This document shows, in pieces, positions 1 through 64,000 of a DNA stretch of 64,000 nt (its first letter is position 1; each line of letters opens with the position of its first letter). Under the pieces are notes generated by a model. The model did not search any database. It was not told where the DNA came from and saw only the letters and a program-made list of their open reading frames with translations. Origin of the DNA: Streptomyces tsukubensis (GTDB lineage: Bacteria > Actinomycetota > Actinomycetes > Streptomycetales > Streptomycetaceae); contig NZ_CP020700.1 of NCBI RefSeq assembly GCF_003932715.1, positions 868,001-932,000 on the forward strand, in the 5' to 3' direction. Both the position numbers and the translations under genes were made by a program.

Positions 1-39
1 ACCGCCGCCCACCCGGAGGTCGTGTTCCACGCTCCCTGA
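1..39 (+). CDS. C-terminal end of an unidentified gene (partial)
   Basis: The first 13 codons of the window read in one frame to a TGA at 37-39 with G/C in nearly every third position, as expected for the end of a high-GC actinomycete gene. The visible C-terminus is about 12 residues (ending VVFHAP), too little to identify a family. A hairpin follows at 74-109, which fits the end of a transcription unit. The rest of the gene lies outside the window. Confidence 0.45.
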   Translation, partial: TAAHPEVVFHAP

Positions 40-73
40 TCCGTACGGCAGCCGACGGCTGTGTCTCCGGCCC

Positions 74-109
74 GGCCGGGTGCGGCGCCCTCCGGCGCGG
101 CGCCCGGCC
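74..109. terminator. Imperfect GC-rich hairpin, candidate terminator
   Basis: Two 16-nt arms (beginning GGCCGGG and ending CCCGGCC) face each other across a short CTCC loop, with a few mismatches in the middle. It lies between the end of the partial first gene and the DGPF gene. No T-run follows, as is usual for actinomycete hairpin terminators. Confidence 0.4.
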
Positions 110-238
110 GGGTGCCGTACCGGGGTTACAGTCGGCCGGAAAAGTGGAGCGGCGCTCGTGTCGATCCGGGGCGGCCCCCGTTCGACCTACGGATGAGAGG
201 GTCCGGACCACGGATCCGACGACGCAGGGAGCGGGACC

Positions 239-658
239 ATGAAGTACATGCTGATCATGCGGGCCGACGACGAGGCCTTGGCGACGATGGTGAACGCCGA
301 CTTCGACGAGGTCATGGGGACCGTCGGCCGGTACAACGACGAGATGATCCGCGCCGGGGTGCTGGTCGCGGCCGAGGGACTCGACTCCGCCGCCGACGGG
401 GTCGTGGTCGACTACTCCACCGAACCGCCCCTGGTCACCGACGGTCCCTACGGGGAGACGAAGGAGCTGTTCGGCGGGTTCTACATCCTCAACGTGGCCT
501 CGAAGGAGGAGGCCGTCGAGTGGGCCAAGCGCTCGCCGATGACGGGTGCCGGGTTCAAGACCGAGATCCGCCGGATCACCTCCATCGACGAGTTCCCGCA
601 GGACAACGAGTGGATCCGCAAGGAGCGGACGTGGCGCGAGGCCACCGGACAGCTCTGA
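239..658 (+). CDS. YCII-related / DGPF-domain protein
   Basis: A 139-residue soluble protein of the YCII-like DGPF family. The name-giving motif is visible as TDGPYGETKE at about residues 63-72, and the start MKYMLIMRADDE is typical. No enzymatic activity is established for the family. The ATG at 239 is preceded by a GGAG about 9 nt upstream. The gene is followed 29 bp later by a sigma factor with a C-terminal extension. DGPF genes are known partners of ECF42-type sigma factors and are often their targets, so the pair is probably one regulatory unit. The family call is firm and the role is not. Confidence 0.85.
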   Translation: MKYMLIMRADDEALATMVNADFDEVMGTVGRYNDEMIRAGVLVAAEGLDSAADGVVVDYSTEPPLVTDGPYGETKELFGGFYILNVASKEEAVEWAKRSPMTGAGFKTEIRRITSIDEFPQDNEWIRKERTWREATGQL

Positions 659-687
659 GCACCCGCCGCTGAACGGAGCGCACCACC

Positions 688-1986
688 ATGGCCGACCCCA
701 CCGGCCGGGACGCCGTCGCCGCGGTCTGGCGCATCGAGTCGGCGCGCATCACCGGCGCGCTCGCGCGCTGGACCGGTGATTTCGCGCTGGCCGAGGATCT
801 CGCGCAGGAGGCACTGGCCGAAGCGCTGGTGACCTGGCCGCGGGACGGGGTGCCCCGGCATCCGGCGGGGTGGCTGCTGACCGTGGGGCGGCGGCGGGCG
901 ATCGACGCCTTCCGCCGCCGGCGGGCGCTCGACGAGCGGTACGCCGCCCTCGCCCACCAGCTCGGCGAGGGCGGCGCGGCGACGGGCGGTGACCCGGCCG
1001 GCGGGCACGCGACCGGCGGGGACGTGCTCTGGGATCCGGACCGGGTCGACGACGACGTCCTCGCGCTGATGTTCGTCTCCTGCCATCCCGTGCTGTCGCG
1101 GGAGGCGGGGGTCGCGCTCACGCTGCGGGTGGTGGGCGGGCTGACCAGCGACGAGATCGCCCGGGCCTTCCTGGTCCCGACGGCCACCGTGCAGGCGCGG
1201 ATCACCCGGGCGAAGAAGACGCTGCAGGCGTCCGGTGTGCCGTTCGCGGTGCCGCCGGCCGAGGAGCGCCGGGAGCGGCTGGGGCCGGTGCTGAACGTGC
1301 TCTATCTGATCTTCACCGAGGGTTCGTCGGCCAGTGCGGGCGGTGCGGTGCTCCGGCTCGACCTGGCGAGTGAGGCGCAGCGGCTGGCGCGGGTGCTGAG
1401 CCGGCTGATCCCCGGCGAGCCGGAGGTGAACGGGCTGCTCGCACTGCTGGAGCTGACCGCGGCGCGCTTCCCGGCCCGGGTGGGGCCGGACGGCGATCCG
1501 GTGCTGCTGGAACGGCAGGACCGGCGGCGCTGGGACCGGTCCGCGATCCGCCGCGGCCGCGCGGCGCTCTCCCGGGCCGCCCGGTCGGGCCGGGGCCTGG
1601 GCTTCTACGGGCTCCAGGCCGCGATCGCCGAATGCCATGCGGTGGCGCCGTCGGTCGAGGCGACCGACTGGGACCGGATCGTGCTGCTGTACGAGGCCCT
1701 GGGCAGTCTGGCGCCCTCCCCGGTGGTCGACCTCAACCGCGCGGTCGCCCTCTCCATGGCACGGGGCCCCACCGAGGCGCTGGCCGTCGTGGACGGGCTG
1801 GTGGCGGAAGGTTCCCTGGCGCATTCACGACTGCTGCCCGCGGTCCGGGGCGAGTTGCTGACCCGGCTGGGGCGGCTCGCGGAGGCGCGGGGGGAGCTGG
1901 AGCGGGCGGCGGCACTCTGCGGGAACGAGCGCGAACGGGCCGTACTGGAGCGGAAGCTCGCGGACCTGGACGAGGGTGCGGGGTGA
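688..1986 (+). CDS. ECF42-type RNA polymerase sigma factor with C-terminal extension
   Basis: This 432-residue protein has sigma region 2 near residues 10-80 (FALAEDLAQEALAEAL, then a GWLLTVGRRRAIDAFRRRR stretch) and region 4 near 125-180 (LTSDEIARAFLVPTATVQARI helix-turn-helix). About 240 extra residues follow, containing the FTEGSSAS and LLYEALGSLAPSPVVDLNRAVA motifs of the DUF6596/TPR-like tail. That tail and the upstream DGPF gene are hallmarks of the ECF42 group, which lacks a classical anti-sigma factor. The tail is thought to be needed for activity. ATG 688 has a GGAG about 9 nt upstream. No anti-sigma gene is adjacent. Confidence 0.9.
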   Translation: MADPTGRDAVAAVWRIESARITGALARWTGDFALAEDLAQEALAEALVTWPRDGVPRHPAGWLLTVGRRRAIDAFRRRRALDERYAALAHQLGEGGAATGGDPAGGHATGGDVLWDPDRVDDDVLALMFVSCHPVLSREAGVALTLRVVGGLTSDEIARAFLVPTATVQARITRAKKTLQASGVPFAVPPAEERRERLGPVLNVLYLIFTEGSSASAGGAVLRLDLASEAQRLARVLSRLIPGEPEVNGLLALLELTAARFPARVGPDGDPVLLERQDRRRWDRSAIRRGRAALSRAARSGRGLGFYGLQAAIAECHAVAPSVEATDWDRIVLLYEALGSLAPSPVVDLNRAVALSMARGPTEALAVVDGLVAEGSLAHSRLLPAVRGELLTRLGRLAEARGELERAAALCGNERERAVLERKLADLDEGAG

Positions 1987-2290
1987 CGGACGGACCGGGT
2001 CTGTGGCGGGCCCCGCGCCGCCGCCGACCAGGCACACCGGGGCCGTCTCCATCAGGTCCGGGCACGGCCGCGGACATCCGGCCGAACCCGCCGACCACGG
2101 GGCCGACTCGCCCCCGCCGGGACGGAACGGCCGCAAGCGGTTTGTTCATGGCCCGGTATCGGGCAGGCGGCAGGGGGGCCTCCCGGGCAAAGCCCCTGGC
2201 TACCGGAGTGGGTCACGGGGTACGCTCCGCCGTGATGAATACTTCCTCCCTCCGCAGATTGGGGGCCCCGTCCGCGCAAGGTGAGTGCTG
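1987..2290. other. 304-bp intergenic stretch, no firm feature
   Basis: GC-rich spacer between the sigma factor and the next gene. I see no convincing promoter or RNA gene. A possible 18-codon ORF (ATG 2235 to TGA 2291) ends so that its stop shares one base with the ATG of the next gene, but it has no clear ribosome binding site. It could be a leader peptide or chance. Confidence 0.3.
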
Positions 2291-3691
2291 ATGCTCACCG
2301 AGACCGCGTACGAGGAAACCCGGCTCTCCCTCTGGCGGCGCGTACGTGAATTCGCCGTACCGCCCTCCATGATCGAAACTGCTACCGCCCGCCGCGCTGC
2401 CGGTGACTGGGCGGGCTCCTGTGCCGCTGCCGGTTTCGACGTCGACTTCCGCATGCCCGATGTGACCCGCGACTACGGCGGGGAACTGACGGCTCGTCTG
2501 CGTGCCGATCTCCGTCGGCTCGCGCCCGATCTGCTGCGCTGGCACATGCCGCGGATCGCTCCCGACGGGCTGCTGCGTCCGGGACTCACCATGGCGCTCG
2601 CCCGGTACGGCGCCGCGGCCCGCGACGGCACTTCACCGCTGTATCTGGTGGCCCGCACCCCGCCCGCCTGGGCGGACGCCGGGCAGCGGATCGGTCTGGC
2701 GCTCTGGGACCCGTCGTCCCGGACCGGTACCGGCCGTGATCCGCATCCCCGGCCCCATCCGCGGTTCCGTTTCGACCTGCACCGTCACCTCTGGGCGGCG
2801 GACCGGTCCGGCGAGCTGCGGAGCCGGGGCGGTTCCGGGCCCGGCGGCACACCCCGGGCAGCGCCCCGGGCGGCCGTTCCGCAGGGGCTCGTACCGGCGG
2901 AACTCCTCGGCGCCGCCCACCGGTGGGCCGAAGACGCGGCGCTGCTGCTGCACGCCGACGGTCTGCCGCCGGGGCCCGTTGTCGTACGGCTCGGCGCCCG
3001 GCGGCGGCTGGTGCTCCGGCCGGAAGCCGGTGCGCTTCCGGGGACACCGGCCGGAAGCCGGATCGCCGTGGCGGGGCGGCGGGCGACCGGGCTGCCGGTC
3101 CTGCCCGAAGCGGCCGTCCGGGTGCCTCCCGACGTGGAGTTGCTGCGGGCCGGGCTGGTCGAAGCCGAACAACTGCACCCGCTGGTCGCCGCAGCGCTCG
3201 TACCGGGGCACGCATCCACCCGTCGGGCGGTCATGGCCGATGCCGCGGAGCGGGCACGGCTCGTGGAGTGCCGGGGCGAACTGCACCGGATCGGTCTGGT
3301 CGACGGCGTACTGAAACCGCTGGACCACGACGCGGCCGAAATCCGCCGGGAGGAGCTGCTGGCCGCCCTGGAGGGCCCGCCACTGCCCTGTCTGCGGGCC
3401 GTCGACGAGGCGTATCGCAGCCCCCACTGCCTGGATGACGTCCGTGAACGGCTGAACCACGGCGACGTCGACGGGGCACTGGCCGTGGTACGGGATCTGC
3501 TGGGGCCCGAAGCGCTGCCGCGCCACGGTCCGCTGCGGGACACCCTGCTGACGGCCGCGGAACGGCGGATCGACCACGGCCTGTTCCGGGCGGGGCCGGC
3601 GGACCACGCGCCCAAGGGCGACCCCTCCCATGTCCACGGCCGCGGCCTCAGCCGCAGCAGATTCCGGCCCCGCGGACACAGCCGCCGCTGA
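2291..3691 (+). CDS. Conserved-looking protein of unknown function, partner of MoxR/VWA genes
   Basis: A 466-residue protein I do not recognise. I chose ATG 2291 because AAGGTGAG lies 5-6 nt upstream; a GTG at 2285 in the same frame is the alternative. The body is globular, with no signal peptide or membrane span. The C-terminus (about residues 385-466) ends in a basic tail rich in Arg, Ser and His. A glycine/proline-rich linker near residues 180-200 separates an N-terminal and a C-terminal half. It precedes a MoxR-type ATPase (172 bp gap) and a VWA/metallopeptidase protein on the same strand, so it may be a client or adaptor of that pair. The function is not known. Confidence 0.7.
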   Translation: MLTETAYEETRLSLWRRVREFAVPPSMIETATARRAAGDWAGSCAAAGFDVDFRMPDVTRDYGGELTARLRADLRRLAPDLLRWHMPRIAPDGLLRPGLTMALARYGAAARDGTSPLYLVARTPPAWADAGQRIGLALWDPSSRTGTGRDPHPRPHPRFRFDLHRHLWAADRSGELRSRGGSGPGGTPRAAPRAAVPQGLVPAELLGAAHRWAEDAALLLHADGLPPGPVVVRLGARRRLVLRPEAGALPGTPAGSRIAVAGRRATGLPVLPEAAVRVPPDVELLRAGLVEAEQLHPLVAAALVPGHASTRRAVMADAAERARLVECRGELHRIGLVDGVLKPLDHDAAEIRREELLAALEGPPLPCLRAVDEAYRSPHCLDDVRERLNHGDVDGALAVVRDLLGPEALPRHGPLRDTLLTAAERRIDHGLFRAGPADHAPKGDPSHVHGRGLSRSRFRPRGHSRR

Positions 3692-3863
3692 CCTCAGCGG
3701 CCGGGTCCTCACCCGATTCACCACCGCAGCGGGCTGCTCGAACACACCCGCAGCGCGCCCCTTTTGCACCCTTTTCCCCTTCCTTGCAGGCAGTCTCCCG
3801 ATGCCCGGCCGATACCCGGTGCCCCCGGACTCCGCCTCCCCACACACTCCAAGGTGATCGAAG

Positions 3864-5141
3864 ATGACCGTTCTCACCCCGCCCCTCCCGGCCGCACCGC
3901 CCGCCCGGGGCACCACTCCGGATCACGGTCCCGAGGACACCGGGCTCGCTGTCGCAGGCGAACTCCTTTCGCTGCTGCGCGACTCCACGACCGAGCCCCG
4001 TAGGGACGATCAGCTGGAGGCGCTGGCCCTGGCCGTCGCCGCGGATCTGCCCGTACTGCTCTGGGGTGAGCCGGGGATCGGCAAGACCGCCGCTCTCAAC
4101 GGGCTCGCCGAGCATCTCGGACTGCCGCTGACCACGGTGATCGCCAGCGTCCACGAGCCTTCGGACTTCGCCGGATTGCCGGTCGTCGGGGACGATCCCG
4201 CCGTTCAGGGTGTGCCGATGGCCCCGCCGGACTGGGCCGTCAGGCTGGTCCGGGCGGGCCGGGGACTGCTCTTCCTCGACGAGCTCTCCACCGCGCCCCC
4301 GGCGGTGCAGGCGGCCCTGCTCCGGCTGGTGCTGGAGCGGCGGATCGGCGCCCTCCAACTGCCGCCGGGGGTGCGGATCGTGGCTGCGGCCAACCCCCGC
4401 TCGTCCGCCGCGGGCGGCTGGGAGCTGAGCCCGCCGCTCGCCAACCGGTTCGTCCATCTCCAGTGGGTGCACGACCACGAGGTGGTGATACGCGGAATGG
4501 GCGGGGTGTGGCCGCGGATCACGCTGCCCCCGCTGCGACGCGACGGTCTGCCGGAGGCCGTGGACCATGCGCGGCGCGCGGTCTGCGGGCTGCTGACCGC
4601 CCGGCCCGAGCTGGTCCACCGGATGCCCGGGGACGGGGTCCGGCAGAGCGGTGCCTGGCCCTCGCCCCGGAGCTGGGAGTCGGCGCTGCGGCTGATCGCC
4701 TTCGCCAAGGCGGCCGGATCCTCGCGGGATGTCCTGTCCCTGCTGGTCAGGGGCGCGGTGGGCGACGGGCCCGGACTGGAACTGCTGGCCGGGCTCGACC
4801 GGATGGACCTGCCGGACCCCGAGGACCTGCTGGCCGACCCGGCCGGAGCCGTACTGCCGGAGCGGGGCGATCTGCGGCGCGCGGTGCTCGACGGGGTGGT
4901 CGCGGCGGTCCGCAACCGGCCGGAACGGGAGCGCTGGAACGCGGCCTGGGCGGTGCTGGCCCGCGCGCTGGAGACCGGGGCCCCGGATCTCGTGGTGGTC
5001 CCCGCGACCACTCTGGCCGCCCAGCGCCGGGACGACTGGGACGTACCGGAGACCGTCGAACGGCTGGCGGAGGTGGTGTCGCTCTCCCGGCGGGCCGATC
5101 GCGCCGCGGGCACGGCAGCGGCGTCCACGGCCCGCCGATGA
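3864..5141 (+). CDS. MoxR-family AAA+ ATPase
   Basis: A 425-residue AAA+ ATPase. Walker A is GEPGIGKTA at about residues 68-76, Walker B is LLFLDELS near 134-141, and a sensor-like AAANPRSSAAGGWELSPPLA segment lies near 175-196. MoxR ATPases work with VWA-domain proteins as chaperone-like machines that mature or insert cofactors into other complexes. The next gene is such a partner, its ATG overlapping this stop by 4 bp (ATGA), so the two are translationally coupled. Residues before about 45 are low in complexity and probably flexible. The natural substrate cannot be read from the sequence. Confidence 0.9.
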   Translation: MTVLTPPLPAAPPARGTTPDHGPEDTGLAVAGELLSLLRDSTTEPRRDDQLEALALAVAADLPVLLWGEPGIGKTAALNGLAEHLGLPLTTVIASVHEPSDFAGLPVVGDDPAVQGVPMAPPDWAVRLVRAGRGLLFLDELSTAPPAVQAALLRLVLERRIGALQLPPGVRIVAAANPRSSAAGGWELSPPLANRFVHLQWVHDHEVVIRGMGGVWPRITLPPLRRDGLPEAVDHARRAVCGLLTARPELVHRMPGDGVRQSGAWPSPRSWESALRLIAFAKAAGSSRDVLSLLVRGAVGDGPGLELLAGLDRMDLPDPEDLLADPAGAVLPERGDLRRAVLDGVVAAVRNRPERERWNAAWAVLARALETGAPDLVVVPATTLAAQRRDDWDVPETVERLAEVVSLSRRADRAAGTAAASTARR

Positions 5142-6388
5142 GGGCGACGCAGGCGGGACCGGACGCCCCGGCGGTCCTCGACCGGGAGAAGCTGTACGCC
5201 GCCCGGCTGCACGCGGCCCGGGTACGGCCCTATCTCGCGACCGCCCTGTTCGCGCTGCATGTGGTGGAGGAACGGCGGGTGTCGACGATGGCCGTCGACC
5301 GCTATTGGCGGTGCTATGTCTCCCCGGCGTACGTGGCCCGAAGTTCGCCGCTGGAACTGGCGGCGGTCTGGGTCCACGAGGTCTCCCACCTGCTCCGGGA
5401 CCACCACGGCCGCGGCGAACGGCTTGCCCGGCAGAAGGGGCTGACCGGCCGGGGCGACCGGCTGCGGATGAACATCGCAGCGGACTTCGAGATCAACGAC
5501 GACACCTTCGACGACGAACTCCCCTGCCCCGAGGACGCCGTGCAGCCCCGGATGCTGCGGCTGCCGGAAGGGCAGCTGATGGAGGAGTACGTACGGCAGT
5601 TCGGGCTCGGGGCGGTGGACGAACGGCTCGTCTGGCTGGACTGCGGCAGCGGCTCCGACGGCCTCGACCGTGAGTGGGAACTGGGGCCCGACGGCGCGGA
5701 CGGCCTCGCCCCGCACGAGCGGGACGCGGTCCGGTTCCGGGTGGCGGAGGGCATCAATGGCCGGCCCGGCCCGGCCCCGCGCTCCTGGCGGCGCTGGGCC
5801 GAGGAGGCGTTCCATCCGCCGCAGCCGTGGCGGGAGCTGCTGGGCTCGGCCGTCCGCTCGGCGGCATCCGGCCCCGGGGTCGGGGAGGACTACACCTACG
5901 GCCGGCCCGCGCGCCGCTCGGCGGGCCTCCCCGGGGTGGTGCTGCCGAGCATCCGGCACCGGCCGCCCCGGGTCTCGGTGATCGTCGACACCTCGGGTTC
6001 GGTCAGCGACGCCGAACTGGGCAGCGCCCTGCTCGAAGTCTCGGCGATCGTCCGGACCCTGGGCGGCCGCCGAGACCTGGTGACGGTGGTGTCCTGCGAC
6101 GCGGCGGCCCGGATCGCCCACCCCCTGTGCGAGGCGGAGGGCCTTCCGCTGGTCGGCGGCGGGGGCACGGATCTGCGGACCGGCTTCGCCGCGGCGCTGT
6201 CCGCGTATCCGCGACCGGATGTGGTCGTCGCCCTGACGGACGGCCAGACCCCATGGCCGTCGTCACCCCCGGGGTGCCGGACGGTGGTGGGGCTGTTCGC
6301 CCGGAGCGGCGGGGCCGAGGACGATCCGTACTACACGCCGGTCCACCCGCCCGACTGGGCACGGGTGGTGAGGATCGGCCCGGTATGA
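5138..6388 (+). CDS. VWA-like / putative metallopeptidase domain protein (DUF2201 type)
   Basis: A 416-residue protein. The N-terminal half holds a zinc-peptidase-like motif HEVSH (in VWVHEVSHLLRDHHG, about residues 83-97), and the C-terminal half is VWA-like with a MIDAS-type DTSGSVS motif at about 285-291. This arrangement is typical of proteins encoded beside MoxR ATPases. The start ATG 5138 overlaps the ATPase stop by 4 bp, which decides the start within a longer open frame. It probably forms a functional complex with the ATPase. Whether the HExxH site is catalytic is not known. Confidence 0.88.
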   Translation: MRATQAGPDAPAVLDREKLYAARLHAARVRPYLATALFALHVVEERRVSTMAVDRYWRCYVSPAYVARSSPLELAAVWVHEVSHLLRDHHGRGERLARQKGLTGRGDRLRMNIAADFEINDDTFDDELPCPEDAVQPRMLRLPEGQLMEEYVRQFGLGAVDERLVWLDCGSGSDGLDREWELGPDGADGLAPHERDAVRFRVAEGINGRPGPAPRSWRRWAEEAFHPPQPWRELLGSAVRSAASGPGVGEDYTYGRPARRSAGLPGVVLPSIRHRPPRVSVIVDTSGSVSDAELGSALLEVSAIVRTLGGRRDLVTVVSCDAAARIAHPLCEAEGLPLVGGGGTDLRTGFAAALSAYPRPDVVVALTDGQTPWPSSPPGCRTVVGLFARSGGAEDDPYYTPVHPPDWARVVRIGPV

Positions 6389-6496
6389 GTCCGTCGCAAC
6401 GCCGCCCGCACGGCGCGAGGGCCCGGCGAACCGACACCGGCTGTCGGCGCGGACCGTCCCCTTCGAGCGGCTGCGGACGTCGATAGCGTCGGCGCG

Positions 6497-7706
6497 GTGA
6501 ACACCGACACGATCACCACCGACTCTGCGGATGCCGAGCGCCTCCGGAACGCCCTGGTCGACCGGATCCGGGCGAACGGACACGCCCGCACCGCAGCCGT
6601 CGAGAACGCCCTGCGGGCCGTCCCGCGCCATGTGTTCGTGCCCGAGGCGTCACTCGAAGACGCCTACGCCAACGCGCCGGTGCACATCAAGTACGACACC
6701 GAAGGCACCTCCATCTCGTGCGCCTCCCAGCCGGGGGTCGTCGCCCTCATGCTGGACCAGGTCGACCTCCGGCCCGGCGACCGCGTCCTGGAACTCGGCG
6801 CCGGAAGCGGCTACAACGCCGCACTTCTCGCGCACCTGGTCGGTGAGGCCGGACACGTCACCACCCTTGATGTCGATGACGACCTCGTGGAGGGCGCCCG
6901 CGCCCACCTCGCCGCAGCCGGGATCACCAATGCCGAGGCCGTGACCAGGGACGGGGCCCTCGGATACGCGGAGGGAGCACCGTACGACCGGATCATCGCG
7001 TACGAACAGCGCGACGGCCGGTGAGTCTCCCTCGGCAGTGAGATGAACACCTTCATGCCGCTCCGGCGCGGCATCGCCGACGACGACCGCCGTGTCGTCC
7101 CGCTCAGCGCCGACTCCACCGTCCGGCTCCAGGCCCCCGCCGGCCAGTACATCGACACCGGCGCGGACGCCCTCGCCCGCGTTCTGGAGCAGCCGCGCAC
7201 CGAGGAGTGGACCGGGGTGACGGTCCGCGCCATGGAGTCACCGGAATGGATGGAGCTGTTCCTCACCTGCTCTCTGCCCTCCGGACTGATCCGCATGCTC
7301 TTCCCCCAGAGCGCCAAGGGCGGCCTGCTGACCGAGGACCCCTACCCCTCGTCCACCGCGGCCGTCGAGAAGGGAGCCGTCACCTACCTGGCCCGGCGGC
7401 TGCTGGAGAAGAGGACCCCGGAGGGCGGCAAGCTCTGGGAGTTCGGCGTCATCGGCCACGGCCCCGGCAGCGACGAGCTGGCCGCGACGGTCGCCCGCAC
7501 GGACTCACCGCCCAGCGCTGGTCGATCCGGCCGACACCGCCGTACGGAAGGCCGACCAGGGTCTGGCGTCGGCCGTCTACAACCAGGCCGCGCTCATCGC
7601 CTCCGACCCCGGCCTTCCCGACCTGGCGCACAAGCCGCACGGCGAACTCAGAGCAGCCCTGCGCTCCGGCGGCAAGGTGATCCGGGACAGCCTCGTACTC
7701 CAGTGA
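6497..7706 (+). pseudogene. Decayed protein-L-isoaspartate-type methyltransferase (FxLD family)
   Basis: The first part (6497-7024) reads as a PIMT-like SAM methyltransferase: HVFVPEASLEDAY, then SAM motif I as LELGAGSGYNAALL. It stops at TGA 7022-7024, just after DRIIAYEQRDGR. The same frame resumes at once (SLGSEMNTFMPLRRGIADD) and carries the usual C-terminal half (QPRTEEWTGV, EFGVIGHGPGSDELA) until the match ends near 7500. Against the family, about 35-40 residues are missing between DRIIA and YEQRDG. The stop sits where a Trp codon is normal (TGG to TGA). From about 7518 a different frame shows good codon use to TGA 7706, encoding about 62 residues I cannot assign. The locus is an internal deletion plus nonsense change plus a junction to another fragment. 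Confidence 0.75.
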
Positions 7707-7983
7707 TCGGCGTCGATGGCCCGGCTCCGATCCCGTACCGGATCTGCTGATCCGTTGAGGGAGGTCTCGGAGATCGACTACGCATCCGCTCACACCGGAC
7801 CCCGCGGCGGGCACGGAAACGCGGTCGGGCCAGGGGGTACGCATTGGATAGGATGCAATCGGCCTGCAGGACCATACCGTCACGCTCCGTGTGCGACCGG
7901 TGTGCGGTGACGGGCCTCGCAATCGACTCCATTGCCCGTGCGGCCACCGGGCCCGCGGCGGTAGACACTGGGAGCATCCAACG

Positions 7984-9690
7984 ATGACTCGGCACTTGAT
8001 CACCAGCGCGCTTCCCTATATCAACGGGATCAAGCACCTGGGGAACATGGTCGGGTCCATGCTCCCGGCGGATGTATACGCCCGTTATCTGCGGCAGCGC
8101 GGTCACGAGGCCCTCTACATCTGCGCCACGGACGAGCACGGTACCCCGGCCGAGCTGGCCGCCAAGGATGCCGGGCTGCCGGTGGCCGAGTTCTGTGCGC
8201 AGCAGCACGACGCGCAGAAGGCGATCTACGACGGCTTCGGGCTCCGGTTCGACTACTTCGGCCGCAGCTCATCCGAGCAGAACCGAGAGATCACCCAGCA
8301 CTTCGCCCGCAAGCTCCACGAGAACGGTTTCATCGAGGAGCGTGCGATCCGGCAGGTCTTCTCCATCGCCGACGACCGGTTCCTTCCGGACCGCTATATC
8401 GTCGGCACCTGCCCGTACTGCGGTTACGACAAGGCCCGCGGCGACCAGTGCGAGAACTGCACCCGGGTCCTCGACCCGACCGACCTCATCGAGCCGCGCT
8501 CCGCGATCAGCGGCAGCAGCGAGCTGGAGGTCCGGGAGACCAAGCACCTCTTCCTCCTCCAGTCGAAGCTGGACGGCGAGGTCGAGGCGTGGATCGACGA
8601 GTGCAGCGGCGACTGGCCGCATCTGGCTTCCTCCATCGCCCGCAAGTGGCTGACCGAGGGCCTGCACGACCGGTCGATCACCCGCGATCTGGACTGGGGT
8701 GTTCCGGTCCCGGCGGACACCTGGCCCGAGCTGGCCGCCGAGGGCAAGGTCTTCTACGTCTGGTTCGACGCCCCCATCGAGTACATCGGGGCGACGAAGG
8801 AGTGGGCGGACCTGGAGCCGGAGACCCGCGACTGGAAGTCGTGGTGGTACGAGGCGTCCGACGTCCAGTACACCCAGTTCATGGCCAAGGACAACGTCCC
8901 GTTCCACACGGTCATGTTCCCGGCCAGCCAGATCGGCACCCGCGAGCCGTGGAAGCGGGTCGACCACGTCAAGGCCTTCAACTGGCTGAACTACTACGGC
9001 GGCAAGTTCTCCACGTCGCAGCAGCGGGGCGTCTTCACCGACGCCGCGCTGGAGCTGCTGCCCGCCGACTACTGGCGCTACTTCCTGCTGGCGCACGCCC
9101 CCGAGTCGGACGACACCTCGTTCACCTGGGAGCTGTTCGCCTCGTCCGTCAACAAGGACCTGGCGGACACCCTCGGCAACTTCGTCAACCGGGTGCTGTC
9201 CTTCTCCCGCAAGCGGTTCGGCGACGCCGTTCCCGAGGGGAAGGCGGCGGGCGCGCCCGAGCAGGCGCTGGGCGAGGAGATCGCCCGGCTGCTCGCCGAG
9301 TACGAGGGGCAGCTGGAGGCGCGCCAGTTCCGCAAGGCGACGCAGGCGCTGCGGGCGCTGTGGAGCGCGGGCAACTCCTATCTGGAGGAGAAGGCCCCCT
9401 GGCTGGAGATCAAGGCCGATCCGGAGGCCGCGGCGCTGACCCTGCGGACCGCGATGAACCTGATCCACCTGTACGCGGTGGTGTCCGAGCCCTTCATCCC
9501 GTCGTCCGCGCGGGCCATGCGCGAAGCGTTCGAGCTGGCCGGGGACGATGCGACGTGGGTGAGCGCCGACGAGGCCCGGGCGCTGTCCGCGGTGCCCGCC
9601 GGGACCGCGTTCACCGTTCCCCCGGTGCTCTTCGCCAAGATCACCGATGAGGACCTGGAGGCCTGGCGCGAGCGCTTCGGCGCCCAGTAG
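7984..9690 (+). CDS. metG: Methionyl-tRNA synthetase
   Basis: A 568-residue class I aminoacyl-tRNA synthetase charging tRNA-Met in the cytosol. It starts with [15 protein letters not shown], which contains the HIGH-like signature as HLGN. A zinc knuckle with four cysteines ([17 protein letters not shown]) sits near residues 142-158. The KMSKS loop reads KFSTS (in [15 protein letters not shown], about 339-353), which occurs in one bacterial MetRS lineage. The C-terminus lacks an extra tRNA-binding domain. I chose ATG 7984 over upstream in-frame codons because the protein then begins at the conserved [13 protein letters not shown] strong hairpin follows the stop. Confidence 0.95.
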
Positions 9691-9703
9691 GCAGACGGAG
9701 CGC

Positions 9704-9737
9704 GGGAGCCGCCGGTCCGGACGGGCCGGCGGCTCCC
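9704..9737. terminator. Strong hairpin between metG and the convergent lipoprotein gene
   Basis: Arms GGGAGCCGCCGGTCC (9704-9718) and GGGCCGGCGGCTCCC (9723-9737) pair almost perfectly around a 4-nt loop. The element lies 13 bp past the metG stop and before the end of the convergent minus-strand operon. Confidence 0.85.
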
Positions 9738-9790
9738 GTGTTTCCGCGCTCCGGGCCGGGGCCGTAACGGAGGGCGGACGGCGCCGGTCC

Positions 9791-10327
9791 TCAGCCCATC
9801 AGCTCCGCGCAGCCGTACTTCTTCGACCGGCCGTCGCCCGTCTGCACGGTGACCCGGACGGCGTCGGTACGGACCTTTCCGCCGCTGAGGACGGCGCGCG
9901 AGCGGGCGATGCTGCACACCAGCTGTCCCAGCAGATTCCGGTCCTCGACCGAGCTCAAGGAGAGGGTGATGTGGGGGACGCTCACGTACACCTGGCCGTT
10001 GCTGAGCTTGGCGCCGATGCGGAGGCTGTAGTCGTCGGCCCCCACCAGCGTGGTGAGCCCGGCCTCGGTTTCCGGCTTGTTCGGTCCCACCAGCAGGCCC
10101 TTGATGACACCGTTGGGGTCCTCGACGCTCTCGTTCCTGGTCGCGGGGCGGGGGACCGCCTCCAGCCGCCCCTGCTGGGAGACGAAGTAGAGGCGGTGGC
10201 CGGTGGTGAGCCCGCCGACGGACTCCCCGCCGTCGAGTACACCGGTGGGGCGGACCCCGCAGCCCGTGAGGAGGGCCGCGGTCAGGACCGTCGCCGTCAG
10301 CGCCACGGTCCGGCGCGGCGGTTTCAT
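9791..10327 (-). CDS. GerMN-domain lipoprotein, third gene of a two-component operon
   Basis: A 178-residue lipoprotein with an N-terminal export signal and lipobox ending LLTGC (Cys at about residue 23), so it is expected on the outer face of the membrane. The rest matches the GerMN/sporulation-type domain: VIKGLLVGPNKPETEAGLTT, then SNGQVYVSVP and LGQLVCSIA. The ATG at 10327 overlaps the kinase stop by 4 bp, so the gene is coupled to the response regulator and kinase. Such lipoproteins are thought to modulate the neighbouring sensor kinase or to act in the envelope. The ligand is unknown. Confidence 0.85.
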   Translation of the reverse strand: MKPPRRTVALTATVLTAALLTGCGVRPTGVLDGGESVGGLTTGHRLYFVSQQGRLEAVPRPATRNESVEDPNGVIKGLLVGPNKPETEAGLTTLVGADDYSLRIGAKLSNGQVYVSVPHITLSLSSVEDRNLLGQLVCSIARSRAVLSGGKVRTDAVRVTVQTGDGRSKKYGCAELMG

Positions 10328-11802
10328 GGGGTCTCCTCGGGGGCGGGGCGACGGGGCAGCCGCAGGGTGAACACCGCTCCGCCCCCGGGCCGGTTGGCCG
10401 CTTCGACGGTGCCGCCGTGCAGCCGGGCGTTCTCCAGGGCGATGGCGGTGCCCAGTCCGCTGCCCTCGGAGCGGGTGCGTGCCGCGTCGGCCTTGTAGAA
10501 GCGGTCGAAGACGTGGTCGAGGGCTTCGGGCGGCAGGCCGGGGCCGCGGTCGGTGACCTCGACGGTGACCGTGTCGCCCGCGGGACCGGCGCTCAGGGTG
10601 ACGGTCACGGGCGGGGCGCCGTGCCGGAGCGCGTTGCCGACGAGATTGGCGACGATCACATCGACGCGCCGCCGGTCGATCCGGGCCGTGATTCCGGGCG
10701 GGAGTACGGTCTCCACCCGGTCGGTCCAGTTCCGCAGGGCGAGCGTGGCACGGACGGCCTCCGCGAGATCGGTCCCGGCGAGGTTGAGCCGTGCCGCGCC
10801 GGAGTCGAAGCGGGACATCTCCATCAGATCGTCGACGAGCCGGGCGAGCCGGGCGGTCTCGGCGCTGACCGTACGGGCGGCGTGGGCGGTGTCCGGCGGC
10901 AGGGAGGACGCGTCCTCGTCGAGGACGGTGGCGACCATCGTCATCGCGGCGAGCGGGGTGCGCAGTTCGTGCGACACATCGGCGACGAACCGTTTCGCCC
11001 GTTCGTCCTGGGCGCGGAGTTCGTCGATGGACGCTTCCAGGGCGCTCGCCGCCTTGTTGAAGTCCCTCGCCAGATCGGCCAGCTCGTCCCGGCCGCGCAC
11101 CCGGACCCGGGAGGTGTAGTCGCCGGCCGCATGCCGCCGGGTGGCCCGCCCCAGTTCGCGTACCGGACGGAGCACGGTTCCGGCGGCCAGCAGGCCGAGG
11201 ACGGCGGCGAGCAGGACGACGGGCAGGATCCCGTCGCGTACCGCGTCGGCGACGCCCGTCGTGGCGTCCAGCTCCGCCTGCAGGGAGGTGACGGCGAAGA
11301 CCTCCAGACCGGAAGGCGCCTCCGGGGTGCCGGGGTCGGTGGCATCGAGGGTGACGGGGGTGCCGACGGCGAGATAGGGGCTGCCGCGCCACTCCACGCG
11401 CTGGAGGCTCATTCCGTTGTGGTTCTGCACCCGCTGGAGCAGGTCGGGGGTGATCCGGGTCCGGTCGGCGGACCGGTCGGACGCGGCCGTCAGGGTCCGG
11501 TACCGGGCCACGACCAGGGTGTCGTCTCCGAGCCCCTCGGCAATGCGGCGCGCGAACCCACTGAGGGAGACCTCGTCGGCGGGGACGTCGAAGTCCGCGA
11601 CGGCCTGCTCGACACGGTTCCTGAACTCCGTCTGGACCGCGTCCTGTTTCCGTTCCAGCACGGCGTTGCGGGATTCGCGGTACGCGAGCGCGGTGGCGGT
11701 GACCCCGCTGACCAGGGCGATCAGGACGAAGGCGACGACGAGCCGGGTACGGAGTCCGCCGAGGCGGCGCAGGGCCCGCAGGGTGGGACGGAGCACGGTC
11801 AC
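10324..11802 (-). CDS. Two-component sensor histidine kinase with HAMP domain
   Basis: A 492-residue membrane kinase. TM1 lies near residues 17-37 (LVVAFVLIALVSGVTATALAY) and TM2 near 195-215 (ILPVVLLAAVLGLLAAGTVL), enclosing an extracytoplasmic sensor domain. A HAMP segment, the HisKA phosphoacceptor motif DVSHELRTPLAAM and the HATPase boxes (NLVGNALRHG, DRGPGLP, GSGLGTAIALENARLHGG) follow in order. The GTG start at 11802 overlaps the response-regulator stop by 4 bp (GTGA), and its stop overlaps the lipoprotein ATG. It should phosphorylate the regulator encoded just upstream. The signal is not evident; the divergent efflux operon suggests an envelope or drug stress cue. Confidence 0.92.
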   Translation of the reverse strand: MTVLRPTLRALRRLGGLRTRLVVAFVLIALVSGVTATALAYRESRNAVLERKQDAVQTEFRNRVEQAVADFDVPADEVSLSGFARRIAEGLGDDTLVVARYRTLTAASDRSADRTRITPDLLQRVQNHNGMSLQRVEWRGSPYLAVGTPVTLDATDPGTPEAPSGLEVFAVTSLQAELDATTGVADAVRDGILPVVLLAAVLGLLAAGTVLRPVRELGRATRRHAAGDYTSRVRVRGRDELADLARDFNKAASALEASIDELRAQDERAKRFVADVSHELRTPLAAMTMVATVLDEDASSLPPDTAHAARTVSAETARLARLVDDLMEMSRFDSGAARLNLAGTDLAEAVRATLALRNWTDRVETVLPPGITARIDRRRVDVIVANLVGNALRHGAPPVTVTLSAGPAGDTVTVEVTDRGPGLPPEALDHVFDRFYKADAARTRSEGSGLGTAIALENARLHGGTVEAANRPGGGAVFTLRLPRRPAPEETP

Positions 11803-12488
11803 ACCGGCCCGAAACGGTAGCCGAAGCCCCGTACCGTCTGGATGTAGCGCGGCCGGGCGGGCAGGTCCTCGATTTTGGCGCGGAGTCTGCCGACCGCGGC
11901 GTCCACCAGCCGTGAGTCGCCGAGGAAGTCGTGGTCCCAGACGGATTCCAGCAGCTGTTCGCGGCTGAAGACCCGGCCCGGGGACGCGGAGAGTTCGAGG
12001 AGCAGCCGCAGCTCGGTGGGCGGCAGGGCGATGGCGGTCCCGCGTTTGACGACGGTCAGCCCGGCCCGGTCGATGCCGAGTCCGGCGTGGTCCTCGCCCT
12101 GGGCCGACCGGGACGGTTCGGCCCGGCGCAGCGCGGCACGGATCCTGGCCTCCAGGACGGCGGCGGTCACCGGTTTGACCACGTAGTCGTCGGCGCCCGC
12201 CTCCAGACCGTGCACGATGTCGCTGTCGTCGCCGCGCGCCGTCAGCATGATCACCGGCAGGGTGGAACCGCCTGCCCGTAGCCGACGGCATACCTCGAAG
12301 CCGTCCATTCCGGGCAGCATCAGGTCCAGTACGGCGAGTTCGGCGGCCGGGCCCGCCGGGTCGGCCAGCAGGGCGAGGGCGGCCTCCCCGGTGGCGGCCG
12401 TGGAGACGTCGTAGCCGTGGCGGCGGAGCACCAGCTCCATGCCGTCGCGCACGGAAACGTCGTCCTCGATCAGCAGTACATGGGGCAT
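11799..12488 (-). CDS. OmpR/PhoB-family response regulator
   Basis: A 229-residue DNA-binding regulator. The receiver domain (residues 1-120) shows the acidic pair ED in LLIEDDVSV, the phosphoacceptor Asp in VLDLMLPGMDG and the Lys in VVKPV. The C-terminal winged helix has TPRs-free OmpR features (LPPTELRLLLELSASPGRVFSREQLLESVW, then VDAAVGRLRAKIED). I chose the ATG at 12488, where the protein begins MPHVLLIEDD; longer upstream frames add unrelated residues. It heads the operon with the kinase and GerMN lipoprotein and faces the lipoprotein/HlyD/MacB operon across about 134 bp, the likely place for its binding site. Confidence 0.93.
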   Translation of the reverse strand: MPHVLLIEDDVSVRDGMELVLRRHGYDVSTAATGEAALALLADPAGPAAELAVLDLMLPGMDGFEVCRRLRAGGSTLPVIMLTARGDDSDIVHGLEAGADDYVVKPVTAAVLEARIRAALRRAEPSRSAQGEDHAGLGIDRAGLTVVKRGTAIALPPTELRLLLELSASPGRVFSREQLLESVWDHDFLGDSRLVDAAVGRLRAKIEDLPARPRYIQTVRGFGYRFGPV

Positions 12489-12622
12489 GGAGCCGATTAT
12501 GCGCGACGGTTTTCCCTGTTCAGACCCGGCGGAGAAGGTCCGGCAGGGGTTCGCGCGCATTGTTACGTGTTCATCATGCGGCGATGGACCGGTCACCATA
12601 CGGGCGGCCGACGGTGGTCCGA

Positions 12623-13273
12623 ATGACGATCCGTACCACCTCCCGCGGCACCGCCCGGCGCCGGTTCGCCGCGCTCGCCGCCGCTCCCCTGCTCTCCCTC
12701 GCGGCCGCCTGCGGCGGCGGCGAAGGAGTCCGCGACCACGGTTCCGACGAGGTCGCCTCCGTACCCGAAGCGACCGCTCCGGACGCGGCGCCCGCCGGGA
12801 AGCCGAGCACCGCACCGACCGCAGCCGAGGGCAAGAGCGCCTTCTACGACGCGCAGATGGTGTACGTCCGCTGCATGCGGACCAAGGGCGGTTCCCAGGA
12901 CTTCCCCGATCCGAAGCTGAGCGGCTATCTCGACTGGTCCAAGATCAACAAGGTGAGGGATCCGAAGGGGGACGGCTCCGACACCAAGGGCGGCCGCAAC
13001 GGCGTCTGCGGGCCCGAGCTGCTGGCCGCCATGAATCTGGAGCCGAAGCGCGACAAGCAGAAGGACTACGAGTCGATGCTGGCGCACGCCGTCTGTATGC
13101 GCGACAACGGCGTCAGCAAGTTCACCAATCCGGTCATGTCCGGCGGCGGGGTGATGCCCGGCGGTGACCCGAACCCGGTGAACCCGCAGCTCGACGTCGA
13201 GTCGCCGGCCTACGAGCGGGCCCGTGAGGCGTGCAAGGGCAAGCTGCTCGAAGGCCTGGACGGGATGCAGTAG
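12623..13273 (+). CDS. Secreted lipoprotein with repeated CMR motifs, first gene of an efflux operon
   Basis: A 216-residue lipoprotein. The export signal ends in a lipobox, SLAAAC, near residue 31, followed by a low-complexity linker. The body contains two related motifs, YVRCMRTKGGSQDFPDP (near residue 80) and HAVCMRDNGVSKF (near residue 155), a repeat often seen in actinomycete lipoproteins encoded with MacB-type transporters. The ATG at 12623 is inside a longer frame and is chosen because a normal signal peptide begins there. Its stop TAG abuts the ATG of the adaptor gene with no gap. It probably acts with the transporter at the cell surface. Confidence 0.8.
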   Translation: MTIRTTSRGTARRRFAALAAAPLLSLAAACGGGEGVRDHGSDEVASVPEATAPDAAPAGKPSTAPTAAEGKSAFYDAQMVYVRCMRTKGGSQDFPDPKLSGYLDWSKINKVRDPKGDGSDTKGGRNGVCGPELLAAMNLEPKRDKQKDYESMLAHAVCMRDNGVSKFTNPVMSGGGVMPGGDPNPVNPQLDVESPAYERAREACKGKLLEGLDGMQ

Positions 13274-14335
13274 ATGAGGCGTCGTACCGCAGTCCTCACC
13301 GCCGGTGCCGTGGCGGCCGCGGCGCTGGGAGCGGGTTTCCTGGCGTACGGCGGCGACTCCGGCGCCGACGGCGGCCGGGGGAAGCAGCCGCCCGCCACGA
13401 CCACGATCACCCGGGCCGACCTCGTCCTGTCCACCACCGTCGACGGAAAGATCGACTTCGCCCAGCGCCGTCCGGTGAAGTCCGCGGTGCCGGGGACGGT
13501 GACGGTCGCGGCCCGGGAGGGCTCCCGGGTCACCCGCGGCGAAGCCCTGTACGAGCTGGACGACAAGCCGGTCAGCCTGCTGTACGGCCCGGTCCCGGCG
13601 TTTCGCGAGATGAAGCCGGGCGACCGGGGCAGCGACGTCCTCCAGCTGGAGCGGAATCTCGTCGCGCTCGGCCGGGGCGCCGGGATCTATGTCGACCCCC
13701 GGTACGACGAGGCGACGGCGGCCGCGGTCAAGGAGTGGCAGAAGTCGCTCAACCGGACACCGACCGGCCGGGTCGGCAAGGGGGACGTCGTGTTCCAGCC
13801 CGGCGAGGTGACCGTCGTCCGGGCCGATGCGGCCCTCGCCGACCAGGTGGGACCGGACACGCCCGTCCTCACGGTGGCTTCCACCAGGCCCGTGGTCCGG
13901 GCGCAGCTCGAACCGGCCGATGTGTCGCTGACCGCGCCCGGCACCAGGGTGGAGGTCACCCTGCCCGGCGGTGCCGTCCGGAAGGGCAAGGTGGCCGGGA
14001 CGGTCCGTCCGGAGGAGACCGGTGAGGGCACGCCGGAGAACGGCATCACCGTGGAGATCACCCTGAACGGCGGCGCCTCCGGCGTCTCCCGCGAGGACAC
14101 GACACGGAGCGCGAGTGTGAAGTTCGTCAGCGAGAGCCGGGAGAACGTCCTGACGGTCCCCGTGGAGGCGATCGTCGCCCTGCGCGGTACGGACGGCGGC
14201 TACGGCCTCCAGCTGGTGGAAGGCGGAACGACCCGGATGGTGCGGGTGGAGACCGGGATGACGGCGGACGGCCGGATCGAGGTCAGCGGGCCGCTCGTCA
14301 AGGAAGGACTGAAGGTCGGGGTGGCCGCGGAATGA
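13274..14335 (+). CDS. HlyD-like efflux adaptor with peptidoglycan-binding domain
   Basis: A 353-residue exported protein with an N-terminal membrane anchor (residues 4-24). A biotinyl-lipoyl-like segment (VPGTVTVAAREGSRVTRGEALY) is interrupted by a peptidoglycan-binding domain (PGDRGSDVLQLERNL to AAAVKEWQKSLN, about residues 115-165). It then resumes as a beta-barrel and membrane-proximal domain. The architecture is the gram-positive counterpart of a periplasmic adaptor and links the MacB-like transporter to the cell wall. It is sandwiched between the lipoprotein gene and the ABC genes; its stop overlaps the ATPase ATG by 4 bp. Confidence 0.88.
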   Translation: MRRRTAVLTAGAVAAAALGAGFLAYGGDSGADGGRGKQPPATTTITRADLVLSTTVDGKIDFAQRRPVKSAVPGTVTVAAREGSRVTRGEALYELDDKPVSLLYGPVPAFREMKPGDRGSDVLQLERNLVALGRGAGIYVDPRYDEATAAAVKEWQKSLNRTPTGRVGKGDVVFQPGEVTVVRADAALADQVGPDTPVLTVASTRPVVRAQLEPADVSLTAPGTRVEVTLPGGAVRKGKVAGTVRPEETGEGTPENGITVEITLNGGASGVSREDTTRSASVKFVSESRENVLTVPVEAIVALRGTDGGYGLQLVEGGTTRMVRVETGMTADGRIEVSGPLVKEGLKVGVAAE

Positions 14336-15099
14336 GCGCCGTCTCGTCGGGTCCGGCGCCCGTGGTGGAACTGCGCGGCGTCGTCAAGGAGTACGCGGGC
14401 GGGGTGCAGGCCCTGCGCGGCGTGGACCTCACCGTGCATCAGGGCGAACTCGTCGCGATCGTCGGCCCTTCGGGCTCCGGCAAATCGACGGTGCTGAACG
14501 TCATCGGCACCCTCGACGCGCCCACCGCGGGCACGGTCAGGGTCGCCGGATACGACGTGGGCGCCCTGTCCGACGCCCAGTTGTCCGCCCTGCGCGCCCG
14601 CCGTATCGGCTTCGTGTTCCAGCACTTCCATCTGGCGGCGGGCCGTGATGCCGTCGACAACGTCGCGGACGGCCTGCTGTACGCGGGCGTCCCGCGGGCC
14701 CGGCGGCGCGACCGGGCCCGGGAAACCCTGGAACAGGTCGGCCTCGGCCACCGACTGGGGCACCGGCCCGCGGAGCTGTCCGGCGGTGAGAAACAGCGCG
14801 TCGCCATCGCCCGGGCGCTGGTCGGCGGCCCGGAGCTGCTGCTCGCGGACGAGCCGACCGGCGCCCTGGACTCCGCCTCCGGGCAGGTCGTGATGGAGCT
14901 GCTGCACGAGCTGAACGCGGCGGGCACCACGATCTGCGTGATCACGCACGACCAGGAGATCGCGGACTCGCTGCCGCGCCGGGTCCGGTTCCGGGACGGT
15001 GCCGTCGTGTCCGACGTCCGTACCGGGGAGAACGCCCGTAGCGGGGAAGACATCCGCACCGGGGAGGACGTCCGTAGCGGAGAGGTGGTCCCCCGATGA
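14332..15099 (+). CDS. ABC transporter ATP-binding protein (MacB type)
   Basis: A 255-residue ATPase with Walker A GPSGSGKST (about residues 43-51), Q-loop region FQHFHLAAG, signature LSGGEKQRVAIARAL (about 145-159), Walker B LLLADEP and the switch His in ITHD. This is the LolD/MacB-like class that powers substrate extrusion with a separate permease, here the next gene (4-bp overlap). The last 30 residues are a repeat of a six-residue unit (R-S/T-G-E-D/N-x), visible as four 18-bp DNA repeats at about 15017-15088. It lies outside the ATPase fold and may be slippage-prone. Confidence 0.93.
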   Translation: MSAVSSGPAPVVELRGVVKEYAGGVQALRGVDLTVHQGELVAIVGPSGSGKSTVLNVIGTLDAPTAGTVRVAGYDVGALSDAQLSALRARRIGFVFQHFHLAAGRDAVDNVADGLLYAGVPRARRRDRARETLEQVGLGHRLGHRPAELSGGEKQRVAIARALVGGPELLLADEPTGALDSASGQVVMELLHELNAAGTTICVITHDQEIADSLPRRVRFRDGAVVSDVRTGENARSGEDIRTGEDVRSGEVVPR

Positions 15100-16307
15100 G
15101 CGCTCCGGACCGCGGGCGGCCCCGGCTCCGGCCCTCCCGGCTGCCGCTCCGCGACATCCTCGGCCTGGGCGCCGTCGGGCTGCGGGCCCGCCGCGCCCGG
15201 GTGGTCCTGTCGGCCCTCGGGATCGCGATCGGGATCGCCACCATGGTCGCGGTGGTCGGCCTCTCCCACTCCAGCAAGGCGGATCTGATGGCCCGGCTGG
15301 ACCGGCTGGGCACCAATCTGCTGACCGTGGAGGCGGGCGAGAACGTGCAGGGCAAACCCGCGCAGCTCCCTAAGTCGGCAGTGGCGATGGTCGAACGGAT
15401 CGGCCCCGTCCAGCACGCCACGGCGACGGGCGATCTCGACGTCAGGGTCCGGCGCAGCGACGTCGTACCGGAGGAGCGGACGCCCGGGGTCACCGCCCAG
15501 GCGGCCCGGACGGATCTGCTGACCGCCCTCAACGCCCGGATCGGCGAGGGCGTCTGGCTGAACCGGGCCAACGAGCGGCTGCCCGTGACCGTGCTCGGTT
15601 CGGTCGCCGCCCGCCGGCTGGGGGTGACCGCGCCCGGCGAGCGGATCGTGATGGACGACGTGGACGTCGTCGTGGTCGGCATCCTGCGGCCGGTGGAGCT
15701 GGTGCCGACCCTGGACCGGGTGGCACTGGTGGGTTTCCCGGCCGCCGAGAAGTACCTCCGCTTCGACGGGCGGCCGACCACGGTCTTCGAACGCTCCCCC
15801 GACGAGACGGTCGACGAGGTGCGGGCAGTGCTGGCCCGTACGGTCAGCCCCGGCGAACCGGGGGCCGTCAAGGTCTCCCGTCCCTCGGACGCCCTGGCGG
15901 CGAAGGCGGCCACCGACCGGGGTCTGACCACGCTGATGCTCGGTCTGGGGGCGGTGGCGCTGCTGGTCGGCGGGGTCGGCGTGGCCAACACCATGGTCGT
16001 CTCGGTCCTGGAGCGGCGCCGGGAGATCGGGCTGCGCCGGGCGCTCGGCGCCACCAGGAACGCGATCCGGCTGCAGTTCCTCACCGAGTCCCTGCTGCTG
16101 TCGGCGCTCGGCGGTGCGGCGGGCGCGGCCCTCGGCACGGCGGCCACGTTCGGTTTCGCCTTCGTCCAGGGCTGGACCGCCGTGGTGCCGGTGTGGTCCG
16201 TGGCGGGCGGGTTCGCGGCGACGCTGTTCATCGGTGTGCTGGCGGGTCTCTATCCGGCGGTACGGGCGTCGAGGCTGCACCCCACGGTCGCCCTCAACGC
16301 CTCCTGA
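15096..16307 (+). CDS. ABC transporter permease (MacB/FtsX type)
   Basis: A 403-residue permease. TM1 is near residues 35-58 (VLSALGIAIGIATMVAVVGL), followed by a large extracellular domain (about 60-265). Three C-terminal helices follow, starting with LMLGLGAVALLVGGVGVANTM. The EIGLRRALGATR loop characteristic of the FtsX/MacB family follows. It closes the lipoprotein-adaptor-ATPase operon. In MacB-type systems the extracellular domain contacts the adaptor and the exported peptide or drug. Exported substrate unknown; bacitracin-like peptides or envelope precursors are typical. The opposing two-component operon is the probable regulator. Confidence 0.92.
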   Translation: MSAPDRGRPRLRPSRLPLRDILGLGAVGLRARRARVVLSALGIAIGIATMVAVVGLSHSSKADLMARLDRLGTNLLTVEAGENVQGKPAQLPKSAVAMVERIGPVQHATATGDLDVRVRRSDVVPEERTPGVTAQAARTDLLTALNARIGEGVWLNRANERLPVTVLGSVAARRLGVTAPGERIVMDDVDVVVVGILRPVELVPTLDRVALVGFPAAEKYLRFDGRPTTVFERSPDETVDEVRAVLARTVSPGEPGAVKVSRPSDALAAKAATDRGLTTLMLGLGAVALLVGGVGVANTMVVSVLERRREIGLRRALGATRNAIRLQFLTESLLLSALGGAAGAALGTAATFGFAFVQGWTAVVPVWSVAGGFAATLFIGVLAGLYPAVRASRLHPTVALNAS

Positions 16308-16329
16308 GAACACGTCCCGGGACGGACGT

Positions 16330-16372
16330 CCCCGGGGCCGCGGCGGCAGGTCAGCGCGCGGCGGCCCCGGGG
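16330..16372. terminator. Inverted repeat between convergent genes
   Basis: A 12-nt arm CCCCGGGGCCGC at 16330-16341 is perfectly complementary to GCGGCCCCGGGG at 16361-16372. It falls at the convergent ends of the permease gene and the NTF2-like gene and overlaps the last codons of the latter. It could terminate both. Confidence 0.6.
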
Positions 16373-16677
16373 GCGGCGTACCGGCGTCGGCTGCGGAGCA
16401 TGCCCTCGTCGGAGAGGGTGAACACATCGACGAAGTCGACCTGCTGGGGGCTGACCCGGCCGATCGCGACCACGCAGTCGCCGGAGGCCACGATGCGGTC
16501 GATGTCGTGGCGGCAGCCCAGCGCCGGTGCCTCGGGGCGGGCGTCCTCGTCGAGCAGGGAGAGATAGCCGTCCACGTCACCGCTGTCGAGATAGTGGTAG
16601 GCCAGCCGCACATGGTCGACCCCGGAGTCGGTGATCAGGCGGCTCGGCAGCAGCTTCCTCGGGTGGCGACTGTTCAT
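16351..16677 (-). CDS. SnoaL/NTF2-like small protein
   Basis: A 108-residue cytosolic protein of the NTF2/SnoaL-like fold, recognised from HVRLAYHYLDSGDVDGYLSL near the N-terminus and DFVDVFTLSDEGMLRSRRRY near the end. Members bind small ligands or act as cyclases and isomerases; no catalytic residue set can be assigned here. I chose ATG 16677 because AAAGGACG lies just upstream. Two G(C)GATAG heptamers lie 77-94 bp upstream on its strand, the same motif found before the NNPWD peptide gene and the XRE gene, so it may be co-regulated with them. Confidence 0.75.
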   Translation of the reverse strand: MNSRHPRKLLPSRLITDSGVDHVRLAYHYLDSGDVDGYLSLLDEDARPEAPALGCRHDIDRIVASGDCVVAIGRVSPQQVDFVDVFTLSDEGMLRSRRRYAAPGAAAR

Positions 16678-16753
16678 GGCACGTCCTTTCCTACGACCGC
16701 CCCGCGGACGGGCGGAAGCTGCTACCACCGTGCCCCGGCGGCGTAACCCCCGC

Positions 16754-16771
16754 CTATCGCGCCCCTATCGC
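16754..16771. promoter_or_regulatory. Tandem CTATCGC heptamers, 11-bp spacing (candidate operator)
   Basis: CTATCGC occurs at 16754-16760 and 16765-16771, exactly 11 bp apart, in the gap between the NTF2-like gene and the SARP gene. Direct heptamers one helical turn apart are the classical layout of SARP binding sites. Read toward the NTF2-like gene the units are GCGATAG, the same orientation relative to transcription as the copies upstream of the peptide and XRE genes. Binding is an inference. Confidence 0.5.
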
Positions 16772-16893
16772 CACCATGGAATCTGCACACCGTTTACAAC
16801 AGTGGAGATGATCGGGAAAACTGTCCGCACACGTCTTGCGCGTCGGTTCGGCACGGATCTGTTGGTCGGACGTGTTCCTTGCTGGGAGAGACT

Positions 16894-19800
16894 GTGGACT
16901 TATCGCCCGGCGAGGCTCGTCGGACCCCTGACAGCGTGGTCTTCCGCATCCTCGGACCGCTCCATGTGCAGGGTCCGGACGGTCAGGTGCGGATTCCGCC
17001 CGGGCGTCAGGAGGTGATCCTCGCCGCGCTGCTGCTGGAGGCGAACCGTGTCGTCAGCACCGACTATCTGGTGGATCTGATCTGGGAGGACGAACCCCCG
17101 GACACCGCCAGGACCCAGGTGCAGATCTGTGTGTCACGGCTGCGGAAGCTGTTCGCCGGGCGGTCGGTCGCCGCGGCCATCACGACCCGGCCGCCCGGCT
17201 ACGTCCTCACGACGGAGGACGGCTCGGTCGATGCGGCGCTGTTCGCCCGGTGGATCGGTGATGCCCGGCTGGTCGGAAAGCGGACCGGGGGCGCGGCCGA
17301 CGCGGTGGAGCTGCTGCGGTCGGCGGGCGGGCTGTGGCAGGGGAACTGTCTCAGCGGCCTGGCCAGCGAGAAGCTGCGCAGCAAGGCCCGCCAGTTGGAC
17401 GAGGAGCGGCTGACGGCGGCCGAGCACCGGATCGACCTGGAGCTGGAGCTGGGCCGGCACCACCAGCTGGTGGGAGAGATCCAGCTGCTGGTGCACGAGC
17501 ATCCGCTGCGGGAGCAGCTGCGCGGGAAGCTGATGCTGGCGCTGTACCGGTCGGGGCGGCAGGCCGAGGCCCTGGACGTCTACCGGCTCGGCCGGGAACT
17601 GCTGGTGGAGGAGCTGGGTCTGGAGCCCGGCGGTGAGCTGCGGAGCCTGAATTCGGCGATCCTCGCCGGGGAGGTGCCGCCGCCGCGGCTGGCCGGACCG
17701 CAGCCGGACGGACGGGCCCGGCAGCCCGGGACCGCGGGTCCGGGGGCGGCGGAAGCGGGCGACGGCGCGGAATCGCCGCAGGTGTTACCGGGTTCGGCGG
17801 ACCTTCCGGCCGTCCGGGAGCCGGCCGAGGCGGAGGCGGCCGGCGGACCGCGGACGGCGGAAGCCGGGCCCCGCCCTGCCGCGGCCGATCCCGCCGGGGC
17901 CCCCGGGCCCGCGGCCGAGGTACCGCGCCAGCTTCCCTCCGACACCGCGGACTTCACCGGTCACGGCGCCCGGATCGCGGATATCGAGCGGACCCTGCTG
18001 GGCCCGCGCGAGCGGCGGGCCGTGGGCCTCGTCGTGATCGTCGGCAAACCGGGTACGGGAAAGTCGACACTGGCCACCCATATCGCGCACCGGGTGGGCG
18101 AAACGCACTTCGCCGACGGTCAGCTCTACTGCGATCTGCGCGGTACGAGCGGCGCCCCGGCGACCGCCGGGGAGGTCCTGGGCCGGTTTCTGCGCGCCCT
18201 CGGCATCCCCGGGCCCGTCATTCCCGAATCCCCCGACGAGCGCGCCGAGATGTACCGGACCCTGCTCGGGTCCCGGCGGGTCCTGGTGGTGCTGGACGAC
18301 GCCGCGTCCGAAAGCCAGGTCCGGGCGCTGCTGCCGGGCGCCGGGAGCTGTGCGGTGCTGGTGACCAGCCGGGTGCGGATGACGGGGCTGCCGGGGGCGC
18401 ACCGGGTGGAGCTGGATGTGCTGGAGACCGAGGAGGCGCTGGAGCTGCTGGTCCGGGTGATCGGCGAGGAGCGGGTGGCGGGTGAGGAGGTCGCGGCGCA
18501 GGCGCTGATCCGGACCGTCGGCGGGCTGCCGCTGGCACTGCGGATCGTGGCCGCCCGGCTGGCGGCCCGCCCGCACTGGACGCTGGCGTCGATGGTGCAC
18601 CGGCTGGCGAACGAGCGGCACAAGCTGGACGAACTCACGCACGGCGAGATGACGATGCGGGCGAGCCTGTCGCTGACGCACGACGGGCTGGGGCCCGGGG
18701 ACCGGCAACTGCTGCGGCTGCTGAGCCTGGCGCAGGGGCCGAGCCTGCCCGGCTGGCTCGCCGGGGCGCTGCTCGACGACCGCCGTCCCTTCCCTTCCGA
18801 TCTGCTGGAACCGCTGGTCGACGTGCAGATGCTGGATGTGGTCGGGATGGAGTCGACGGGCGGCTTCCGCTACCGCTTCCACGAGATCATCCGGGTGTTC
18901 GCCCGGGAGCAGCTGGCCGCGCACGACGATCAGGCGACCCGGTCGGCGGCGCTGGACCGGATGCTCGGCTGCTGGATGGCGCTGGCCGAGGAGGCCCACC
19001 GCCGGGTCTACGGCGGTGACTTCACCGTGCTGCACGGATCGGCGCCCCGCTGGCTGCCGCCCGCCGCCCATGTGGACGAGCTGCTCGCCGATCCGATGGA
19101 GTGGCTGGACAGCGAGCACGCCAATCTGGTGCAGGCGGTGGAGCACGCGGCGGCCGAGCAGCTCGACGAGGTGTGCTGGGATCTGACGACGACGCTGGTC
19201 ACGCTCTTCGAGACCCGCGGCTATCTGGACCACTGGGAGCGTACGCACCAGCTGGCGCTGCGGACGGCGCGGTCGGCGGGCAACCAGCGGGGCAGTGCGG
19301 CCGTACTGGCGTCGCTCGGTTCGCTCTATCTCAGCCGCAGCCAGTACGAGGAGTCGCGGACCGCGCTGACGACGGCACTCGGGTTGTTCACCGAGATGGA
19401 GGACCGGCAGGGGCTCGGTCTCTGCCATCGCGATCTGGCCCTGGTGGAACGGTTCCTCGGGCATGAGTACGAGGCCCTGGAGCTGTACGACCGGGCGCTG
19501 CGCGATTTCGACGCGTCGGGCGATGTGGTGGGGCGGGCCATCGTGCTGACACAGAGCGCGCAGATCTGGATGCTGCGGGGGCAGAGCGCGACCGCGCAGA
19601 GCAGGCTGGACGAGGCGCTGGGCATCTACCGGCTGGTCGGCTACACCGGGGGCCAGGCACGGGCGCTGCGGCGGGCCGGTCAGCTACGGCAGCAGCAGGG
19701 TGAACTGGGGGCTGCGGTGGCGACGTTCACCGAGGTCCTGGAGCTGTGCCGGGACAGTGGGGACGTGATCGGGGAGGGCCATCTGCTGCGGGATCTGGGG

Positions 19801-20058
19801 CTGGCGCACGCCAGGATGGGTCAGCACGCGGCGGCGCGGGACTGTCTGGACCTGGCGCTGGGCATCCGGGAGCGGATCATGGATCACGGCGGGGCGGCGC
19901 TCGTACGGCTGGACCTGGCGAAGCTGCTCGCTTCGGACGGCGGGCCAGGTGACCGGGACCGCTCGCGGGATTTGCTGCGGAGCGCGGTGCGGGCCTTCAG
20001 GGACCGCCGGATGGAGCCGGAACTCGCGGAGGCGCAGAAGCTGCTGGCGGGTGGCTGA
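16894..20058 (+). CDS. SARP-family regulator with NB-ARC and TPR domains (AfsR-like), TTA-containing
   Basis: About 1054 residues. N-terminal winged-helix DNA-binding domain (FRILGPLHVQGPDG), bacterial transcriptional activation domain (about 105-250), a Pro/Ala-rich linker, NB-ARC ATPase with P-loop VGKPGTGKST near 384 and LVVLDDA Walker B, then TPR repeats to the C-terminus. This is the large AfsR type, which activates antibiotic or sigma-like targets. The start is uncertain: I prefer GTG 16894 (GGGAGAG just upstream) to TTG 16879. Two leucine TTA codons are present, at 16900-16902 (if the start is right) and 17785-17787 (in any case), so translation should need the bldA tRNA. TPR domains can bind peptides, and the next gene (convergent) encodes a small secreted peptide. 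Confidence 0.92.
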   Translation: MDLSPGEARRTPDSVVFRILGPLHVQGPDGQVRIPPGRQEVILAALLLEANRVVSTDYLVDLIWEDEPPDTARTQVQICVSRLRKLFAGRSVAAAITTRPPGYVLTTEDGSVDAALFARWIGDARLVGKRTGGAADAVELLRSAGGLWQGNCLSGLASEKLRSKARQLDEERLTAAEHRIDLELELGRHHQLVGEIQLLVHEHPLREQLRGKLMLALYRSGRQAEALDVYRLGRELLVEELGLEPGGELRSLNSAILAGEVPPPRLAGPQPDGRARQPGTAGPGAAEAGDGAESPQVLPGSADLPAVREPAEAEAAGGPRTAEAGPRPAAADPAGAPGPAAEVPRQLPSDTADFTGHGARIADIERTLLGPRERRAVGLVVIVGKPGTGKSTLATHIAHRVGETHFADGQLYCDLRGTSGAPATAGEVLGRFLRALGIPGPVIPESPDERAEMYRTLLGSRRVLVVLDDAASESQVRALLPGAGSCAVLVTSRVRMTGLPGAHRVELDVLETEEALELLVRVIGEERVAGEEVAAQALIRTVGGLPLALRIVAARLAARPHWTLASMVHRLANERHKLDELTHGEMTMRASLSLTHDGLGPGDRQLLRLLSLAQGPSLPGWLAGALLDDRRPFPSDLLEPLVDVQMLDVVGMESTGGFRYRFHEIIRVFAREQLAAHDDQATRSAALDRMLGCWMALAEEAHRRVYGGDFTVLHGSAPRWLPPAAHVDELLADPMEWLDSEHANLVQAVEHAAAEQLDEVCWDLTTTLVTLFETRGYLDHWERTHQLALRTARSAGNQRGSAAVLASLGSLYLSRSQYEESRTALTTALGLFTEMEDRQGLGLCHRDLALVERFLGHEYEALELYDRALRDFDASGDVVGRAIVLTQSAQIWMLRGQSATAQSRLDEALGIYRLVGYTGGQARALRRAGQLRQQQGELGAAVATFTEVLELCRDSGDVIGEGHLLRDLGLAHARMGQHAAARDCLDLALGIRERIMDHGGAALVRLDLAKLLASDGGPGDRDRSRDLLRSAVRAFRDRRMEPELAEAQKLLAGG

Positions 20059-20075
20059 GCGGAGCCGGTTCGGGA

Positions 20076-20200
20076 TTCAGTCCCAGGGGTCGTTCACGGC
20101 GATCCTTCCCGAGGTCGTGGGCGTGCGGGGCGGTGGTGTCCGCGGCGGGCGTTCAGTCCCAGGGATCGTTCACGGCGATCAGTCCCAGGGGTTGTTGATG
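20076..20200. repeat. Triplicated NxPWD-stop cassette at the 3' end of the peptide gene
   Basis: A 29-bp unit, beginning TTCAGTCCCAGGG and ending CACGGCGATC on the plus strand, occurs at 20076-20104 and 20152-20180 with one mismatch. The 3' end of the secreted-peptide gene (20179-20200) is a partial third copy. On the minus strand each copy ends a reading frame: the peptide gene as NNPWD-stop, the other two as IAVNDPWD-stop. Each extra copy contains a GTG-initiated micro-frame (20077-20097 and 20153-20173) encoding only V/M-NDPWD. The distal one has AAGGA five bases before the GTG. The coding pattern is preserved although flanks differ. Whether the copies are expressed is unknown. Confidence 0.75.
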
Positions 20201-20376
20201 TGGGAGGGCGTGGGGGTCGGCGTGGGCGCCGGGACCGGTCCGGCCTCCTGCACCGAGGCGGAGACGGCGCCCGCCGGGGCCCCTTCACCGGCCAGGGCCG
20301 CCTGGGTGCCGAGGAAGGCGGCGCCGGCGAGGGCGGCGGTGACGGCCGCGGTGCGCAGGGCGTGGGCGAGAGCCAT
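20179..20376 (-). CDS. Small secreted peptide precursor ending in NNPWD
   Basis: A 65-residue protein with a clear Sec-type signal peptide: polar start MALAHALRT, hydrophobic core AAVTAALAGAAFLG, and an AxA cleavage site (ALA) near residue 29. The mature part of about 36 residues is Ala/Pro/Thr-rich (PVPAPTPTPTPSH) and ends NNPWD. The 5' side has GGGAACAGGTC before the ATG. It lies tail-to-tail with the SARP-TPR regulator and head-to-head with the XRE regulator. G(T/C)GATAG repeats occur about 104-140 bp upstream. I do not recognise a characterised family. A C-terminal signalling peptide read by a TPR regulator is the most attractive reading, but it is inference. Confidence 0.7.
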   Translation of the reverse strand: MALAHALRTAAVTAALAGAAFLGTQAALAGEGAPAGAVSASVQEAGPVPAPTPTPTPSHINNPWD

Positions 20377-20479
20377 GACCTGTTCCCTTCTGTCGGGGTG
20401 TTCCCGCTGGTGGCGGGGCGTTTCCTGCTGATGGACACCACGTTAGGAAGAGGGGGAATCGCCGGACCGGCCGTGCTCC

Positions 20480-20516
20480 TATCGCCCGGCTATCACGGGC
20501 GAGGGGGGCTATCACC
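20480..20516 (-). promoter_or_regulatory. Three CTATC(G/A)C heptamers upstream of the peptide gene
   Basis: CTATCGC at 20480-20486, CTATCAC at 20491-20497 (11 bp apart) and CTATCAC at 20510-20516 (19 bp further). Read toward the peptide gene they are GYGATAG, matching the copies before the XRE and NTF2-like genes. The spacing is SARP-like. Candidate activator sites for the peptide promoter. Confidence 0.5.
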
Positions 20517-20643
20517 GCCCGGGTCCCGGGCGGGAATCGCCTCGGTCCCGTGGGCACCGGCCGGCCCGTGCGCCCCACCGTCACCAGGAGTACGGGCCGT
20601 TGGCCGGGCCGGGGTACGGCTCGGGCCGGGTGGCCCCGCCGGG

Positions 20644-20716
20644 GTGATAGCGGGCCGGGGCCCCTGCGGCCGCGGTCCCTGGCGGGCTGGGCGGCGACGG
20701 GATGGTGGCGCGATAG
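20644..20716 (+). promoter_or_regulatory. Two G(T/C)GATAG heptamers upstream of the XRE gene
   Basis: GTGATAG at 20644-20650 and GCGATAG at 20710-20716, 66 bp (six helical turns) apart, the nearer one 53 bp before the ATG of the XRE gene. Same motif and same orientation relative to transcription as in front of the peptide gene. Confidence 0.45.
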
Positions 20717-20768
20717 CGGGGTGCCGACGATGGGACGTGTCCCTCCCCACCCCGTACAGGGAGCGCCC

Positions 20769-22151
20769 ATGAACCCCGCACCGTTCGCAGAGACCGTCAC
20801 GGATTCACAGGTCGGAGCCCTGATCCGGGCCCATCGGCTGCGTATCGGACTGACCCAGCGCGAGCTGGCCGACCTGTCCACGATCAGCGTGCGGGCGATC
20901 CGCGATCTGGAGCACGGCCGGGCCACCCGCCCCCGTACCGACACGGTGCGGCTGATGGCGGACGCCCTGCGGCTGGGGCCCCGGGCCAGAGCCGCGCTGG
21001 AGGAGGCCGCGCGGCCGGGCCGCGCGGGCAGAGCCCCGGCGGGGCCCCCGGCCCCGCCGGACGCCCCGAAGCCGCTGGTGGGAAGGGAAACGGAGACCGA
21101 CACCCTGGTACGGGAGCTGGCCCCGGACGGCGGGGAGCGCCTGGTGCATGTGGTGGGCCTGCCCGGGGTCGGCAAGACCCGGGTGGCGCTGGCCGCGGCG
21201 GCGGCACTGCACGGCTCCGGGATGCCGGTGCTGTGGCATGCCTTCGAGGGCGCGGCCCACGACTACGTACCGACGGCCGGGGGGCCGTGGCGGGAGCTGA
21301 CGGAGCGTCTGGTGTCGGGGCTGTACGCGTCCGGGTTACCGCACCGGGAGCCCGCGGGCGGGGAGTCGGCGAGCGCACTGCTGGGCGAGGGTCCGGTGCT
21401 GCTGGTGCTCGACGGCGCCCCGGCGCGGGCCCCGGGCGCGGACCGGCTGACCCGGCTGCTGCACGAGGTGCCGGGGCTGCGGCTGCTGGTGACCTCCGAC
21501 GAACCGTGGCAGGCCCCCGGTGAACGGCTCTTCCTGCTCTGCCCGCTGCCCGTGCCGTCCGGTGGGGGTGCGCGGGGTGCGGCGGACGGACCGCAGCAGG
21601 CGGGCGACGAACGCGAGCCCGCGGTGCGGATGTTCCTCGACCAGGTGCGGCGGGTGCTGGCGGCTCCGGCGGTCACGGCCGCGGACCGGGAGCGGGCGGT
21701 ACGGATCTGCCGGCTTCTCGACGGCCATCCGGGGGCGCTGTCGGCCGCCGCGTCCTGGCTGGTGGTCTCCGATCTGGCGGCGCTCTGCGACACGCTGGCG
21801 GTGGATCCGGCGGCGTTCCTCGACCATCTCGGCGGCCGGGACGACCGGCTCCGGGACTCCCTGTACGGGCGGATCGGCCGACTGCCCGCGGGGCCGCGCG
21901 CCGTACTCGACGCACTGTGCGCCGCGCCCGGGCCGGACTCCGCCGCCGAGGGCTTCGGTCTGCCCGCGCTCACCGAGCTGACCGGCGGCAGTCTGCCCGC
22001 ATGCGGGCGGCTGCTGCGGGAGCTGCTGCTGTCGGGGCTGGTCCGGGCGGCCCATGAGGAGGGCCCGGCCCGCTTCCGGGTGCCCGCGCTGGTACGGGCC
22101 CTGGTGAGCGGGGCTCCGGTGGGCGCGCCGCAGGCAACTGCCGCCGTCTGA
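20769..22151 (+). CDS. XRE-family regulator with NB-ARC ATPase domain, TTA-containing
   Basis: A 460-residue regulator. Residues 14-75 form a Cro/CI helix-turn-helix (ALIRAHRLRIGLTQRELADLS, then SVRAIRDLEHGRA). An Ala/Pro linker leads to an NB-ARC-like STAND ATPase with P-loop VGLPGVGKTR near 133-142 and LLVLDGA near 207-213. Unlike many relatives it has no C-terminal TPR array and ends after the NB-ARC winged-helix part. ATG 20769 has AGGGAG six bases upstream and is inside a longer frame. A TTA leucine codon at 21336-21338 predicts bldA control. It sits just before the NRPS operon and shares promoter heptamers with the peptide gene, so a pathway-specific regulator role is likely. Confidence 0.88.
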   Translation: MNPAPFAETVTDSQVGALIRAHRLRIGLTQRELADLSTISVRAIRDLEHGRATRPRTDTVRLMADALRLGPRARAALEEAARPGRAGRAPAGPPAPPDAPKPLVGRETETDTLVRELAPDGGERLVHVVGLPGVGKTRVALAAAAALHGSGMPVLWHAFEGAAHDYVPTAGGPWRELTERLVSGLYASGLPHREPAGGESASALLGEGPVLLVLDGAPARAPGADRLTRLLHEVPGLRLLVTSDEPWQAPGERLFLLCPLPVPSGGGARGAADGPQQAGDEREPAVRMFLDQVRRVLAAPAVTAADRERAVRICRLLDGHPGALSAAASWLVVSDLAALCDTLAVDPAAFLDHLGGRDDRLRDSLYGRIGRLPAGPRAVLDALCAAPGPDSAAEGFGLPALTELTGGSLPACGRLLRELLLSGLVRAAHEEGPARFRVPALVRALVSGAPVGAPQATAAV

Positions 22152-22155
22152 ACTG

Positions 22156-22173
22156 CTCCCGGAGTGCCGGGAG
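22156..22173. terminator. Short hairpin after the XRE gene
   Basis: CTCCCGG and CCGGGAG pair perfectly around an AGTG loop, 5 bp past the XRE stop. It is short for a terminator and may be only partial. The next gene starts at 22388. Confidence 0.35.
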
Positions 22174-22387
22174 AACTGCCGCCCGGGGCCGGACGGCGCG
22201 GATTGGATGGGCCCAGCGGGTTCCCGGCGGCAGGGGCAGGAGCTACCGATCAGGACCTCGCAGTCGCACCGTATCCGCACGCCGAACCGCCGGACCGCTC
22301 CGCCCTACGCGGAGCCGGTCCGCATCCGCCGAGCCGAGCCCGTCGCGCCGTATCCGTCGCGCCGGCCCGTCCCCGAGGAGCGACCGT

Positions 22388-25300
22388 ATGTCCCCCAAGG
22401 CATCCGTCAGGCTGCCGCTGTCGGCGGCACAGCGCGAGATCTGGCTGGCCCACACGCTGGATCCGTCCGGCCGCAGCTACAACTTCGGCGAGTACCGGGA
22501 GCTGCGCGGCCGGGTCGATCCGGAGCTGGTCCGGGCCGCGTTCCGGCAGCTCGCCGTGGAGACCGACGCGATGCGGATCCGGGGTGTCGGCGCGGACGGC
22601 GACGGCCCCTGGCAGACCCTGCACGCCGACCCGGGCGACCAGGAGCCGGCACTGGTGGACCTCAGCGGCGCCGAGGACCCGGCCGCCGCGGCCCGCGACT
22701 GGATGGCAGCCGAGCTCGCCCGCCCGTTCGATCTGGCGGCGGACTGGCTGACCCGGCACGCCCTGGTGAAGGCCGGTGAGGAGCTGTGGTTCTCCTTCCT
22801 CGGTGTCCACCATCTGGTCAACGACGGCGCCGGGCAGTCCCTGCTGGGCGCCCGGCTGGTGGAGCTGTACGAGGACGCGGCGGCCGGGGAGCCGTGGCGT
22901 CCGTCGCCGTTCGGTTCGCTGGCGGAGCTGCTCGCCGAGGAGACCGGGTACCTGGAGTCGCCGCAGGCGGCGGAGGACCGGGCGTACTGGGTCGCGAAGA
23001 CGGCGGACCCGCCGCCGGCCGCGCGGATCGCCGGGGGGCGCTCGGCGCCCGTACCGCCCGGTTCGCTGCCGTTCGTACGGCGTACGGTGACCCTCCCCGC
23101 GACGTACACCCGGCAGTTGCGGGAGGTGGCCCGCGCGCACGGGGCACCGTGGACGAGGGCGGTGATCGCCCTGGTCGCCGCCTATGTCCACCAGGCCTCC
23201 GGAACGGACGCCGAGGAGCTGACGCTGGCGCTGCCGGTACGGGCGCGGATCGGGGAGAGGGCCCGCAGCACCCCGGCGATGATGTCGAACATCATTCCGC
23301 TGCGGCTGCCGGTGCCCGCGGGCGGCACCCTGGCGGGGCTGCTGGGGGCGGTGGTGACGGAGGTCCGGCAGGGGTTGCGGCGGCAGCGGACCCGGTTCGA
23401 GGAGTTCGGCCCGGAGGGCGCGCCCGGGCGGCCGCCGGTCTCGCTGCAGCTGAACATCATGGCGTTCGCACCGGGCATGAGGTTCTTCGGTGTGCCGGCC
23501 ACCCAGCACAACCTCAGTAACGGGCCGGTGGACGGGCTGGCGGTCGCGGTCTACGACCTGGGGCCGGAGGACGGGCTGCGGATCGACTTCGACGCGGCGC
23601 CGGAGTCCTGCGATACGGCCGCCGTCGCCGCGCACCAGGACCGTTTCGTACGGTTCGTGGGCACCGCCCTCGCCGCGCCCGAGGAGCCGCTGTCCGCGCT
23701 GGAGCTGATGGACGAGGGCGAGCGGCGGCTCGTGCTGCACGAGTGGACGGGGGTGACGGCTCCGGTCGACGAGCGGCCGCTGACGGAGCGGTTCGAGGAG
23801 CAGGCCCGGATCCGCCCCGACGCGATCGCCGTGGTCTTCGGCGAGGACCATCTCACCTACGGCCGTCTGGACACCGAGGCGAACCGGCTGGCCCACCATC
23901 TGCGGGACACCACCGGACTGGGCCGCGGCGACCTCGCGGGCATCCTCGTCGACCGCTCACTGCCCCTGGCCACCGCCATCCTCGCCGTACTCAAAACCGG
24001 CGCCGCCTACACCCTCCTCGACCCCGACTACCCCGATCTGCGACTCACCGGGATCGCAGCCGACGCCGGGATCGCCGCGCTGGTGACGACGGAGGGGTAC
24101 GCCCACCGGGTGCCGGGGCCCTGGCCGGTGGTACGGGTCGACTCCGAGGCCCCGGCAATCGCGGAGCGGCCGGGCACTCGCCCGGAATCGGTGCTGACGG
24201 GGGACGACTCCGCCTGTGTGATGTTCACTTCGGGGTCGACGGGACGCCCCAAGGGGATCCTCTCCTCCCACCGGAACCTCACCTCCACCGTCACCGGGCA
24301 GACCTACTGCACCTTCGGCCCCGGCGAGACCTTCCTCCAATGCTCACCCGTCTCCTGGGACGCCTTCAGCCTCGAATTCTGGGGCGCCCTCCTCCACGGC
24401 GGCACCACCGTCCTCCAACCAGGACAACGACCCGAACCCGCCCTCATCGCCCACCTCACCCCCCACCACCACATCACCATGCTCCAACTCTCCTCCAGCC
24501 TCTTCAACTACCTCACCGACGAACACCCCACCACCTTCACCACCACCCACACCGTCTACACCGGCGGCGAACCCGCCTCCCCCACCCACATCCACACCCT
24601 CCAACAACACCACCCCCACCTCACCATCACCAACGGCTACGGACCCGCCGAATCCCTCGGCTTCACCACCACCCACACCATCCCCCAACCCACCACCAAC
24701 AACCCCACCACCCAACCCACACCCATCGGCACCCCCCTCACCAACAAACACGCCTACATCCTCGACCACCACCTCCAACCCGTCCCCCCAGGCACCACCG
24801 GCGAGCTCTACCTCACCGGCCACGGCATCGCCCACGGCTACCTCACCCAACCCACCACCACCGCCACCCGCTTCACCCCCAACCCCTACGGACCCCCCGG
24901 CACCCGCCTCTACCGCACCGGCGACCAAGCCCACTGGGACACCCACGGCAACCTCCACTACACCGGCCGCACCGACACCCAAATCAAAATCCGCGGCTTC
25001 CGCATCGAACCCACCGAAATCGAAAACACCCTCACCACCCACCCCCACATCACCCAAGCCACCACCACCCACACCAACAACCAACTCACCGCCCACATCA
25101 CCACCACCCCCAACACCACCACCACACCCCACGACATCCGCACCTACCTCCGCCAACACCTCCCCGACCACCTCATCCCCACCCACATCACCACCCACCA
25201 CCAACTCCCCCTCACCCCCAACGGCAAAATCGACAAACGCGCACTGTCCCGGTTCGCCGCTCCCCCGGCCGAGGAGGGCGGACGGACGGCCGGCACTCCG

Positions 25301-28300
25301 CTGGAGGAGATCGTCTGCGCCCTCTTCGCGGAGGTGCTGGACCTCGCGGAACCGCCGTCCGCGGAAGCCGACTTCTTCACCCTCGGCGGCCACTCCCTGC
25401 TCGCCGCCAAGCTCGCCAACCGGCTCTCGTCGGCGCTGGACGCCCCGCTGGGCCTGCCCGACGTCTTCCGCCGGCCCACCCCGGCCCGGCTCGCCGAACA
25501 GCTTGCGGAGCTGACCGGACGGGGCGCCGCACCGGCGCCGCCCGCGGTCGCAGGACCGCGGCCCGAGCGGCTTCCGCTGTCCTTCGCCCAGCAACGGCTA
25601 TGGCTGGTGAACGGGCTCGAAGCCGGGGGGACGGCCTACAACGTCCCCCTGTCGGTCCGGCTGGAAGGGCCGCTGGACCCGGCCGCGCTACGGGCCGCCG
25701 TCCGCGATGTGATGGAGCGTCATGAACCGTTGCGGACCCGGATCACCGTCCTGGACGGCGAACCCTGCCAGCTGGTGGACCCGGTGGGAGCGGCACCCTT
25801 CGAGGTCCGCGATATCGCCCCGGATGCGGTGGAGCCGGAGCTGACGGCCGCCGCCGGACATGTCTTCGACCTCGCGGCGGAGGCCCCGCTGCGGGTGACG
25901 CTGCTGCGCACCGGCCCGGAGTCGGCCGTGCTGCTGGTGCTGCTGCACCACATCGCCACGGACGGGCAGTCGCTGGGCCCGCTGTTCGCGGACCTCTCAG
26001 CGGCGTACGCGGCCCGGCTCGCCGGACGGAGCCCCGACCCGGCGCCGATTCCCCTCGCCTACGCCGATCATGCGCTGTGGCAGCGGTCCGCACTGACCGG
26101 TCCGGTGCTGGACGGGCAGCTCGCGTACTGGCGGCGGGCCCTCGCGGAGCTGCCGCAGGAACTGGGCCTGGTGCACGACCGGCCCCGGCCGCCGGCCGCC
26201 GGGGGGCGCGGCGGTGCCGTGGCGGTGGACTTCGGCGCGGACCTCGGCCGCCGGATCTCCGGGCTGGCCCGCGCCGAACGGTGCACGCCCTTCATGGTGG
26301 TGCAGGCGGCGCTGGCCGCCACCCTGACCCGGCTGGGCGCGGGCACCGATATTCCGCTGGGCTCCCCCGTGGCGGGCCGTGCGCACACCGGCCTTGCGGG
26401 GCTGGTGGGGTTCTTCGTCAATACGCTGGTGCTGCGGACGGACACCTCCGGCGATCCGGAGTTCCGGGCGCTGCTGCGCCGGGTCCGCGATACGGACCTG
26501 GACGCCTTCGCGCATCAGGACGCCCCGTTCGACCTCGTCCTGGAGGCCGTCAATCCGCAGCGGTCACTGGCCCGGCATCCGCTGTTCCAGGTCTGTCTGG
26601 CGGTGGAGAACGGTCCGGCGCCGACGCCCGACTTCCCCGGGGTACGGAGCGGACCGGTCGTGCCGGTGGCGACCGGGGCGGTCAAGTTCGACCTGGAGTT
26701 CCTGCTGCACACCGGCGGTGCCGACGGCGGGCCGGACGGTCTTGCGGGCACCGTGCTGTACAGCCACGACGTCTTCGAGCGGGCATCCGTCGAGCGGATC
26801 ACCGGAATGCTGCGGCGGACGCTGGAGCAGGCCGTCGAAGCGCCGGAGCTGCGGCTGTCCCGGCTGGACCCGATGTCCGCGCGGGACCGGCACCGGGTGC
26901 TGCACGAGTGGACGGGGGTGACGGCTCCGGTCGACGAGCGGCCGCTGACCGAACGGTTCGAGGAGCAGGCCCGGATCCGCCCCGACGCGATCGCCGTGGT
27001 CTTCGGCGAGGACCATCTCACCTACGGCCGTCTGGACACCGAGGCGAACCGGCTGGCCCACCATCTGCGGGACACCACCGGACTGGGCCGCGGCGACCTC
27101 GCGGGCATCCTCGTCGACCGCTCACTCCCCCTCGCCACCGCCATCCTCGCCGTACTCAAAACCGGCGCCGCCTACACCCTCCTCGACCCCGACTACCCCG
27201 ATCTACGACTCACCCGGACCGGGACCGACGCAGGCATCACGGCCCTTCTGACCGCCGGGGAACAGTGCGGCAGACTCACCGGGCCGTGGCCCGAGGTCCC
27301 CTTCGACCGCCTCCAGCTGCCGGAACTGCCCGACAACGCGCCGGGCATCGCCATCGGCCCCGAGGATCCCGCCTGTGTGATGTTCACTTCGGGGTCGACG
27401 GGACGCCCCAAGGGGATCCTCTCCTCCCACCGGAACCTCACCTCCACCGTCACCGGGCAGACCTACTGCACCTTCGGCCCCGGCGAGACCTTCCTCCAAT
27501 GCTCACCCGTCTCCTGGGACGCCTTCAGCCTCGAATTCTGGGGCGCCCTCCTCCACGGCGGCACCACCGTCCTCCAACCAGGACAACGACCCGAACCCGC
27601 CCTCATCGCCCACCTCACCCCCCACCACCACATCACCATGCTCCAACTCTCCTCCAGCCTCTTCAACTACCTCACCGACGAACACCCCACCACCTTCACC
27701 ACCACCCACACCGTCTACACCGGCGGCGAACCCGCCTCCCCCACCCACATCCACACCCTCCAACAACACCACCCCCACCTCACCATCACCAACGGCTACG
27801 GACCCGCCGAATCCCTCGGCTTCACCACCACCCACACCATCCCCCAACCCACCACCAACAACCCCACCACCCAACCCACACCCATCGGCACCCCCCTCAC
27901 CAACAAACACGCCTACATCCTCGACCACCACCTCCAACCCGTCCCCCCAGGCACCACCGGCGAGCTCTACCTCACCGGCCACGGCATCGCCCACGGCTAC
28001 CTCACCCAACCCACCACCACCGCCACCCGCTTCACCCCCAACCCCTACGGACCCCCCGGCACCCGCCTCTACCGCACCGGCGACCAAGCCCACTGGGACA
28101 CCCACGGCAACCTCCACTACACCGGCCGCACCGACACCCAAATCAAAATCCGCGGCTTCCGCATCGAACCCACCGAAATCGAAAACACCCTCACCACCCA
28201 CCCCCACATCACCCAAGCCACCACCACCCACACCAACAACCAACTCACCGCCCACATCACCACCACCCCCAACACCACCACCACACCCCACGACATCCGC

Positions 28301-28759
28301 ACCTACCTCCGCCAACACCTCCCCGACCACCTCATCCCCACCCACATCACCACCCACCACCAACTCCCCCTCACCCCCAACGGCAAAATCGACAAACGCG
28401 CACTGTCCCGGTTCGCCGCTCCCCCGGCCGAGGAGGGCGGACGGACGGCCGGCACTCCGCTGGAGGAGATCGTCTGCGCCCTCTTCGCGGAGGTGCTGGA
28501 CCTCGCGGAACCGCCGTCCGCGGAAGCCGACTTCTTCACCCTCGGCGGCCACTCCCTGCTCGCCGCCAAGCTCGCCAACCGCCTCGGCCGCGCCCTGGAG
28601 CTGAAACTCACCCTCCGGGACGTGTTCCGGCACCCCACGCCCGCCCGGCTGGCCACGCATATCGAAACCCGCCCGGCCGACACCACGACCGCCCCCGAAC
28701 CGCGCCGCGCCAGGCCCGTCCTGCGCCGCCGCACCGACCAGGAACGGATCACCTCATGA
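22388..28759 (+). CDS. Non-ribosomal peptide synthetase, two modules (C-A-T-C-A-T)
   Basis: A 2123-residue synthetase. Order: C (about 8-445, HHLVNDG at 141), A (449-955), T (GGHS, Ser about 1003), C (1060-1500, HHIATDG), A (1504-2010), T (Ser about 2056). It adds two residues; neither module has an epimerase. The upstream C may accept a starter from another carrier protein. The two A domains are identical from before the [11 protein letters not shown] motif to the carrier domain, so they should select the same amino acid. My reading of the specificity code is D-A-L-Q-Y-G-G-G-F-K, which I cannot match to a substrate. ATG 22388 has AGGAG 7 nt upstream. The gene overlaps the thioesterase ATG by 4 bp. 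Confidence 0.95.
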   Translation: MSPKASVRLPLSAAQREIWLAHTLDPSGRSYNFGEYRELRGRVDPELVRAAFRQLAVETDAMRIRGVGADGDGPWQTLHADPGDQEPALVDLSGAEDPAAAARDWMAAELARPFDLAADWLTRHALVKAGEELWFSFLGVHHLVNDGAGQSLLGARLVELYEDAAAGEPWRPSPFGSLAELLAEETGYLESPQAAEDRAYWVAKTADPPPAARIAGGRSAPVPPGSLPFVRRTVTLPATYTRQLREVARAHGAPWTRAVIALVAAYVHQASGTDAEELTLALPVRARIGERARSTPAMMSNIIPLRLPVPAGGTLAGLLGAVVTEVRQGLRRQRTRFEEFGPEGAPGRPPVSLQLNIMAFAPGMRFFGVPATQHNLSNGPVDGLAVAVYDLGPEDGLRIDFDAAPESCDTAAVAAHQDRFVRFVGTALAAPEEPLSALELMDEGERRLVLHEWTGVTAPVDERPLTERFEEQARIRPDAIAVVFGEDHLTYGRLDTEANRLAHHLRDTTGLGRGDLAGILVDRSLPLATAILAVLKTGAAYTLLDPDYPDLRLTGIAADAGIAALVTTEGYAHRVPGPWPVVRVDSEAPAIAERPGTRPESVLTGDDSACVMFTSGSTGRPKGILSSHRNLTSTVTGQTYCTFGPGETFLQCSPVSWDAFSLEFWGALLHGGTTVLQPGQRPEPALIAHLTPHHHITMLQLSSSLFNYLTDEHPTTFTTTHTVYTGGEPASPTHIHTLQQHHPHLTITNGYGPAESLGFTTTHTIPQPTTNNPTTQPTPIGTPLTNKHAYILDHHLQPVPPGTTGELYLTGHGIAHGYLTQPTTTATRFTPNPYGPPGTRLYRTGDQAHWDTHGNLHYTGRTDTQIKIRGFRIEPTEIENTLTTHPHITQATTTHTNNQLTAHITTTPNTTTTPHDIRTYLRQHLPDHLIPTHITTHHQLPLTPNGKIDKRALSRFAAPPAEEGGRTAGTPLEEIVCALFAEVLDLAEPPSAEADFFTLGGHSLLAAKLANRLSSALDAPLGLPDVFRRPTPARLAEQLAELTGRGAAPAPPAVAGPRPERLPLSFAQQRLWLVNGLEAGGTAYNVPLSVRLEGPLDPAALRAAVRDVMERHEPLRTRITVLDGEPCQLVDPVGAAPFEVRDIAPDAVEPELTAAAGHVFDLAAEAPLRVTLLRTGPESAVLLVLLHHIATDGQSLGPLFADLSAAYAARLAGRSPDPAPIPLAYADHALWQRSALTGPVLDGQLAYWRRALAELPQELGLVHDRPRPPAAGGRGGAVAVDFGADLGRRISGLARAERCTPFMVVQAALAATLTRLGAGTDIPLGSPVAGRAHTGLAGLVGFFVNTLVLRTDTSGDPEFRALLRRVRDTDLDAFAHQDAPFDLVLEAVNPQRSLARHPLFQVCLAVENGPAPTPDFPGVRSGPVVPVATGAVKFDLEFLLHTGGADGGPDGLAGTVLYSHDVFERASVERITGMLRRTLEQAVEAPELRLSRLDPMSARDRHRVLHEWTGVTAPVDERPLTERFEEQARIRPDAIAVVFGEDHLTYGRLDTEANRLAHHLRDTTGLGRGDLAGILVDRSLPLATAILAVLKTGAAYTLLDPDYPDLRLTRTGTDAGITALLTAGEQCGRLTGPWPEVPFDRLQLPELPDNAPGIAIGPEDPACVMFTSGSTGRPKGILSSHRNLTSTVTGQTYCTFGPGETFLQCSPVSWDAFSLEFWGALLHGGTTVLQPGQRPEPALIAHLTPHHHITMLQLSSSLFNYLTDEHPTTFTTTHTVYTGGEPASPTHIHTLQQHHPHLTITNGYGPAESLGFTTTHTIPQPTTNNPTTQPTPIGTPLTNKHAYILDHHLQPVPPGTTGELYLTGHGIAHGYLTQPTTTATRFTPNPYGPPGTRLYRTGDQAHWDTHGNLHYTGRTDTQIKIRGFRIEPTEIENTLTTHPHITQATTTHTNNQLTAHITTTPNTTTTPHDIRTYLRQHLPDHLIPTHITTHHQLPLTPNGKIDKRALSRFAAPPAEEGGRTAGTPLEEIVCALFAEVLDLAEPPSAEADFFTLGGHSLLAAKLANRLGRALELKLTLRDVFRHPTPARLATHIETRPADTTTAPEPRRARPVLRRRTDQERITS
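24212..25422 (+). repeat. 1.2-kb A-domain core, copy 1, with atypical codon use
   Basis: This 1211-bp block in module 1 appears base-for-base identical to 27371-28581 (offset 3159). From about 24310 to 25240 the coding style differs from the surroundings: CAA, GAA and AAA replace CAG, GAG and AAG, CCA and GGA are frequent, and long CCACCACC-like runs occur. A second block just upstream (23732-24049 versus 26897-27214) is about 98% identical, and the roughly 160 bp between the blocks are not conserved. This fits recent gene conversion or duplication of an A-domain core of foreign codon style. Confidence 0.9.
27371..28581 (+). repeat. 1.2-kb A-domain core, copy 2
   Basis: Second copy of the A-domain core in NRPS1 module 2. 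The identity runs from just before the A3 motif to the middle of the carrier domain and stops abruptly there: copy 1 continues CGGCTCTCGT, copy 2 CGCCTCGGCC. The sharp borders inside domains fit recombination and not duplication of a whole module. Confidence 0.9.
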
Positions 28760-29553
28760 CCGACGGGACCTTCCCCCTCCCCAACGCCGACGACATCGTC
28801 TGGGACCTCCCCGGCGACGGACCGCAGCGCACCGCACTGCTGGTCCTGCCGCACGCGGGCGGCAACGCCCACGCCTACTCCGCATGGCGGGACCGGCTCC
28901 CGGCGGACGTACGGCTGCTGATCGGCCAGTACCCGGGCCGGGGTGCCCGCTACGCCGAGGAACTCCCCACGACCATCGCGGATCTGGCCGGGCCGGTGGC
29001 GGCGGCGCTCCCCGATGATCTCCCGGACGATCTGGTGGTCCTCGGCCACAGCATGGGCTCGCTGGTCGCCTTCGAGGTGGTACGGCGGCTCGCCGCGGCC
29101 GGGCGGCCGGCCCGGGCCCTGGTGGCCTCGGCCTGCCGGGCCCCGTTCCTGCCGAACCCCAGCGCGGTGTATCCGGAGCGCCTCGACGACGACCAGCTCG
29201 TCGCCGCCATCAAGGAGCGGGGCGGTACCGACGACGGGATCCTCGACGAACCCGAGCTGCGCGAGATCGTCATCCCGTCGATCCGCGCCGACTTCGCCAT
29301 CGACGACGTGTACCGGTGCACCGCCGACGAGGCCTCGGTCGACTGCCCGGTCACCGTCATCGGCGGCGATCAGGACCCCGTGGTGCCGGTCACGGCACTG
29401 GGCCGCTGGGCCGAGATCACCGCGGCCGGGTTCGCGGAGCACGTGCTGCCCGGCGGCCACTTCTACTTCCAGCAGCAGCTGCCCGCCTTCTTCGCCCTGC
29501 TGGACACCGTGCTCGCGCCCGCGCCCGGCGCGCTCGCCGCCTCCGCCGCCTGA
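28756..29553 (+). CDS. Type II thioesterase
   Basis: A 265-residue alpha/beta hydrolase that clears stalled or misprimed residues from carrier proteins. The N-terminal LVLPHAGGNAHAYSAW motif, the nucleophile motif GHSMGS (Ser about 99) and the late catalytic His in LPGGHFYF are typical of RifR/GrsT-type editing thioesterases. The ATG at 28756 overlaps the NRPS1 stop by 4 bp, which sets the start within a much longer open frame and shows co-translation. Confidence 0.94.
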   Translation: MTDGTFPLPNADDIVWDLPGDGPQRTALLVLPHAGGNAHAYSAWRDRLPADVRLLIGQYPGRGARYAEELPTTIADLAGPVAAALPDDLPDDLVVLGHSMGSLVAFEVVRRLAAAGRPARALVASACRAPFLPNPSAVYPERLDDDQLVAAIKERGGTDDGILDEPELREIVIPSIRADFAIDDVYRCTADEASVDCPVTVIGGDQDPVVPVTALGRWAEITAAGFAEHVLPGGHFYFQQQLPAFFALLDTVLAPAPGALAASAA

Positions 29554-29613
29554 CCACCCCCGGCGCCGTACCCCTCAACCCCGCCCCACCTACCGATGCA
29601 GAGGACTGTTCCG

Positions 29614-30648
29614 ATGACGACCTTCGCCGACGCCCCCGTCCTGGGCGGACTGAACGTGATCCGCGAGCCGGGCAGGCCCGCCGTCGTGATCACCCCCGGC
29701 CACGGCTCCGCCGAGGCCGCCGCCGCCTGGCTGACCGAGCACCGGGCCGCCGTCCAGGCCGAGCTGCACCGCTCCGGCGCGGTGCTGCTGCGCGGGCTGC
29801 CCATCCATGACGCGGCCTCCTTCGCCACCGCCCGCGACGCACTCGTCGAACAGCGCGCCGGATACAAGGAGAAGGCGACCCCGCGCACCGACTTCGGCGA
29901 GGGGGTGTTCTCCTCCACCGATCTCCCGGCCGCCCAGCCGATCAGACTGCACAACGAGAACAGCTACACCCTGGACTTCCCGGGGGTGCTGCTCTTCGGC
30001 TGCATCACCGCCCCCGAGGAGGGCGGGGCCACCACCGTCGGAGATATGCGGGAGGCGCTGAGACTGCTCCCGGACGGGCTGCGGGCCAGGTTCGAGGAGG
30101 CCGGCTGGCTGCTCGTGCGGAACTACTCCGAACTGGCCGGCCTGCCCTGGTACACGACCTTCGCGACGGAGGACCGGGCGGTCGCGGAGGCCTACTGCGA
30201 CGAGAACACCATCGGGTACGAGTGGCTCGACGACGACTCCCTGATCACCCGGCAGCGCCGCTCGGCGGTGATCACGCACCCGGTGACCGGGGAGCGGGTC
30301 TGGTTCAACCACTTCGCGTTCTGGAACAGCCGCACCCTCGACCCGGACGTCCGCGAGGTGCTGGAGGAGACGTACGGCCCGGACGGACTCCCCTTCAACA
30401 CCTATCTGGGCGACGGAACCCGGCTCACGGACGCCGAGGTCGACGCCGTCAACGAGGTCTACGACCGGGTCACGGTCCGCGAGAGCTGGCAGCGGGGCGA
30501 TCTGATGCTGGTGGACAACATCCTCTGCGCCCACGGGCGGGAGGCCTTCACCGGCGACCGGAAGATCCTCGTCGCCATGGGCGAACCGGTCGCGCTCGCC
30601 GACTGCTCCCCCGCCACCCAGCCGTCCACCACCGTCCACGGGGAGTGA
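29614..30648 (+). CDS. SyrP-like Fe(II)/2-oxoglutarate-dependent hydroxylase
   Basis: A 344-residue non-heme iron dioxygenase of the TauD/SyrP type. The iron ligands are seen as HNE (His about 113, Glu 115, in RLHNENSYTLDFPG) and a distal His (about 307, in NILCAHGREAF), and Arg in RKILVAMGEP would bind 2-oxoglutarate. SyrP-type enzymes beta-hydroxylate amino acids, usually Asp/Asn/Gln-like, while they sit on an NRPS carrier. ATG 29614 is preferred over ATG 29596 because AGAGGAC lies 7 nt upstream. The next gene encodes a free-standing A-T protein, a plausible carrier for its substrate. Confidence 0.88.
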   Translation: MTTFADAPVLGGLNVIREPGRPAVVITPGHGSAEAAAAWLTEHRAAVQAELHRSGAVLLRGLPIHDAASFATARDALVEQRAGYKEKATPRTDFGEGVFSSTDLPAAQPIRLHNENSYTLDFPGVLLFGCITAPEEGGATTVGDMREALRLLPDGLRARFEEAGWLLVRNYSELAGLPWYTTFATEDRAVAEAYCDENTIGYEWLDDDSLITRQRRSAVITHPVTGERVWFNHFAFWNSRTLDPDVREVLEETYGPDGLPFNTYLGDGTRLTDAEVDAVNEVYDRVTVRESWQRGDLMLVDNILCAHGREAFTGDRKILVAMGEPVALADCSPATQPSTTVHGE

Positions 30649-30656
30649 GCACCGCC

Positions 30657-32468
30657 ATGACCGCAGTCCTGCCCGAGCGCACCCGCCCCCTCGCCGCCCC
30701 TGCACCGCACGATCTGCTGGAGCGGCTCGCCGCCGCCCCCGGCGGCCGTACCGCCGTGATCGCCGCCGACCACGAGCTGACCTTCGACGAACTCCGCACC
30801 GGCGCCATGCGGATCGCGGCCGGGCTCGCCGCCCACGGCGTGGGCCCCGAATCCGTCGTCGCGCTCTGCCTGCCGCGCGGCGCGGCGCTGGTCACCGCAC
30901 TGATCGGCACCCTCACCGCGGGCGCCGCCTATCTCCCCGTGGACCCGAAGCTGCCCGCCGAACGGCGCCGCTATCTGGTGACGGACTCCGGCGCCGACGC
31001 CGTGATCACCCTCGACGGCGGACCGGACGGCGCGCTCCCGGCCGGGGTGCCCCGGCTCGGCCTCGCGGAACTGCTCTCCGGAGACGCCCCCGGCCCCGGC
31101 TACCGGCCGGTCCCGGTGACCGCGGACACCCTCGCGTACGTCATCTACACCTCGGGCTCGACGGGCCGCCCCAAGGGCGTCGAAATCGCCCGGGGCGCGG
31201 CGGCCCGGCTGCTCACCGAGCTGGAGGACACGGGGATCGCGACGGGCGACGGCGCCCGGGTGGGCTGGAACGCCTCCCCGTCCTTCGACGCCTCCGTACA
31301 GCAGTGGGTCCGGGTCTGCCGCGGCGACACCCTCGTCATGGTCGACGACGAGACCCGCGCCGACCCCGCACTGCTCGCCGCGTTCACCGACGAGCAGTCC
31401 CTCACCGATCTCGACCTCACTCCCTCGCACGCCGAACCGCTGCTGGACCTGCTCTCCGCCGACGGCGGGCCGCGTCCGCTGACCCTGCTGATCGGCGGCG
31501 AGGCGATCGGCCCCGCCCTCTGGTCCCGGATCGCGGAGCTGACCGCGGCGGGCACGGTCCGTGCCGTCAATCTGTACGGCCCCACCGAGTGCACCGTGGA
31601 CGCCACCGCCGGGTGGATCGAACCCGCCGGGCGGACCCCGCACATCGGCGGTGTGCTGCCCGGGCTGCGGATGCGGGTGCTGGACGAGAAGCTGGCGCCC
31701 GTCGGCACCGAAGGGACCGGCGAACTGTATCTGGCCGGGCCCCGGGTGGGCCGCGGCTACCGCAACCGGCCCGGTCTCACCGCCGAACGGTTCACCGCCG
31801 ACACCGGTCCCGACGCCGAACCCGGCGGGCGGATGTACCGCACCGGAGATCTGGTACGACTCCTCCCCGACGGCCGGCTCGACTGTCTCGGCCGGGCCGA
31901 CGGCCAGGTGAAGCTGCGGGGCTTCCGGATCGAACTCCCCGAGATCGAAGCCGCCATGACCGCCCACGGCTCCGTCACCGAGGCCGTCGCCGTCCTCCGG
32001 GACGACGTCCACGGCGCTCCCGGCATCGTCGGCTACTACCGGGCCGCGGCACCGGTCACCGAGACGGCACTCACGGAGCTGCTGGCGGCTTCGCTGCCCG
32101 CGTACATGGTGCCCTCCGTGCTGGTCGCCGTGGACCGCTTCCCGACCACCGTCAACGGCAAGCTGGACCGGGCCGCGCTGCCCGCACCACCGTCAGGCGC
32201 CCCGGCCCCGGCCGTCGCGGACAGCGGTCTCTCGGCCTCGGAGCGGCTGATCGGGGACGTGTGGACGACCGTCCTGCGGGCGTCGTCCGTCGGCCCCGAC
32301 GACAACTTCTTCAAGCTGGGCGGCCATTCGCTGCTGGCCATCAAGCTGGTGTCGCGGGTCCGGTCCGAGCTGGGCGTGGCCCTGCCGGTGAAGGCCGTCT
32401 ACGCCCATCCGCGGCTGCGGGACCTCGCCGCGCACATCGACGGGCTCGTCGCAGCCCAGGACGGATGA
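30657..32468 (+). CDS. Free-standing NRPS adenylation-carrier protein (A-T), Gln-like code
   Basis: A 603-residue didomain. The A domain (about 20-520) shows [33 protein letters not shown] and NGKLDRAAL, and a T domain follows (GGHSLLAI, Ser about 558). There is no condensation domain. My alignment to the GrsA positions gives D-A-Q-D-L-G-L-V-D-K, one residue from the glutamine code. It could load its own T for hydroxylation by the upstream SyrP-like enzyme, or charge the A-less modules that follow. ATG 30657 is used; GTG 30645, overlapping the hydroxylase stop, is an alternative start. Confidence 0.9.
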
Positions 32469-32478
32469 GGACACTTCC

Positions 32479-35400
32479 GTGAACCCATTGTCGTTCGCCC
32501 AGCGCCGTCTCTGGTTCCTGGGGCGGCTGGCGGGCCCCTCGGCCGCCTACAACGCCCCGGTAGTGCTCCGGCTGGACGGGGTGCCCGACCCGGCGGTGCT
32601 CGGCGCGGCCCTCGTCGACGTCGTCGAACGGCACGAGGTGCTGCGCACCGTACTGCCCGCGGGGCCGGACGCCGAGCCCGGGACGGAGGTACGGGACGCC
32701 TCGGCGCTGCCGCCGCCGGAGGTGGTCCACTGCCCGGCGTCCGAGGTGGAGGACCGGGTGGCCGCGTTCGTACGGGAGCCGCTCGACGTCACCGCCGGGC
32801 TCCCGCTGCGGGTCGCGCTGTTCGTCCCGCAGGACGCGGCGGCCGGGCCCGGAAGCGGAACCGACGGGGGCGATGCTGCTGACGGGCCCCGGTCCGTGCT
32901 GGTGCTGCTCGTGCATCACATCGCCACCGACGGCTGGTCCGTCCGCCCGCTGCTGCGCGATCTGGACACCGCCTGCACGGCCCGGCTCGCGGGCCGGGCG
33001 CCCGCCTGGGAGCCGCTGCCGGTCCAGTACGCCGACTACGCGCTCTGGCAGCGGGACCTGCTCGGTGACCCGGGCGATCCGGGGAGCCTCGCGGCGGAGC
33101 AGCTCGCGCACTGGCGGCGGGTACTCGACGGGGCGCCCGGGGTGACGCCCCTGCCCATGGACCGGCCGCGGCCCGCCGAACCGTCCGGGCGCGGGGCGAC
33201 CCTGACCGCGCACATCCCGGCCGCCGACCACGGCGCTCTGCTGGCCGTGGCCCGGGAGCACGGGGCCAGTGCGCCGATGGTGGTACGGGCCGCCCTGGCG
33301 GCCGCGCTCTCCGCGGCCGGCTGCGGCTCCGACCTGGTGATCGGCACCCCGGTCGCGGGCCGCCCCGAGGAGGAGCTGAACGACCTCGTCGGGTTCTTCG
33401 TCAACACCCTGGCCCTGCGGACGGACGTATCGGGCGAGCCGACCCCGGCGGCGCTCGTCGAACGGGTCCGCGACGCCGATCTCATCGCGTACGAACACCA
33501 GGACCTGCCCTTCGAACTGCTGGTGGAGGAGCTGGCGCCCGAACGGTCCCTCGGCCACCATCCGCTGTTCCAGGTGATGCTGACCGTCGACGGTGCCGAG
33601 GGCCCGGAGGGCGCCAGGTCCGCCGGGCCGGTACCGCTGGGGCCGGGGCTGACCGGTGTCCAGGGCACCGCGGATCTCGCGGCCGCCAAATTCGACCTCA
33701 CCTTCTTCTGCGCCCGGCTGGCGGCCCCCGACGGCTCCCCCGCCGGACTCGACCTGGCACTGGGCTACGCCGTCGACCTGTTCGACGAGGCCACGGCGGA
33801 ACTGCTCCTGGACCTCTTCGTCCGGGCCCTGAAGGCCTTCGCCCACGCCCCCGGGCTGCCGCTCGGCCCGACGTCCCTGACCACTGCGGAGGAGCGGGTC
33901 GCACTGACGGCCCGTCATACGGCGGCGGTGCGGACCACCGTGACACCGCCCACCGTCCGGGCCGGTCGGCGCGATCTCGGCGCCCCCCGGGAGGAGATCC
34001 TCCGCGGGCTCTTCGCCGAAGTCCTGGGCCGCCCCCGGATCGGGCCGGACGACAGCTTCTTCCGCACCGGCGGGCATTCGCTCCTCGCGGGCAGGCTGGT
34101 CAACCGGATCCGGGCCGTCCTGGGCCTGGAGGCAGGCATCCGGGATCTGTTCCTGGCCCCCACCCCGGCGGCCCTGCACCGCAGGCTCACCGAGGCCGCC
34201 CGGACGGGAGCGGGCGCCGTGCCCCGACCCGTACCGCGGCGGATACCGGAGTCCGCACGGCCGGAGCGGCTGCCGCTGTCGGCGTCGCAGCGGGCGCTCT
34301 GGCTGCTCGCCCGGATCGACGGACCGTCCGCCGCGTACAACGCGCCGGTCGTGCTCCGGCTCGACGGTACGCCCGACCCGGCCGCACTCGGCGCGGCCCT
34401 CGCCGACGTCGTCGTACGGCACGAGGTGCTGCGCACCGCCTATCCGCAGCTCGGCGGGGAACCGTACCAGCTGATCACGGCCGATTTCGCTCCCGTCCTC
34501 GCCACCGTCCCGTGCACCGGCCCGGATGAACTCGAACGGCGGGTGGTCGAGTTCGGCCGGACACCGCTCGACCCCACCGACGGGGTCCCGCTGCGGGCGG
34601 CGCTGTTCACCACCGGCGGCGGGGGCTGCGCCCTGGTCCTGCTGGTCCACCACATCGCCGTCGACGGCTGGTCCCTCGCGCCGCTGCTGCACGATCTGGA
34701 CACCGCCTACACGGCCCGGCTCGCGGGCCGGGCGCCCGCCTGGGAGCCGCTGCCGCTCGGCTATGCCGACTACGCGCTCTGGCAGCAGGAGCTGCTCGCC
34801 GAGCCGGACACCCTCCTGGACCACTGGCGGAAGGCGCTGGACGGACTGCCGGAGCGGACGGACCTGCCGTACGACCGGCCCCGGCCGGCCGAACCCACCG
34901 GCCGCGGCGGCACCGTCACCGCCCGGCTCGGCCCCGAGGCGCACAGCGGGCTGGCCGCGCTCGCCCGGGAGCGGAACGCCAGCCTGTTCATGGTGGTACG
35001 GGCGGCCCTCGCCGCCGGGCTGTCGGCGGCCGGGGCGGGCACCGACCTCGCCGTCGGCACCCCGGTGTCGGGGCGCTCCGACGCGGCGCTCCACGATCTC
35101 GTCGGCTGCTTCGTCAACTCCCTGGTGCTGCGGGCCGACACCTCCGGCGATCCCACGGCCGCGGAGCTGGTGGACCGGGTCCGGGAGGTGGACCTCGCCG
35201 CCTTCGACCATCAGGACCTGCCCTTCGAACTGCTGGTGGAGGAGTTGGGCGAGGCGTCCGGACGGGTCCTCGGCGAGCACCCCTTCTTCCGGGTGATGCT
35301 GACCGTACGGACCGCGGGTGCGGCGGTCGGCTCCGGCCCGGTCCGGCTCGGCCCGCTGACCGCCGACGCCGGGTCCGTCGATCTCGGGGCGGCGAAGTTC

Positions 35401-37791
35401 GATCTGAGCTTCCACTGCGAGGAGGAGGCCGACGGCGGACTGCGGCTGCTCCTCGGCTATGCGCGGGACGTGTTCGACGAGCCGACGGCCGCACTGCTGC
35501 TCGATGTGTACGGCAGGGCGCTCGCGGCGTTCGCCGCGGACGCGGGACGGCCGCTGTCCGCGCTCGGGCTGGTCACCGCGGCGGAGTCGGCGGGGCTTGC
35601 GGCCCGCAGGGAGCGGCTCGCCACGGCGGAGACGGAGGCAGCGGCGGAGGAGGCGTTCTCGCGGGCGGAGACCGGGCATCCCCGGGTGGAGCTGCTCTGC
35701 GGTCTGTTCGCGGAGGTACTCGACCGGCCGCGGGTCGGCCCCGGTGACAACTTCTTCCGCATCGGCGGGCATTCGCGGCTCGCGAGCCGGCTGGTCAACC
35801 GGATCCGGGCGGTCCTGGGCGTGGAGACGGGGATCCGTGATCTCTTCCTCGCGCCGACGCCCCTGGCGCTGCACGGGCGGCTCCCTGCGGGCCCGCTCGC
35901 CGGGGCGCGGCCGCCGCTGCGCCGTGCGGAGCGGCCCGAGCGGATCCCGCTCTCCCCTGCCCAGCGGCGGCTGTGGTTCACCGACCAGCTGGACGGGCCG
36001 TCGGCGGCGTACAACATCGCGCTGGTACGGCGGCTCGACCGGCCGCTGGACCCGGCCGTGCTCGCCGCCGCGCTCGCCGATGTCGCCGAACGGCACGAGG
36101 TGCTGCGGACCGTCTACCGGGTCGAGGGCGGGGAACCGTACCAGCTCGTCCTGGACGGGGCCCGGCCGCAGCTGGAGCTGGGCTTCCCCGTCGATCCGGC
36201 GGCCGCCGTGGACGAGGCGGCGGGCCAGGTCTTCGACCTGTCGCGCGATCTGCCGTTCCGGGCGCGGCTGTTCCTGCCCTCCGACGGCGGCGGGCAGCAG
36301 ACCCTGGTACTGCTGCTGCACCACATCGCGGCCGACGGCTGGTCCGTCGACTGCCTGCTCACCGATCTGGCCGCCGCCTACACCGCCCGGGCCGCGGGCT
36401 CGGCGCCCTGCTGGGCGCCCCTGCCCGTGCAGTACGCGGACTACGCGCTCTGGCAGCGGGAGCTCCTCGGCAGCGGGCAGGAGGACCGGCTCGGTTTCTG
36501 GGAACGGACCCTCGACGGGCTGCCGCCGCTGACGGATCTGCCCGCCGCCCGGCACCGGCCACCGGTGCCCTCCGGGCGGGGCGCGGTCACCGGATTCACC
36601 GTGCCGGGGCCGGTGCGGGCCGGTCTCGAACGGATCGCCCGGTCCACCGGCAGCACCCTGTTCATGGTGGTCCACGCGGCCCTCGCGGCCGTTCTCGCGC
36701 GCTGCGGCGCCGGGCCCGACCTCGCGGTCGGCACGGTGGTCGCGGGCCGGGACGACCAGGCACTCGGCGGTCTCGTCGGCTTCTTCGTCAATACGCTGGT
36801 GCTGCGCACCGACACCTCGGGCGACCCGTCCTTCGACGGGCTGGTGCGGCGGGTGCGGGAGGCCGATCTGGCGGCCTACGCCCACCAGGACGTGCCGTTC
36901 GACCTGGTCGTCGAAGAGGTCAACCCGCACCGTTCGTCGGCCCATCATCCGCTGGTGCAGGTGATGCTGCGGGTGGACCCGGAGCCGGACGGCGGCACGG
37001 GCGGCGGGACGGACGGGCCGCTGGCGGGTGAGGCACTGCCCTTCGGATCGTCGACCGCGAAGGCGGACCTGACGTTCGCGCTGGCGGGAGGCGCCGGGCA
37101 CAGCGGTCTGGACGGTGTCCTGGAGTATGCGACGGATCTGTACGAGGAAGCCGGGGCGGAGCGGCTGGCCGCCCTGCTCGTCGGCGCGCTGGCCCGGTTC
37201 GCGGCGGATCCCGGGACCCGGATCGGGGCGCTCCCGGACGGACCGGGGCGGCCGGGCCCGGGGCCTTGGGCGACCGTCGCGGGCTATCCGGTCGACCTCG
37301 GGCACGTCCGGGACGTCCTCGCCGCACGGCCCGGGGTCACCGGCGCGGAGGTCGCGGTCGACGACGGGCGGCTCACGGCCCGGCTGACGGGCGAGGTCAC
37401 GGAGGCGGAGGCCCAGTCGTGGGCGGCGGAACGGCTGCCGGAGTACGCGGTGCCGGGGCTGGTCACGGTGACGCGGCCCGGTGGCGGCCGCCCTGCGGGC
37501 CCCGGGGAGCCGCCACCCGGCGACGATCGGCTGCCGCTGGTGCTGGCGCTGTTCCGGGAGGTGCTCGACGGCAAGGAGGTGACGGAGGACGCGAACTTCT
37601 TCCGCTCGGGCGGGCATTCGCTGCTGGCGGTGCGCCTGCTGAATCGCGTCCGCGCGGAGCTGGGGCGTGAGCTGACGCTGCGGGACGTGTTCCGGCATCC
37701 GACACCGGTGGCGCTGGCGGGGCTGCTGGACGCGGCGCCGGTACCGCCCGCGGTGCCCGCGTTGAGGAGGAGGGTGAGGCGGGCGCGTTGA
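32479..37791 (+). CDS. NRPS lacking adenylation domains (C-T-C-T-C-T)
   Basis: A 1770-residue synthetase with three condensation and three carrier domains and no A domain. Each C has an intact site (HHIATDG, HHIAVDG, HHIAADG) and each T an intact Ser in GGHS (about 534, 1099 and 1714). In modules 1 and 2 the C runs straight into T. In module 3 about 70 residues near 1602-1672 ([18 protein letters not shown] to [11 protein letters not shown]) resemble the small C-terminal subdomain of an A domain, without its catalytic Lys motif: a likely relic. The carriers must be loaded in trans. Start is GTG 32479 with GAGGA upstream. A 245-bp palindromic element follows the gene. Confidence 0.94.
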
Positions 37792-37821
37792 GCCGCGGGC
37801 TCCGGTGCGGGGACTACTCAA

Positions 37822-38066
37822 GTGCCATGAGCTGTTGACCGTCGGCCGCGGCCCGAGTGTGGCTGTTCGCGCAGTTCCTCGCGCCCCCAAGATGCCTCCC
37901 TCCAGGCCCTCGCAGAGTCCGCCGTACCGGGGACTCGGGATTCCCAGGGCGTCAGGGGGAAGTGCCCAGGGGCGCTGGGGGTCCCCCCACGCCGCCAGGC
38001 GTAGGGGGCGGAACTGCGCGAGCAACCCATGACGGTGGTCAGTCGACCGACAACAGCTCATGGCAC
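37822..38066. repeat. 245-bp palindromic element (MITE-like) between NRPS2 and NRPS3
   Basis: Perfect 16-bp terminal inverted repeats GTGCCATGAGCTGTTG (37822-37837) and CAACAGCTCATGGCAC (38051-38066) enclose a second pair of arms (GTTCGCGCAGTTCC near 37866 and GGAACTGCGCGAGCAAC near 38010). No transposase and no obvious target duplication are seen. It resembles the short palindromic intergenic repeats common in Streptomyces. It interrupts an otherwise tight operon and could form a large hairpin in the transcript, tuning NRPS3 expression. Confidence 0.75.
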
Positions 38067-38233
38067 ATGCATGGTCGCCCACCAACAGCCACCGGCAGCT
38101 TGCCCCGGCAGAGCGCGGCGCCGGAGCTGCCCCGGCAACTGCCCGGCCCGGCCCCCGCCGGCTCGTACGTTTGCTGCGCGGGCCCTTCGATCCGGCCCGT
38201 CCACCCCGCTCCCCTTCTTCCGGAGGCCACGCG

Positions 38234-41200
38234 ATGCCCTCGACCGCTCCCACCGCCTCCACCACAACCGACGCCGGAACCGACGCCGCACCGGACGCCA
38301 CGGATCCGGAGCGGGTGCCACTGTCGTACGCCCAGCGGAGGCTCTGGTTCCTTAACCGGCTTGAGGGGCCGTCCCCGACGTACAACCTGCCGCTGGTGGT
38401 CCGGCTGGACTCGGTGCCCGAGCGCGGAGCGCTGGAGGCGGCGCTGGCCGATGTGCTGGAGCGGCACGAGGTGCTGCGGACGGTGTATCCGGCGGACGAG
38501 CACGGCGAGCCGTACCAGCGGATCCTGGACGGGGCGCGCCCCGAACTCGCCGTACGGTCCTGCACGCCCGGCGAGGTGGCCGCCGAGGTGGCCCGGTTCA
38601 CCGCGGGGACCTTCGATCCGGAGACCGGGCTGCCGCTGCGGGCGGCGCTGTTCCTGCCGGGCGGCGGGTCCGCCGTACTGGTGCTGCTGACCCATCACAT
38701 CGCGACCGACGGCTGGTCGGTGGGCCCGCTGCTGCGGGATCTCGGCACCGCCTACGACGCCAGGACCGCCGGTGCCGGGCCGCGGTGGGAGCCGCTGCCG
38801 GTGCAGTACGCGGACTACACGCTGTGGCAGCGGGAGCTGCTCGCGGACGATACGGCGCTCGCCGCCTACTGGCGGGAGGCGCTCACCGGACTGCCGCCGC
38901 TGCTCGACCTGCCCGCCGACCGGCCGCGGCCCGTCGCGCCGAGCGGCCGGGCCCGTACCCTCACCGCCGTACTGGACCCCGCGGCGCACGCCGGGCTCTC
39001 GGCGCTGGCCACCGGGGCCGGTGCCAGTCTGCTGATGGTGGCGCGGGCCGCGCTCGGCACGGCGCTCGACGTCTGCGGCGCCGGTCCCGATACGGCCGTC
39101 GGCACACCGGTCGCGGGCCGCTCCGACGAGGCCCTGGACGAGCTGGTCGGCTTCTTCGTGAACTCCCTGGTCCTGCGGGCCGATGTCGCGGGCCCCGCGG
39201 GTCCGGAGGAGCTGGTGGCCAGGGCCCGGGACGCCGCGCTGGGGGCGTACGCCCATCAGGAGCTGCCGTTCGACCGGCTGGTGGAGCTGCTCAATCCGCG
39301 CCGGGCGCCGGGCGCGAACCCGCTGTTCCAGGTGACCCTGGCGGTGCAGGAGGCGGCGGATCCGGCGGCGGACGAGGTACGGATCGGTTCCGTGCTGCGC
39401 GGCCGGTTCGAGGAGACCGGTCTCGACGCGGCGAAGTTCGATCTCGCGGTGACCTGTGTCGCCCGCCCGGGGCACGGCGGTCTGGAGCTGTGGTGGACCT
39501 ATGCCGAGGACCTCTTCGACGAGTCGACGGCGCGACTGCTTCTCGATGTGTACGTACGCGCCCTCGGCCGGTTCGCCGAGGGCGGGGACTCCCCGGTGCG
39601 GCCGGAGGAGCTGCTGCCGGAGGCGGAGCGGGCCCTGCTGGCCGCCAGGCCCGCGCGGACCGGCACGGTCCCGGACACCGATCCGGAGACGGCGGCCGAT
39701 CCGAAAACCGCGGCCGATCCGGAGACGGTGGCCGTGCTCCGCCGCCTCTTCGTCGAGATCACCCGCCGCGCTTCGGTGGGCCCGGACGACAACTTCTTCG
39801 CCGTCGGCGGGCATTCCATGGCGGGCGTCCGGCTGGTGAACCGGATCCGGTCGCTCCTGGGGGTGGAGCTGCGGCTGCGGGACCTGTTCCTGGCGCCCAC
39901 CCCGGCCCGCCTCGCCGCCCGGCTCGCCGCCGGGGGCACCGGGGCCCGGCCGGGGGGCGGCCGGTCCGGGCCGGCCGCCGTACCGCGGGCCGAGCGGCCC
40001 GGGCGGCTTCCGCTGTCGTACGCCCAGCGCAGACTCTGGTTCACCGGCCGGCTGGAGGGGGCGACCCGCTCGTACAACCTTCCCTTCGTGGTGCGGCTCG
40101 ACCGACCGCTGGACCCGGCGGTCCTCACCGACGCTCTCGCAGACGTCGCGGAACGGCACGAGGTGCTGCGCACCGTCTACCGGGCCGACGACGGGCAGCC
40201 TTACCAAGAGGTACGGGAGCGGGTCCGGCCGGTGCTCCAGGTCGTGCGGGCCCGGCCGGAGGAGGAGGCGTCCGCCGTCGACGCGGCGGCCGGTCATGTC
40301 TTCGACCTGGCGGCCGAGATCCCGTTCCGGGCCTGTCTCGTCGAGACCGGCCCCGACGGCGGCGGGCAGATCCTCGTACTGCTGGTGCACCACATCGCGG
40401 CCGACGGCTGGTCCGCGGGGCCGCTGCTGGCCGATCTCGCCGCCGCCTGCACGGCCCGGCTGGGCGGGGCGGCCCCCCGCTGGGATCCGCTGCCCGTGCA
40501 GTACGCCGACTACACCCTGTGGGAACGGCAGCTGCTGTCCGGGCCCGGAGCGGCGGCGCAGCGGGCCTACTGGCGCGACCGGCTGGCGGGGGCACCGCCC
40601 GTACTGGAACTCACCCCGGCGCGGACCCGTCCCGCGGAGGCCACGCACCGGGGCGCGGCCGCCGTCGTCCCTCCTCTGGACGCGGCCGTCCACACCGCTC
40701 TCGACCGGCTGGCCCTGGCGCACGGCGCGACCCTGCTGATGGTGGTGCAGGCGGCGTTGGCCGCGGTGCTGACCCGGCACGGCGCGGGCACCGACCTGCC
40801 GCTGGGGACGGTGGTCGCGGGCCGGGACGACCAGGCCCTGGAGCAGTTGGTGGGCTTCTTCGTCAACACGCTCGTGCTGCGGACCGACACCTCGGGCAAC
40901 CCGTCCTTCACGGAGCTGCTGGAGCGGGTCAGGGAGACCGATCTCGCGGCCTTCGCACATCAGCAGCTCCCCTTCGACCTGGTGGTGGAGGAGCTCAATC
41001 CGGTACGGTCCACGGCCCACCACCCGCTGGTGCAGGTGATGGTGCAGGTCCATCCGGCGGAGCGGGCGCCCGTGCCGGGTTCGCCGCTGTCCGGCACTCC
41101 GGTGCCCGCCGCCTCCGGCTTCACCAAGTTCGACCTCACGCTGGCGCTGCGCGAAACCCGGGACGCCTCGGGTGCCCCGGCCGGTCTGGAGGGCGTACTC

Positions 41201-43915
41201 GAATACGCGCTGGACCTCTACGACACGGACACCGCGGCCCAGTTGGCGGCGCATGTGGCGCGGCTGCTGCGGGTGGTGGCCGGTGCTCCGGACATCCGGA
41301 TCGGTGACGTACCGCTGCTCTCCGGGGAGGAGGCCGGGCGGCTGCTGGTGGAGTACAACGCCACCGAGGTGCCGCGGGTGCTGCCGGGGCTGGTGCACGA
41401 GCGGTTCGAGGAGCAGGCCCGCCGTACGCCGCTCGCGGTCGCGGTCCGCTACGGGGACGAGACGCTGACCTTCGCCGAGCTGAACCGGCGGGCGAATGCG
41501 TTGGCGCACCGGCTGATCGGCGCGGGGACGGCGCCGCACGGCGCGGTGGGGCTGCTCCTGGACCGTACTCCGCTGCTGCTGGTGGCGGCGCTGGCGGCGC
41601 TGAAGTGCGGGGCGGCGTACGTACCGCTGGACCCGCGGCTGCCGGACACCCGGATCGCGATGATCATGGAGGATACGGGTGCTCGGGTCCTCGTCACCGA
41701 GGAGGCGTACGCCTCGGCGGAGCCGGTGGCCCGGCAGCTGGCGGCCGGGGTGCGGGTGCTGTCGGCGGACACCCCCGTGCCCGGCGGCCGGAGCACCGGG
41801 CCGCGGGTGGCGGTGGGCGAGGACGCCCTGATGTACGTGATGTTCACCTCGGGCTCCACGGGCCGCCCGAAGGGTGTCGGGGTCACCCACCGCAATGTGG
41901 TGGAGCTGGTCACCGACCGCTGCTTCGACCACCGCAACCACCGGCGGATGCTGGTGCATTCGGCGATCGGGTTCGACGCCTCCGTGTACGAGCTGTGGGT
42001 GCCGCTGCTGAACGGCGGGGAGCTGGTGTTCGCGCCCGGTTCCGGTACGGACCTCGCGGAGCTGGACCATGCGATCCGCTCCCACGGGGTGACCGCCGCC
42101 TACTTCACCATGGGCCTGTTCCACATCATGGCCGACGAGGGGCTGGACACGCTGAAGCTCCTGGACGAGGTGTGGACCGGCGGGGACGTGGCCTCCCCGG
42201 CCGCCCTCCAGCGGGTGCTGGACCACTGCCCGGACACGGTCCTGGTGCACAGCTACGGCCCGACGGAGACCACGTTCGCCTCGCACCACCAGCGGCTGGA
42301 CACGGACTGCCGGGTGCTGCCGGGTGTGTTCCTCGGCGCCGCGCTGGACAACACCCGGGTGTACGTCCTGGACGGGGCGCTGCGGCCGGTTCCGGTGGGC
42401 GTCGCCGGGGAGATGTATCTCGCGGGCAGTCAGGTGGCCCGCGGCTATCTGGGCCGGCCGGGGCTGACCGCGGAGCGGTTCGTCGCCGATCCGTTCGCCG
42501 CCGACGGCGGCCGGATGTACCGCACGGGCGATCTGGTGCACTGGACGGCCGGTGGTGAACTGCGGTTCCTGGGGCGGGCGGACGGCCAGGTCAAACTCCG
42601 GGGCTTCCGCATCGAGCCCGGTGAGATCGAAGAGACCCTGGCCCGGCATCCGGATGTGGGACGGGCCGCGGTGGCCGTCGTCGACGACGGTCCCGGCGGT
42701 AAGCGGCTGGTGGCCTACGCGGTGCCGCGCGCCGGGCGGACCCCGACGGAGCAGGGGCTGCTGCGCTGGGCGGCCGCCGAACTCCCGGAGCACATGGTGC
42801 CGTCGGCGCTGATGCTGCTGGACGACATCCCGCTGACCGTGAACGGCAAACCGGACCGCGGGGCGCTGCCCGCGCCCGCTCCGGCCGCCGCCCCGTCGGG
42901 GCGGGCGCCGCGGACTCCGCGCGAGGAGGTGCTGTGCGGGCTGTTCGAGGAGATCCTCGGGGTGACGGGTGTCGGCATCGACGACAGTTTCTTCGCCCTG
43001 GGCGGGCATTCGCTGCTGGGAGTCCGGCTGGTGAGCCGGACGCGGACGGCGCTCGGGCTGGAGCTGGGCGTCCGGGACCTGTTCCGCACGCCGACGGTCG
43101 CGGGGCTGCTCGCGGACGAACCGTCGGGCTTCGACCCGATGGGCGTCCTGCTGCCGCTCCAGCCCGGCGGCACCCGGCGGCCGCTGTTCGCACTGCACCC
43201 CGGCACCGGCGTCGGCTGGACGTACGTGGGGCTGGCCCGGCATCTGGGCCCGGACCAGCCGCTGTACGCGATCCAGGCCAGGGCGCTGTCGGAGCTGGGG
43301 CACAGTCCGGAATCGGTCGAGGAGATGGCCCGCGAGTATCTGGAGCACATCCGGCGGATCCAGCCGCAGGGCCCGTACCGCTTCCTCGGCTGGTCGTTCG
43401 GCGGCACCCTGGCCCATGCGCTGGCGGTGATGCTGGCGGAGCAGGGCGAACGGACCGAGCTGCTGGCGATGATGGACGTCCATCTGCAGCCGACCGAGCC
43501 CGAACGGCACCGGATGACCCCGGCGGAGAAGCGGGAGATGCTGGTCGGCGACGCGACCGACGAGCCCGAGGACGCGCCCTTCGACGTGGCGGGGCTGATC
43601 GGGCTGGTCCGGGAGACCGATCCGGTGCTGGGCGGTTTCTCCGACGACGAGATCCGTTCGGTGATCGGCGCCTCCATCGACCATGCGGAAATCGTGAAAC
43701 TCTATGCGCCCCGTCCGGTGAAGACACAGATGCTGTTCTTCGCGGCCCGGGGAGAGGGCGCCCCTGAGAGCACTCTTTCACAATCCTGGATTCCCTATGT
43801 CGACGGCACCGTCGAACAGCACACCATCGGGGTCATCCACACCAGGATGGGCGAGCCCGAACCCCTGGAAAAAATCGGCCTTATCCTTTCCGACGCTTTG
43901 AGGAGCCTGTCATGA
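38234..43915 (+). CDS. Terminal NRPS with thioesterase (C-T-C-A-T-TE)
   Basis: A 1893-residue synthetase. Order: C (about 30-470, HHIATDG), T (Ser about 528), C (585-1030, HHIAADG), A (1045-1545), T (Ser about 1593), TE (1635-1893; GWSFGG with Ser about 1721, late His in VIHTRM). Module 1 has no A domain, like those of NRPS2. Module 2 A code reads, by my alignment, D-A-Y-Y-W-G-S-F-A-K, no confident substrate. The TE should release or cyclise the product. ATG 38234 has GGAGG 8 nt upstream. The stop overlaps the MbtH gene by 4 bp. Confidence 0.95.
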
Positions 43916-44127
43916 CGAACTCCACCAACCCTTTCGACGACCCCGACGGCATCTTCCACGTGGTGGTCAACGACGAGGGGCAGCACGCCCTGTGGCCGGT
44001 CTTCGCGGACATCCCCGCAGGCTGGGAGGGGGTTTGGGGGCCGGGCCCGAGGGCCGGTGCGCTGGAGTACGTGGAGGCCAACTGGACCGACATCCGGCCG
44101 AAGAGCCTGCTCGCCCAGTACGCCTGA
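43912..44127 (+). CDS. MbtH-like NRPS accessory protein
   Basis: A 71-residue protein of the MbtH family, which binds A domains and aids their folding and activity. The signature is complete: [20 protein letters not shown] and WTDIRPKSL, including the three conserved tryptophans. The ATG overlaps the NRPS3 stop by 4 bp (ATGA). It closes the assembly-line operon; a strong hairpin follows. Confidence 0.97.
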
Positions 44128-44160
44128 CCGGGCTCCGCCCTCCCTTTCCCGAAGACCGCC

Positions 44161-44193
44161 GGCCGCGGTCCGGACACACTCCGGACCGCGGCC
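44161..44193. terminator. Strong perfect hairpin after the MbtH gene
   Basis: Perfect 14-bp stem (GGCCGCGGTCCGGA and its complement at 44180-44193) with loop CACAC, 34 bp after the MbtH stop. It should end the NRPS operon and separate it from the glutamate mutase operon, which starts about 170 bp later. Confidence 0.88.
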
Positions 44194-44360
44194 CTTCCGT
44201 ATGACCCGGGGAAGGCAACCCGATATTCCGGGCGACCTCTCCGCTCTCTCCGCGACCTCGCCGACCCGATTCGGCGCCCTCTTTCTGTTTCCACTTTCTG
44301 CGCCGATTCTGCCGCCTGCAACTTCCCCTTCCCGAACCGTATCGTCCCTATATTTTCGGC

Positions 44361-44825
44361 ATGCGACGACGGAGTTTGACGATACTGCTGACCGGTACCG
44401 CATCGGATTCCCACACCTGGAATCTGGTCTACCTCCGGCTCTTCCTGGAGGAGCGCGGCCACCGGGTGAGGTGCCTGGGGCCCTGTGTCCCCGACGAACT
44501 GCTGGTGGCGGCGTGCACGGAGTCGGCGCCCGAGCTGGTCGTCATCAGCAGCGTCAACGGTCACGGCTACCGCGACGGGCTCTCCGCCGTCCGGTCCCTG
44601 CGCTCCGCCGGGCTGGGCCTGCCGGTCGTCGTCGGCGGCAAGCTCGGTGTCGCGGGACGGACCGATCCGGCCCAGCGGGCCCTGCTGCTGGAGGCGGGCT
44701 GCGACGCGGTCTTCGACGACGGGGACGTCGAGGCGCTGCGGGTGTTCGCGGCGGATCTGGCCTCGGCCGTCCGGCCGCCCGTACCGGCGCTTCCCCGGAT
44801 CGTGGTTCCCCGGGCCGTGGCATGA
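44361..44825 (+). CDS. Glutamate mutase, cobalamin-binding (sigma) subunit
   Basis: A 154-residue B12-binding protein. The DxH cobalamin motif is seen as SDSHTWN near residues 15-21, followed by SSVNGHGYRDG and VVVGGKLG, the segments that line the corrin nucleotide tail. With the large subunit encoded next (4-bp overlap) it should convert L-glutamate to (2S,3S)-3-methylaspartate. Placement inside the peptide cluster suggests that product, or a derivative, is a building block. The last 30 residues are Pro/Val-rich and variable. The ATG at 44361 is the first plausible start; a strong RBS is not obvious. Confidence 0.92.
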   Translation: MRRRSLTILLTGTASDSHTWNLVYLRLFLEERGHRVRCLGPCVPDELLVAACTESAPELVVISSVNGHGYRDGLSAVRSLRSAGLGLPVVVGGKLGVAGRTDPAQRALLLEAGCDAVFDDGDVEALRVFAADLASAVRPPVPALPRIVVPRAVA

Positions 44826-46207
44826 GACCCGGCGGCACGGTCCTCATCGCCCCGGACGACCTCCGGGACGGCGGCACGGACCCTCGGGGCCCGGATTCGT
44901 TCGGCGGGTTCGTCGCCCGGGCCGCCCGGGCCGGCCGGCTCGTGGTCCAGCCCCGGATGGGGTTCTCCGACCCCGCCCGGATGCGGACGGGGCTGGCCGC
45001 GACCCGGTCCGCCGCCGCGGTCACCGTCGGCACGCTCACCATCGACAGCTACACCCGGGTCGGCGATCACGCCGCGGCCCGTACCGCCGTCGCCGAAGGC
45101 GCCCGGCTCAACGGCTATCCCATCACCGCCCACTCCGCCGAGCGGACCCGGGCCGTACTCGACGGAATCGCGGGTCCGGCATTCCCGGTGCAGGTGCGGC
45201 ACGGTTCGTCCCGGCCCGCGGCCATCGTCCGGGCGCTGGCCGCGGCCGGTCTGCACGCGACGGAGGGCGGCCCCGTCTCGTACTGCCTGCCCTACGGGCG
45301 CACCCCGCTCGCGGAATCGGTGGAGAACTGGGCACGGGCCTGTGAACTCCTCGCCGAACTGGTGCCCGCCCCGGCGCTGCCGCATCTGGAGAGCTTCGGC
45401 GGCTGCATGCTCGGCCAGCTCTGCCCGCCCGGTCTGCTGGTGGCGCTCAGTCTGCTGGAGGCCCTGTTCTTCACCCGGCACGGCATCCGCAGCGTGTCCC
45501 TCAGCTTCGCCCAGCAGACGGACCCCGCGCAGGACGCCGAAGCCGTCCGGGCGCTGCACCGGCTGGCCGCGGAGTTCCTGCCGCCGGACACCGACCGGCA
45601 CGTGGTCCTCTACACCTATATGGGGGTGTATCCGCGGACCGAACGCGGCGCGACCCTGCTGCTGGAGGCGTCCGCACGGCTCGCGGTGGAGGCGGGTGCC
45701 CAGCGGCTGATCGTGAAGACGGCCGCGGAGGCGCACCGGATTCCGACGGTACGGGAGAACCTGCGGGCGCTGGAGACCGCGGCCGTCGCCGCGGACCTCG
45801 CCGCACGCGCCCGGCCCCGGGCGCCGATCGTCCCGGACCCCGCCGAGGACGGGGGCGGCGACAACGCCGTCTACCACGAGGCACGGGCCTTCGTGGAGGC
45901 CGTCCTCGACCTCGGCGACGACCTCGGGCGGGCGCTGCGGACCGCCTTCGCCCGGGGCGTGCTGGATGTGCCGTTCTGCCTGCACCCCGACAACGCGGGC
46001 CGCAGCCGCAGTTTCCTGGACTCCGCCGGGCGGCTGCGCTGGGCGGAGACCGGCGGTATGCCGATACCGCCCGACACGGCGCCGGACGGCGCCCCTACCC
46101 CGCTGACCTCCGACGGGCTGCTGGCCGCGCTGTACTCCGTCGCGACCCGTTACGACACCCCGGCACCGGGCGGCCGGATCCTCTCCGCCGCCCCCTCGCC
46201 TTCCTGA
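44822..46207 (+). CDS. Glutamate mutase, catalytic (epsilon) subunit
   Basis: A 461-residue TIM-barrel subunit of adenosylcobalamin-dependent glutamate mutase. Recognisable segments include LVVQPRMGFSD, NGYPITAHS, VRHGSSRP, GPVSYCLPYGR, ESFGGCMLGQLCPP and SLSFAQQTDPAQD. These surround the substrate carboxylates in the family. The start ATG 44822 overlaps the small subunit stop by 4 bp. Together the two proteins make 3-methylaspartate, a known precursor in several lipopeptide and polyketide pathways. No methylaspartase gene is nearby, so a biosynthetic and not fermentative role fits. Confidence 0.94.
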   Translation: MRPGGTVLIAPDDLRDGGTDPRGPDSFGGFVARAARAGRLVVQPRMGFSDPARMRTGLAATRSAAAVTVGTLTIDSYTRVGDHAAARTAVAEGARLNGYPITAHSAERTRAVLDGIAGPAFPVQVRHGSSRPAAIVRALAAAGLHATEGGPVSYCLPYGRTPLAESVENWARACELLAELVPAPALPHLESFGGCMLGQLCPPGLLVALSLLEALFFTRHGIRSVSLSFAQQTDPAQDAEAVRALHRLAAEFLPPDTDRHVVLYTYMGVYPRTERGATLLLEASARLAVEAGAQRLIVKTAAEAHRIPTVRENLRALETAAVAADLAARARPRAPIVPDPAEDGGGDNAVYHEARAFVEAVLDLGDDLGRALRTAFARGVLDVPFCLHPDNAGRSRSFLDSAGRLRWAETGGMPIPPDTAPDGAPTPLTSDGLLAALYSVATRYDTPAPGGRILSAAPSPS

Positions 46208-46238
46208 ACCCCCACCCGATCGTCTGGAGTCGACCGTC

Positions 46239-47237
46239 ATGGAACCCGCCCGCGTATCCGTCCCCGTCCTTCCGCTCCTCGGTGACCATCTGGCGTCGCC
46301 GCGGCTGCGGTCCGCGATGCTCGTCCAGCAGGAGGCGCTGTACGCGGCGCGGGAGTTCCTGCGCGGCGAGGGCTTCACCGAACTGCTGCCCCCGCTGATC
46401 GGCCCGGTCACCGACCCCGGCGGCCGGGGCGCCAAGGCCCTCGACGTCGACTACTACGGGCAGACGTACAAGCTGATGACCAGCGCGATCCTCTACAAGC
46501 AGGCGTCGCTGCAGGGCTTCCCGCGGCTGTTCTACATCGCCCCGAACATCCGGGTGGAGCCGCCGGAGACCGCCGGAACGGGCCGCCATCTGGTGGAGTT
46601 CCACCAGATCGACGTGGAGATCGCGGGCGCGAGCCGCGAGGACGCGCAGGCGGTCGCCGCCGGTCTGCTGACCCGGGTGGTGGAGCACGTCTGGACGACC
46701 GTTCCCGACATTCTGCGGGAACTCGGCCGCGACGAGGCCGACTTCGCCGAACTGCGGGCCGGGAAGTTCGACCGCTGCACCCACGAGGAGGCGGTGTCCC
46801 GGCTGGCGGCCCTCGGCCATGTGCAGAGCCCGGACGCCGAGATCGACTGGGAGGCGGAGCGGATCCTGTCGCTGGACGCCGGACAGCCGTTCTTCGTCGA
46901 CGACTATCCGAAGGGCTCCCGCGGCTTCTACGACCGGGAGGACCCCGAACGCCCCGGTGTGCTGCGGAACTTCGACCTCATCGCGCACGGCGGCTACGGC
47001 GAACTGGTCAGCGGCAGCGAGCGCGAGGCCGACTACGCGACGATCGTCACCCGGATGCGGGAGAGCGGCGAGAACCCGGCGAAGTACGCCTGGTACCTGG
47101 ACGTGGCGCGCCGCGGCCTCTCCCCCAGCGCGGGCTTCGGGATGGGACTCCAGCGGCTGGTCCGCTTCCTGACCGGGCTGGACGCCCTGTGGCAGGTCAG
47201 CGCCTATCCGAAGCTGCCGGGGGTGATCACGCCGTGA
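46239..47237 (+). CDS. Free-standing AspRS/AsnRS-like catalytic domain (asparagine synthetase A-related)
   Basis: A 332-residue class II aminoacyl-tRNA synthetase core with no N-terminal anticodon-binding domain. Motif 2 appears as IRVEPPETAGTGRHLVEFHQID and motif 3 as GFGMGLQRLVR, so ATP binding and adenylate formation are expected. Two functions are known for such stand-alone cores: tRNA-independent asparagine synthesis, and activation of amino acids in special pathways. Beside glutamate mutase genes, amidation of 3-methylaspartate to 3-methylasparagine, or its activation for an A-less NRPS module, is a reasonable inference. GGAG lies 9 nt before ATG 46239; the stop overlaps the next GTG by 4 bp. 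Confidence 0.85.
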   Translation: MEPARVSVPVLPLLGDHLASPRLRSAMLVQQEALYAAREFLRGEGFTELLPPLIGPVTDPGGRGAKALDVDYYGQTYKLMTSAILYKQASLQGFPRLFYIAPNIRVEPPETAGTGRHLVEFHQIDVEIAGASREDAQAVAAGLLTRVVEHVWTTVPDILRELGRDEADFAELRAGKFDRCTHEEAVSRLAALGHVQSPDAEIDWEAERILSLDAGQPFFVDDYPKGSRGFYDREDPERPGVLRNFDLIAHGGYGELVSGSEREADYATIVTRMRESGENPAKYAWYLDVARRGLSPSAGFGMGLQRLVRFLTGLDALWQVSAYPKLPGVITP

Positions 47238-48574
47238 GTACGGGCACGGTGACGGCGGCCGGCTTTCCCGAGGAGGCGGTACGGGCCCGGGCCCGGCACG
47301 GCGCCGCGGAGGTCTTCCCGCCGTCCGGGGAGTACGGGACGGGCCTGTTCGGCGCCGGGGCCGCGGGCGGACCGGGTGCTCCGGCCCCGGAATCCGGCGG
47401 GACCCCGGCGGCGGTCGCGCCCTGGGGCGGCGGGCCGCCGGATGCGCTGGACGCCCTGCGTCCCGCGCCGCCGGTGTTCATGCCGCGGCGGCTGGAGAAG
47501 CTCATCGCACTGGGCCGGGAGCCCGGCCACGACGACGTCGAACTGCACTCCGGGATCGGCGGTTTCGACGCCGCGCTGCCGGTGTACCTCTCGGCATTCG
47601 GGTCGACCCGCGCGGGCAGCGGCGATCTCGCGGTGGCGGCGGCCCGCCAGGCGGGACGGCTCGGGATCCCCATGGTCGTCGGGGAGAACACCGTGCCCGT
47701 CCACGGCTACCGCTCGGTGCTCCTCGCCCGGATCGAAGCCTATGCGGAAGCGGTGGGCGACGGCCCCGGCGGCGTGGTGGTGCAGCAGTCCACCGAGGAC
47801 GCCGACTCGGAGGTGTGGAACCTCCTCTACAGCGACCCGGCGGTACGGGAGCTGAGGGACTCGGGCCGCCTCGGCTTCGAGCTCAAGACCGGTCAGGGCG
47901 CCAAACCCGGTCTCGGCGGGATGACCGTGGTCGGCGCGGCGGAAGCCGAACGGCTCTCCGCTGCGGGGCTGTTCACGCTCGGCGCGGAGCTGGGCCCGGA
48001 CGGTTCCCGGCTGCGCTGTGCCACCCCCGGAACGTTCACCGAGGAGATCCTCCGCCAGCAGCTCCGCTTCATGCGGAACAACTTCCCGCTCGCCCGGGTC
48101 TGGGTGAAGTTCCACCCGGGCCGCGATATCGGCACGGCGGCGGCGACGGCCTGGGCCGCCGGGGCGGACGCGGTCACCGTCGACGGCGCCGAGGGCGGTA
48201 CGGGCTGGGCGCCCCGGGTCTTCCTGGACGGCGTGGGGCTGCCGCTGGCCGACTGCCTCGGCCTGGTCGACCGCCCCGAGGGGGCGAGCCTGCTGGCCTC
48301 CGGCCGGATGTGGGAAGGCGGCCGGGCGGTCCGGGCCCTGGCGCTCGGCGCCACGGCCGTCGGTCTGGGCCGGGCCGCGCTGCTGGCCGTGGACGAGGAC
48401 CGGGAGCACGGTCTGGAACGGCTGGTGGAGGCCCTCGCCCTGGAGTTGAGGCTGCTCCTCCACGCCTTGGGCCAGTACCGGCCCGGGGACCTGACCCGGG
48501 CGGACCTGTGGCCGCCACCGCCGGGGGCGGGCCGGCCCGTGCCCGCCGGGGCGGCGGGGGGTGGGCGGCCGTGA
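47234..48574 (+). CDS. Glutamate-synthase-type FMN-binding protein
   Basis: A 446-residue protein matching the FMN-binding domain of the glutamate synthase large subunit: ELHSGIGGFDAALPV, GFELKTGQGAKPGLGG, VWVKFHPGRDIG, VDGAEGGTGWAPRVFLDGVGLPL and the phosphate-binding LALGATAVGLGRAAL. It lacks the amidotransferase and C-terminal domains, and I see no clear Fe-S cysteine cluster. Related stand-alone proteins are flavin enzymes of varied or unknown activity. It starts at GTG 47234 overlapping the AsnRS-like stop, so it is probably needed for the same precursor. The first 75 residues are a Gly/Pro-rich linker. Confidence 0.85.
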   Translation: MSTGTVTAAGFPEEAVRARARHGAAEVFPPSGEYGTGLFGAGAAGGPGAPAPESGGTPAAVAPWGGGPPDALDALRPAPPVFMPRRLEKLIALGREPGHDDVELHSGIGGFDAALPVYLSAFGSTRAGSGDLAVAAARQAGRLGIPMVVGENTVPVHGYRSVLLARIEAYAEAVGDGPGGVVVQQSTEDADSEVWNLLYSDPAVRELRDSGRLGFELKTGQGAKPGLGGMTVVGAAEAERLSAAGLFTLGAELGPDGSRLRCATPGTFTEEILRQQLRFMRNNFPLARVWVKFHPGRDIGTAAATAWAAGADAVTVDGAEGGTGWAPRVFLDGVGLPLADCLGLVDRPEGASLLASGRMWEGGRAVRALALGATAVGLGRAALLAVDEDREHGLERLVEALALELRLLLHALGQYRPGDLTRADLWPPPPGAGRPVPAGAAGGGRP

Positions 48575-49080
48575 TCCCGCCGGGGCACGATCCGGGCGCC
48601 GGGTCCGGGGGCACGGGACCGTCACGGACTCCGTCGCCGGTGGACGGCTCCGCCCGGGGCGGCGGACCGGCCGGTCCTGGGCGGAGATCCGCGGAGGACA
48701 TCACGGTACGGCGACCTCCGCCCGGCCGCACCCGCGGGCCCGCGCGGAGGGACGGTTCGGCTTCCGGCAGCCGCGGGACGCGGCCCCGATCGGCCGGGCA
48801 GCGCCGGACCGTGCGGGCCCGGTTCCTGCCCGATGCCTCGCTGCCCGTGCTGACCGTGGTGCCGAAGACCCCGGCCGCCACGGCCCGGGCCGCCGGACGG
48901 GCCGCCGCGCGGCGGCTCGCCCGCACCGGACGGGCCCATGTCGGCGGCCTTCTGGAGCTGCGGGTGCTCGGCGCGCCCGCCGGTCCCGCGGCGCCCGCCG
49001 GGGCCGCCGAGCGGGCCGCCGTCCGGGCCGTCACCGCCGCCTTTCCCCCCTCAGCCACGAACCGGAGGACCGCCCCATGA
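48571..49080 (+). CDS. Unknown Arg/Pro-rich protein in the precursor operon
   Basis: A 169-residue frame starting GTG 48571 (4-bp overlap with the FMN gene) and ending at 49080, overlapping the MFS ATG by 4 bp. Tight overlaps on both sides support a real gene. The first 90 residues are Arg/Pro/Gly-rich and disordered; the remainder (FLPDASLPVLTVVPKTP, LARTGRAHVGGLLELRVLG) looks like a small folded domain with alternating hydrophobic residues. I do not recognise a family. The high GC and low complexity mean a shorter start inside this frame is possible. Confidence 0.55.
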   Translation: MIPPGHDPGAGSGGTGPSRTPSPVDGSARGGGPAGPGRRSAEDITVRRPPPGRTRGPARRDGSASGSRGTRPRSAGQRRTVRARFLPDASLPVLTVVPKTPAATARAAGRAAARRLARTGRAHVGGLLELRVLGAPAGPAAPAGAAERAAVRAVTAAFPPSATNRRTAP

Positions 49081-50750
49081 CCGTGACCGAGACGGACCCG
49101 CCCGCGGAGTCCGCCGCAGTGCCCTGGGGCCGGGTCGGCGCGCTCGTCGGCGGCCAGGCCGCGGTGCAGCTCGGCAGCTTCGCCCTGCTGATCGCGATGA
49201 ACTGGACGGCCGTACAGCTCGGCGGCGCCGGGGCGGTCACCCTGCTGATGCTGGCCGCGACCGTGCCGCGGGCCCTGATGCTCGTCTTCGGCGGGGCGCT
49301 GGCCGATGCGCTGGGGCCCCGGTTCGTGCTGCTGCGGACGACCACCGCGCGGGCGGCGCTGCTCGCGTTCGGCGCGGTGGTCACCGCCACCACCCAGCAG
49401 TTGTGGCCGCTGGTGGCGATCGCCCTGCTGGAAGGCGTCCTGCTGGGAATGGCGGGACCGGCGTCCGGGACACTGCTGCCCCGGTTCGCCCGCGGCGACC
49501 AGCTGGCCCGCGCCAATTCGGCGTATGCGACGGTGCTCCGGGTCGCCCCGGTGCTCGGCGCGCCCGCCGGGGCCTGGCTGATCACCATCGGCGACCTGTG
49601 GGTGGCCATGCTGGTGGCCGCCGCGACCGGACTGGTCTGGCTGGGCTGTCTGCTGTTCATCACCCGGGGCTTCACCCGGCCCGCCCGGCAGGCGGGCGGC
49701 CGGTCGCTGCTGCGGCGCTCCGGCGACGGCTTCCGGCTGTTGGCCCGGTACCCCCGGCTGCGCTGGATGTTCGTCGCATCCCTCGGTCTGGACATGGCGT
49801 TCAGCTGGCCGGTCGAGGTGGCCCTGCCGCTGCTCGTCCATGAACGGGGGTGGGGCGTCGGGGCGGTGGCCATGGTGCTCGCGGCGTTCAGCCTCGGCGC
49901 GCTGGCCTCCAGCGCGCTGGGGGCGGCCTTCGCGCACCGCATTCCGGTGTTCTTCCGGCTGGTGGTGACCGGTGCGGGCCTCGCGGCCGGCATCACGTTG
50001 ATGGCGCTGATGGGCTCGCCCGGGTCGCTGACTGCGGTGGCCGCGGGTGTCGGCCTGATGTCGGGTTTCAACGGCCCGGCGATTGTGACGCTGTATCAGG
50101 AGGCGGCACCGGAGGGCCGGATGGGGGCGGCGATGTCGACCCTCGCCCTCGCCGGCATCGGTGCCGCGCCGCTGTCGATCGCCCTGTTCAGCTCGTTGTC
50201 GCTGGTGCTCGGGGTGGAGCGGACCTGGCTGCTGTGCGGGGCGGTCGCGGCCGTGTCCCCGGTCGCCGCGATCCTCGCCCTGCGGGCCCGTACCCCGGCG
50301 GAGCCGGATGCGGCACCGGCGGACGGGCACGGCGCCGGGACCCCCGAGCCTTCACCTTCCACGAAGACCTCCACGAAGACCTTCACCACGGCCTCCGCTC
50401 CCGACCGACGCGCTACGCCCACGGGCGCCGCCGTCCCTGCTCTGCGCACGGAACCCCTCGTCGCCCCCGGCGCGACCGCCGCGGACGGAAACGGCGCCGG
50501 GGCTCCTCCGGTAAGGACCCCGGCGGGTACGGCCGCGGCAGCGCCCGGCGCCGGAAGCGGTACGGGATCCGCCGGCCAACGGCCCTCGGCGAGCGGCTCC
50601 GCCGGGGCCGAGCCGGGGCCCGCGCCCGGACACCTCACCGTCACCGCCCTGCCCGGGGACCCGTGCGGAACCGGCGATCCGGCGGACGGGAGCGGCCCCG
50701 GGGCGAGCCCGTCGCACGCGTCCGGCGAGCCCGTTCCGCTCCGTACCTGA
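49077..50750 (+). CDS. MFS exporter with long disordered C-terminal tail
   Basis: A 557-residue membrane protein of the enterobactin-exporter-like MFS type (about 12 helices in residues 15-410; for example VGALVGGQAAVQLGSFALLI, the FGGALADALGPR loop and LEGVLLGMAGPASGTLLPRF). Probably exports the cluster product or confers self-resistance. The final 140 residues are Ala/Pro/Gly/Thr-rich without structure, unusual for the family, and may be cytosolic. The ATG overlaps the preceding stop by 4 bp. Confidence 0.9.
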   Translation: MTVTETDPPAESAAVPWGRVGALVGGQAAVQLGSFALLIAMNWTAVQLGGAGAVTLLMLAATVPRALMLVFGGALADALGPRFVLLRTTTARAALLAFGAVVTATTQQLWPLVAIALLEGVLLGMAGPASGTLLPRFARGDQLARANSAYATVLRVAPVLGAPAGAWLITIGDLWVAMLVAAATGLVWLGCLLFITRGFTRPARQAGGRSLLRRSGDGFRLLARYPRLRWMFVASLGLDMAFSWPVEVALPLLVHERGWGVGAVAMVLAAFSLGALASSALGAAFAHRIPVFFRLVVTGAGLAAGITLMALMGSPGSLTAVAAGVGLMSGFNGPAIVTLYQEAAPEGRMGAAMSTLALAGIGAAPLSIALFSSLSLVLGVERTWLLCGAVAAVSPVAAILALRARTPAEPDAAPADGHGAGTPEPSPSTKTSTKTFTTASAPDRRATPTGAAVPALRTEPLVAPGATAADGNGAGAPPVRTPAGTAAAAPGAGSGTGSAGQRPSASGSAGAEPGPAPGHLTVTALPGDPCGTGDPADGSGPGASPSHASGEPVPLRT

Positions 50751-50755
50751 CCGTC

Positions 50756-50786
50756 CCTCCCGCTCCGCGCCCCGCGGGGCGGGAGG
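50756..50786. terminator. Hairpin between the MFS and PPTase genes
   Basis: CCTCCCGC (50756-50763) pairs with GCGGGAGG (50779-50786), and an inner GC-rich palindrome fills the loop. It lies in the 60-bp gap between two co-directional genes and may attenuate rather than end transcription. Confidence 0.4.
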
Positions 50787-50810
50787 CCCCATGCGAACAG
50801 GAGGCACCCC

Positions 50811-51539
50811 ATGGCAGCGCTGACCACCGGAAGGCTGCTGGTCCCCCGCCGGCTCTCCGCCGCCGGACCCGGCACCCCGGCCGCACCCGCCGCGACCGGG
50901 CCGGGGCTGTGGCTGGTGGACACCACCGAGTACCGGGCGTACGCCGCCGGGCAGGCCCCCGGCACCCTCGACGCCCTAGAGCTGGCCCGCGCCGCGGAGT
51001 TCGTGCGCGCGGCCGACCGGGACGGCTATGTCTGCGCCCATGTGGCGCTGCGCCGGCTGCTGGGCGCCTATCTGGGCATCCGCGCCCGTGACGTGGTCGT
51101 GGAGCGTGCTCCGTGCGCGCACTGCGACGAACCGCACGGCAGGCCCGTCGTACCCGGCGGGACCCTGCACTTCTCCCTGTCGCACTGCGACGGGCTGAGT
51201 CTGCTCGCCTTCGCGGTGACGCCCGTGGGGGTGGACGTGGAGCCGGTGCCCGACGCCGCGGCGGTCGCCGAGAGCGTCGACGTACTGCATCCGCGGGAGG
51301 CCGTGGAGCTGGCCGCGCTGCCCGCCGGGGAACGCCCCGCGGCGTTCACCCGGGTGTGGACCCGCAAGGAGGCCTATCTCAAGGGGACGGGCGTGGGGCT
51401 GGCCGCCGACCCGTCCATGGACTATGTGGGCGCCGGTCCGGTGCCCGCCTCGCCGCCGGGGTGGACCCTGGACGACGTCCTCGCCCCGGAGGGCCACCAC
51501 GCCGCCCTCGCCCTGGCGGATCCACCGGACGACCGCTGA
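50811..51539 (+). CDS. 4'-phosphopantetheinyl transferase (Sfp type)
   Basis: A 242-residue enzyme that transfers phosphopantetheine from CoA to the Ser of carrier domains, here the eight T domains of the cluster. Motifs: GGTLHFSLSHCDG, the Mg-binding GVDVEPVPD and WTRKEAYLKGTGVGL, all in Sfp-type order. The ATG at 50811 has AGGAGGC upstream. The residues before about 40 are variable. Confidence 0.95.
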   Translation: MAALTTGRLLVPRRLSAAGPGTPAAPAATGPGLWLVDTTEYRAYAAGQAPGTLDALELARAAEFVRAADRDGYVCAHVALRRLLGAYLGIRARDVVVERAPCAHCDEPHGRPVVPGGTLHFSLSHCDGLSLLAFAVTPVGVDVEPVPDAAAVAESVDVLHPREAVELAALPAGERPAAFTRVWTRKEAYLKGTGVGLAADPSMDYVGAGPVPASPPGWTLDDVLAPEGHHAALALADPPDDR

Positions 51540-51588
51540 CCCCGGAGCGACCGGTTCCGGCCGGTGCCGGTCGCAGTTCTGTGCTGCT

Positions 51589-52119
51589 GTGACCGGTTCC
51601 CGGCGGCTCCCGCTGCTGTTCCTCGATGTCGACGGGCCCCTGATCCCCTTCGGGGAAGGGGCGCGGTATCCGCCGGCCGCGACGCGTCCCGATCCGGGTG
51701 GGGGCTCCGCGAATCCGCTTCTGAGCAGGGTCGATCCCCGGCACGGCGCGGCCCTGGCCGCGCTTCCGTGCGAGCTGGTTTGGGCGACGACGTGGATGGA
51801 GGACGCCAACGAGTGCATCGCTCCGCTGCTCGGTCTCCCCCAACTGCCCTTGGTGGTCCGGCCGGAGCCCTCCGAGGCCGAGGAGCGGGACGAGCGCGAT
51901 GGACTGCACTGGAAGACCCGTATGCTCGTCGAACGGGCGGCGGGGAGGCCGTTCGCCCGGGTCGACGACGAAATGACCGGCCGGGACCGGGCCTGGGTCG
52001 CCGCCCGCCATCCGGGACCGGCCCTGCTCCACCGGGTGGATGCCCGGGTGGGCCTCTCCGACGGCGATTTCGAGGCTCTCGGCTCGTGGCTGCGGCAGCC
52101 GTTCGGAGACGGGGAGTGA
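51589..52119 (+). CDS. HAD-like protein
   Basis: A 176-residue protein with an N-terminal DxD-type HAD motif, PLLFLDVDGPLIPFG, and a later VWATTWMEDANECIAPLLG segment typical of small secondary-metabolite-unrelated HAD-like proteins of actinomycetes. I place the start at GTG 51589, directly before the motif. It is the last plus-strand gene before a strong terminator, about 50 bp after the PPTase gene. A link to the peptide pathway is not evident. Confidence 0.75.
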   Translation: MTGSRRLPLLFLDVDGPLIPFGEGARYPPAATRPDPGGGSANPLLSRVDPRHGAALAALPCELVWATTWMEDANECIAPLLGLPQLPLVVRPEPSEAEERDERDGLHWKTRMLVERAAGRPFARVDDEMTGRDRAWVAARHPGPALLHRVDARVGLSDGDFEALGSWLRQPFGDGE

Positions 52120-52133
52120 TCAGCCGTACGCAA

Positions 52134-52177
52134 ACGGCCGGTGTGCCCGGGGAGAGTTCCCCGGGCACACCGGCCGT
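52134..52177. terminator. 20-bp perfect hairpin between convergent genes
   Basis: Two perfectly complementary 20-nt arms (52134-52153 and 52158-52177; ACGGCCGGTGTGCCC...) with a 4-nt loop. It lies 14 bp after the HAD-like gene and 62 bp from the end of the convergent Cys-rich gene, so it can act on both strands and marks the right border of the peptide cluster. Confidence 0.93.
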
Positions 52178-52239
52178 TCTCGGACATCCGGTCGCCGACG
52201 GGGCCCGAGCCCGCCGCCCGGCGGCTCAGGCCGCGGTGT

Positions 52240-52797
52240 TCAGCCCGCGCCGCCCGAGCCCGCGCCGCCCGGCGACGGTCCGTCCGGGGACTGCGCGATC
52301 CACTCGTCGAGCTGTTCGAGCGTGGTCGCCGGATCCGCGACCAGCGTGGTGAGGGTGTCCTCCTGGAGGACCGCCGTGGCCACGGCCGGGCAGCGGTGGC
52401 AGGCGGACACCCCGGTCTGCTGCCACCACTGGCACCGGCTGCGGAGATGACACCGTGGGACCGACCGGGCCTCACCGGCCGCCGGGAGCACCCCGACCCG
52501 CTCCACCAGCGTGCAGTCGTTGCCCCGCCGGTGGACGCATGCGGACACGCAGTGCGAGGCGAACCTCAGCACCCGGGTCGGTTCGATGCCCTCCGGTACG
52601 GCTCCGAGCACCTCGGCGGCCGGCATCGGCCGCTCCAGGTAGACGACCTTGCCGTCCTCGCCGGAGCGGACGCCCAGCACCTGCGATTCGGGCCGGTCGG
52701 GGCGTCCGCTCGGACACCAGGTGACCGGGGTCTCCACGGGGCCCGCCGCCGGGCCGGACTGCTCGGCTGCGGTCCGCGCCGCTCCCACGGTGTCCAT
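52240..52797 (-). CDS. Cys-rich protein, possible metal or Fe-S binder, paired with a small secreted peptide
   Basis: A 185-residue soluble protein. An N-terminal CPSGRPD segment is followed by clustered cysteines: CVSACVHRRGNDCTL (about 83-97), then CHLRSRCQWWQQTGVSACHRCP (about 115-136). The spacing suggests a metal or [4Fe-4S] site. Similar proteins are sometimes labelled nitrogen-fixation-like in actinomycete genomes without evidence. The tail is Gly/Pro/Ser-rich. Its ATG lies 2 bp after the stop of the small peptide gene, so the two are co-translated. It could mature, bind or sense the peptide; that is inference. Confidence 0.65.
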   Translation of the reverse strand: MDTVGAARTAAEQSGPAAGPVETPVTWCPSGRPDRPESQVLGVRSGEDGKVVYLERPMPAAEVLGAVPEGIEPTRVLRFASHCVSACVHRRGNDCTLVERVGVLPAAGEARSVPRCHLRSRCQWWQQTGVSACHRCPAVATAVLQEDTLTTLVADPATTLEQLDEWIAQSPDGPSPGGAGSGGAG

Positions 52798-52799
52798 GG

Positions 52800-53027
52800 T
52801 CAGGCCCCGGTCACTTCGGGGGCGTACTGGCCGGCCGGGCAGCAGGTGATCTCGCCGGACTGGGCGCTCTCCAGCTCGACGGCCTTCGCCAGGTGGAAGT
52901 GGAACTGCTCGGCGGAGGCAATCCGTTCACCGGCGGGGGCGGCGGTCGCCGGGGCGGTGGCTCCGATGGCCATCCCCGCGGCGAACACCACCGCCGCGCC
53001 GCCTGCTGCCAATCGGTTCTTCTTCAT
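52800..53027 (-). CDS. Small secreted peptide with Cys-Cys motif
   Basis: A 75-residue precursor. Signal peptide MKKNRLAAGG plus hydrophobic core VVFAAGMAIGA and an AxA site (ATAA) near residue 31. The mature part is helix-like (EQFHFHLAKAVELESAQSGE) and ends ITCCPAGQYAPEVTGA. It may be an exported peptide that carries a disulfide, metal or modified residues. The start is the ATG at 53027 (a longer frame begins at 53057). It is followed, 2 bp after its stop, by the Cys-rich protein and lies downstream of a LAL regulator. No known precursor family recognised. Confidence 0.7.
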   Translation of the reverse strand: MKKNRLAAGGAAVVFAAGMAIGATAPATAAPAGERIASAEQFHFHLAKAVELESAQSGEITCCPAGQYAPEVTGA

Positions 53028-53156
53028 GGGCACTCCCGGAACGTAGGGCGCAGCCACGGCCGTTCCGGAGCTGTCCGCCCGGCACGACGGTAGGGCCGCG
53101 CCGGGCGTTCGAGCGGCAGTCCCGGCGGCAGTTGGCCACGGCCCGGCGCGCAGCGC

Positions 53157-55979
53157 TCACGCCTCCGTGGACGGTTCCCTGAACCGGGCCGCCAGTTCGC
53201 TGCGGGACCGGATGCCGAACTTGGCGTAGACGTTCGTGAGGTGGTACTGGACGGTCTTGACCGAGATGAACAGCTCCAGCGCCGTCTGCTGGTTGGTGGC
53301 CCCGGCGGCGACGAGCCCGGCCACGGCCCGTTCCTGCGGGGTGAGCCGGGCCATGCCCGGGGTGAGACGGGCGGTGTGGACGCCGCCCGCCTGGAGTTCC
53401 CGCTCGCAGCGCTCCACATAGGCGCGGGCGCCGAGGGCGGCGTAGGCGTCCCGGGCGTTCTTCAGTACGGTGTCGGCCTCGCGGCGCTTCCCGGCCCGGC
53501 GCAGGGTCTGGCCGTAGGCGAAGCCGATCCGGGCGCGGTCGTACGGCAGCGGGAGCCGGTTGAGGTGCGCGAGGGAGCGGTCGAACTCCTCACGGGCGCC
53601 GTCGATATCGCCCCGGGCGGCGGTCAGCCGACCGCGGGCGAGCCCGAGCCGGGCCAGGGCCGAGCGGCGGCCGCGCCGGGCGGCCCGCTGTTCGTGGGGG
53701 GCGAGGAAGGCGTCGGCATCGTCCAGGCGGCCGGTGAGGACGAGGGCGTTGGCGTAGACGTCGGCCCAGGGCCAGAAGCCGGGTTCGTCGACGCTGTCCC
53801 GGGCGGGGAGGCGGACCACCGGTGTCAGTGCCTCGACGACGCGTTCGTAGTCGCCGCGGGCCTCCGCCGCATGGGCGCGGGCCAGACAGGCGGGGACCAG
53901 CATGACTTCATAGTGGTGGCCGTCGGCGGCGGCTTCGGCCGCATGCCGGTCGGCGGCCTCCCGGTCGCCGCGCAGGGCGTGGATCTGGGCGGCGGTCCAG
54001 TGGACCAGCGGGCGGACCGGTTCGATACCGGAGTCCGCGAGCCGGACGGCGGCCCGCTGGGCGGTCTCCAGCGCCTCCGGCCAGGCGCCGAGGGCGAACT
54101 GGGTACGGGCCAGCCAGCCCTGGGCCCACAGGGATATTCGGGTGGAGCCCATGCGGTAGCCGGTGGGTACGGCCGCCTCCAGCCGGCGGCGGGCGTCCTC
54201 GGGTGCGTCGAGGGCGAGGTCCACCCAGCCCCGGCCGAGGTGGAAGCGCTGGGGCTGGGCGCCGCCGGGCGGCAGTGCGGCGGCGGCCGCGTCGTAGGCG
54301 GCGAGCGCCTCGTCGGGACGTCCGGCGGCGGCGAGTCCGAGGCCGAGTACGGCCTGCGATTCGACGGCGGACGGATCGTCGGGGTCGGCGAGTTCGATCG
54401 CGCGACGGGCCCAGGTCACCAGTTCGGGGCCGTCCCAGCGGCCGAGGGCGTGCAGCACCCGGCGCTGGCAGATCCGGGCCATCAGATCGCGGTGGCGCTC
54501 GGGGTCGCAGCGCCGCCAGGCCTGGGTGAGGAAGGCGTCCGCTTCGGCCGGGCGTCCGCGCATGATGGCGAGGTAGCCGAGGACGGCGCCGCGCCGGGTG
54601 TCGGCGGGGAAGCTCTCCAGTTCGGCGGCGAAGGCGGTGGCGCGCGGTACGTCCCCGGCGCCGATCATGGCGTCGACGGCGCGCAGCAGCCGGTCTTCGC
54701 GTTCGGCGCGGCCGGGGCTCAGCCGGGCGGCGTGCACGAGGGTGTCGGCGACCTCGGACCAGGCGCCCGCGGACGCGCGTCCGGTGGCGTGCCGGTCGAG
54801 TTCCTCGGCGAGGGCGGCGTCGGTCGTGGTGGTGGCGGCGGTGCGGTGGAGCAGTCCGCGGCCCGGGTCGTCGGTGAGGCGGGCGGCGCGGGCGTGGAGT
54901 TCGGCCCGGCGGGTGAGTCCGAGGCCGGTGCGGACGGCGGCGCGGATCAGGGGGTGGGCGAAGGTGAGCAGGGCGCGCCCGGGGTCGACGGCGGCGGTCA
55001 GCAGTCCCGCGGCGCGGGCTTCGTCGACGGCGGGCAGCGGGTCGCCGGGTCCGGCGAGGGCGGCGGCTTCGGCGAGGGGGGCGTCGTCGCCGAGGACGGC
55101 GCAGGCCTCCACGAGGGCGCGGGTGGCCGGGGCGCAGTGGGCGAGGCGGCGGCGGACGGCGGCGGTGTAGCGCGCGGGGGCGGGGAGTTCGCCGCGGGGG
55201 TCCTGCCAGCTATCGGGGGGCAGTTCGCGCAGGAGGCGGCCTGCGTGGCGGGGGTTGCCGCGGGTGTGGCGGCCGAGGCGGCGGGCGGTGGGCAGGTCGA
55301 GCGCGATCCCGGCCCTCTCGCGGGCCAGGGCGCGCAGTTCCTGCGGGGTGAGCGGGCCGGGGCGGACGGTGTGTTCGCGGAAGTGGTCGAGGAGTTCCAG
55401 GGCGGTGAGGACGGCCGGGGGCGGTCCTGCGGGCGGCTCGGGGCTCTCGTACGGTTCGTACCCGCCGTACAGCTCGCGGGGGTCGTCCCGGGCGACGAGG
55501 ACGACGAGGAGCCGTTCGGTGGTGGTGCGGCGCAGCGCCGAGCCGATGGCGCGGAGGCTCTCGGGGTCGGCCCAGTGGGCGTCGTCGACGACCACGGTGA
55601 GGGGTTCCCGTTCCGCCCGGCCGGTCCACTGCCGGTGGAGGAGGTGTGCGGCGCCGAGGACGTCGCGGGGTGCTTCCGGTGCGGGCGCCAGGCCGTTGCC
55701 GGGGGTGCGCAGGAGCTGCTGGACGACTCCGAAGGGCAGTTCCGTCTCCCAGGAGACGCCGCGGACGCGCAGTACGGCGCCGGGCGGTTCCTGGTCGGCG
55801 GCCGTGTGGCGGGTGCGCAGGGCGTGCTCGACGAGGGTGGTCTTGCCGATCCCGGCCGGGCCCTCGACGAGGACCGCGGTCGGGCCCCCGGCGCGGGCGG
55901 CCCGGATCGCGCGGGCCAGTGCGGCGAGCTCGGCTGCCCGCCCGATCGGGCTCCCGTACGCCTCGGAAGGGTCGTTCAT
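53157..55979 (-). CDS. LAL-type LuxR-family transcriptional regulator
   Basis: A 940-residue regulator. The N-terminal AAA+ module has P-loop GPAGIGKTT (about 43-51) and VVVDDAHWADPES Walker B. A long TPR-like helical region follows (about 380-830). The last 60 residues are a LuxR helix-turn-helix (LTPQERAVAGLVAAGATNQQ, SVKTVQYHLTNVYAKFGIRS). LAL proteins activate operons in response to ligands bound by the central region. The gene lies upstream of, and on the same strand as, the small peptide pair (gap about 130 bp), and downstream of the ben operon. Which of these it controls is not clear. Confidence 0.93.
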   Translation of the reverse strand: MNDPSEAYGSPIGRAAELAALARAIRAARAGGPTAVLVEGPAGIGKTTLVEHALRTRHTAADQEPPGAVLRVRGVSWETELPFGVVQQLLRTPGNGLAPAPEAPRDVLGAAHLLHRQWTGRAEREPLTVVVDDAHWADPESLRAIGSALRRTTTERLLVVLVARDDPRELYGGYEPYESPEPPAGPPPAVLTALELLDHFREHTVRPGPLTPQELRALARERAGIALDLPTARRLGRHTRGNPRHAGRLLRELPPDSWQDPRGELPAPARYTAAVRRRLAHCAPATRALVEACAVLGDDAPLAEAAALAGPGDPLPAVDEARAAGLLTAAVDPGRALLTFAHPLIRAAVRTGLGLTRRAELHARAARLTDDPGRGLLHRTAATTTTDAALAEELDRHATGRASAGAWSEVADTLVHAARLSPGRAEREDRLLRAVDAMIGAGDVPRATAFAAELESFPADTRRGAVLGYLAIMRGRPAEADAFLTQAWRRCDPERHRDLMARICQRRVLHALGRWDGPELVTWARRAIELADPDDPSAVESQAVLGLGLAAAGRPDEALAAYDAAAAALPPGGAQPQRFHLGRGWVDLALDAPEDARRRLEAAVPTGYRMGSTRISLWAQGWLARTQFALGAWPEALETAQRAAVRLADSGIEPVRPLVHWTAAQIHALRGDREAADRHAAEAAADGHHYEVMLVPACLARAHAAEARGDYERVVEALTPVVRLPARDSVDEPGFWPWADVYANALVLTGRLDDADAFLAPHEQRAARRGRRSALARLGLARGRLTAARGDIDGAREEFDRSLAHLNRLPLPYDRARIGFAYGQTLRRAGKRREADTVLKNARDAYAALGARAYVERCERELQAGGVHTARLTPGMARLTPQERAVAGLVAAGATNQQTALELFISVKTVQYHLTNVYAKFGIRSRSELAARFREPSTEA

Positions 55980-56812
55980 GAGCGGACGCTAGCACCGGCC
56001 CTGCCGGGGGCCTCCCGGCGGGAGCGGGGAAAAGCCGCAGGCGGGGGCGGGCCCGGGAGGGGGCGGTCCCGCGCCGCCGGGCTGCCCGGCCCGGTCCGGC
56101 GTGCGGGGTCCGACGGAGTCCGGGGACGGGGCCGTGTCCGGAGGGTCCCGCCTGGCCCGCGCCGCCCGGCACGCACACTCTCCCCCTGTGCTCTTCGGGC
56201 ACGGGGGTGCCCCACCAGCCGCAGGGCTGGGTAGGCCGCAGGCCCCGCCCTTCGGGCGGACGGCGCTACTCTCCGGACACGGCCTAGGAGGGCCACGCTC
56301 TCGCGTACCCGGCCTACCGGCCCCGGTGCCATGGCCCGGCCTGCCCGGGACGGCGACGGGCATGGCGCCCGGTCGGCGCCTCGGGCGGCAGGGGGCAGGC
56401 GCCGCTCTGTGCGTCGACGGGCCCCGGACGGGGCGGGGGTACGGGACGGCCCCGCGCGGGGGCGGTACGGGACGAGCGCGCCGTCCCCGCCCGGCCGGGG
56501 ACGGCGCCCTGCGGCCCGGCTGCGGCGCGAGCGCGGCGACGACCCGGGTCCGCCACCGCCGCTCCGACCGCCGGTACGGGGCACGGGCCGCGCCCGCACC
56601 GCACTGTCCCGGAACGGACCCCGGCCGAAGCGGCCGGCCCCGGCGCGGGGCGGGGCGGACCGGACCCGCACTGTCCCGGAACGGACCCCCGCCGACGCGG
56701 CCGGCCCCGGCGCGGGGCGGGGCGGCGGCGCGGGCCCGGCCCGGGCGGGGGCGGACCGGACCCGCACGGCGCCGGGCCCCGTTGCCCCCTTCGCCGCCGC
56801 GGCAGCGGACCG
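55980..56812. other. 833-bp region without a supported gene; several GC hairpins
   Basis: Between the LAL regulator start and the end of benD. Open frames exist on both strands but have low-complexity Arg/Pro/Gly translations without family features. Between about 56185 and 56330 there are short hairpins with UUCG-type loops (GTGC-CTTCGG-GCAC, CGCCCTTCGGGCG) and CAGCC/GGCTG pairs, suggestive of a structured transcript or terminators for the ben operon. The region near 56600-56725 holds a 58-bp tandem repeat. Promoter of the regulator is probably in the first 150 bp. Confidence 0.5.
56601..56725. repeat. Two 58-bp direct repeats, period 67 bp
   Basis: The unit starting GCACTGTCCCGGAACGG occurs at 56601-56658 and 56668-56725 with two mismatches. 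Very GC-rich. It lies 88 bp from the end of benD. No function is evident; it may hold paired binding sites or be a replication-slippage product. Confidence 0.75.
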
Positions 56813-57589
56813 TCAGCCCTGGTCGCCGCCGCCGACCGGGAGGACCGTGCCGGTGATGTAGGACGCCTCGTCGGAGGCGAGGAAGCAGATGGCCGCCGCC
56901 TGCTCCGCCACCGTGCCGTACCGCTTCAGCAGGGTGGAGTCCACCGTCTGGTCGACGATCCGCCGGTACCACTCCCGTTCCCGTTCGTCGCGGGGCGCCG
57001 GGCCGCGGGCCACCCGGCGGGGCGGTGCGTCGGTGCCGCCCGCCGCGGCGGCGACGATCCTGATCCCGTACGGCGCGGCCTCCATCGCCAGGGACGCGGT
57101 GAGCGCGTTGACGCCGCCCTTCGCCGCCGAGTACGGGATGCGGTGGATGCCGCGGGTGGCGATGGAGGAGACGTTGACGACCGTGCCGGAGCGCCGGGCG
57201 ATCAGATGGGGCAGCACGGCCCGGGTGGTCCAGAGCGTGGTGAAGAGGGAGCGCCGGATCTCGGCTTCGATCTCGTCGGGCGCGTAGTGCTCATAGGGCT
57301 TGGCCAGGATGGTGCCGCCGACGTTGTTGACGAGGACGTCGATCCGGCCGTCCAGCTTCTCCAGCGCCCCGGCGATCGCCGTCTCGGCCCCCTCGTAGGT
57401 CTCCAGATCGGCGAGGACGGCCGCGGCCCCGCATCCGGCGGCCGCCTCCCGGACGGTCGCGGCCCTGTCGACGAGGACGACGTCGGCGGATTCGGCGGCG
57501 AGCCTGCGGGCGACCTCCAGGCCGATGCCCTGTGCGGCACCGGTGACGACGGCCTTCCGGCCCGCGAAGCGTCCGGGGTGAACTGTCAT
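56813..57589 (-). CDS. benD: Benzoate cis-diol dehydrogenase (SDR)
   Basis: A 258-residue short-chain dehydrogenase that oxidises the benzoate dihydrodiol carboxylate to catechol with NAD and loss of CO2. Motifs: GAAQGIG cofactor loop, NNVGG, and the catalytic Ser (VNVSSIA) and YSAAK. It terminates the benABCD operon and its ATG overlaps the benC stop by 4 bp, which with the surrounding genes makes the specific BenD call solid. Length and motifs are normal for BenD. Confidence 0.93.
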   Translation of the reverse strand: MTVHPGRFAGRKAVVTGAAQGIGLEVARRLAAESADVVLVDRAATVREAAAGCGAAAVLADLETYEGAETAIAGALEKLDGRIDVLVNNVGGTILAKPYEHYAPDEIEAEIRRSLFTTLWTTRAVLPHLIARRSGTVVNVSSIATRGIHRIPYSAAKGGVNALTASLAMEAAPYGIRIVAAAAGGTDAPPRRVARGPAPRDEREREWYRRIVDQTVDSTLLKRYGTVAEQAAAICFLASDEASYITGTVLPVGGGDQG

Positions 57590-58629
57590 GCCGCGGCCGC
57601 CTTGTCGCGTACGGCGGCGGGCGTGAACTTCTCGTAGTGGAAGCCCGCCGGGGTCGTGCCCAGGGCCGCGATGTGCCCGCGTACGGCCTCCACCATGGCG
57701 GGCGGTCCGCAGAGGTAGACGTCGGTGTCACCGCCGTGGAGGGTGCCGGTGTCCATCAGACCGGTGACATAGCCCTTGGTGCGGGCCGTGCTCGCGGGGT
57801 CGGCGACGCAGTGGTCGAAGGTGAAGGAGGGGATGGTGTCGGCGTAGTGCTCCAGGGTGTCGAGATGGACGAGGTCCACGTCGGTGGTGACGCCGTAGAG
57901 CAGCCTCACCGGCTGTGCGACGGGGCCCTGGGCGAGGTGGTCGAGCATCGACAGCAGGGGGGCGAGTCCGGTGCCGCCCGCCAGGAGCAGGGCGGGGCGG
58001 TCGAGCCTGCGGAGGTAGAAACCGCCGAGGGGGCCGGTGAACTCCAGCCGGTCGCCGGGGCGGGCGCGTCCGGTGAGATAGCCGGACATCGCGCCGCCGG
58101 GCACGATCCGTACCAGGAAGGACACCTGCCGGCGGGAGGGTGCCGAGCTGAAGGAGTACGAGCGGGTCTCGCCGGTGCCGGGGACGGCGATGTTCACGTA
58201 CTGGCCGGGCAGGAAGTCCAGGGCCTGCCGGTCGTCGACGTCGAGCACGATCTCGGTGGTGGTGGCCGAGAGGTGTTCGACGGCGGCGACGGTCGCGGTG
58301 TGGGCGGCGGGCCCGGTCTTCGCGGCGGCGGACGTCGACGGGACCCGCAGGACGAGGTCGCTCTCCGGCACCATCCGGCAGGGCAGGCAGTAGCCGAGGG
58401 CGGCCTCGTCCTCGGTCAGCGCCTCGTCGATGTAGTCGCCGCCGTCGTACGTCCCGGCGTCGCAGCGGGACTTGCAGGTGCCGCAGGCGCCGTCGCGGCA
58501 GTCCAGCGGGATGTTGATCCGGGCCTTGTACGAGGCTTCGGCGACCGTTTCACCGGGCCGGCACTCCACGAAGCGGGTGATGCCGTCCTCGAAGTTCAGG
58601 GCGACCTGGAAGGACATGTTGGGGCTCAT
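57586..58629 (-). CDS. benC: Benzoate 1,2-dioxygenase electron-transfer component
   Basis: A 347-residue reductase. N-terminal plant-type [2Fe-2S] ferredoxin domain with CRDGACGTCKSRC and later CLPC, followed by an FAD domain (RSYSFSSAP) and NADH domain (LLLAGGTGLAPLLSML, LCGPPAM). It passes electrons from NADH to the BenA Rieske centre. It follows benB after 63 bp, a gap that contains a duplicated benB 3' end. Confidence 0.95.
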   Translation of the reverse strand: MSPNMSFQVALNFEDGITRFVECRPGETVAEASYKARINIPLDCRDGACGTCKSRCDAGTYDGGDYIDEALTEDEAALGYCLPCRMVPESDLVLRVPSTSAAAKTGPAAHTATVAAVEHLSATTTEIVLDVDDRQALDFLPGQYVNIAVPGTGETRSYSFSSAPSRRQVSFLVRIVPGGAMSGYLTGRARPGDRLEFTGPLGGFYLRRLDRPALLLAGGTGLAPLLSMLDHLAQGPVAQPVRLLYGVTTDVDLVHLDTLEHYADTIPSFTFDHCVADPASTARTKGYVTGLMDTGTLHGGDTDVYLCGPPAMVEAVRGHIAALGTTPAGFHYEKFTPAAVRDKAAAA

Positions 58630-58692
58630 TTCCGACGGTTCCGGGCGGGGCGGGGCCGGTTCAGACGTGGTGGACTCGGCGCGGGGGCCGGT

Positions 58693-59259
58693 TCAGACGT
58701 GGTAGACGTCGACGACGTGGTGCACGTAGTCGTTCTTCAGGACGACCTTCTTCCGCAGGATCAGCGGCTCGGCGCCGGAGAGGTCGAGCGTGAGGAAGGT
58801 GGTGCCGAAGTAGGTGTCGGTGGTCTGGTAGCGGTAGTAGAGGGTGAACCAGTTGAACCGGACCTCGGCCGTGGCGCCGTCGCGGGCGGTGATCTCGACG
58901 TCGGTGATGTTGTGGCCGGTGCGGGGTTCGGGCAGGCTCGTGGCGCTGGAGCGGTCGGTGCGGATGCGGAAGACGCGGTCTTCGAGCCCGGCCCGGTTCG
59001 GGTAGTAGACCAGGGAGATCTCCCGCTGCGGATCGGTGGTCAGCGTGTCGTCGTCGGCCCAGGCGGGCATCCAGAACTCGGCCTCGGGGTGGTAGCACTC
59101 CAGCCACCGCTCGAACTCGCGGTCGTCGAGGTACCGGGCCTCGCGGTAGAGGAACTGCCGGATCCGCTCCAGGGTGAGCACCGTCTCGACGGTGATCTCC
59201 GGACTCCCCGCCACCGCCCCCGGTGCGGCGGTGCTGTTCGTGTCCGCCGTTGTCGTCAC
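58693..59259 (-). CDS. benB: Benzoate 1,2-dioxygenase small subunit
   Basis: A 188-residue NTF2-fold beta subunit that stabilises the BenA hexamer. Recognisable from [38 protein letters not shown] and [18 protein letters not shown]. Starts at GTG 59259, overlapping the benA stop by 4 bp. A 20-bp sequence spanning the end of the gene (58684-58703) recurs at 58652-58671, a tandem 3'-end duplication. Confidence 0.93.
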
Positions 59260-60608
59260 TTCGCCGCCTCCGCGTCCAGGGCCCGGCTCAGGGTGGAGCG
59301 CCAGTAGCCGTGCTGTACGGGGTAGAGCCCCTCGTCCTCGACCCGCACCCCGCTGGCGAGCGGATTGATGCCGATCTTCCGGGCGTCCTCGTCCGGCCCT
59401 TCGATCTGGTGCAGCGCACCGCGGCTGAGGTCGTTCCAGGGCGCCGACCCGGCGAGATACGTCTTCTGGCAGGAGCGGAACTCTTCGAGATCGTCCGGCG
59501 TGGCCATGCCCGTCGCGTTGAAGAAGTCCTCGTACTGGCGGATGCGCCGGGCCCGGTCCTCCGCGGGTTCGCCCTTGGGGGCGATGCAGTAGATGGTGAC
59601 CTCGGTCCGGTCCACGGAGATCGGCCGGAAGTGCCGGATCTGCGAGCTGAACTGGTCCATCAGATACACGTTGGGGTAGAGGCAGAGATTGCGGGAGACG
59701 CCGATCATCCACTCGGCCTTCTCCGGGCCGAAGGACTGGGCGAGTTCGTCGCGCCGCTCGTACAGCGGCCGGTTGGCGGGGTCGAGCCACTTGGTCCAGA
59801 GCAGCAGATGGCCGTGGTCGAAGGAGTAGAAGCCGCCCTTCTGCTTCGACCAGCCGCCGGCGTCCATGGTCTTCGTCTCGTTCCTGGACTCCCCGGAGGT
59901 ACGGCGGGCCTGGGTGGCCGCGTAGTTCCAGTGGGTGGCGGAGACGTGGTAGCCGTCGGCGCCGTTCTCGGCCTGGAGCTTCCAGTTGCCGTCGAAGTGG
60001 TACGTCGACGAGCCGCGGAGCACCTCCAGTCCTTCGGGTGACTGGTCGACGACCATGTCGATGACGACGGCCGCGTCCCCGAGGTGCTCCCGCAGGGGTT
60101 TGACGTCCGGGTTGAGGCTGCCGAAGAGGAAGCCGCGGTAGCTCTCGAAGCGGGCGACCCGGGTCAGGTCGTGCGAGCCGTCGGTGTTGAACTGCTCGGG
60201 ATAGCCGGCGCCCCGGGGGTCCTTGACCTTCAGCAGCCTGCCGTTGTTGCTGAACGTCCAGCCGTGGAAGGGGCAGGTGAAGGTGGTGCGGTTGTCGGTC
60301 TTGCGCCGGCAGAGCATCGCGCCCCGGTGACTGCACGCGTTGATGAGGCAGTGCAGTTCGCCCTGCTTGTCGCGGGAGATCACCACCGGCTGGCGGCCGA
60401 TGTAGGTGGTGAAGTAGTCGCCGATCCCGGGAATCTGGCTTTCGTGCGCGAGATAGACCCAGTTCCCTTCGAAGATATGCGCCATCTCCAGCTCGAAGAT
60501 TTCCTCGTCGGTGAAGATGCTCCGCCGCACCCGGTAGACGCCGGTGTCCGGGTCCTCCTGGAGGGCGTCTTCGAGGAGGGTGCGCGCTCGGCTGCGGTCC
60601 TCGGTCAT
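59256..60608 (-). CDS. benA: Benzoate 1,2-dioxygenase large subunit
   Basis: A 450-residue Rieske non-heme iron oxygenase alpha subunit that dihydroxylates benzoate. The Rieske site is CSHRGAML with the later CPFHGWTF; the iron-site segment is [16 protein letters not shown]. It heads the benABCD operon and diverges from the catR-like gene across 357 bp with a LysR-type palindrome. AAAGGGGC lies upstream of the ATG. Confidence 0.95.
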
Positions 60609-60734
60609 GGCCGCCCCTTTCGCCTCTGGGCAGGGCCGCCTCTGCGGCGGCCGCGTTGCCGTTGCTTTTCAGCACGATGACAGCGGGGTGAAGTTCCGGG
60701 CCCCGGGCATTCCCCCAGGGTTGACCCAGGGGGG

Positions 60735-60759
60735 TATTGATATCGCCCGCGTCTCAATA
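60735..60759. promoter_or_regulatory. LysR-type operator between benA and the catR-like gene
   Basis: TATTGA (60735-60740) and TCAATA (60754-60759) form a perfect inverted repeat with a 13-bp spacer, the ATA/T-N-A pattern of LysR-type regulators. It is AT-richer than its surroundings and sits in the middle of the divergent promoter region. Probable site through which the LysR protein switches ben and cat genes. Confidence 0.7.
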
Positions 60760-60824
60760 GCCTGCGGATACATATTTGCCGGACCCCGGACGGGCTTCCT
60801 ACGCTGATGACCTGTCGAGGGCCC

Positions 60825-60945
60825 CGAAGCCGGGAAGACCCGGACGACCGGGAAGCCGGACGACCGGACGACCCGGAAATCCGGGAGCCGGAAATCCGGA
60901 AGCCGGTCGCCGGAAGCCGGTCGCCGGAAACTCCGGGCAACCGGA
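60825..60945. repeat. CCGGA-rich imperfect tandem repeats before the catR-like gene
   Basis: Short units such as GAAGCCGGACGACCGG, CCGGAAATCCGG and GCCGGTCGCCGGAA recur several times. They lie between the LysR palindrome and the ATG of the regulator gene and would be transcribed as its leader. A long upstream frame runs through them but its translation is low-complexity; no function is assigned. Confidence 0.5.
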
Positions 60946-60965
60946 CGAGAAGAAGGCAGCCCTCG

Positions 60966-61964
60966 ATGGAATTGAGAACTCTTCGCTATTTTGCAGCCGT
61001 CGCCGGGACCTGTCATTTCGGCAGGGCCGCGGAGAAGCTCCATATGGCGCAGCCACCACTGTCGCAGGCGATCCGCAGGCTGGAGGCGGAGCTGGGCGTC
61101 GAGCTGTTCACCCGTACCACCCGGCAGGTCGCACTGACCGGCGCCGGGGAGGTCTTCCGTACCGATGTGGAACGCATCCTCGGGGCCGTCGACGAGGCGG
61201 TCACCCGGGTCGGGCGGTTCGCGTCCGGGGTGGAGGGGGTGCTGCGGCTCGGTCTGACCGGCTCCGCCTCGTACCGGCAACTGCCCGCGCTGGCACGGCT
61301 GTTGAAACGCACGATGCCGCATGTGGTGACGGAGGTGCACACCGATATGCTCACGGCCGCCCAGGAGACGGCGCTGCTGGAACGCCGCCTCGACCTCGGG
61401 GTGCTGCGCCCGCCGCTGCGCCGGGAGGGCATCGCCCACCGGGCGCTGGCGGACGAGCCGCTGCTCGTCGCCGTCCCCGGGGAGCACTGGCTCGCCGGGT
61501 CCGGCCGGATCCGCGTCGGACAGCTGCGCCACGAGGATTTCATCGTCTACGGGGCCGGTCTCGGGTCCGTCGTCGGGGACGCCGTCGTCCGGGCCTGCCG
61601 GGACGCCGGTTTCGTCCCGCACCGCGCCTACGAGGTCACCGAGACCTCGGCCGCGCTGGCGCTGGTCGCCGCGGGGCTGGGGGTGGCCGTACTGCCGGAC
61701 TCGGTGCGCTCCGCGCCCCTCGAGGGCGTGCGGTACGAGGAGATCGAGGACGCGCCGTCCGTACCGCTGGCCCTGGCCTGGCGGGCGGACGACACCTCGC
61801 CCCTGCTGCGGAACGTGCTGGGGGCGCTGGAGCGGAACGGTGTCTTTCCCCAGTCCGCCGACCCGGCCGCCGGGCCCGGTGCCGTACCGCCGTCCCTAGC
61901 GCCATCCGTAGCGCCCACGGGCCCGTCCGGCCGGACCCCGCCCCACCCCGAAGGAGACCTGTGA
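60966..61964 (+). CDS. catR: LysR-family regulator of benzoate/catechol catabolism
   Basis: A 332-residue LysR regulator. N-terminal winged helix (MELRTLRYFAAVAGTCHFGR, LHMAQPPLSQAIRRLE) and C-terminal ligand-binding fold (RLGLTGSASYRQLPALARLL, ERRLDLGVLRPPLRREG). In CatR/BenM-type systems muconate or benzoate is the co-inducer. The gene lies upstream of catB with 4-bp overlap (GTGA) and divergent from benA. ATG 60966 is chosen over an upstream 53-codon frame extension of repeats. The last 35 residues are a Pro/Ala-rich tail. The symbol is by context. Confidence 0.85.
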   Translation: MELRTLRYFAAVAGTCHFGRAAEKLHMAQPPLSQAIRRLEAELGVELFTRTTRQVALTGAGEVFRTDVERILGAVDEAVTRVGRFASGVEGVLRLGLTGSASYRQLPALARLLKRTMPHVVTEVHTDMLTAAQETALLERRLDLGVLRPPLRREGIAHRALADEPLLVAVPGEHWLAGSGRIRVGQLRHEDFIVYGAGLGSVVGDAVVRACRDAGFVPHRAYEVTETSAALALVAAGLGVAVLPDSVRSAPLEGVRYEEIEDAPSVPLALAWRADDTSPLLRNVLGALERNGVFPQSADPAAGPGAVPPSLAPSVAPTGPSGRTPPHPEGDL

Positions 61965-63064
61965 AGATCACGGCGGTGGAGGCCGTTCCCTTCGCCATTC
62001 CCTATACGAAGCCGCTGGCGTTCGCGAGTGGCGAAGTGCGCACCGCCGACCACGTCCTGGTGCGGATCCACACCGACGACGGGCTGACCGGGACCGCCGA
62101 GGCCCCGCCCCGTCCCTATACCTACGGCGAGACCCAGGAGTCCATCGTCGCGGTGATCGGCAAGGTGTTCGCCCCGCAGCTGCTGGGCCTCACCGCGCTG
62201 GACCGCGAGGCCGTCCACGCCGTACTGGAGCGGACCGTCGGCAATCCGACCGCCAAGGCCGCGCTGGACATGGCGCTGTGGGACATCCTCGGCCAGGCCG
62301 CCGGGATGCCGGTGTCCGGGCTGCTCGGCGGCTATACGGACCGGATGCGGGTCGGCCATATGGTCGGCTTCGCACCCGCCGCCGAGATGGTCGCGGAGGC
62401 CGAGCGGATCCGGGACACGTACGGCATCACCACCTTCAAGGTGAAGGTCGGGCGGGTGCCCTACGCCCAGGACGTGGCCGCCTGCCGGGCACTGCGCGAG
62501 GCCCTCGGCCCCGGTGTCGAGCTGTACATCGACGGCAACCGCGGCTGGACGGCTTCGGACGCGGCGCGCGTCCTCGCGGAGACGGCCGATCTCGGGCTGC
62601 TCTTCGCGGAGGAGCTGTGCCCCGCCGACGACGTACTGGGCCGCCGCCGGCTGGTCGCCGGCAGTCCGCTGCCGTTCATCGCCGACGAGAGCGCCACCCG
62701 CCCGGCGGAGGTGACCCGTGAGCTGCTGGGCGGCTCCGCCACGGCGATCAGCATCAAAACGGCGCGGACCGGGTTCACCGGCTCGCAGCGGGTGCTGCAC
62801 CTCTGCGAGGGCCTGGGCACCGAGGTGGTGATGGGCAATCAGATCGACGGCCAGATCGGCACCCTGTGCTCGGTGGCCTTCGGTGCCGCCCACCGCTCCT
62901 CGTCCCGCTACGCGGGCGAACTCTCCAACTTCCTCGACATGGCCGACGACCTCCTCGCCGAGCCGCTCACCATCGAGTCCGGCACGCTGCACGTCCGCGA
63001 GGGCGCCGGGCTCGGCATCGACATCGACCCCGGGAAGCTGGCCCGCTACCGGCAGGACCGCTGA
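61961..63064 (+). CDS. catB: Muconate cycloisomerase
   Basis: A 367-residue enolase-superfamily enzyme converting cis,cis-muconate to muconolactone. The catalytic Lys motif KVKVG (TTFKVKVGRVP), metal ligands in YIDGNRGW, LFAEELCP and FIADESATRP, and Lys in ISIKTARTG are all present. Start is GTG 61961 with AAGGAGA upstream, overlapping the LysR stop. The neighbours support the muconate substrate. catC is not in the window. Confidence 0.93.
   Translation: MKITAVEAVPFAIPYTKPLAFASGEVRTADHVLVRIHTDDGLTGTAEAPPRPYTYGETQESIVAVIGKVFAPQLLGLTALDREAVHAVLERTVGNPTAKAALDMALWDILGQAAGMPVSGLLGGYTDRMRVGHMVGFAPAAEMVAEAERIRDTYGITTFKVKVGRVPYAQDVAACRALREALGPGVELYIDGNRGWTASDAARVLAETADLGLLFAEELCPADDVLGRRRLVAGSPLPFIADESATRPAEVTRELLGGSATAISIKTARTGFTGSQRVLHLCEGLGTEVVMGNQIDGQIGTLCSVAFGAAHRSSSRYAGELSNFLDMADDLLAEPLTIESGTLHVREGAGLGIDIDPGKLARYRQDR

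Positions 63065-64000
<936 letters not shown>

Follow-up and report, generated by a model that had tools for sequence, protein, structure and literature searches.

A small PW-core peptide gene beside a large SARP regulator as a candidate peptide signal in actinomycetes

The best-known autoregulators of actinomycetes are gamma-butyrolactone-type molecules. The locus analyzed here, which lies in a window of 64,000 nucleotides of the Streptomyces tsukubensis genome (contig NZ_CP020700.1, positions 868,001 to 932,000), raises the question of whether a small gene for a 65-residue peptide specifies a signal, and which of the two regulators beside it would be the sensor. For the large SARP AfsR, the NOD and TPR domains are described as inhibitory and the inducer as not known in the available part of PMC10936776.

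The locus and its predicted genes

The genes are arranged in the order SnoaL-like gene, large SARP gene (SARP-NB-ARC-TPR), 65-codon precursor gene, XRE-NTPase regulator gene and NRPS genes, the first and third of these being read leftward (Table 1); the SARP, small peptide and XRE genes that the first-pass annotation had placed side by side were all found. The SnoaL-like protein matched Pfam SnoaL_2 at an E-value of 1.9e-5, slightly below the cut-off. The SARP has the architecture of a large SARP, in which a head made up of a winged helix and BTAD is followed by NB-ARC and TPR (Pfam BTAD 1.7e-38, NB-ARC 6.4e-16 and TPR_12 2.3e-17). Against the AfsR family NF053617 it scored 568.8 bits, below the curated cut-off of 1430; the AfsR orthologue of this genome is another gene, which scored 1674.8, above that cut-off, and within 1.5 kb on either side of it no PW-core ORF is seen. 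The predicted TPR domain is confidently modelled (AlphaFold model of 18676-20055, mean pLDDT 94.5, pTM 0.89). By profile the TPR region is related to RapJ (2.7e-10), to Rap105 (3.4e-9) and to kinesin light chain; KLC2 with a tryptophan-acidic peptide (PDB 6f9i) is among its relatives by fold. The other regulator matched HTH_3 (1e-8), HTH_31 and AAA_16 (1.3e-8) in Pfam; the domain labelled NB-ARC in the first-pass annotation is scored as AAA_16 and not as PF00931. A search of the plasmid collection with this XRE protein matched 26 records, none of them across >80% of it.

Table 1. Predicted features of the locus, numbered by position in the window
Feature	Position	Strand	Remarks
SnoaL-like small protein gene	16351..16678	-	Divergent from SARP; ATG 16678 by Shine-Dalgarno site, by eye; longest ORF 16351-16728
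Candidate SARP-type operator 1	16754..16771	-	Two heptamers, 11-bp period; faces SnoaL-like gene
Large SARP gene	16894..20058	+	SARP head, NB-ARC, arm, TPR; GTG 16894 likely by Shine-Dalgarno site; longest ORF from TTG 16879
TPR superhelix, proposed peptide sensor	19225..20055	+	Helix pairs reach the C-terminus
Candidate micro-ORF VNDPWD-stop, copy 3	20077..20097	-	Behind GGGAAGGA; G094 has a copy with GTG too
Candidate micro-ORF VNDPWD-stop, copy 2	20153..20173	-	Weak ribosome site; identical 26-bp spacing in G094
65-residue precursor gene	20179..20376	-	Predicted signal peptide, C-terminal NNPWD; convergent with SARP, divergent from XRE
-10 box TAACGT, inferred peptide promoter	20440..20445	-	Conserved in alignment of 63 peptide promoters
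Proximal third half-site, inferred peptide promoter	20455..20462	-	Conserved in alignment of 63 peptide promoters
Candidate SARP-type operator 2	20479..20496	-	Upstream of peptide gene
XRE-NTPase regulator gene	20769..22151	+	ATG 20769 likely by Shine-Dalgarno site; longest ORF from GTG 20550
First NRPS gene, adjacent cluster	22388..28759	+	Two Condensation, two AMP-binding and two carrier stretches

Read by eye, the small gene is preceded by a Shine-Dalgarno site and its product has a hydrophobic segment, then an ALA site, and NNPWD at the C-terminus, in agreement with the predicted cleavable signal and terminal motif that had been reported for it, and the peptide is probably exported. That the motif is repeated in the neighboring DNA was also confirmed: three 18-bp copies (20179-20196, 20153-20170 and 20077-20094) each encode N[ND]PWD-stop when the minus strand is translated; those located downstream of the precursor gene, two in number, give NDPWD-stop and are each preceded by GTG. 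Throughout the 8.02-Mb genome there were three matches to the N[ND]PWD-stop pattern, all at this locus, versus none for the reversed control.

Recurrence of the SARP-peptide pair

Among 392 genomes of the genus (source genome included), the N[ND]PWD-stop pattern was matched in 23, versus 3 for the reversed pattern, and the matches were true ORF ends in 22 of the 23, every one of which adjoins a SARP orthologue. The match in G206 (L014) was rejected as false, its last codon being TGG, and the form in G195 (L045/L093) is degenerate, with LNDPWD, no leader and no adjacent XRE. A scan of the genome contigs with a peptide alignment confirmed nothing; a SARP alignment was used in its place to find loci, and 80 SARP loci were fetched irrespective of peptide. 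A motif ORF lies on the convergent strand at 66 of these, versus 4 of 1030 control windows, and once the misses had been read by eye 73/80 loci had a small convergent ORF whose core is of PW or NW type and 7 had none, the motif rule and core classes having been defined after seeing the data. The pair spans five actinomycete families, which is the conserved association elsewhere whose absence had been named beforehand as grounds for rejecting the proposal. A peptide for every large SARP is not supported: 13 other SARP-family loci of the source genome were examined with 1.5-kb flanks (five further matches were left out), and 11 have no PW-core ORF end, the other two (L145 and L150) having only chance-looking, leaderless PW tails.

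The genes beyond the pair recur less regularly. An XRE gene is adjacent at 54/80 SARP loci and at 53/73 peptide loci; in the 20 peptide loci that have none adjacent (one is cut by a contig end), the peptide gene is still beside the SARP gene, and the SARP rather than the XRE is therefore the constant partner of the peptide. Similarly, the neighboring NRPS cluster is present here and relatives (at least 140 bits) lie downstream at 60/80 loci, but it is not universal, since 12 of the 80 have at least 9 kb downstream and no NRPS by the chosen cut-off, 10 of these 12 with a peptide. A divergent SnoaL-like relative is found at 57/80 loci.

Comparison of the precursors indicated that the core is kept and the leader and spacer diverge, only about five residues being conserved and the remainder diverged or deleted. 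Tandem cores, from 2 to 11 per precursor, occur in 14/73 (NDPWD, TNPWD, SNPWN, DTPWG, DTPWP and SDPWG), and several of these precursors show synonymous changes between copies. When core class was mapped onto the SARP tree, 12 changes were needed versus a shuffled mean of 25.5, and none of 200 shuffles was as low; core type hence tracks SARP clade in the sequences compared, although such clustering is also expected from shared inheritance. A signal-like start by the chosen rule is present in 66/73 precursors and lacking in seven (one cut by a contig end), and short leaderless forms, the smallest being MAIENTPWT (L125), adjoin intact SARP ORFs, which qualifies the earlier description of a secreted peptide. 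A repeated-DTPW pattern, sought independently of the SARP, was matched in 6/295 genomes versus 3/295 for its reversed control; the precursor was judged real in four, and in 4/4 it is faced by a SARP. Neither precursor nor SARP is present in the other two, G196 and G129.

Operators of large SARPs are heptameric direct repeats with a 4-nt spacer in target promoters, according to the accessible portion of PMC10972967. Putative repeats of this kind are present at the peptide and SnoaL-side promoters, and operators 1 and 2 are the only two exact matches in the genome. Elsewhere, a heptamer box was found in the peptide promoter at 62/80 loci and on the SnoaL-like side at 43/75, versus 3/1030 control windows in each case. 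In all 19 N[ND]PWD genomes that have an exact box, the matches, 24 in total, are no farther than about 4.1 kb from the peptide; a match also occurs in 39 of the 370 genomes in which N[ND]PWD was not hit, and the reversed-pattern control is unfair for this box because CTATC is identical backwards. No exact box was found before the NRPS. Among the four DTPW genomes the box is beside the precursor in G265 only, with one elsewhere in G100 and none in G273 and G066.

Proposed mechanism and alternatives

The reading that we favor, and consider probable, is that the small gene encodes an autoinducing peptide that would be sensed by the TPR domain of the SARP and would gate the adjacent cluster. The active part of the precursor would be its [N/D/S/T]xPW[x] core, whether placed once at the C-terminus or repeated. 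The signal peptide would export the precursor, trimming would occur outside the cell, and the core would be re-imported, most likely via a general oligopeptide permease, and bind the groove of the neighboring SARP's TPR sensor, by which NB-ARC/TPR autoinhibition would be relieved. The SARP would then act at the direct repeats in front of the peptide gene and the SnoaL-like gene, giving positive feedback, and directly or via the XRE would turn on the biosynthetic cluster. We infer processing, import, binding, activation and cluster control; support at the level of sequence is the conserved pairing, the conservation and tandem multiplication of the core, the clade-matched core, the SARP-type promoter repeats and the confident model of the TPR domain. 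An autoinducing pheromone would be expected to have precursors with tandem cores and a promoter with SARP-type boxes, and both are seen among the loci.

It is unlikely, in our estimation, that the core is instead an intracellular SARP co-factor (an autocrine timer or assembly peptide) with no cell-to-cell signaling and with export secondary or lost. The leaderless forms beside intact SARP ORFs and the possible VNDPWD micro-ORFs of the window and G094 are in keeping with such a role, but the signal-like starts of most precursors are not, and leader-borne tandem cores fit extracellular release. Signal-like leaders and SARP-type promoter boxes are compatible with a secreted peptide that has its own extracellular role (binding, structural or inhibitory) and is merely co-regulated by the SARP; this we regard as very unlikely given that about five residues are kept while the rest is diverged or deleted, and that core type follows SARP clade. 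Slighter still is the prospect of a RiPP precursor, cf. the FxSxx-COOH precursors that accompany NB-ARC-TPR proteins: the precursor is short with a conserved C-terminus, and the SARP C-terminus scores 313.8 bits for HaaT and 70.4 bits for FxSxx_TPR, but both are below cut-off (1125 and 300, respectively), the terminus is NNPWD and not FxSxx, Sec-type leaders and tandemly repeated cores are present, and no further gene recurs with the SARP as widely as the XRE, NRPS and SnoaL-like genes. No radical SAM maturase was seen among the window proteins scanned, which were part of the neighbors. Least probable of all is the XRE-NTPase as receptor, for although its gene adjoins most peptide genes, divergently, it is not adjacent to the 20 noted above and no TPR was found in it by Pfam.

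With less assurance than for the autoinducing peptide itself, we lean toward the wider proposition of an undescribed, widespread peptide language of actinomycetes, in which PW-core pheromones would be the missing TPR inducers for one branch of the large SARPs (STAND ATPases), some in multi-copy and some in leaderless (up to nine codons) precursors, with dialects (N[ND]PWD, TNPWD, SNPWN, DTPWG, DTPWP, NTPW[TS] and SGNWPK) that match receptor clades and gate antibiotic clusters. The recurrence of the pairing in many antibiotic-making actinomycetes suggests such a chemical language, which may time antibiotic production, and no prior description of a SARP-peptide system was found in the literature searched (titles, abstract starts and passages, with most subscription papers and all bioRxiv preprints outside its scope). 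For this SARP branch a ligand candidate of ~5 residues is encoded beside the proposed receptor, and the sensor question is therefore testable with synthetic peptides. If true, the proposal would add a ribosomal-peptide autoinducer system to actinomycetes and provide simple candidate elicitors for silent clusters, as well as motif and operator signatures for finding more such circuits.

Comparison with known systems

The RRNPP systems of Firmicutes comprise Rap-Phr, PlcR-PapR, NprR, Rgg-SHP and AimR. The locus resembles them in having a small precursor gene, with predicted export and a short conserved core, adjoining a TPR regulator, in a TPR region profile-related to RapJ and Rap105, and in leaderless forms that recall SHP peptides. 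It differs in that a SARP winged-helix head and NB-ARC ATPase stand where RRNPP proteins have an XRE-type HTH head or Rap phosphatase, and in its actinomycete hosts, alpha-factor-like multi-copy precursors and convergent gene order. In the yeast alpha-factor precursor several identical cores, set in spacers that vary, come after a signal peptide; the likeness to the leader and repeated cores seen here is an analogy only, with no known relation in receptor type or processing signals. Kinesin light chain (PDB 6f9i) has a related TPR fold and binds a short peptide with Trp beside an acidic residue, but it is a eukaryotic cargo adaptor and the likeness observed is one of fold. FxSxx-COOH/cyclophane RiPP systems share the short precursor, conserved C-terminus and related NB-ARC-TPR region, and are set apart by the Sec-type leader, PW core and SARP head found here.

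The large SARPs AfsR, PolY and RslR3 have the same order of SARP head, NB-ARC and TPR, and heptameric direct-repeat operators (PMC10972967, in part), whereas the SARP described here is under the AfsR cut-off and has a dedicated adjoining peptide gene. A response to peptidyl ligands has been reported for another SARP, NosP (Li 2018, as cited in the same portion of PMC10972967): in both cases the ligand, here a candidate, is derived from a ribosomal peptide, but that of NosP comes from the antibiotic precursor itself and here it would be supplied by a separate small gene.

The precursor gene and its neighboring regulators

The gene order described by the first-pass annotation was seen in the window (C1:868001-932000 of the 8.02-Mb source genome G000): the SARP-NB-ARC-TPR regulator, the 65-aa precursor (MALAHALRTAAVTAALAGAAFLGTQAALAGEG...SHINNPWD), an XRE-NTPase regulator and then NRPS genes. 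A SnoaL-like gene precedes the SARP. The DNA repeat that the annotation had reported beside the peptide was also borne out, as the NNPWD-stop is accompanied by two NDPWD-stop copies that lie 26 and 102 bp beyond it on the minus strand, both preceded by GTG. These are the only three matches to the N[ND]PWD-stop DNA pattern in G000 (reversed pattern, 0). A relative, G094, also has three copies, with both GTG codons kept; its first spacing is likewise 26 bp, and its second is 91 bp versus 76 bp in the window.

Features in the window (positions from the window start)
Feature	Position	Strand	Remark
SnoaL-like gene	16351-16678	-	operator type common with the peptide gene
Predicted SARP-type box	16754-16771		like heptamer pair, between SnoaL-like gene and SARP
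SARP-NB-ARC-TPR	16894-20058	+	
65-aa precursor	20179-20376	-	convergent with SARP
Predicted SARP-type box	20479-20496	-	GTGATAG-N4-GCGATAG, 11-bp period, upstream of peptide gene
Third, imperfect box			2 mismatches, facing XRE
XRE-NTPase	20769-22151	+	
TauD dioxygenase	29596-30648		in cluster
392-aa cluster protein	31304-32482		no Pfam or NCBIfam match
NRPS	32479-37791		three Condensation and three carrier stretches, AMP-binding domain absent by Pfam
Glutamate-mutase E (Met_asp_mut_E)	44057-46207		in cluster
Asparagine-synthetase-A-like gene	46239-47237		in cluster

The same pattern was run over 392 genus genomes with neighbors ignored and matched 23, G000 included (reversed pattern, 3/392). 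Twenty-two of the 23 matches were true ORF ends; G206 was rejected because its match is not one. The surroundings of the 21 true hits other than G000 were retrieved, and in all 21 a SARP orthologue adjoined the peptide; the association proposed from a single locus recurs in other genomes. The XRE was present in 20 of these contexts; the exception, G195 (L093/L045), is a module in decay, whose SARP is accompanied by a leaderless, degenerate LNDPWD ORF and lacks a neighboring XRE. SARP frames were broken in G224 and G375, whose assemblies are listed as 88% and 55% complete. By a simple gene caller, the families recurring across the 21 contexts and the window were the SARP (22/22), XRE (19), NRPS (19) and SnoaL-like protein (14), the next most recurrent family being found in 6/22.

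Contigs were also scanned with a SARP alignment and the patterns DGQLYCDL and ERAEMYRT, a search limited to SARPs with these words, and the best 80 of 125 relatives were kept as loci. By taxonomy these span Streptomycetaceae, Micromonosporaceae, Pseudonocardiaceae, Nocardiopsidaceae and Thermomonosporaceae; at least 11 of the 21 N[ND]PWD contexts recur among them, and the two sets are therefore not independent. Under a terminal-motif rule fixed after inspecting sequences, an ORF was found on the convergent strand, no further than 1 kb from where the SARP ends, at 66/80 loci and on the other strand at 0/80. Of 1030 control windows (1 kb each, from these loci), 4 had such an ORF on the minus strand and 11 had one on the plus strand. 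When the 14 misses were inspected by eye, L078, L081 (cut by a contig end), L118, L132, L139, L140 and L141 were added, giving 73/80. This total takes in the degenerate L093, three Nocardiopsis loci with the NW-type SGNWPK, and the short forms at L094, L103, L122 and L125 (L103 by its NDPWG ORF, the automated scan having chosen another). Neither rule nor eye found a peptide ORF in L087, L099, L100, L102, L112, L126 and L129.

As to which regulator pairs with the peptide, no XRE is adjacent at 20 of the 73 peptide loci, L081 with its cut contig among them. A repeated-DTPW-core pattern matched 6/295 genus genomes (reversed, 3/295), and in all four with a real precursor the precursor faces a SARP (46-49% identity).

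Precursors and their cores

A signal-like start was recognized by a simple rule, rather than a dedicated predictor, in 66/73 precursors and not in L081, L094, L103, L108, L113, L122 and L125. The spacer from leader to core (the short PW- or NW-type motif) is hardly alignable. At least two cores occur in 14/73 precursors, with tandem arrays in Saccharothrix carnea (6 TNPWD), Actinosynnema pretiosum (11 TNPWD), Lentzea (4-5 SNPWN), two Saccharothrix (4-5 DTPWG), three Streptomyces (2-3 DTPW[P/A]-type), two Streptomyces (3 NDPWD/NNPWD) and Nocardiopsis (2 SDPWG). For L138 the automated count of 12 is one too high, owing to a chance NW. The N[ND]PWD set includes three precursors with 4-6 cores, and ten Lentzea-type database proteins have 3-5. 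Core copies are DNA-identical in L065, L096 and L130. Within L118, L128, L137 and L138 they differ in DNA only synonymously, a pattern pointing to selection at the peptide level.

Short ORFs with clear Shine-Dalgarno sites also adjoin intact SARP ORFs; they include the leaderless 19-aa MAIMKSPADELPALNTPWT (L122, near 12950) and go down to the leaderless 9-aa MAIENTPWT (L125, 12902-12928). Named database proteins matching the precursors are annotated as hypothetical or uncharacterized. One, P0020, a 132-aa match to the SNPWN precursor for which Pfam PF07681 is listed, comes from a contig of 1.3 kb and is possibly a fusion or artefact. No account of the precursor-SARP pairing was found in the literature searched, which excluded preprints and most subscription journals.

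Operators and the biosynthetic cluster

A review describes SARP sites as heptameric direct repeats with 4-nt spacers (PMC10972967). Three box matches in the window at 2 mismatches are near chance (4/100 shuffles reach three); the weight rests on the two exact boxes and on their conservation. With one mismatch allowed, a box was found on the peptide side at 62/80 loci, upstream of the SARP at 43/75 and in 3/1030 control windows, and, when 63 peptide promoters were aligned, the peptide strand showed a third half-site together with a -10 element that reads TAACGT in the window. The exact box has two matches in G000, both at the window locus, against one for the reversed pattern, an unfair control since CTATC mirrors itself. 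It occurs in 58/392 genus genomes, comprising 19 of the 22 true N[ND]PWD genomes (not found in G344, G145 and G354) and 39/370 others, and all 24 matches in those 19 fall within ~4.1 kb of the peptide. An identical site, CTATCGCAGGTCTATCGC, is present in G132, G205, G220, G361 and other genomes without an N[ND]PWD hit. We infer that the SARP would activate the peptide gene. No exact box precedes the NRPS in the window, and NRPS control may thus run via the XRE or weaker sites.

The NRPS that the first-pass annotation noted beside the module recurs at many loci: at a threshold of 140 bits, 60/80 SARP loci have an NRPS downstream, but 12/80 with at least 9 kb of downstream sequence show none, and as 10 of these 12 carry the peptide, the output is not an NRPS in every case. 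In the N[ND]PWD contexts, the NRPS shares 49-93% identity with the window NRPS across stretches of at least 1000 aa. Where up to 40 kb of context was available (14 genomes), TauD was found in 13, the AsnA-like gene in 6 and glutamate mutase in 7. Judged by these shared genes, most N[ND]PWD contexts form one cluster family, with variants. Adenylation for the NRPS lacking an AMP-binding domain must come from elsewhere, and the TauD, Met_asp_mut_E and asparagine-synthetase-A-like genes suggest methylaspartate-type or modified Asp/Asn building blocks.

Core classes and the receptor fold

On a quick maximum-likelihood tree of 79/81 SARP C-termini (L093 and L125 had too little sequence), core class required 12 changes versus a shuffled mean of 25.5, a value as low in 0/200 shuffles. 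PWN, PWTS, PWP and NWPK changed once each, PWG three times, no-peptide five and PWD six. At the sequence level, core class is thus coherent with the SARP tree, which says nothing on binding because shared descent clusters labels too. Among residues expected to line the TPR groove, assigned by helix position alone, R931 and R932 are invariant across the aligned PWD, PWN and PWT/S receptors, most of which also retain Q935; DTPWP and NWPK receptors alike differ at all three, and PWG receptors are mixed.

The last 460 SARP residues are predicted to form an arm and a TPR superhelix (mean pLDDT 94.5). A profile search with the TPR region returned AfsR, LGN, kinesin light chains, RapJ and Rap105, and Foldseek placed LGN top, with the STAND TPR sensor PH0952 also listed and KLC2 (kinesin light chain) with a tryptophan-acidic peptide at rank 47. 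From this ranking, the RRNPP peptide receptors of Firmicutes are not the nearest folds. In AfsR, a large SARP with no known inducer, ATP relieves the inhibition of the SARP head by the NOD and TPR domains (PMC10936776).
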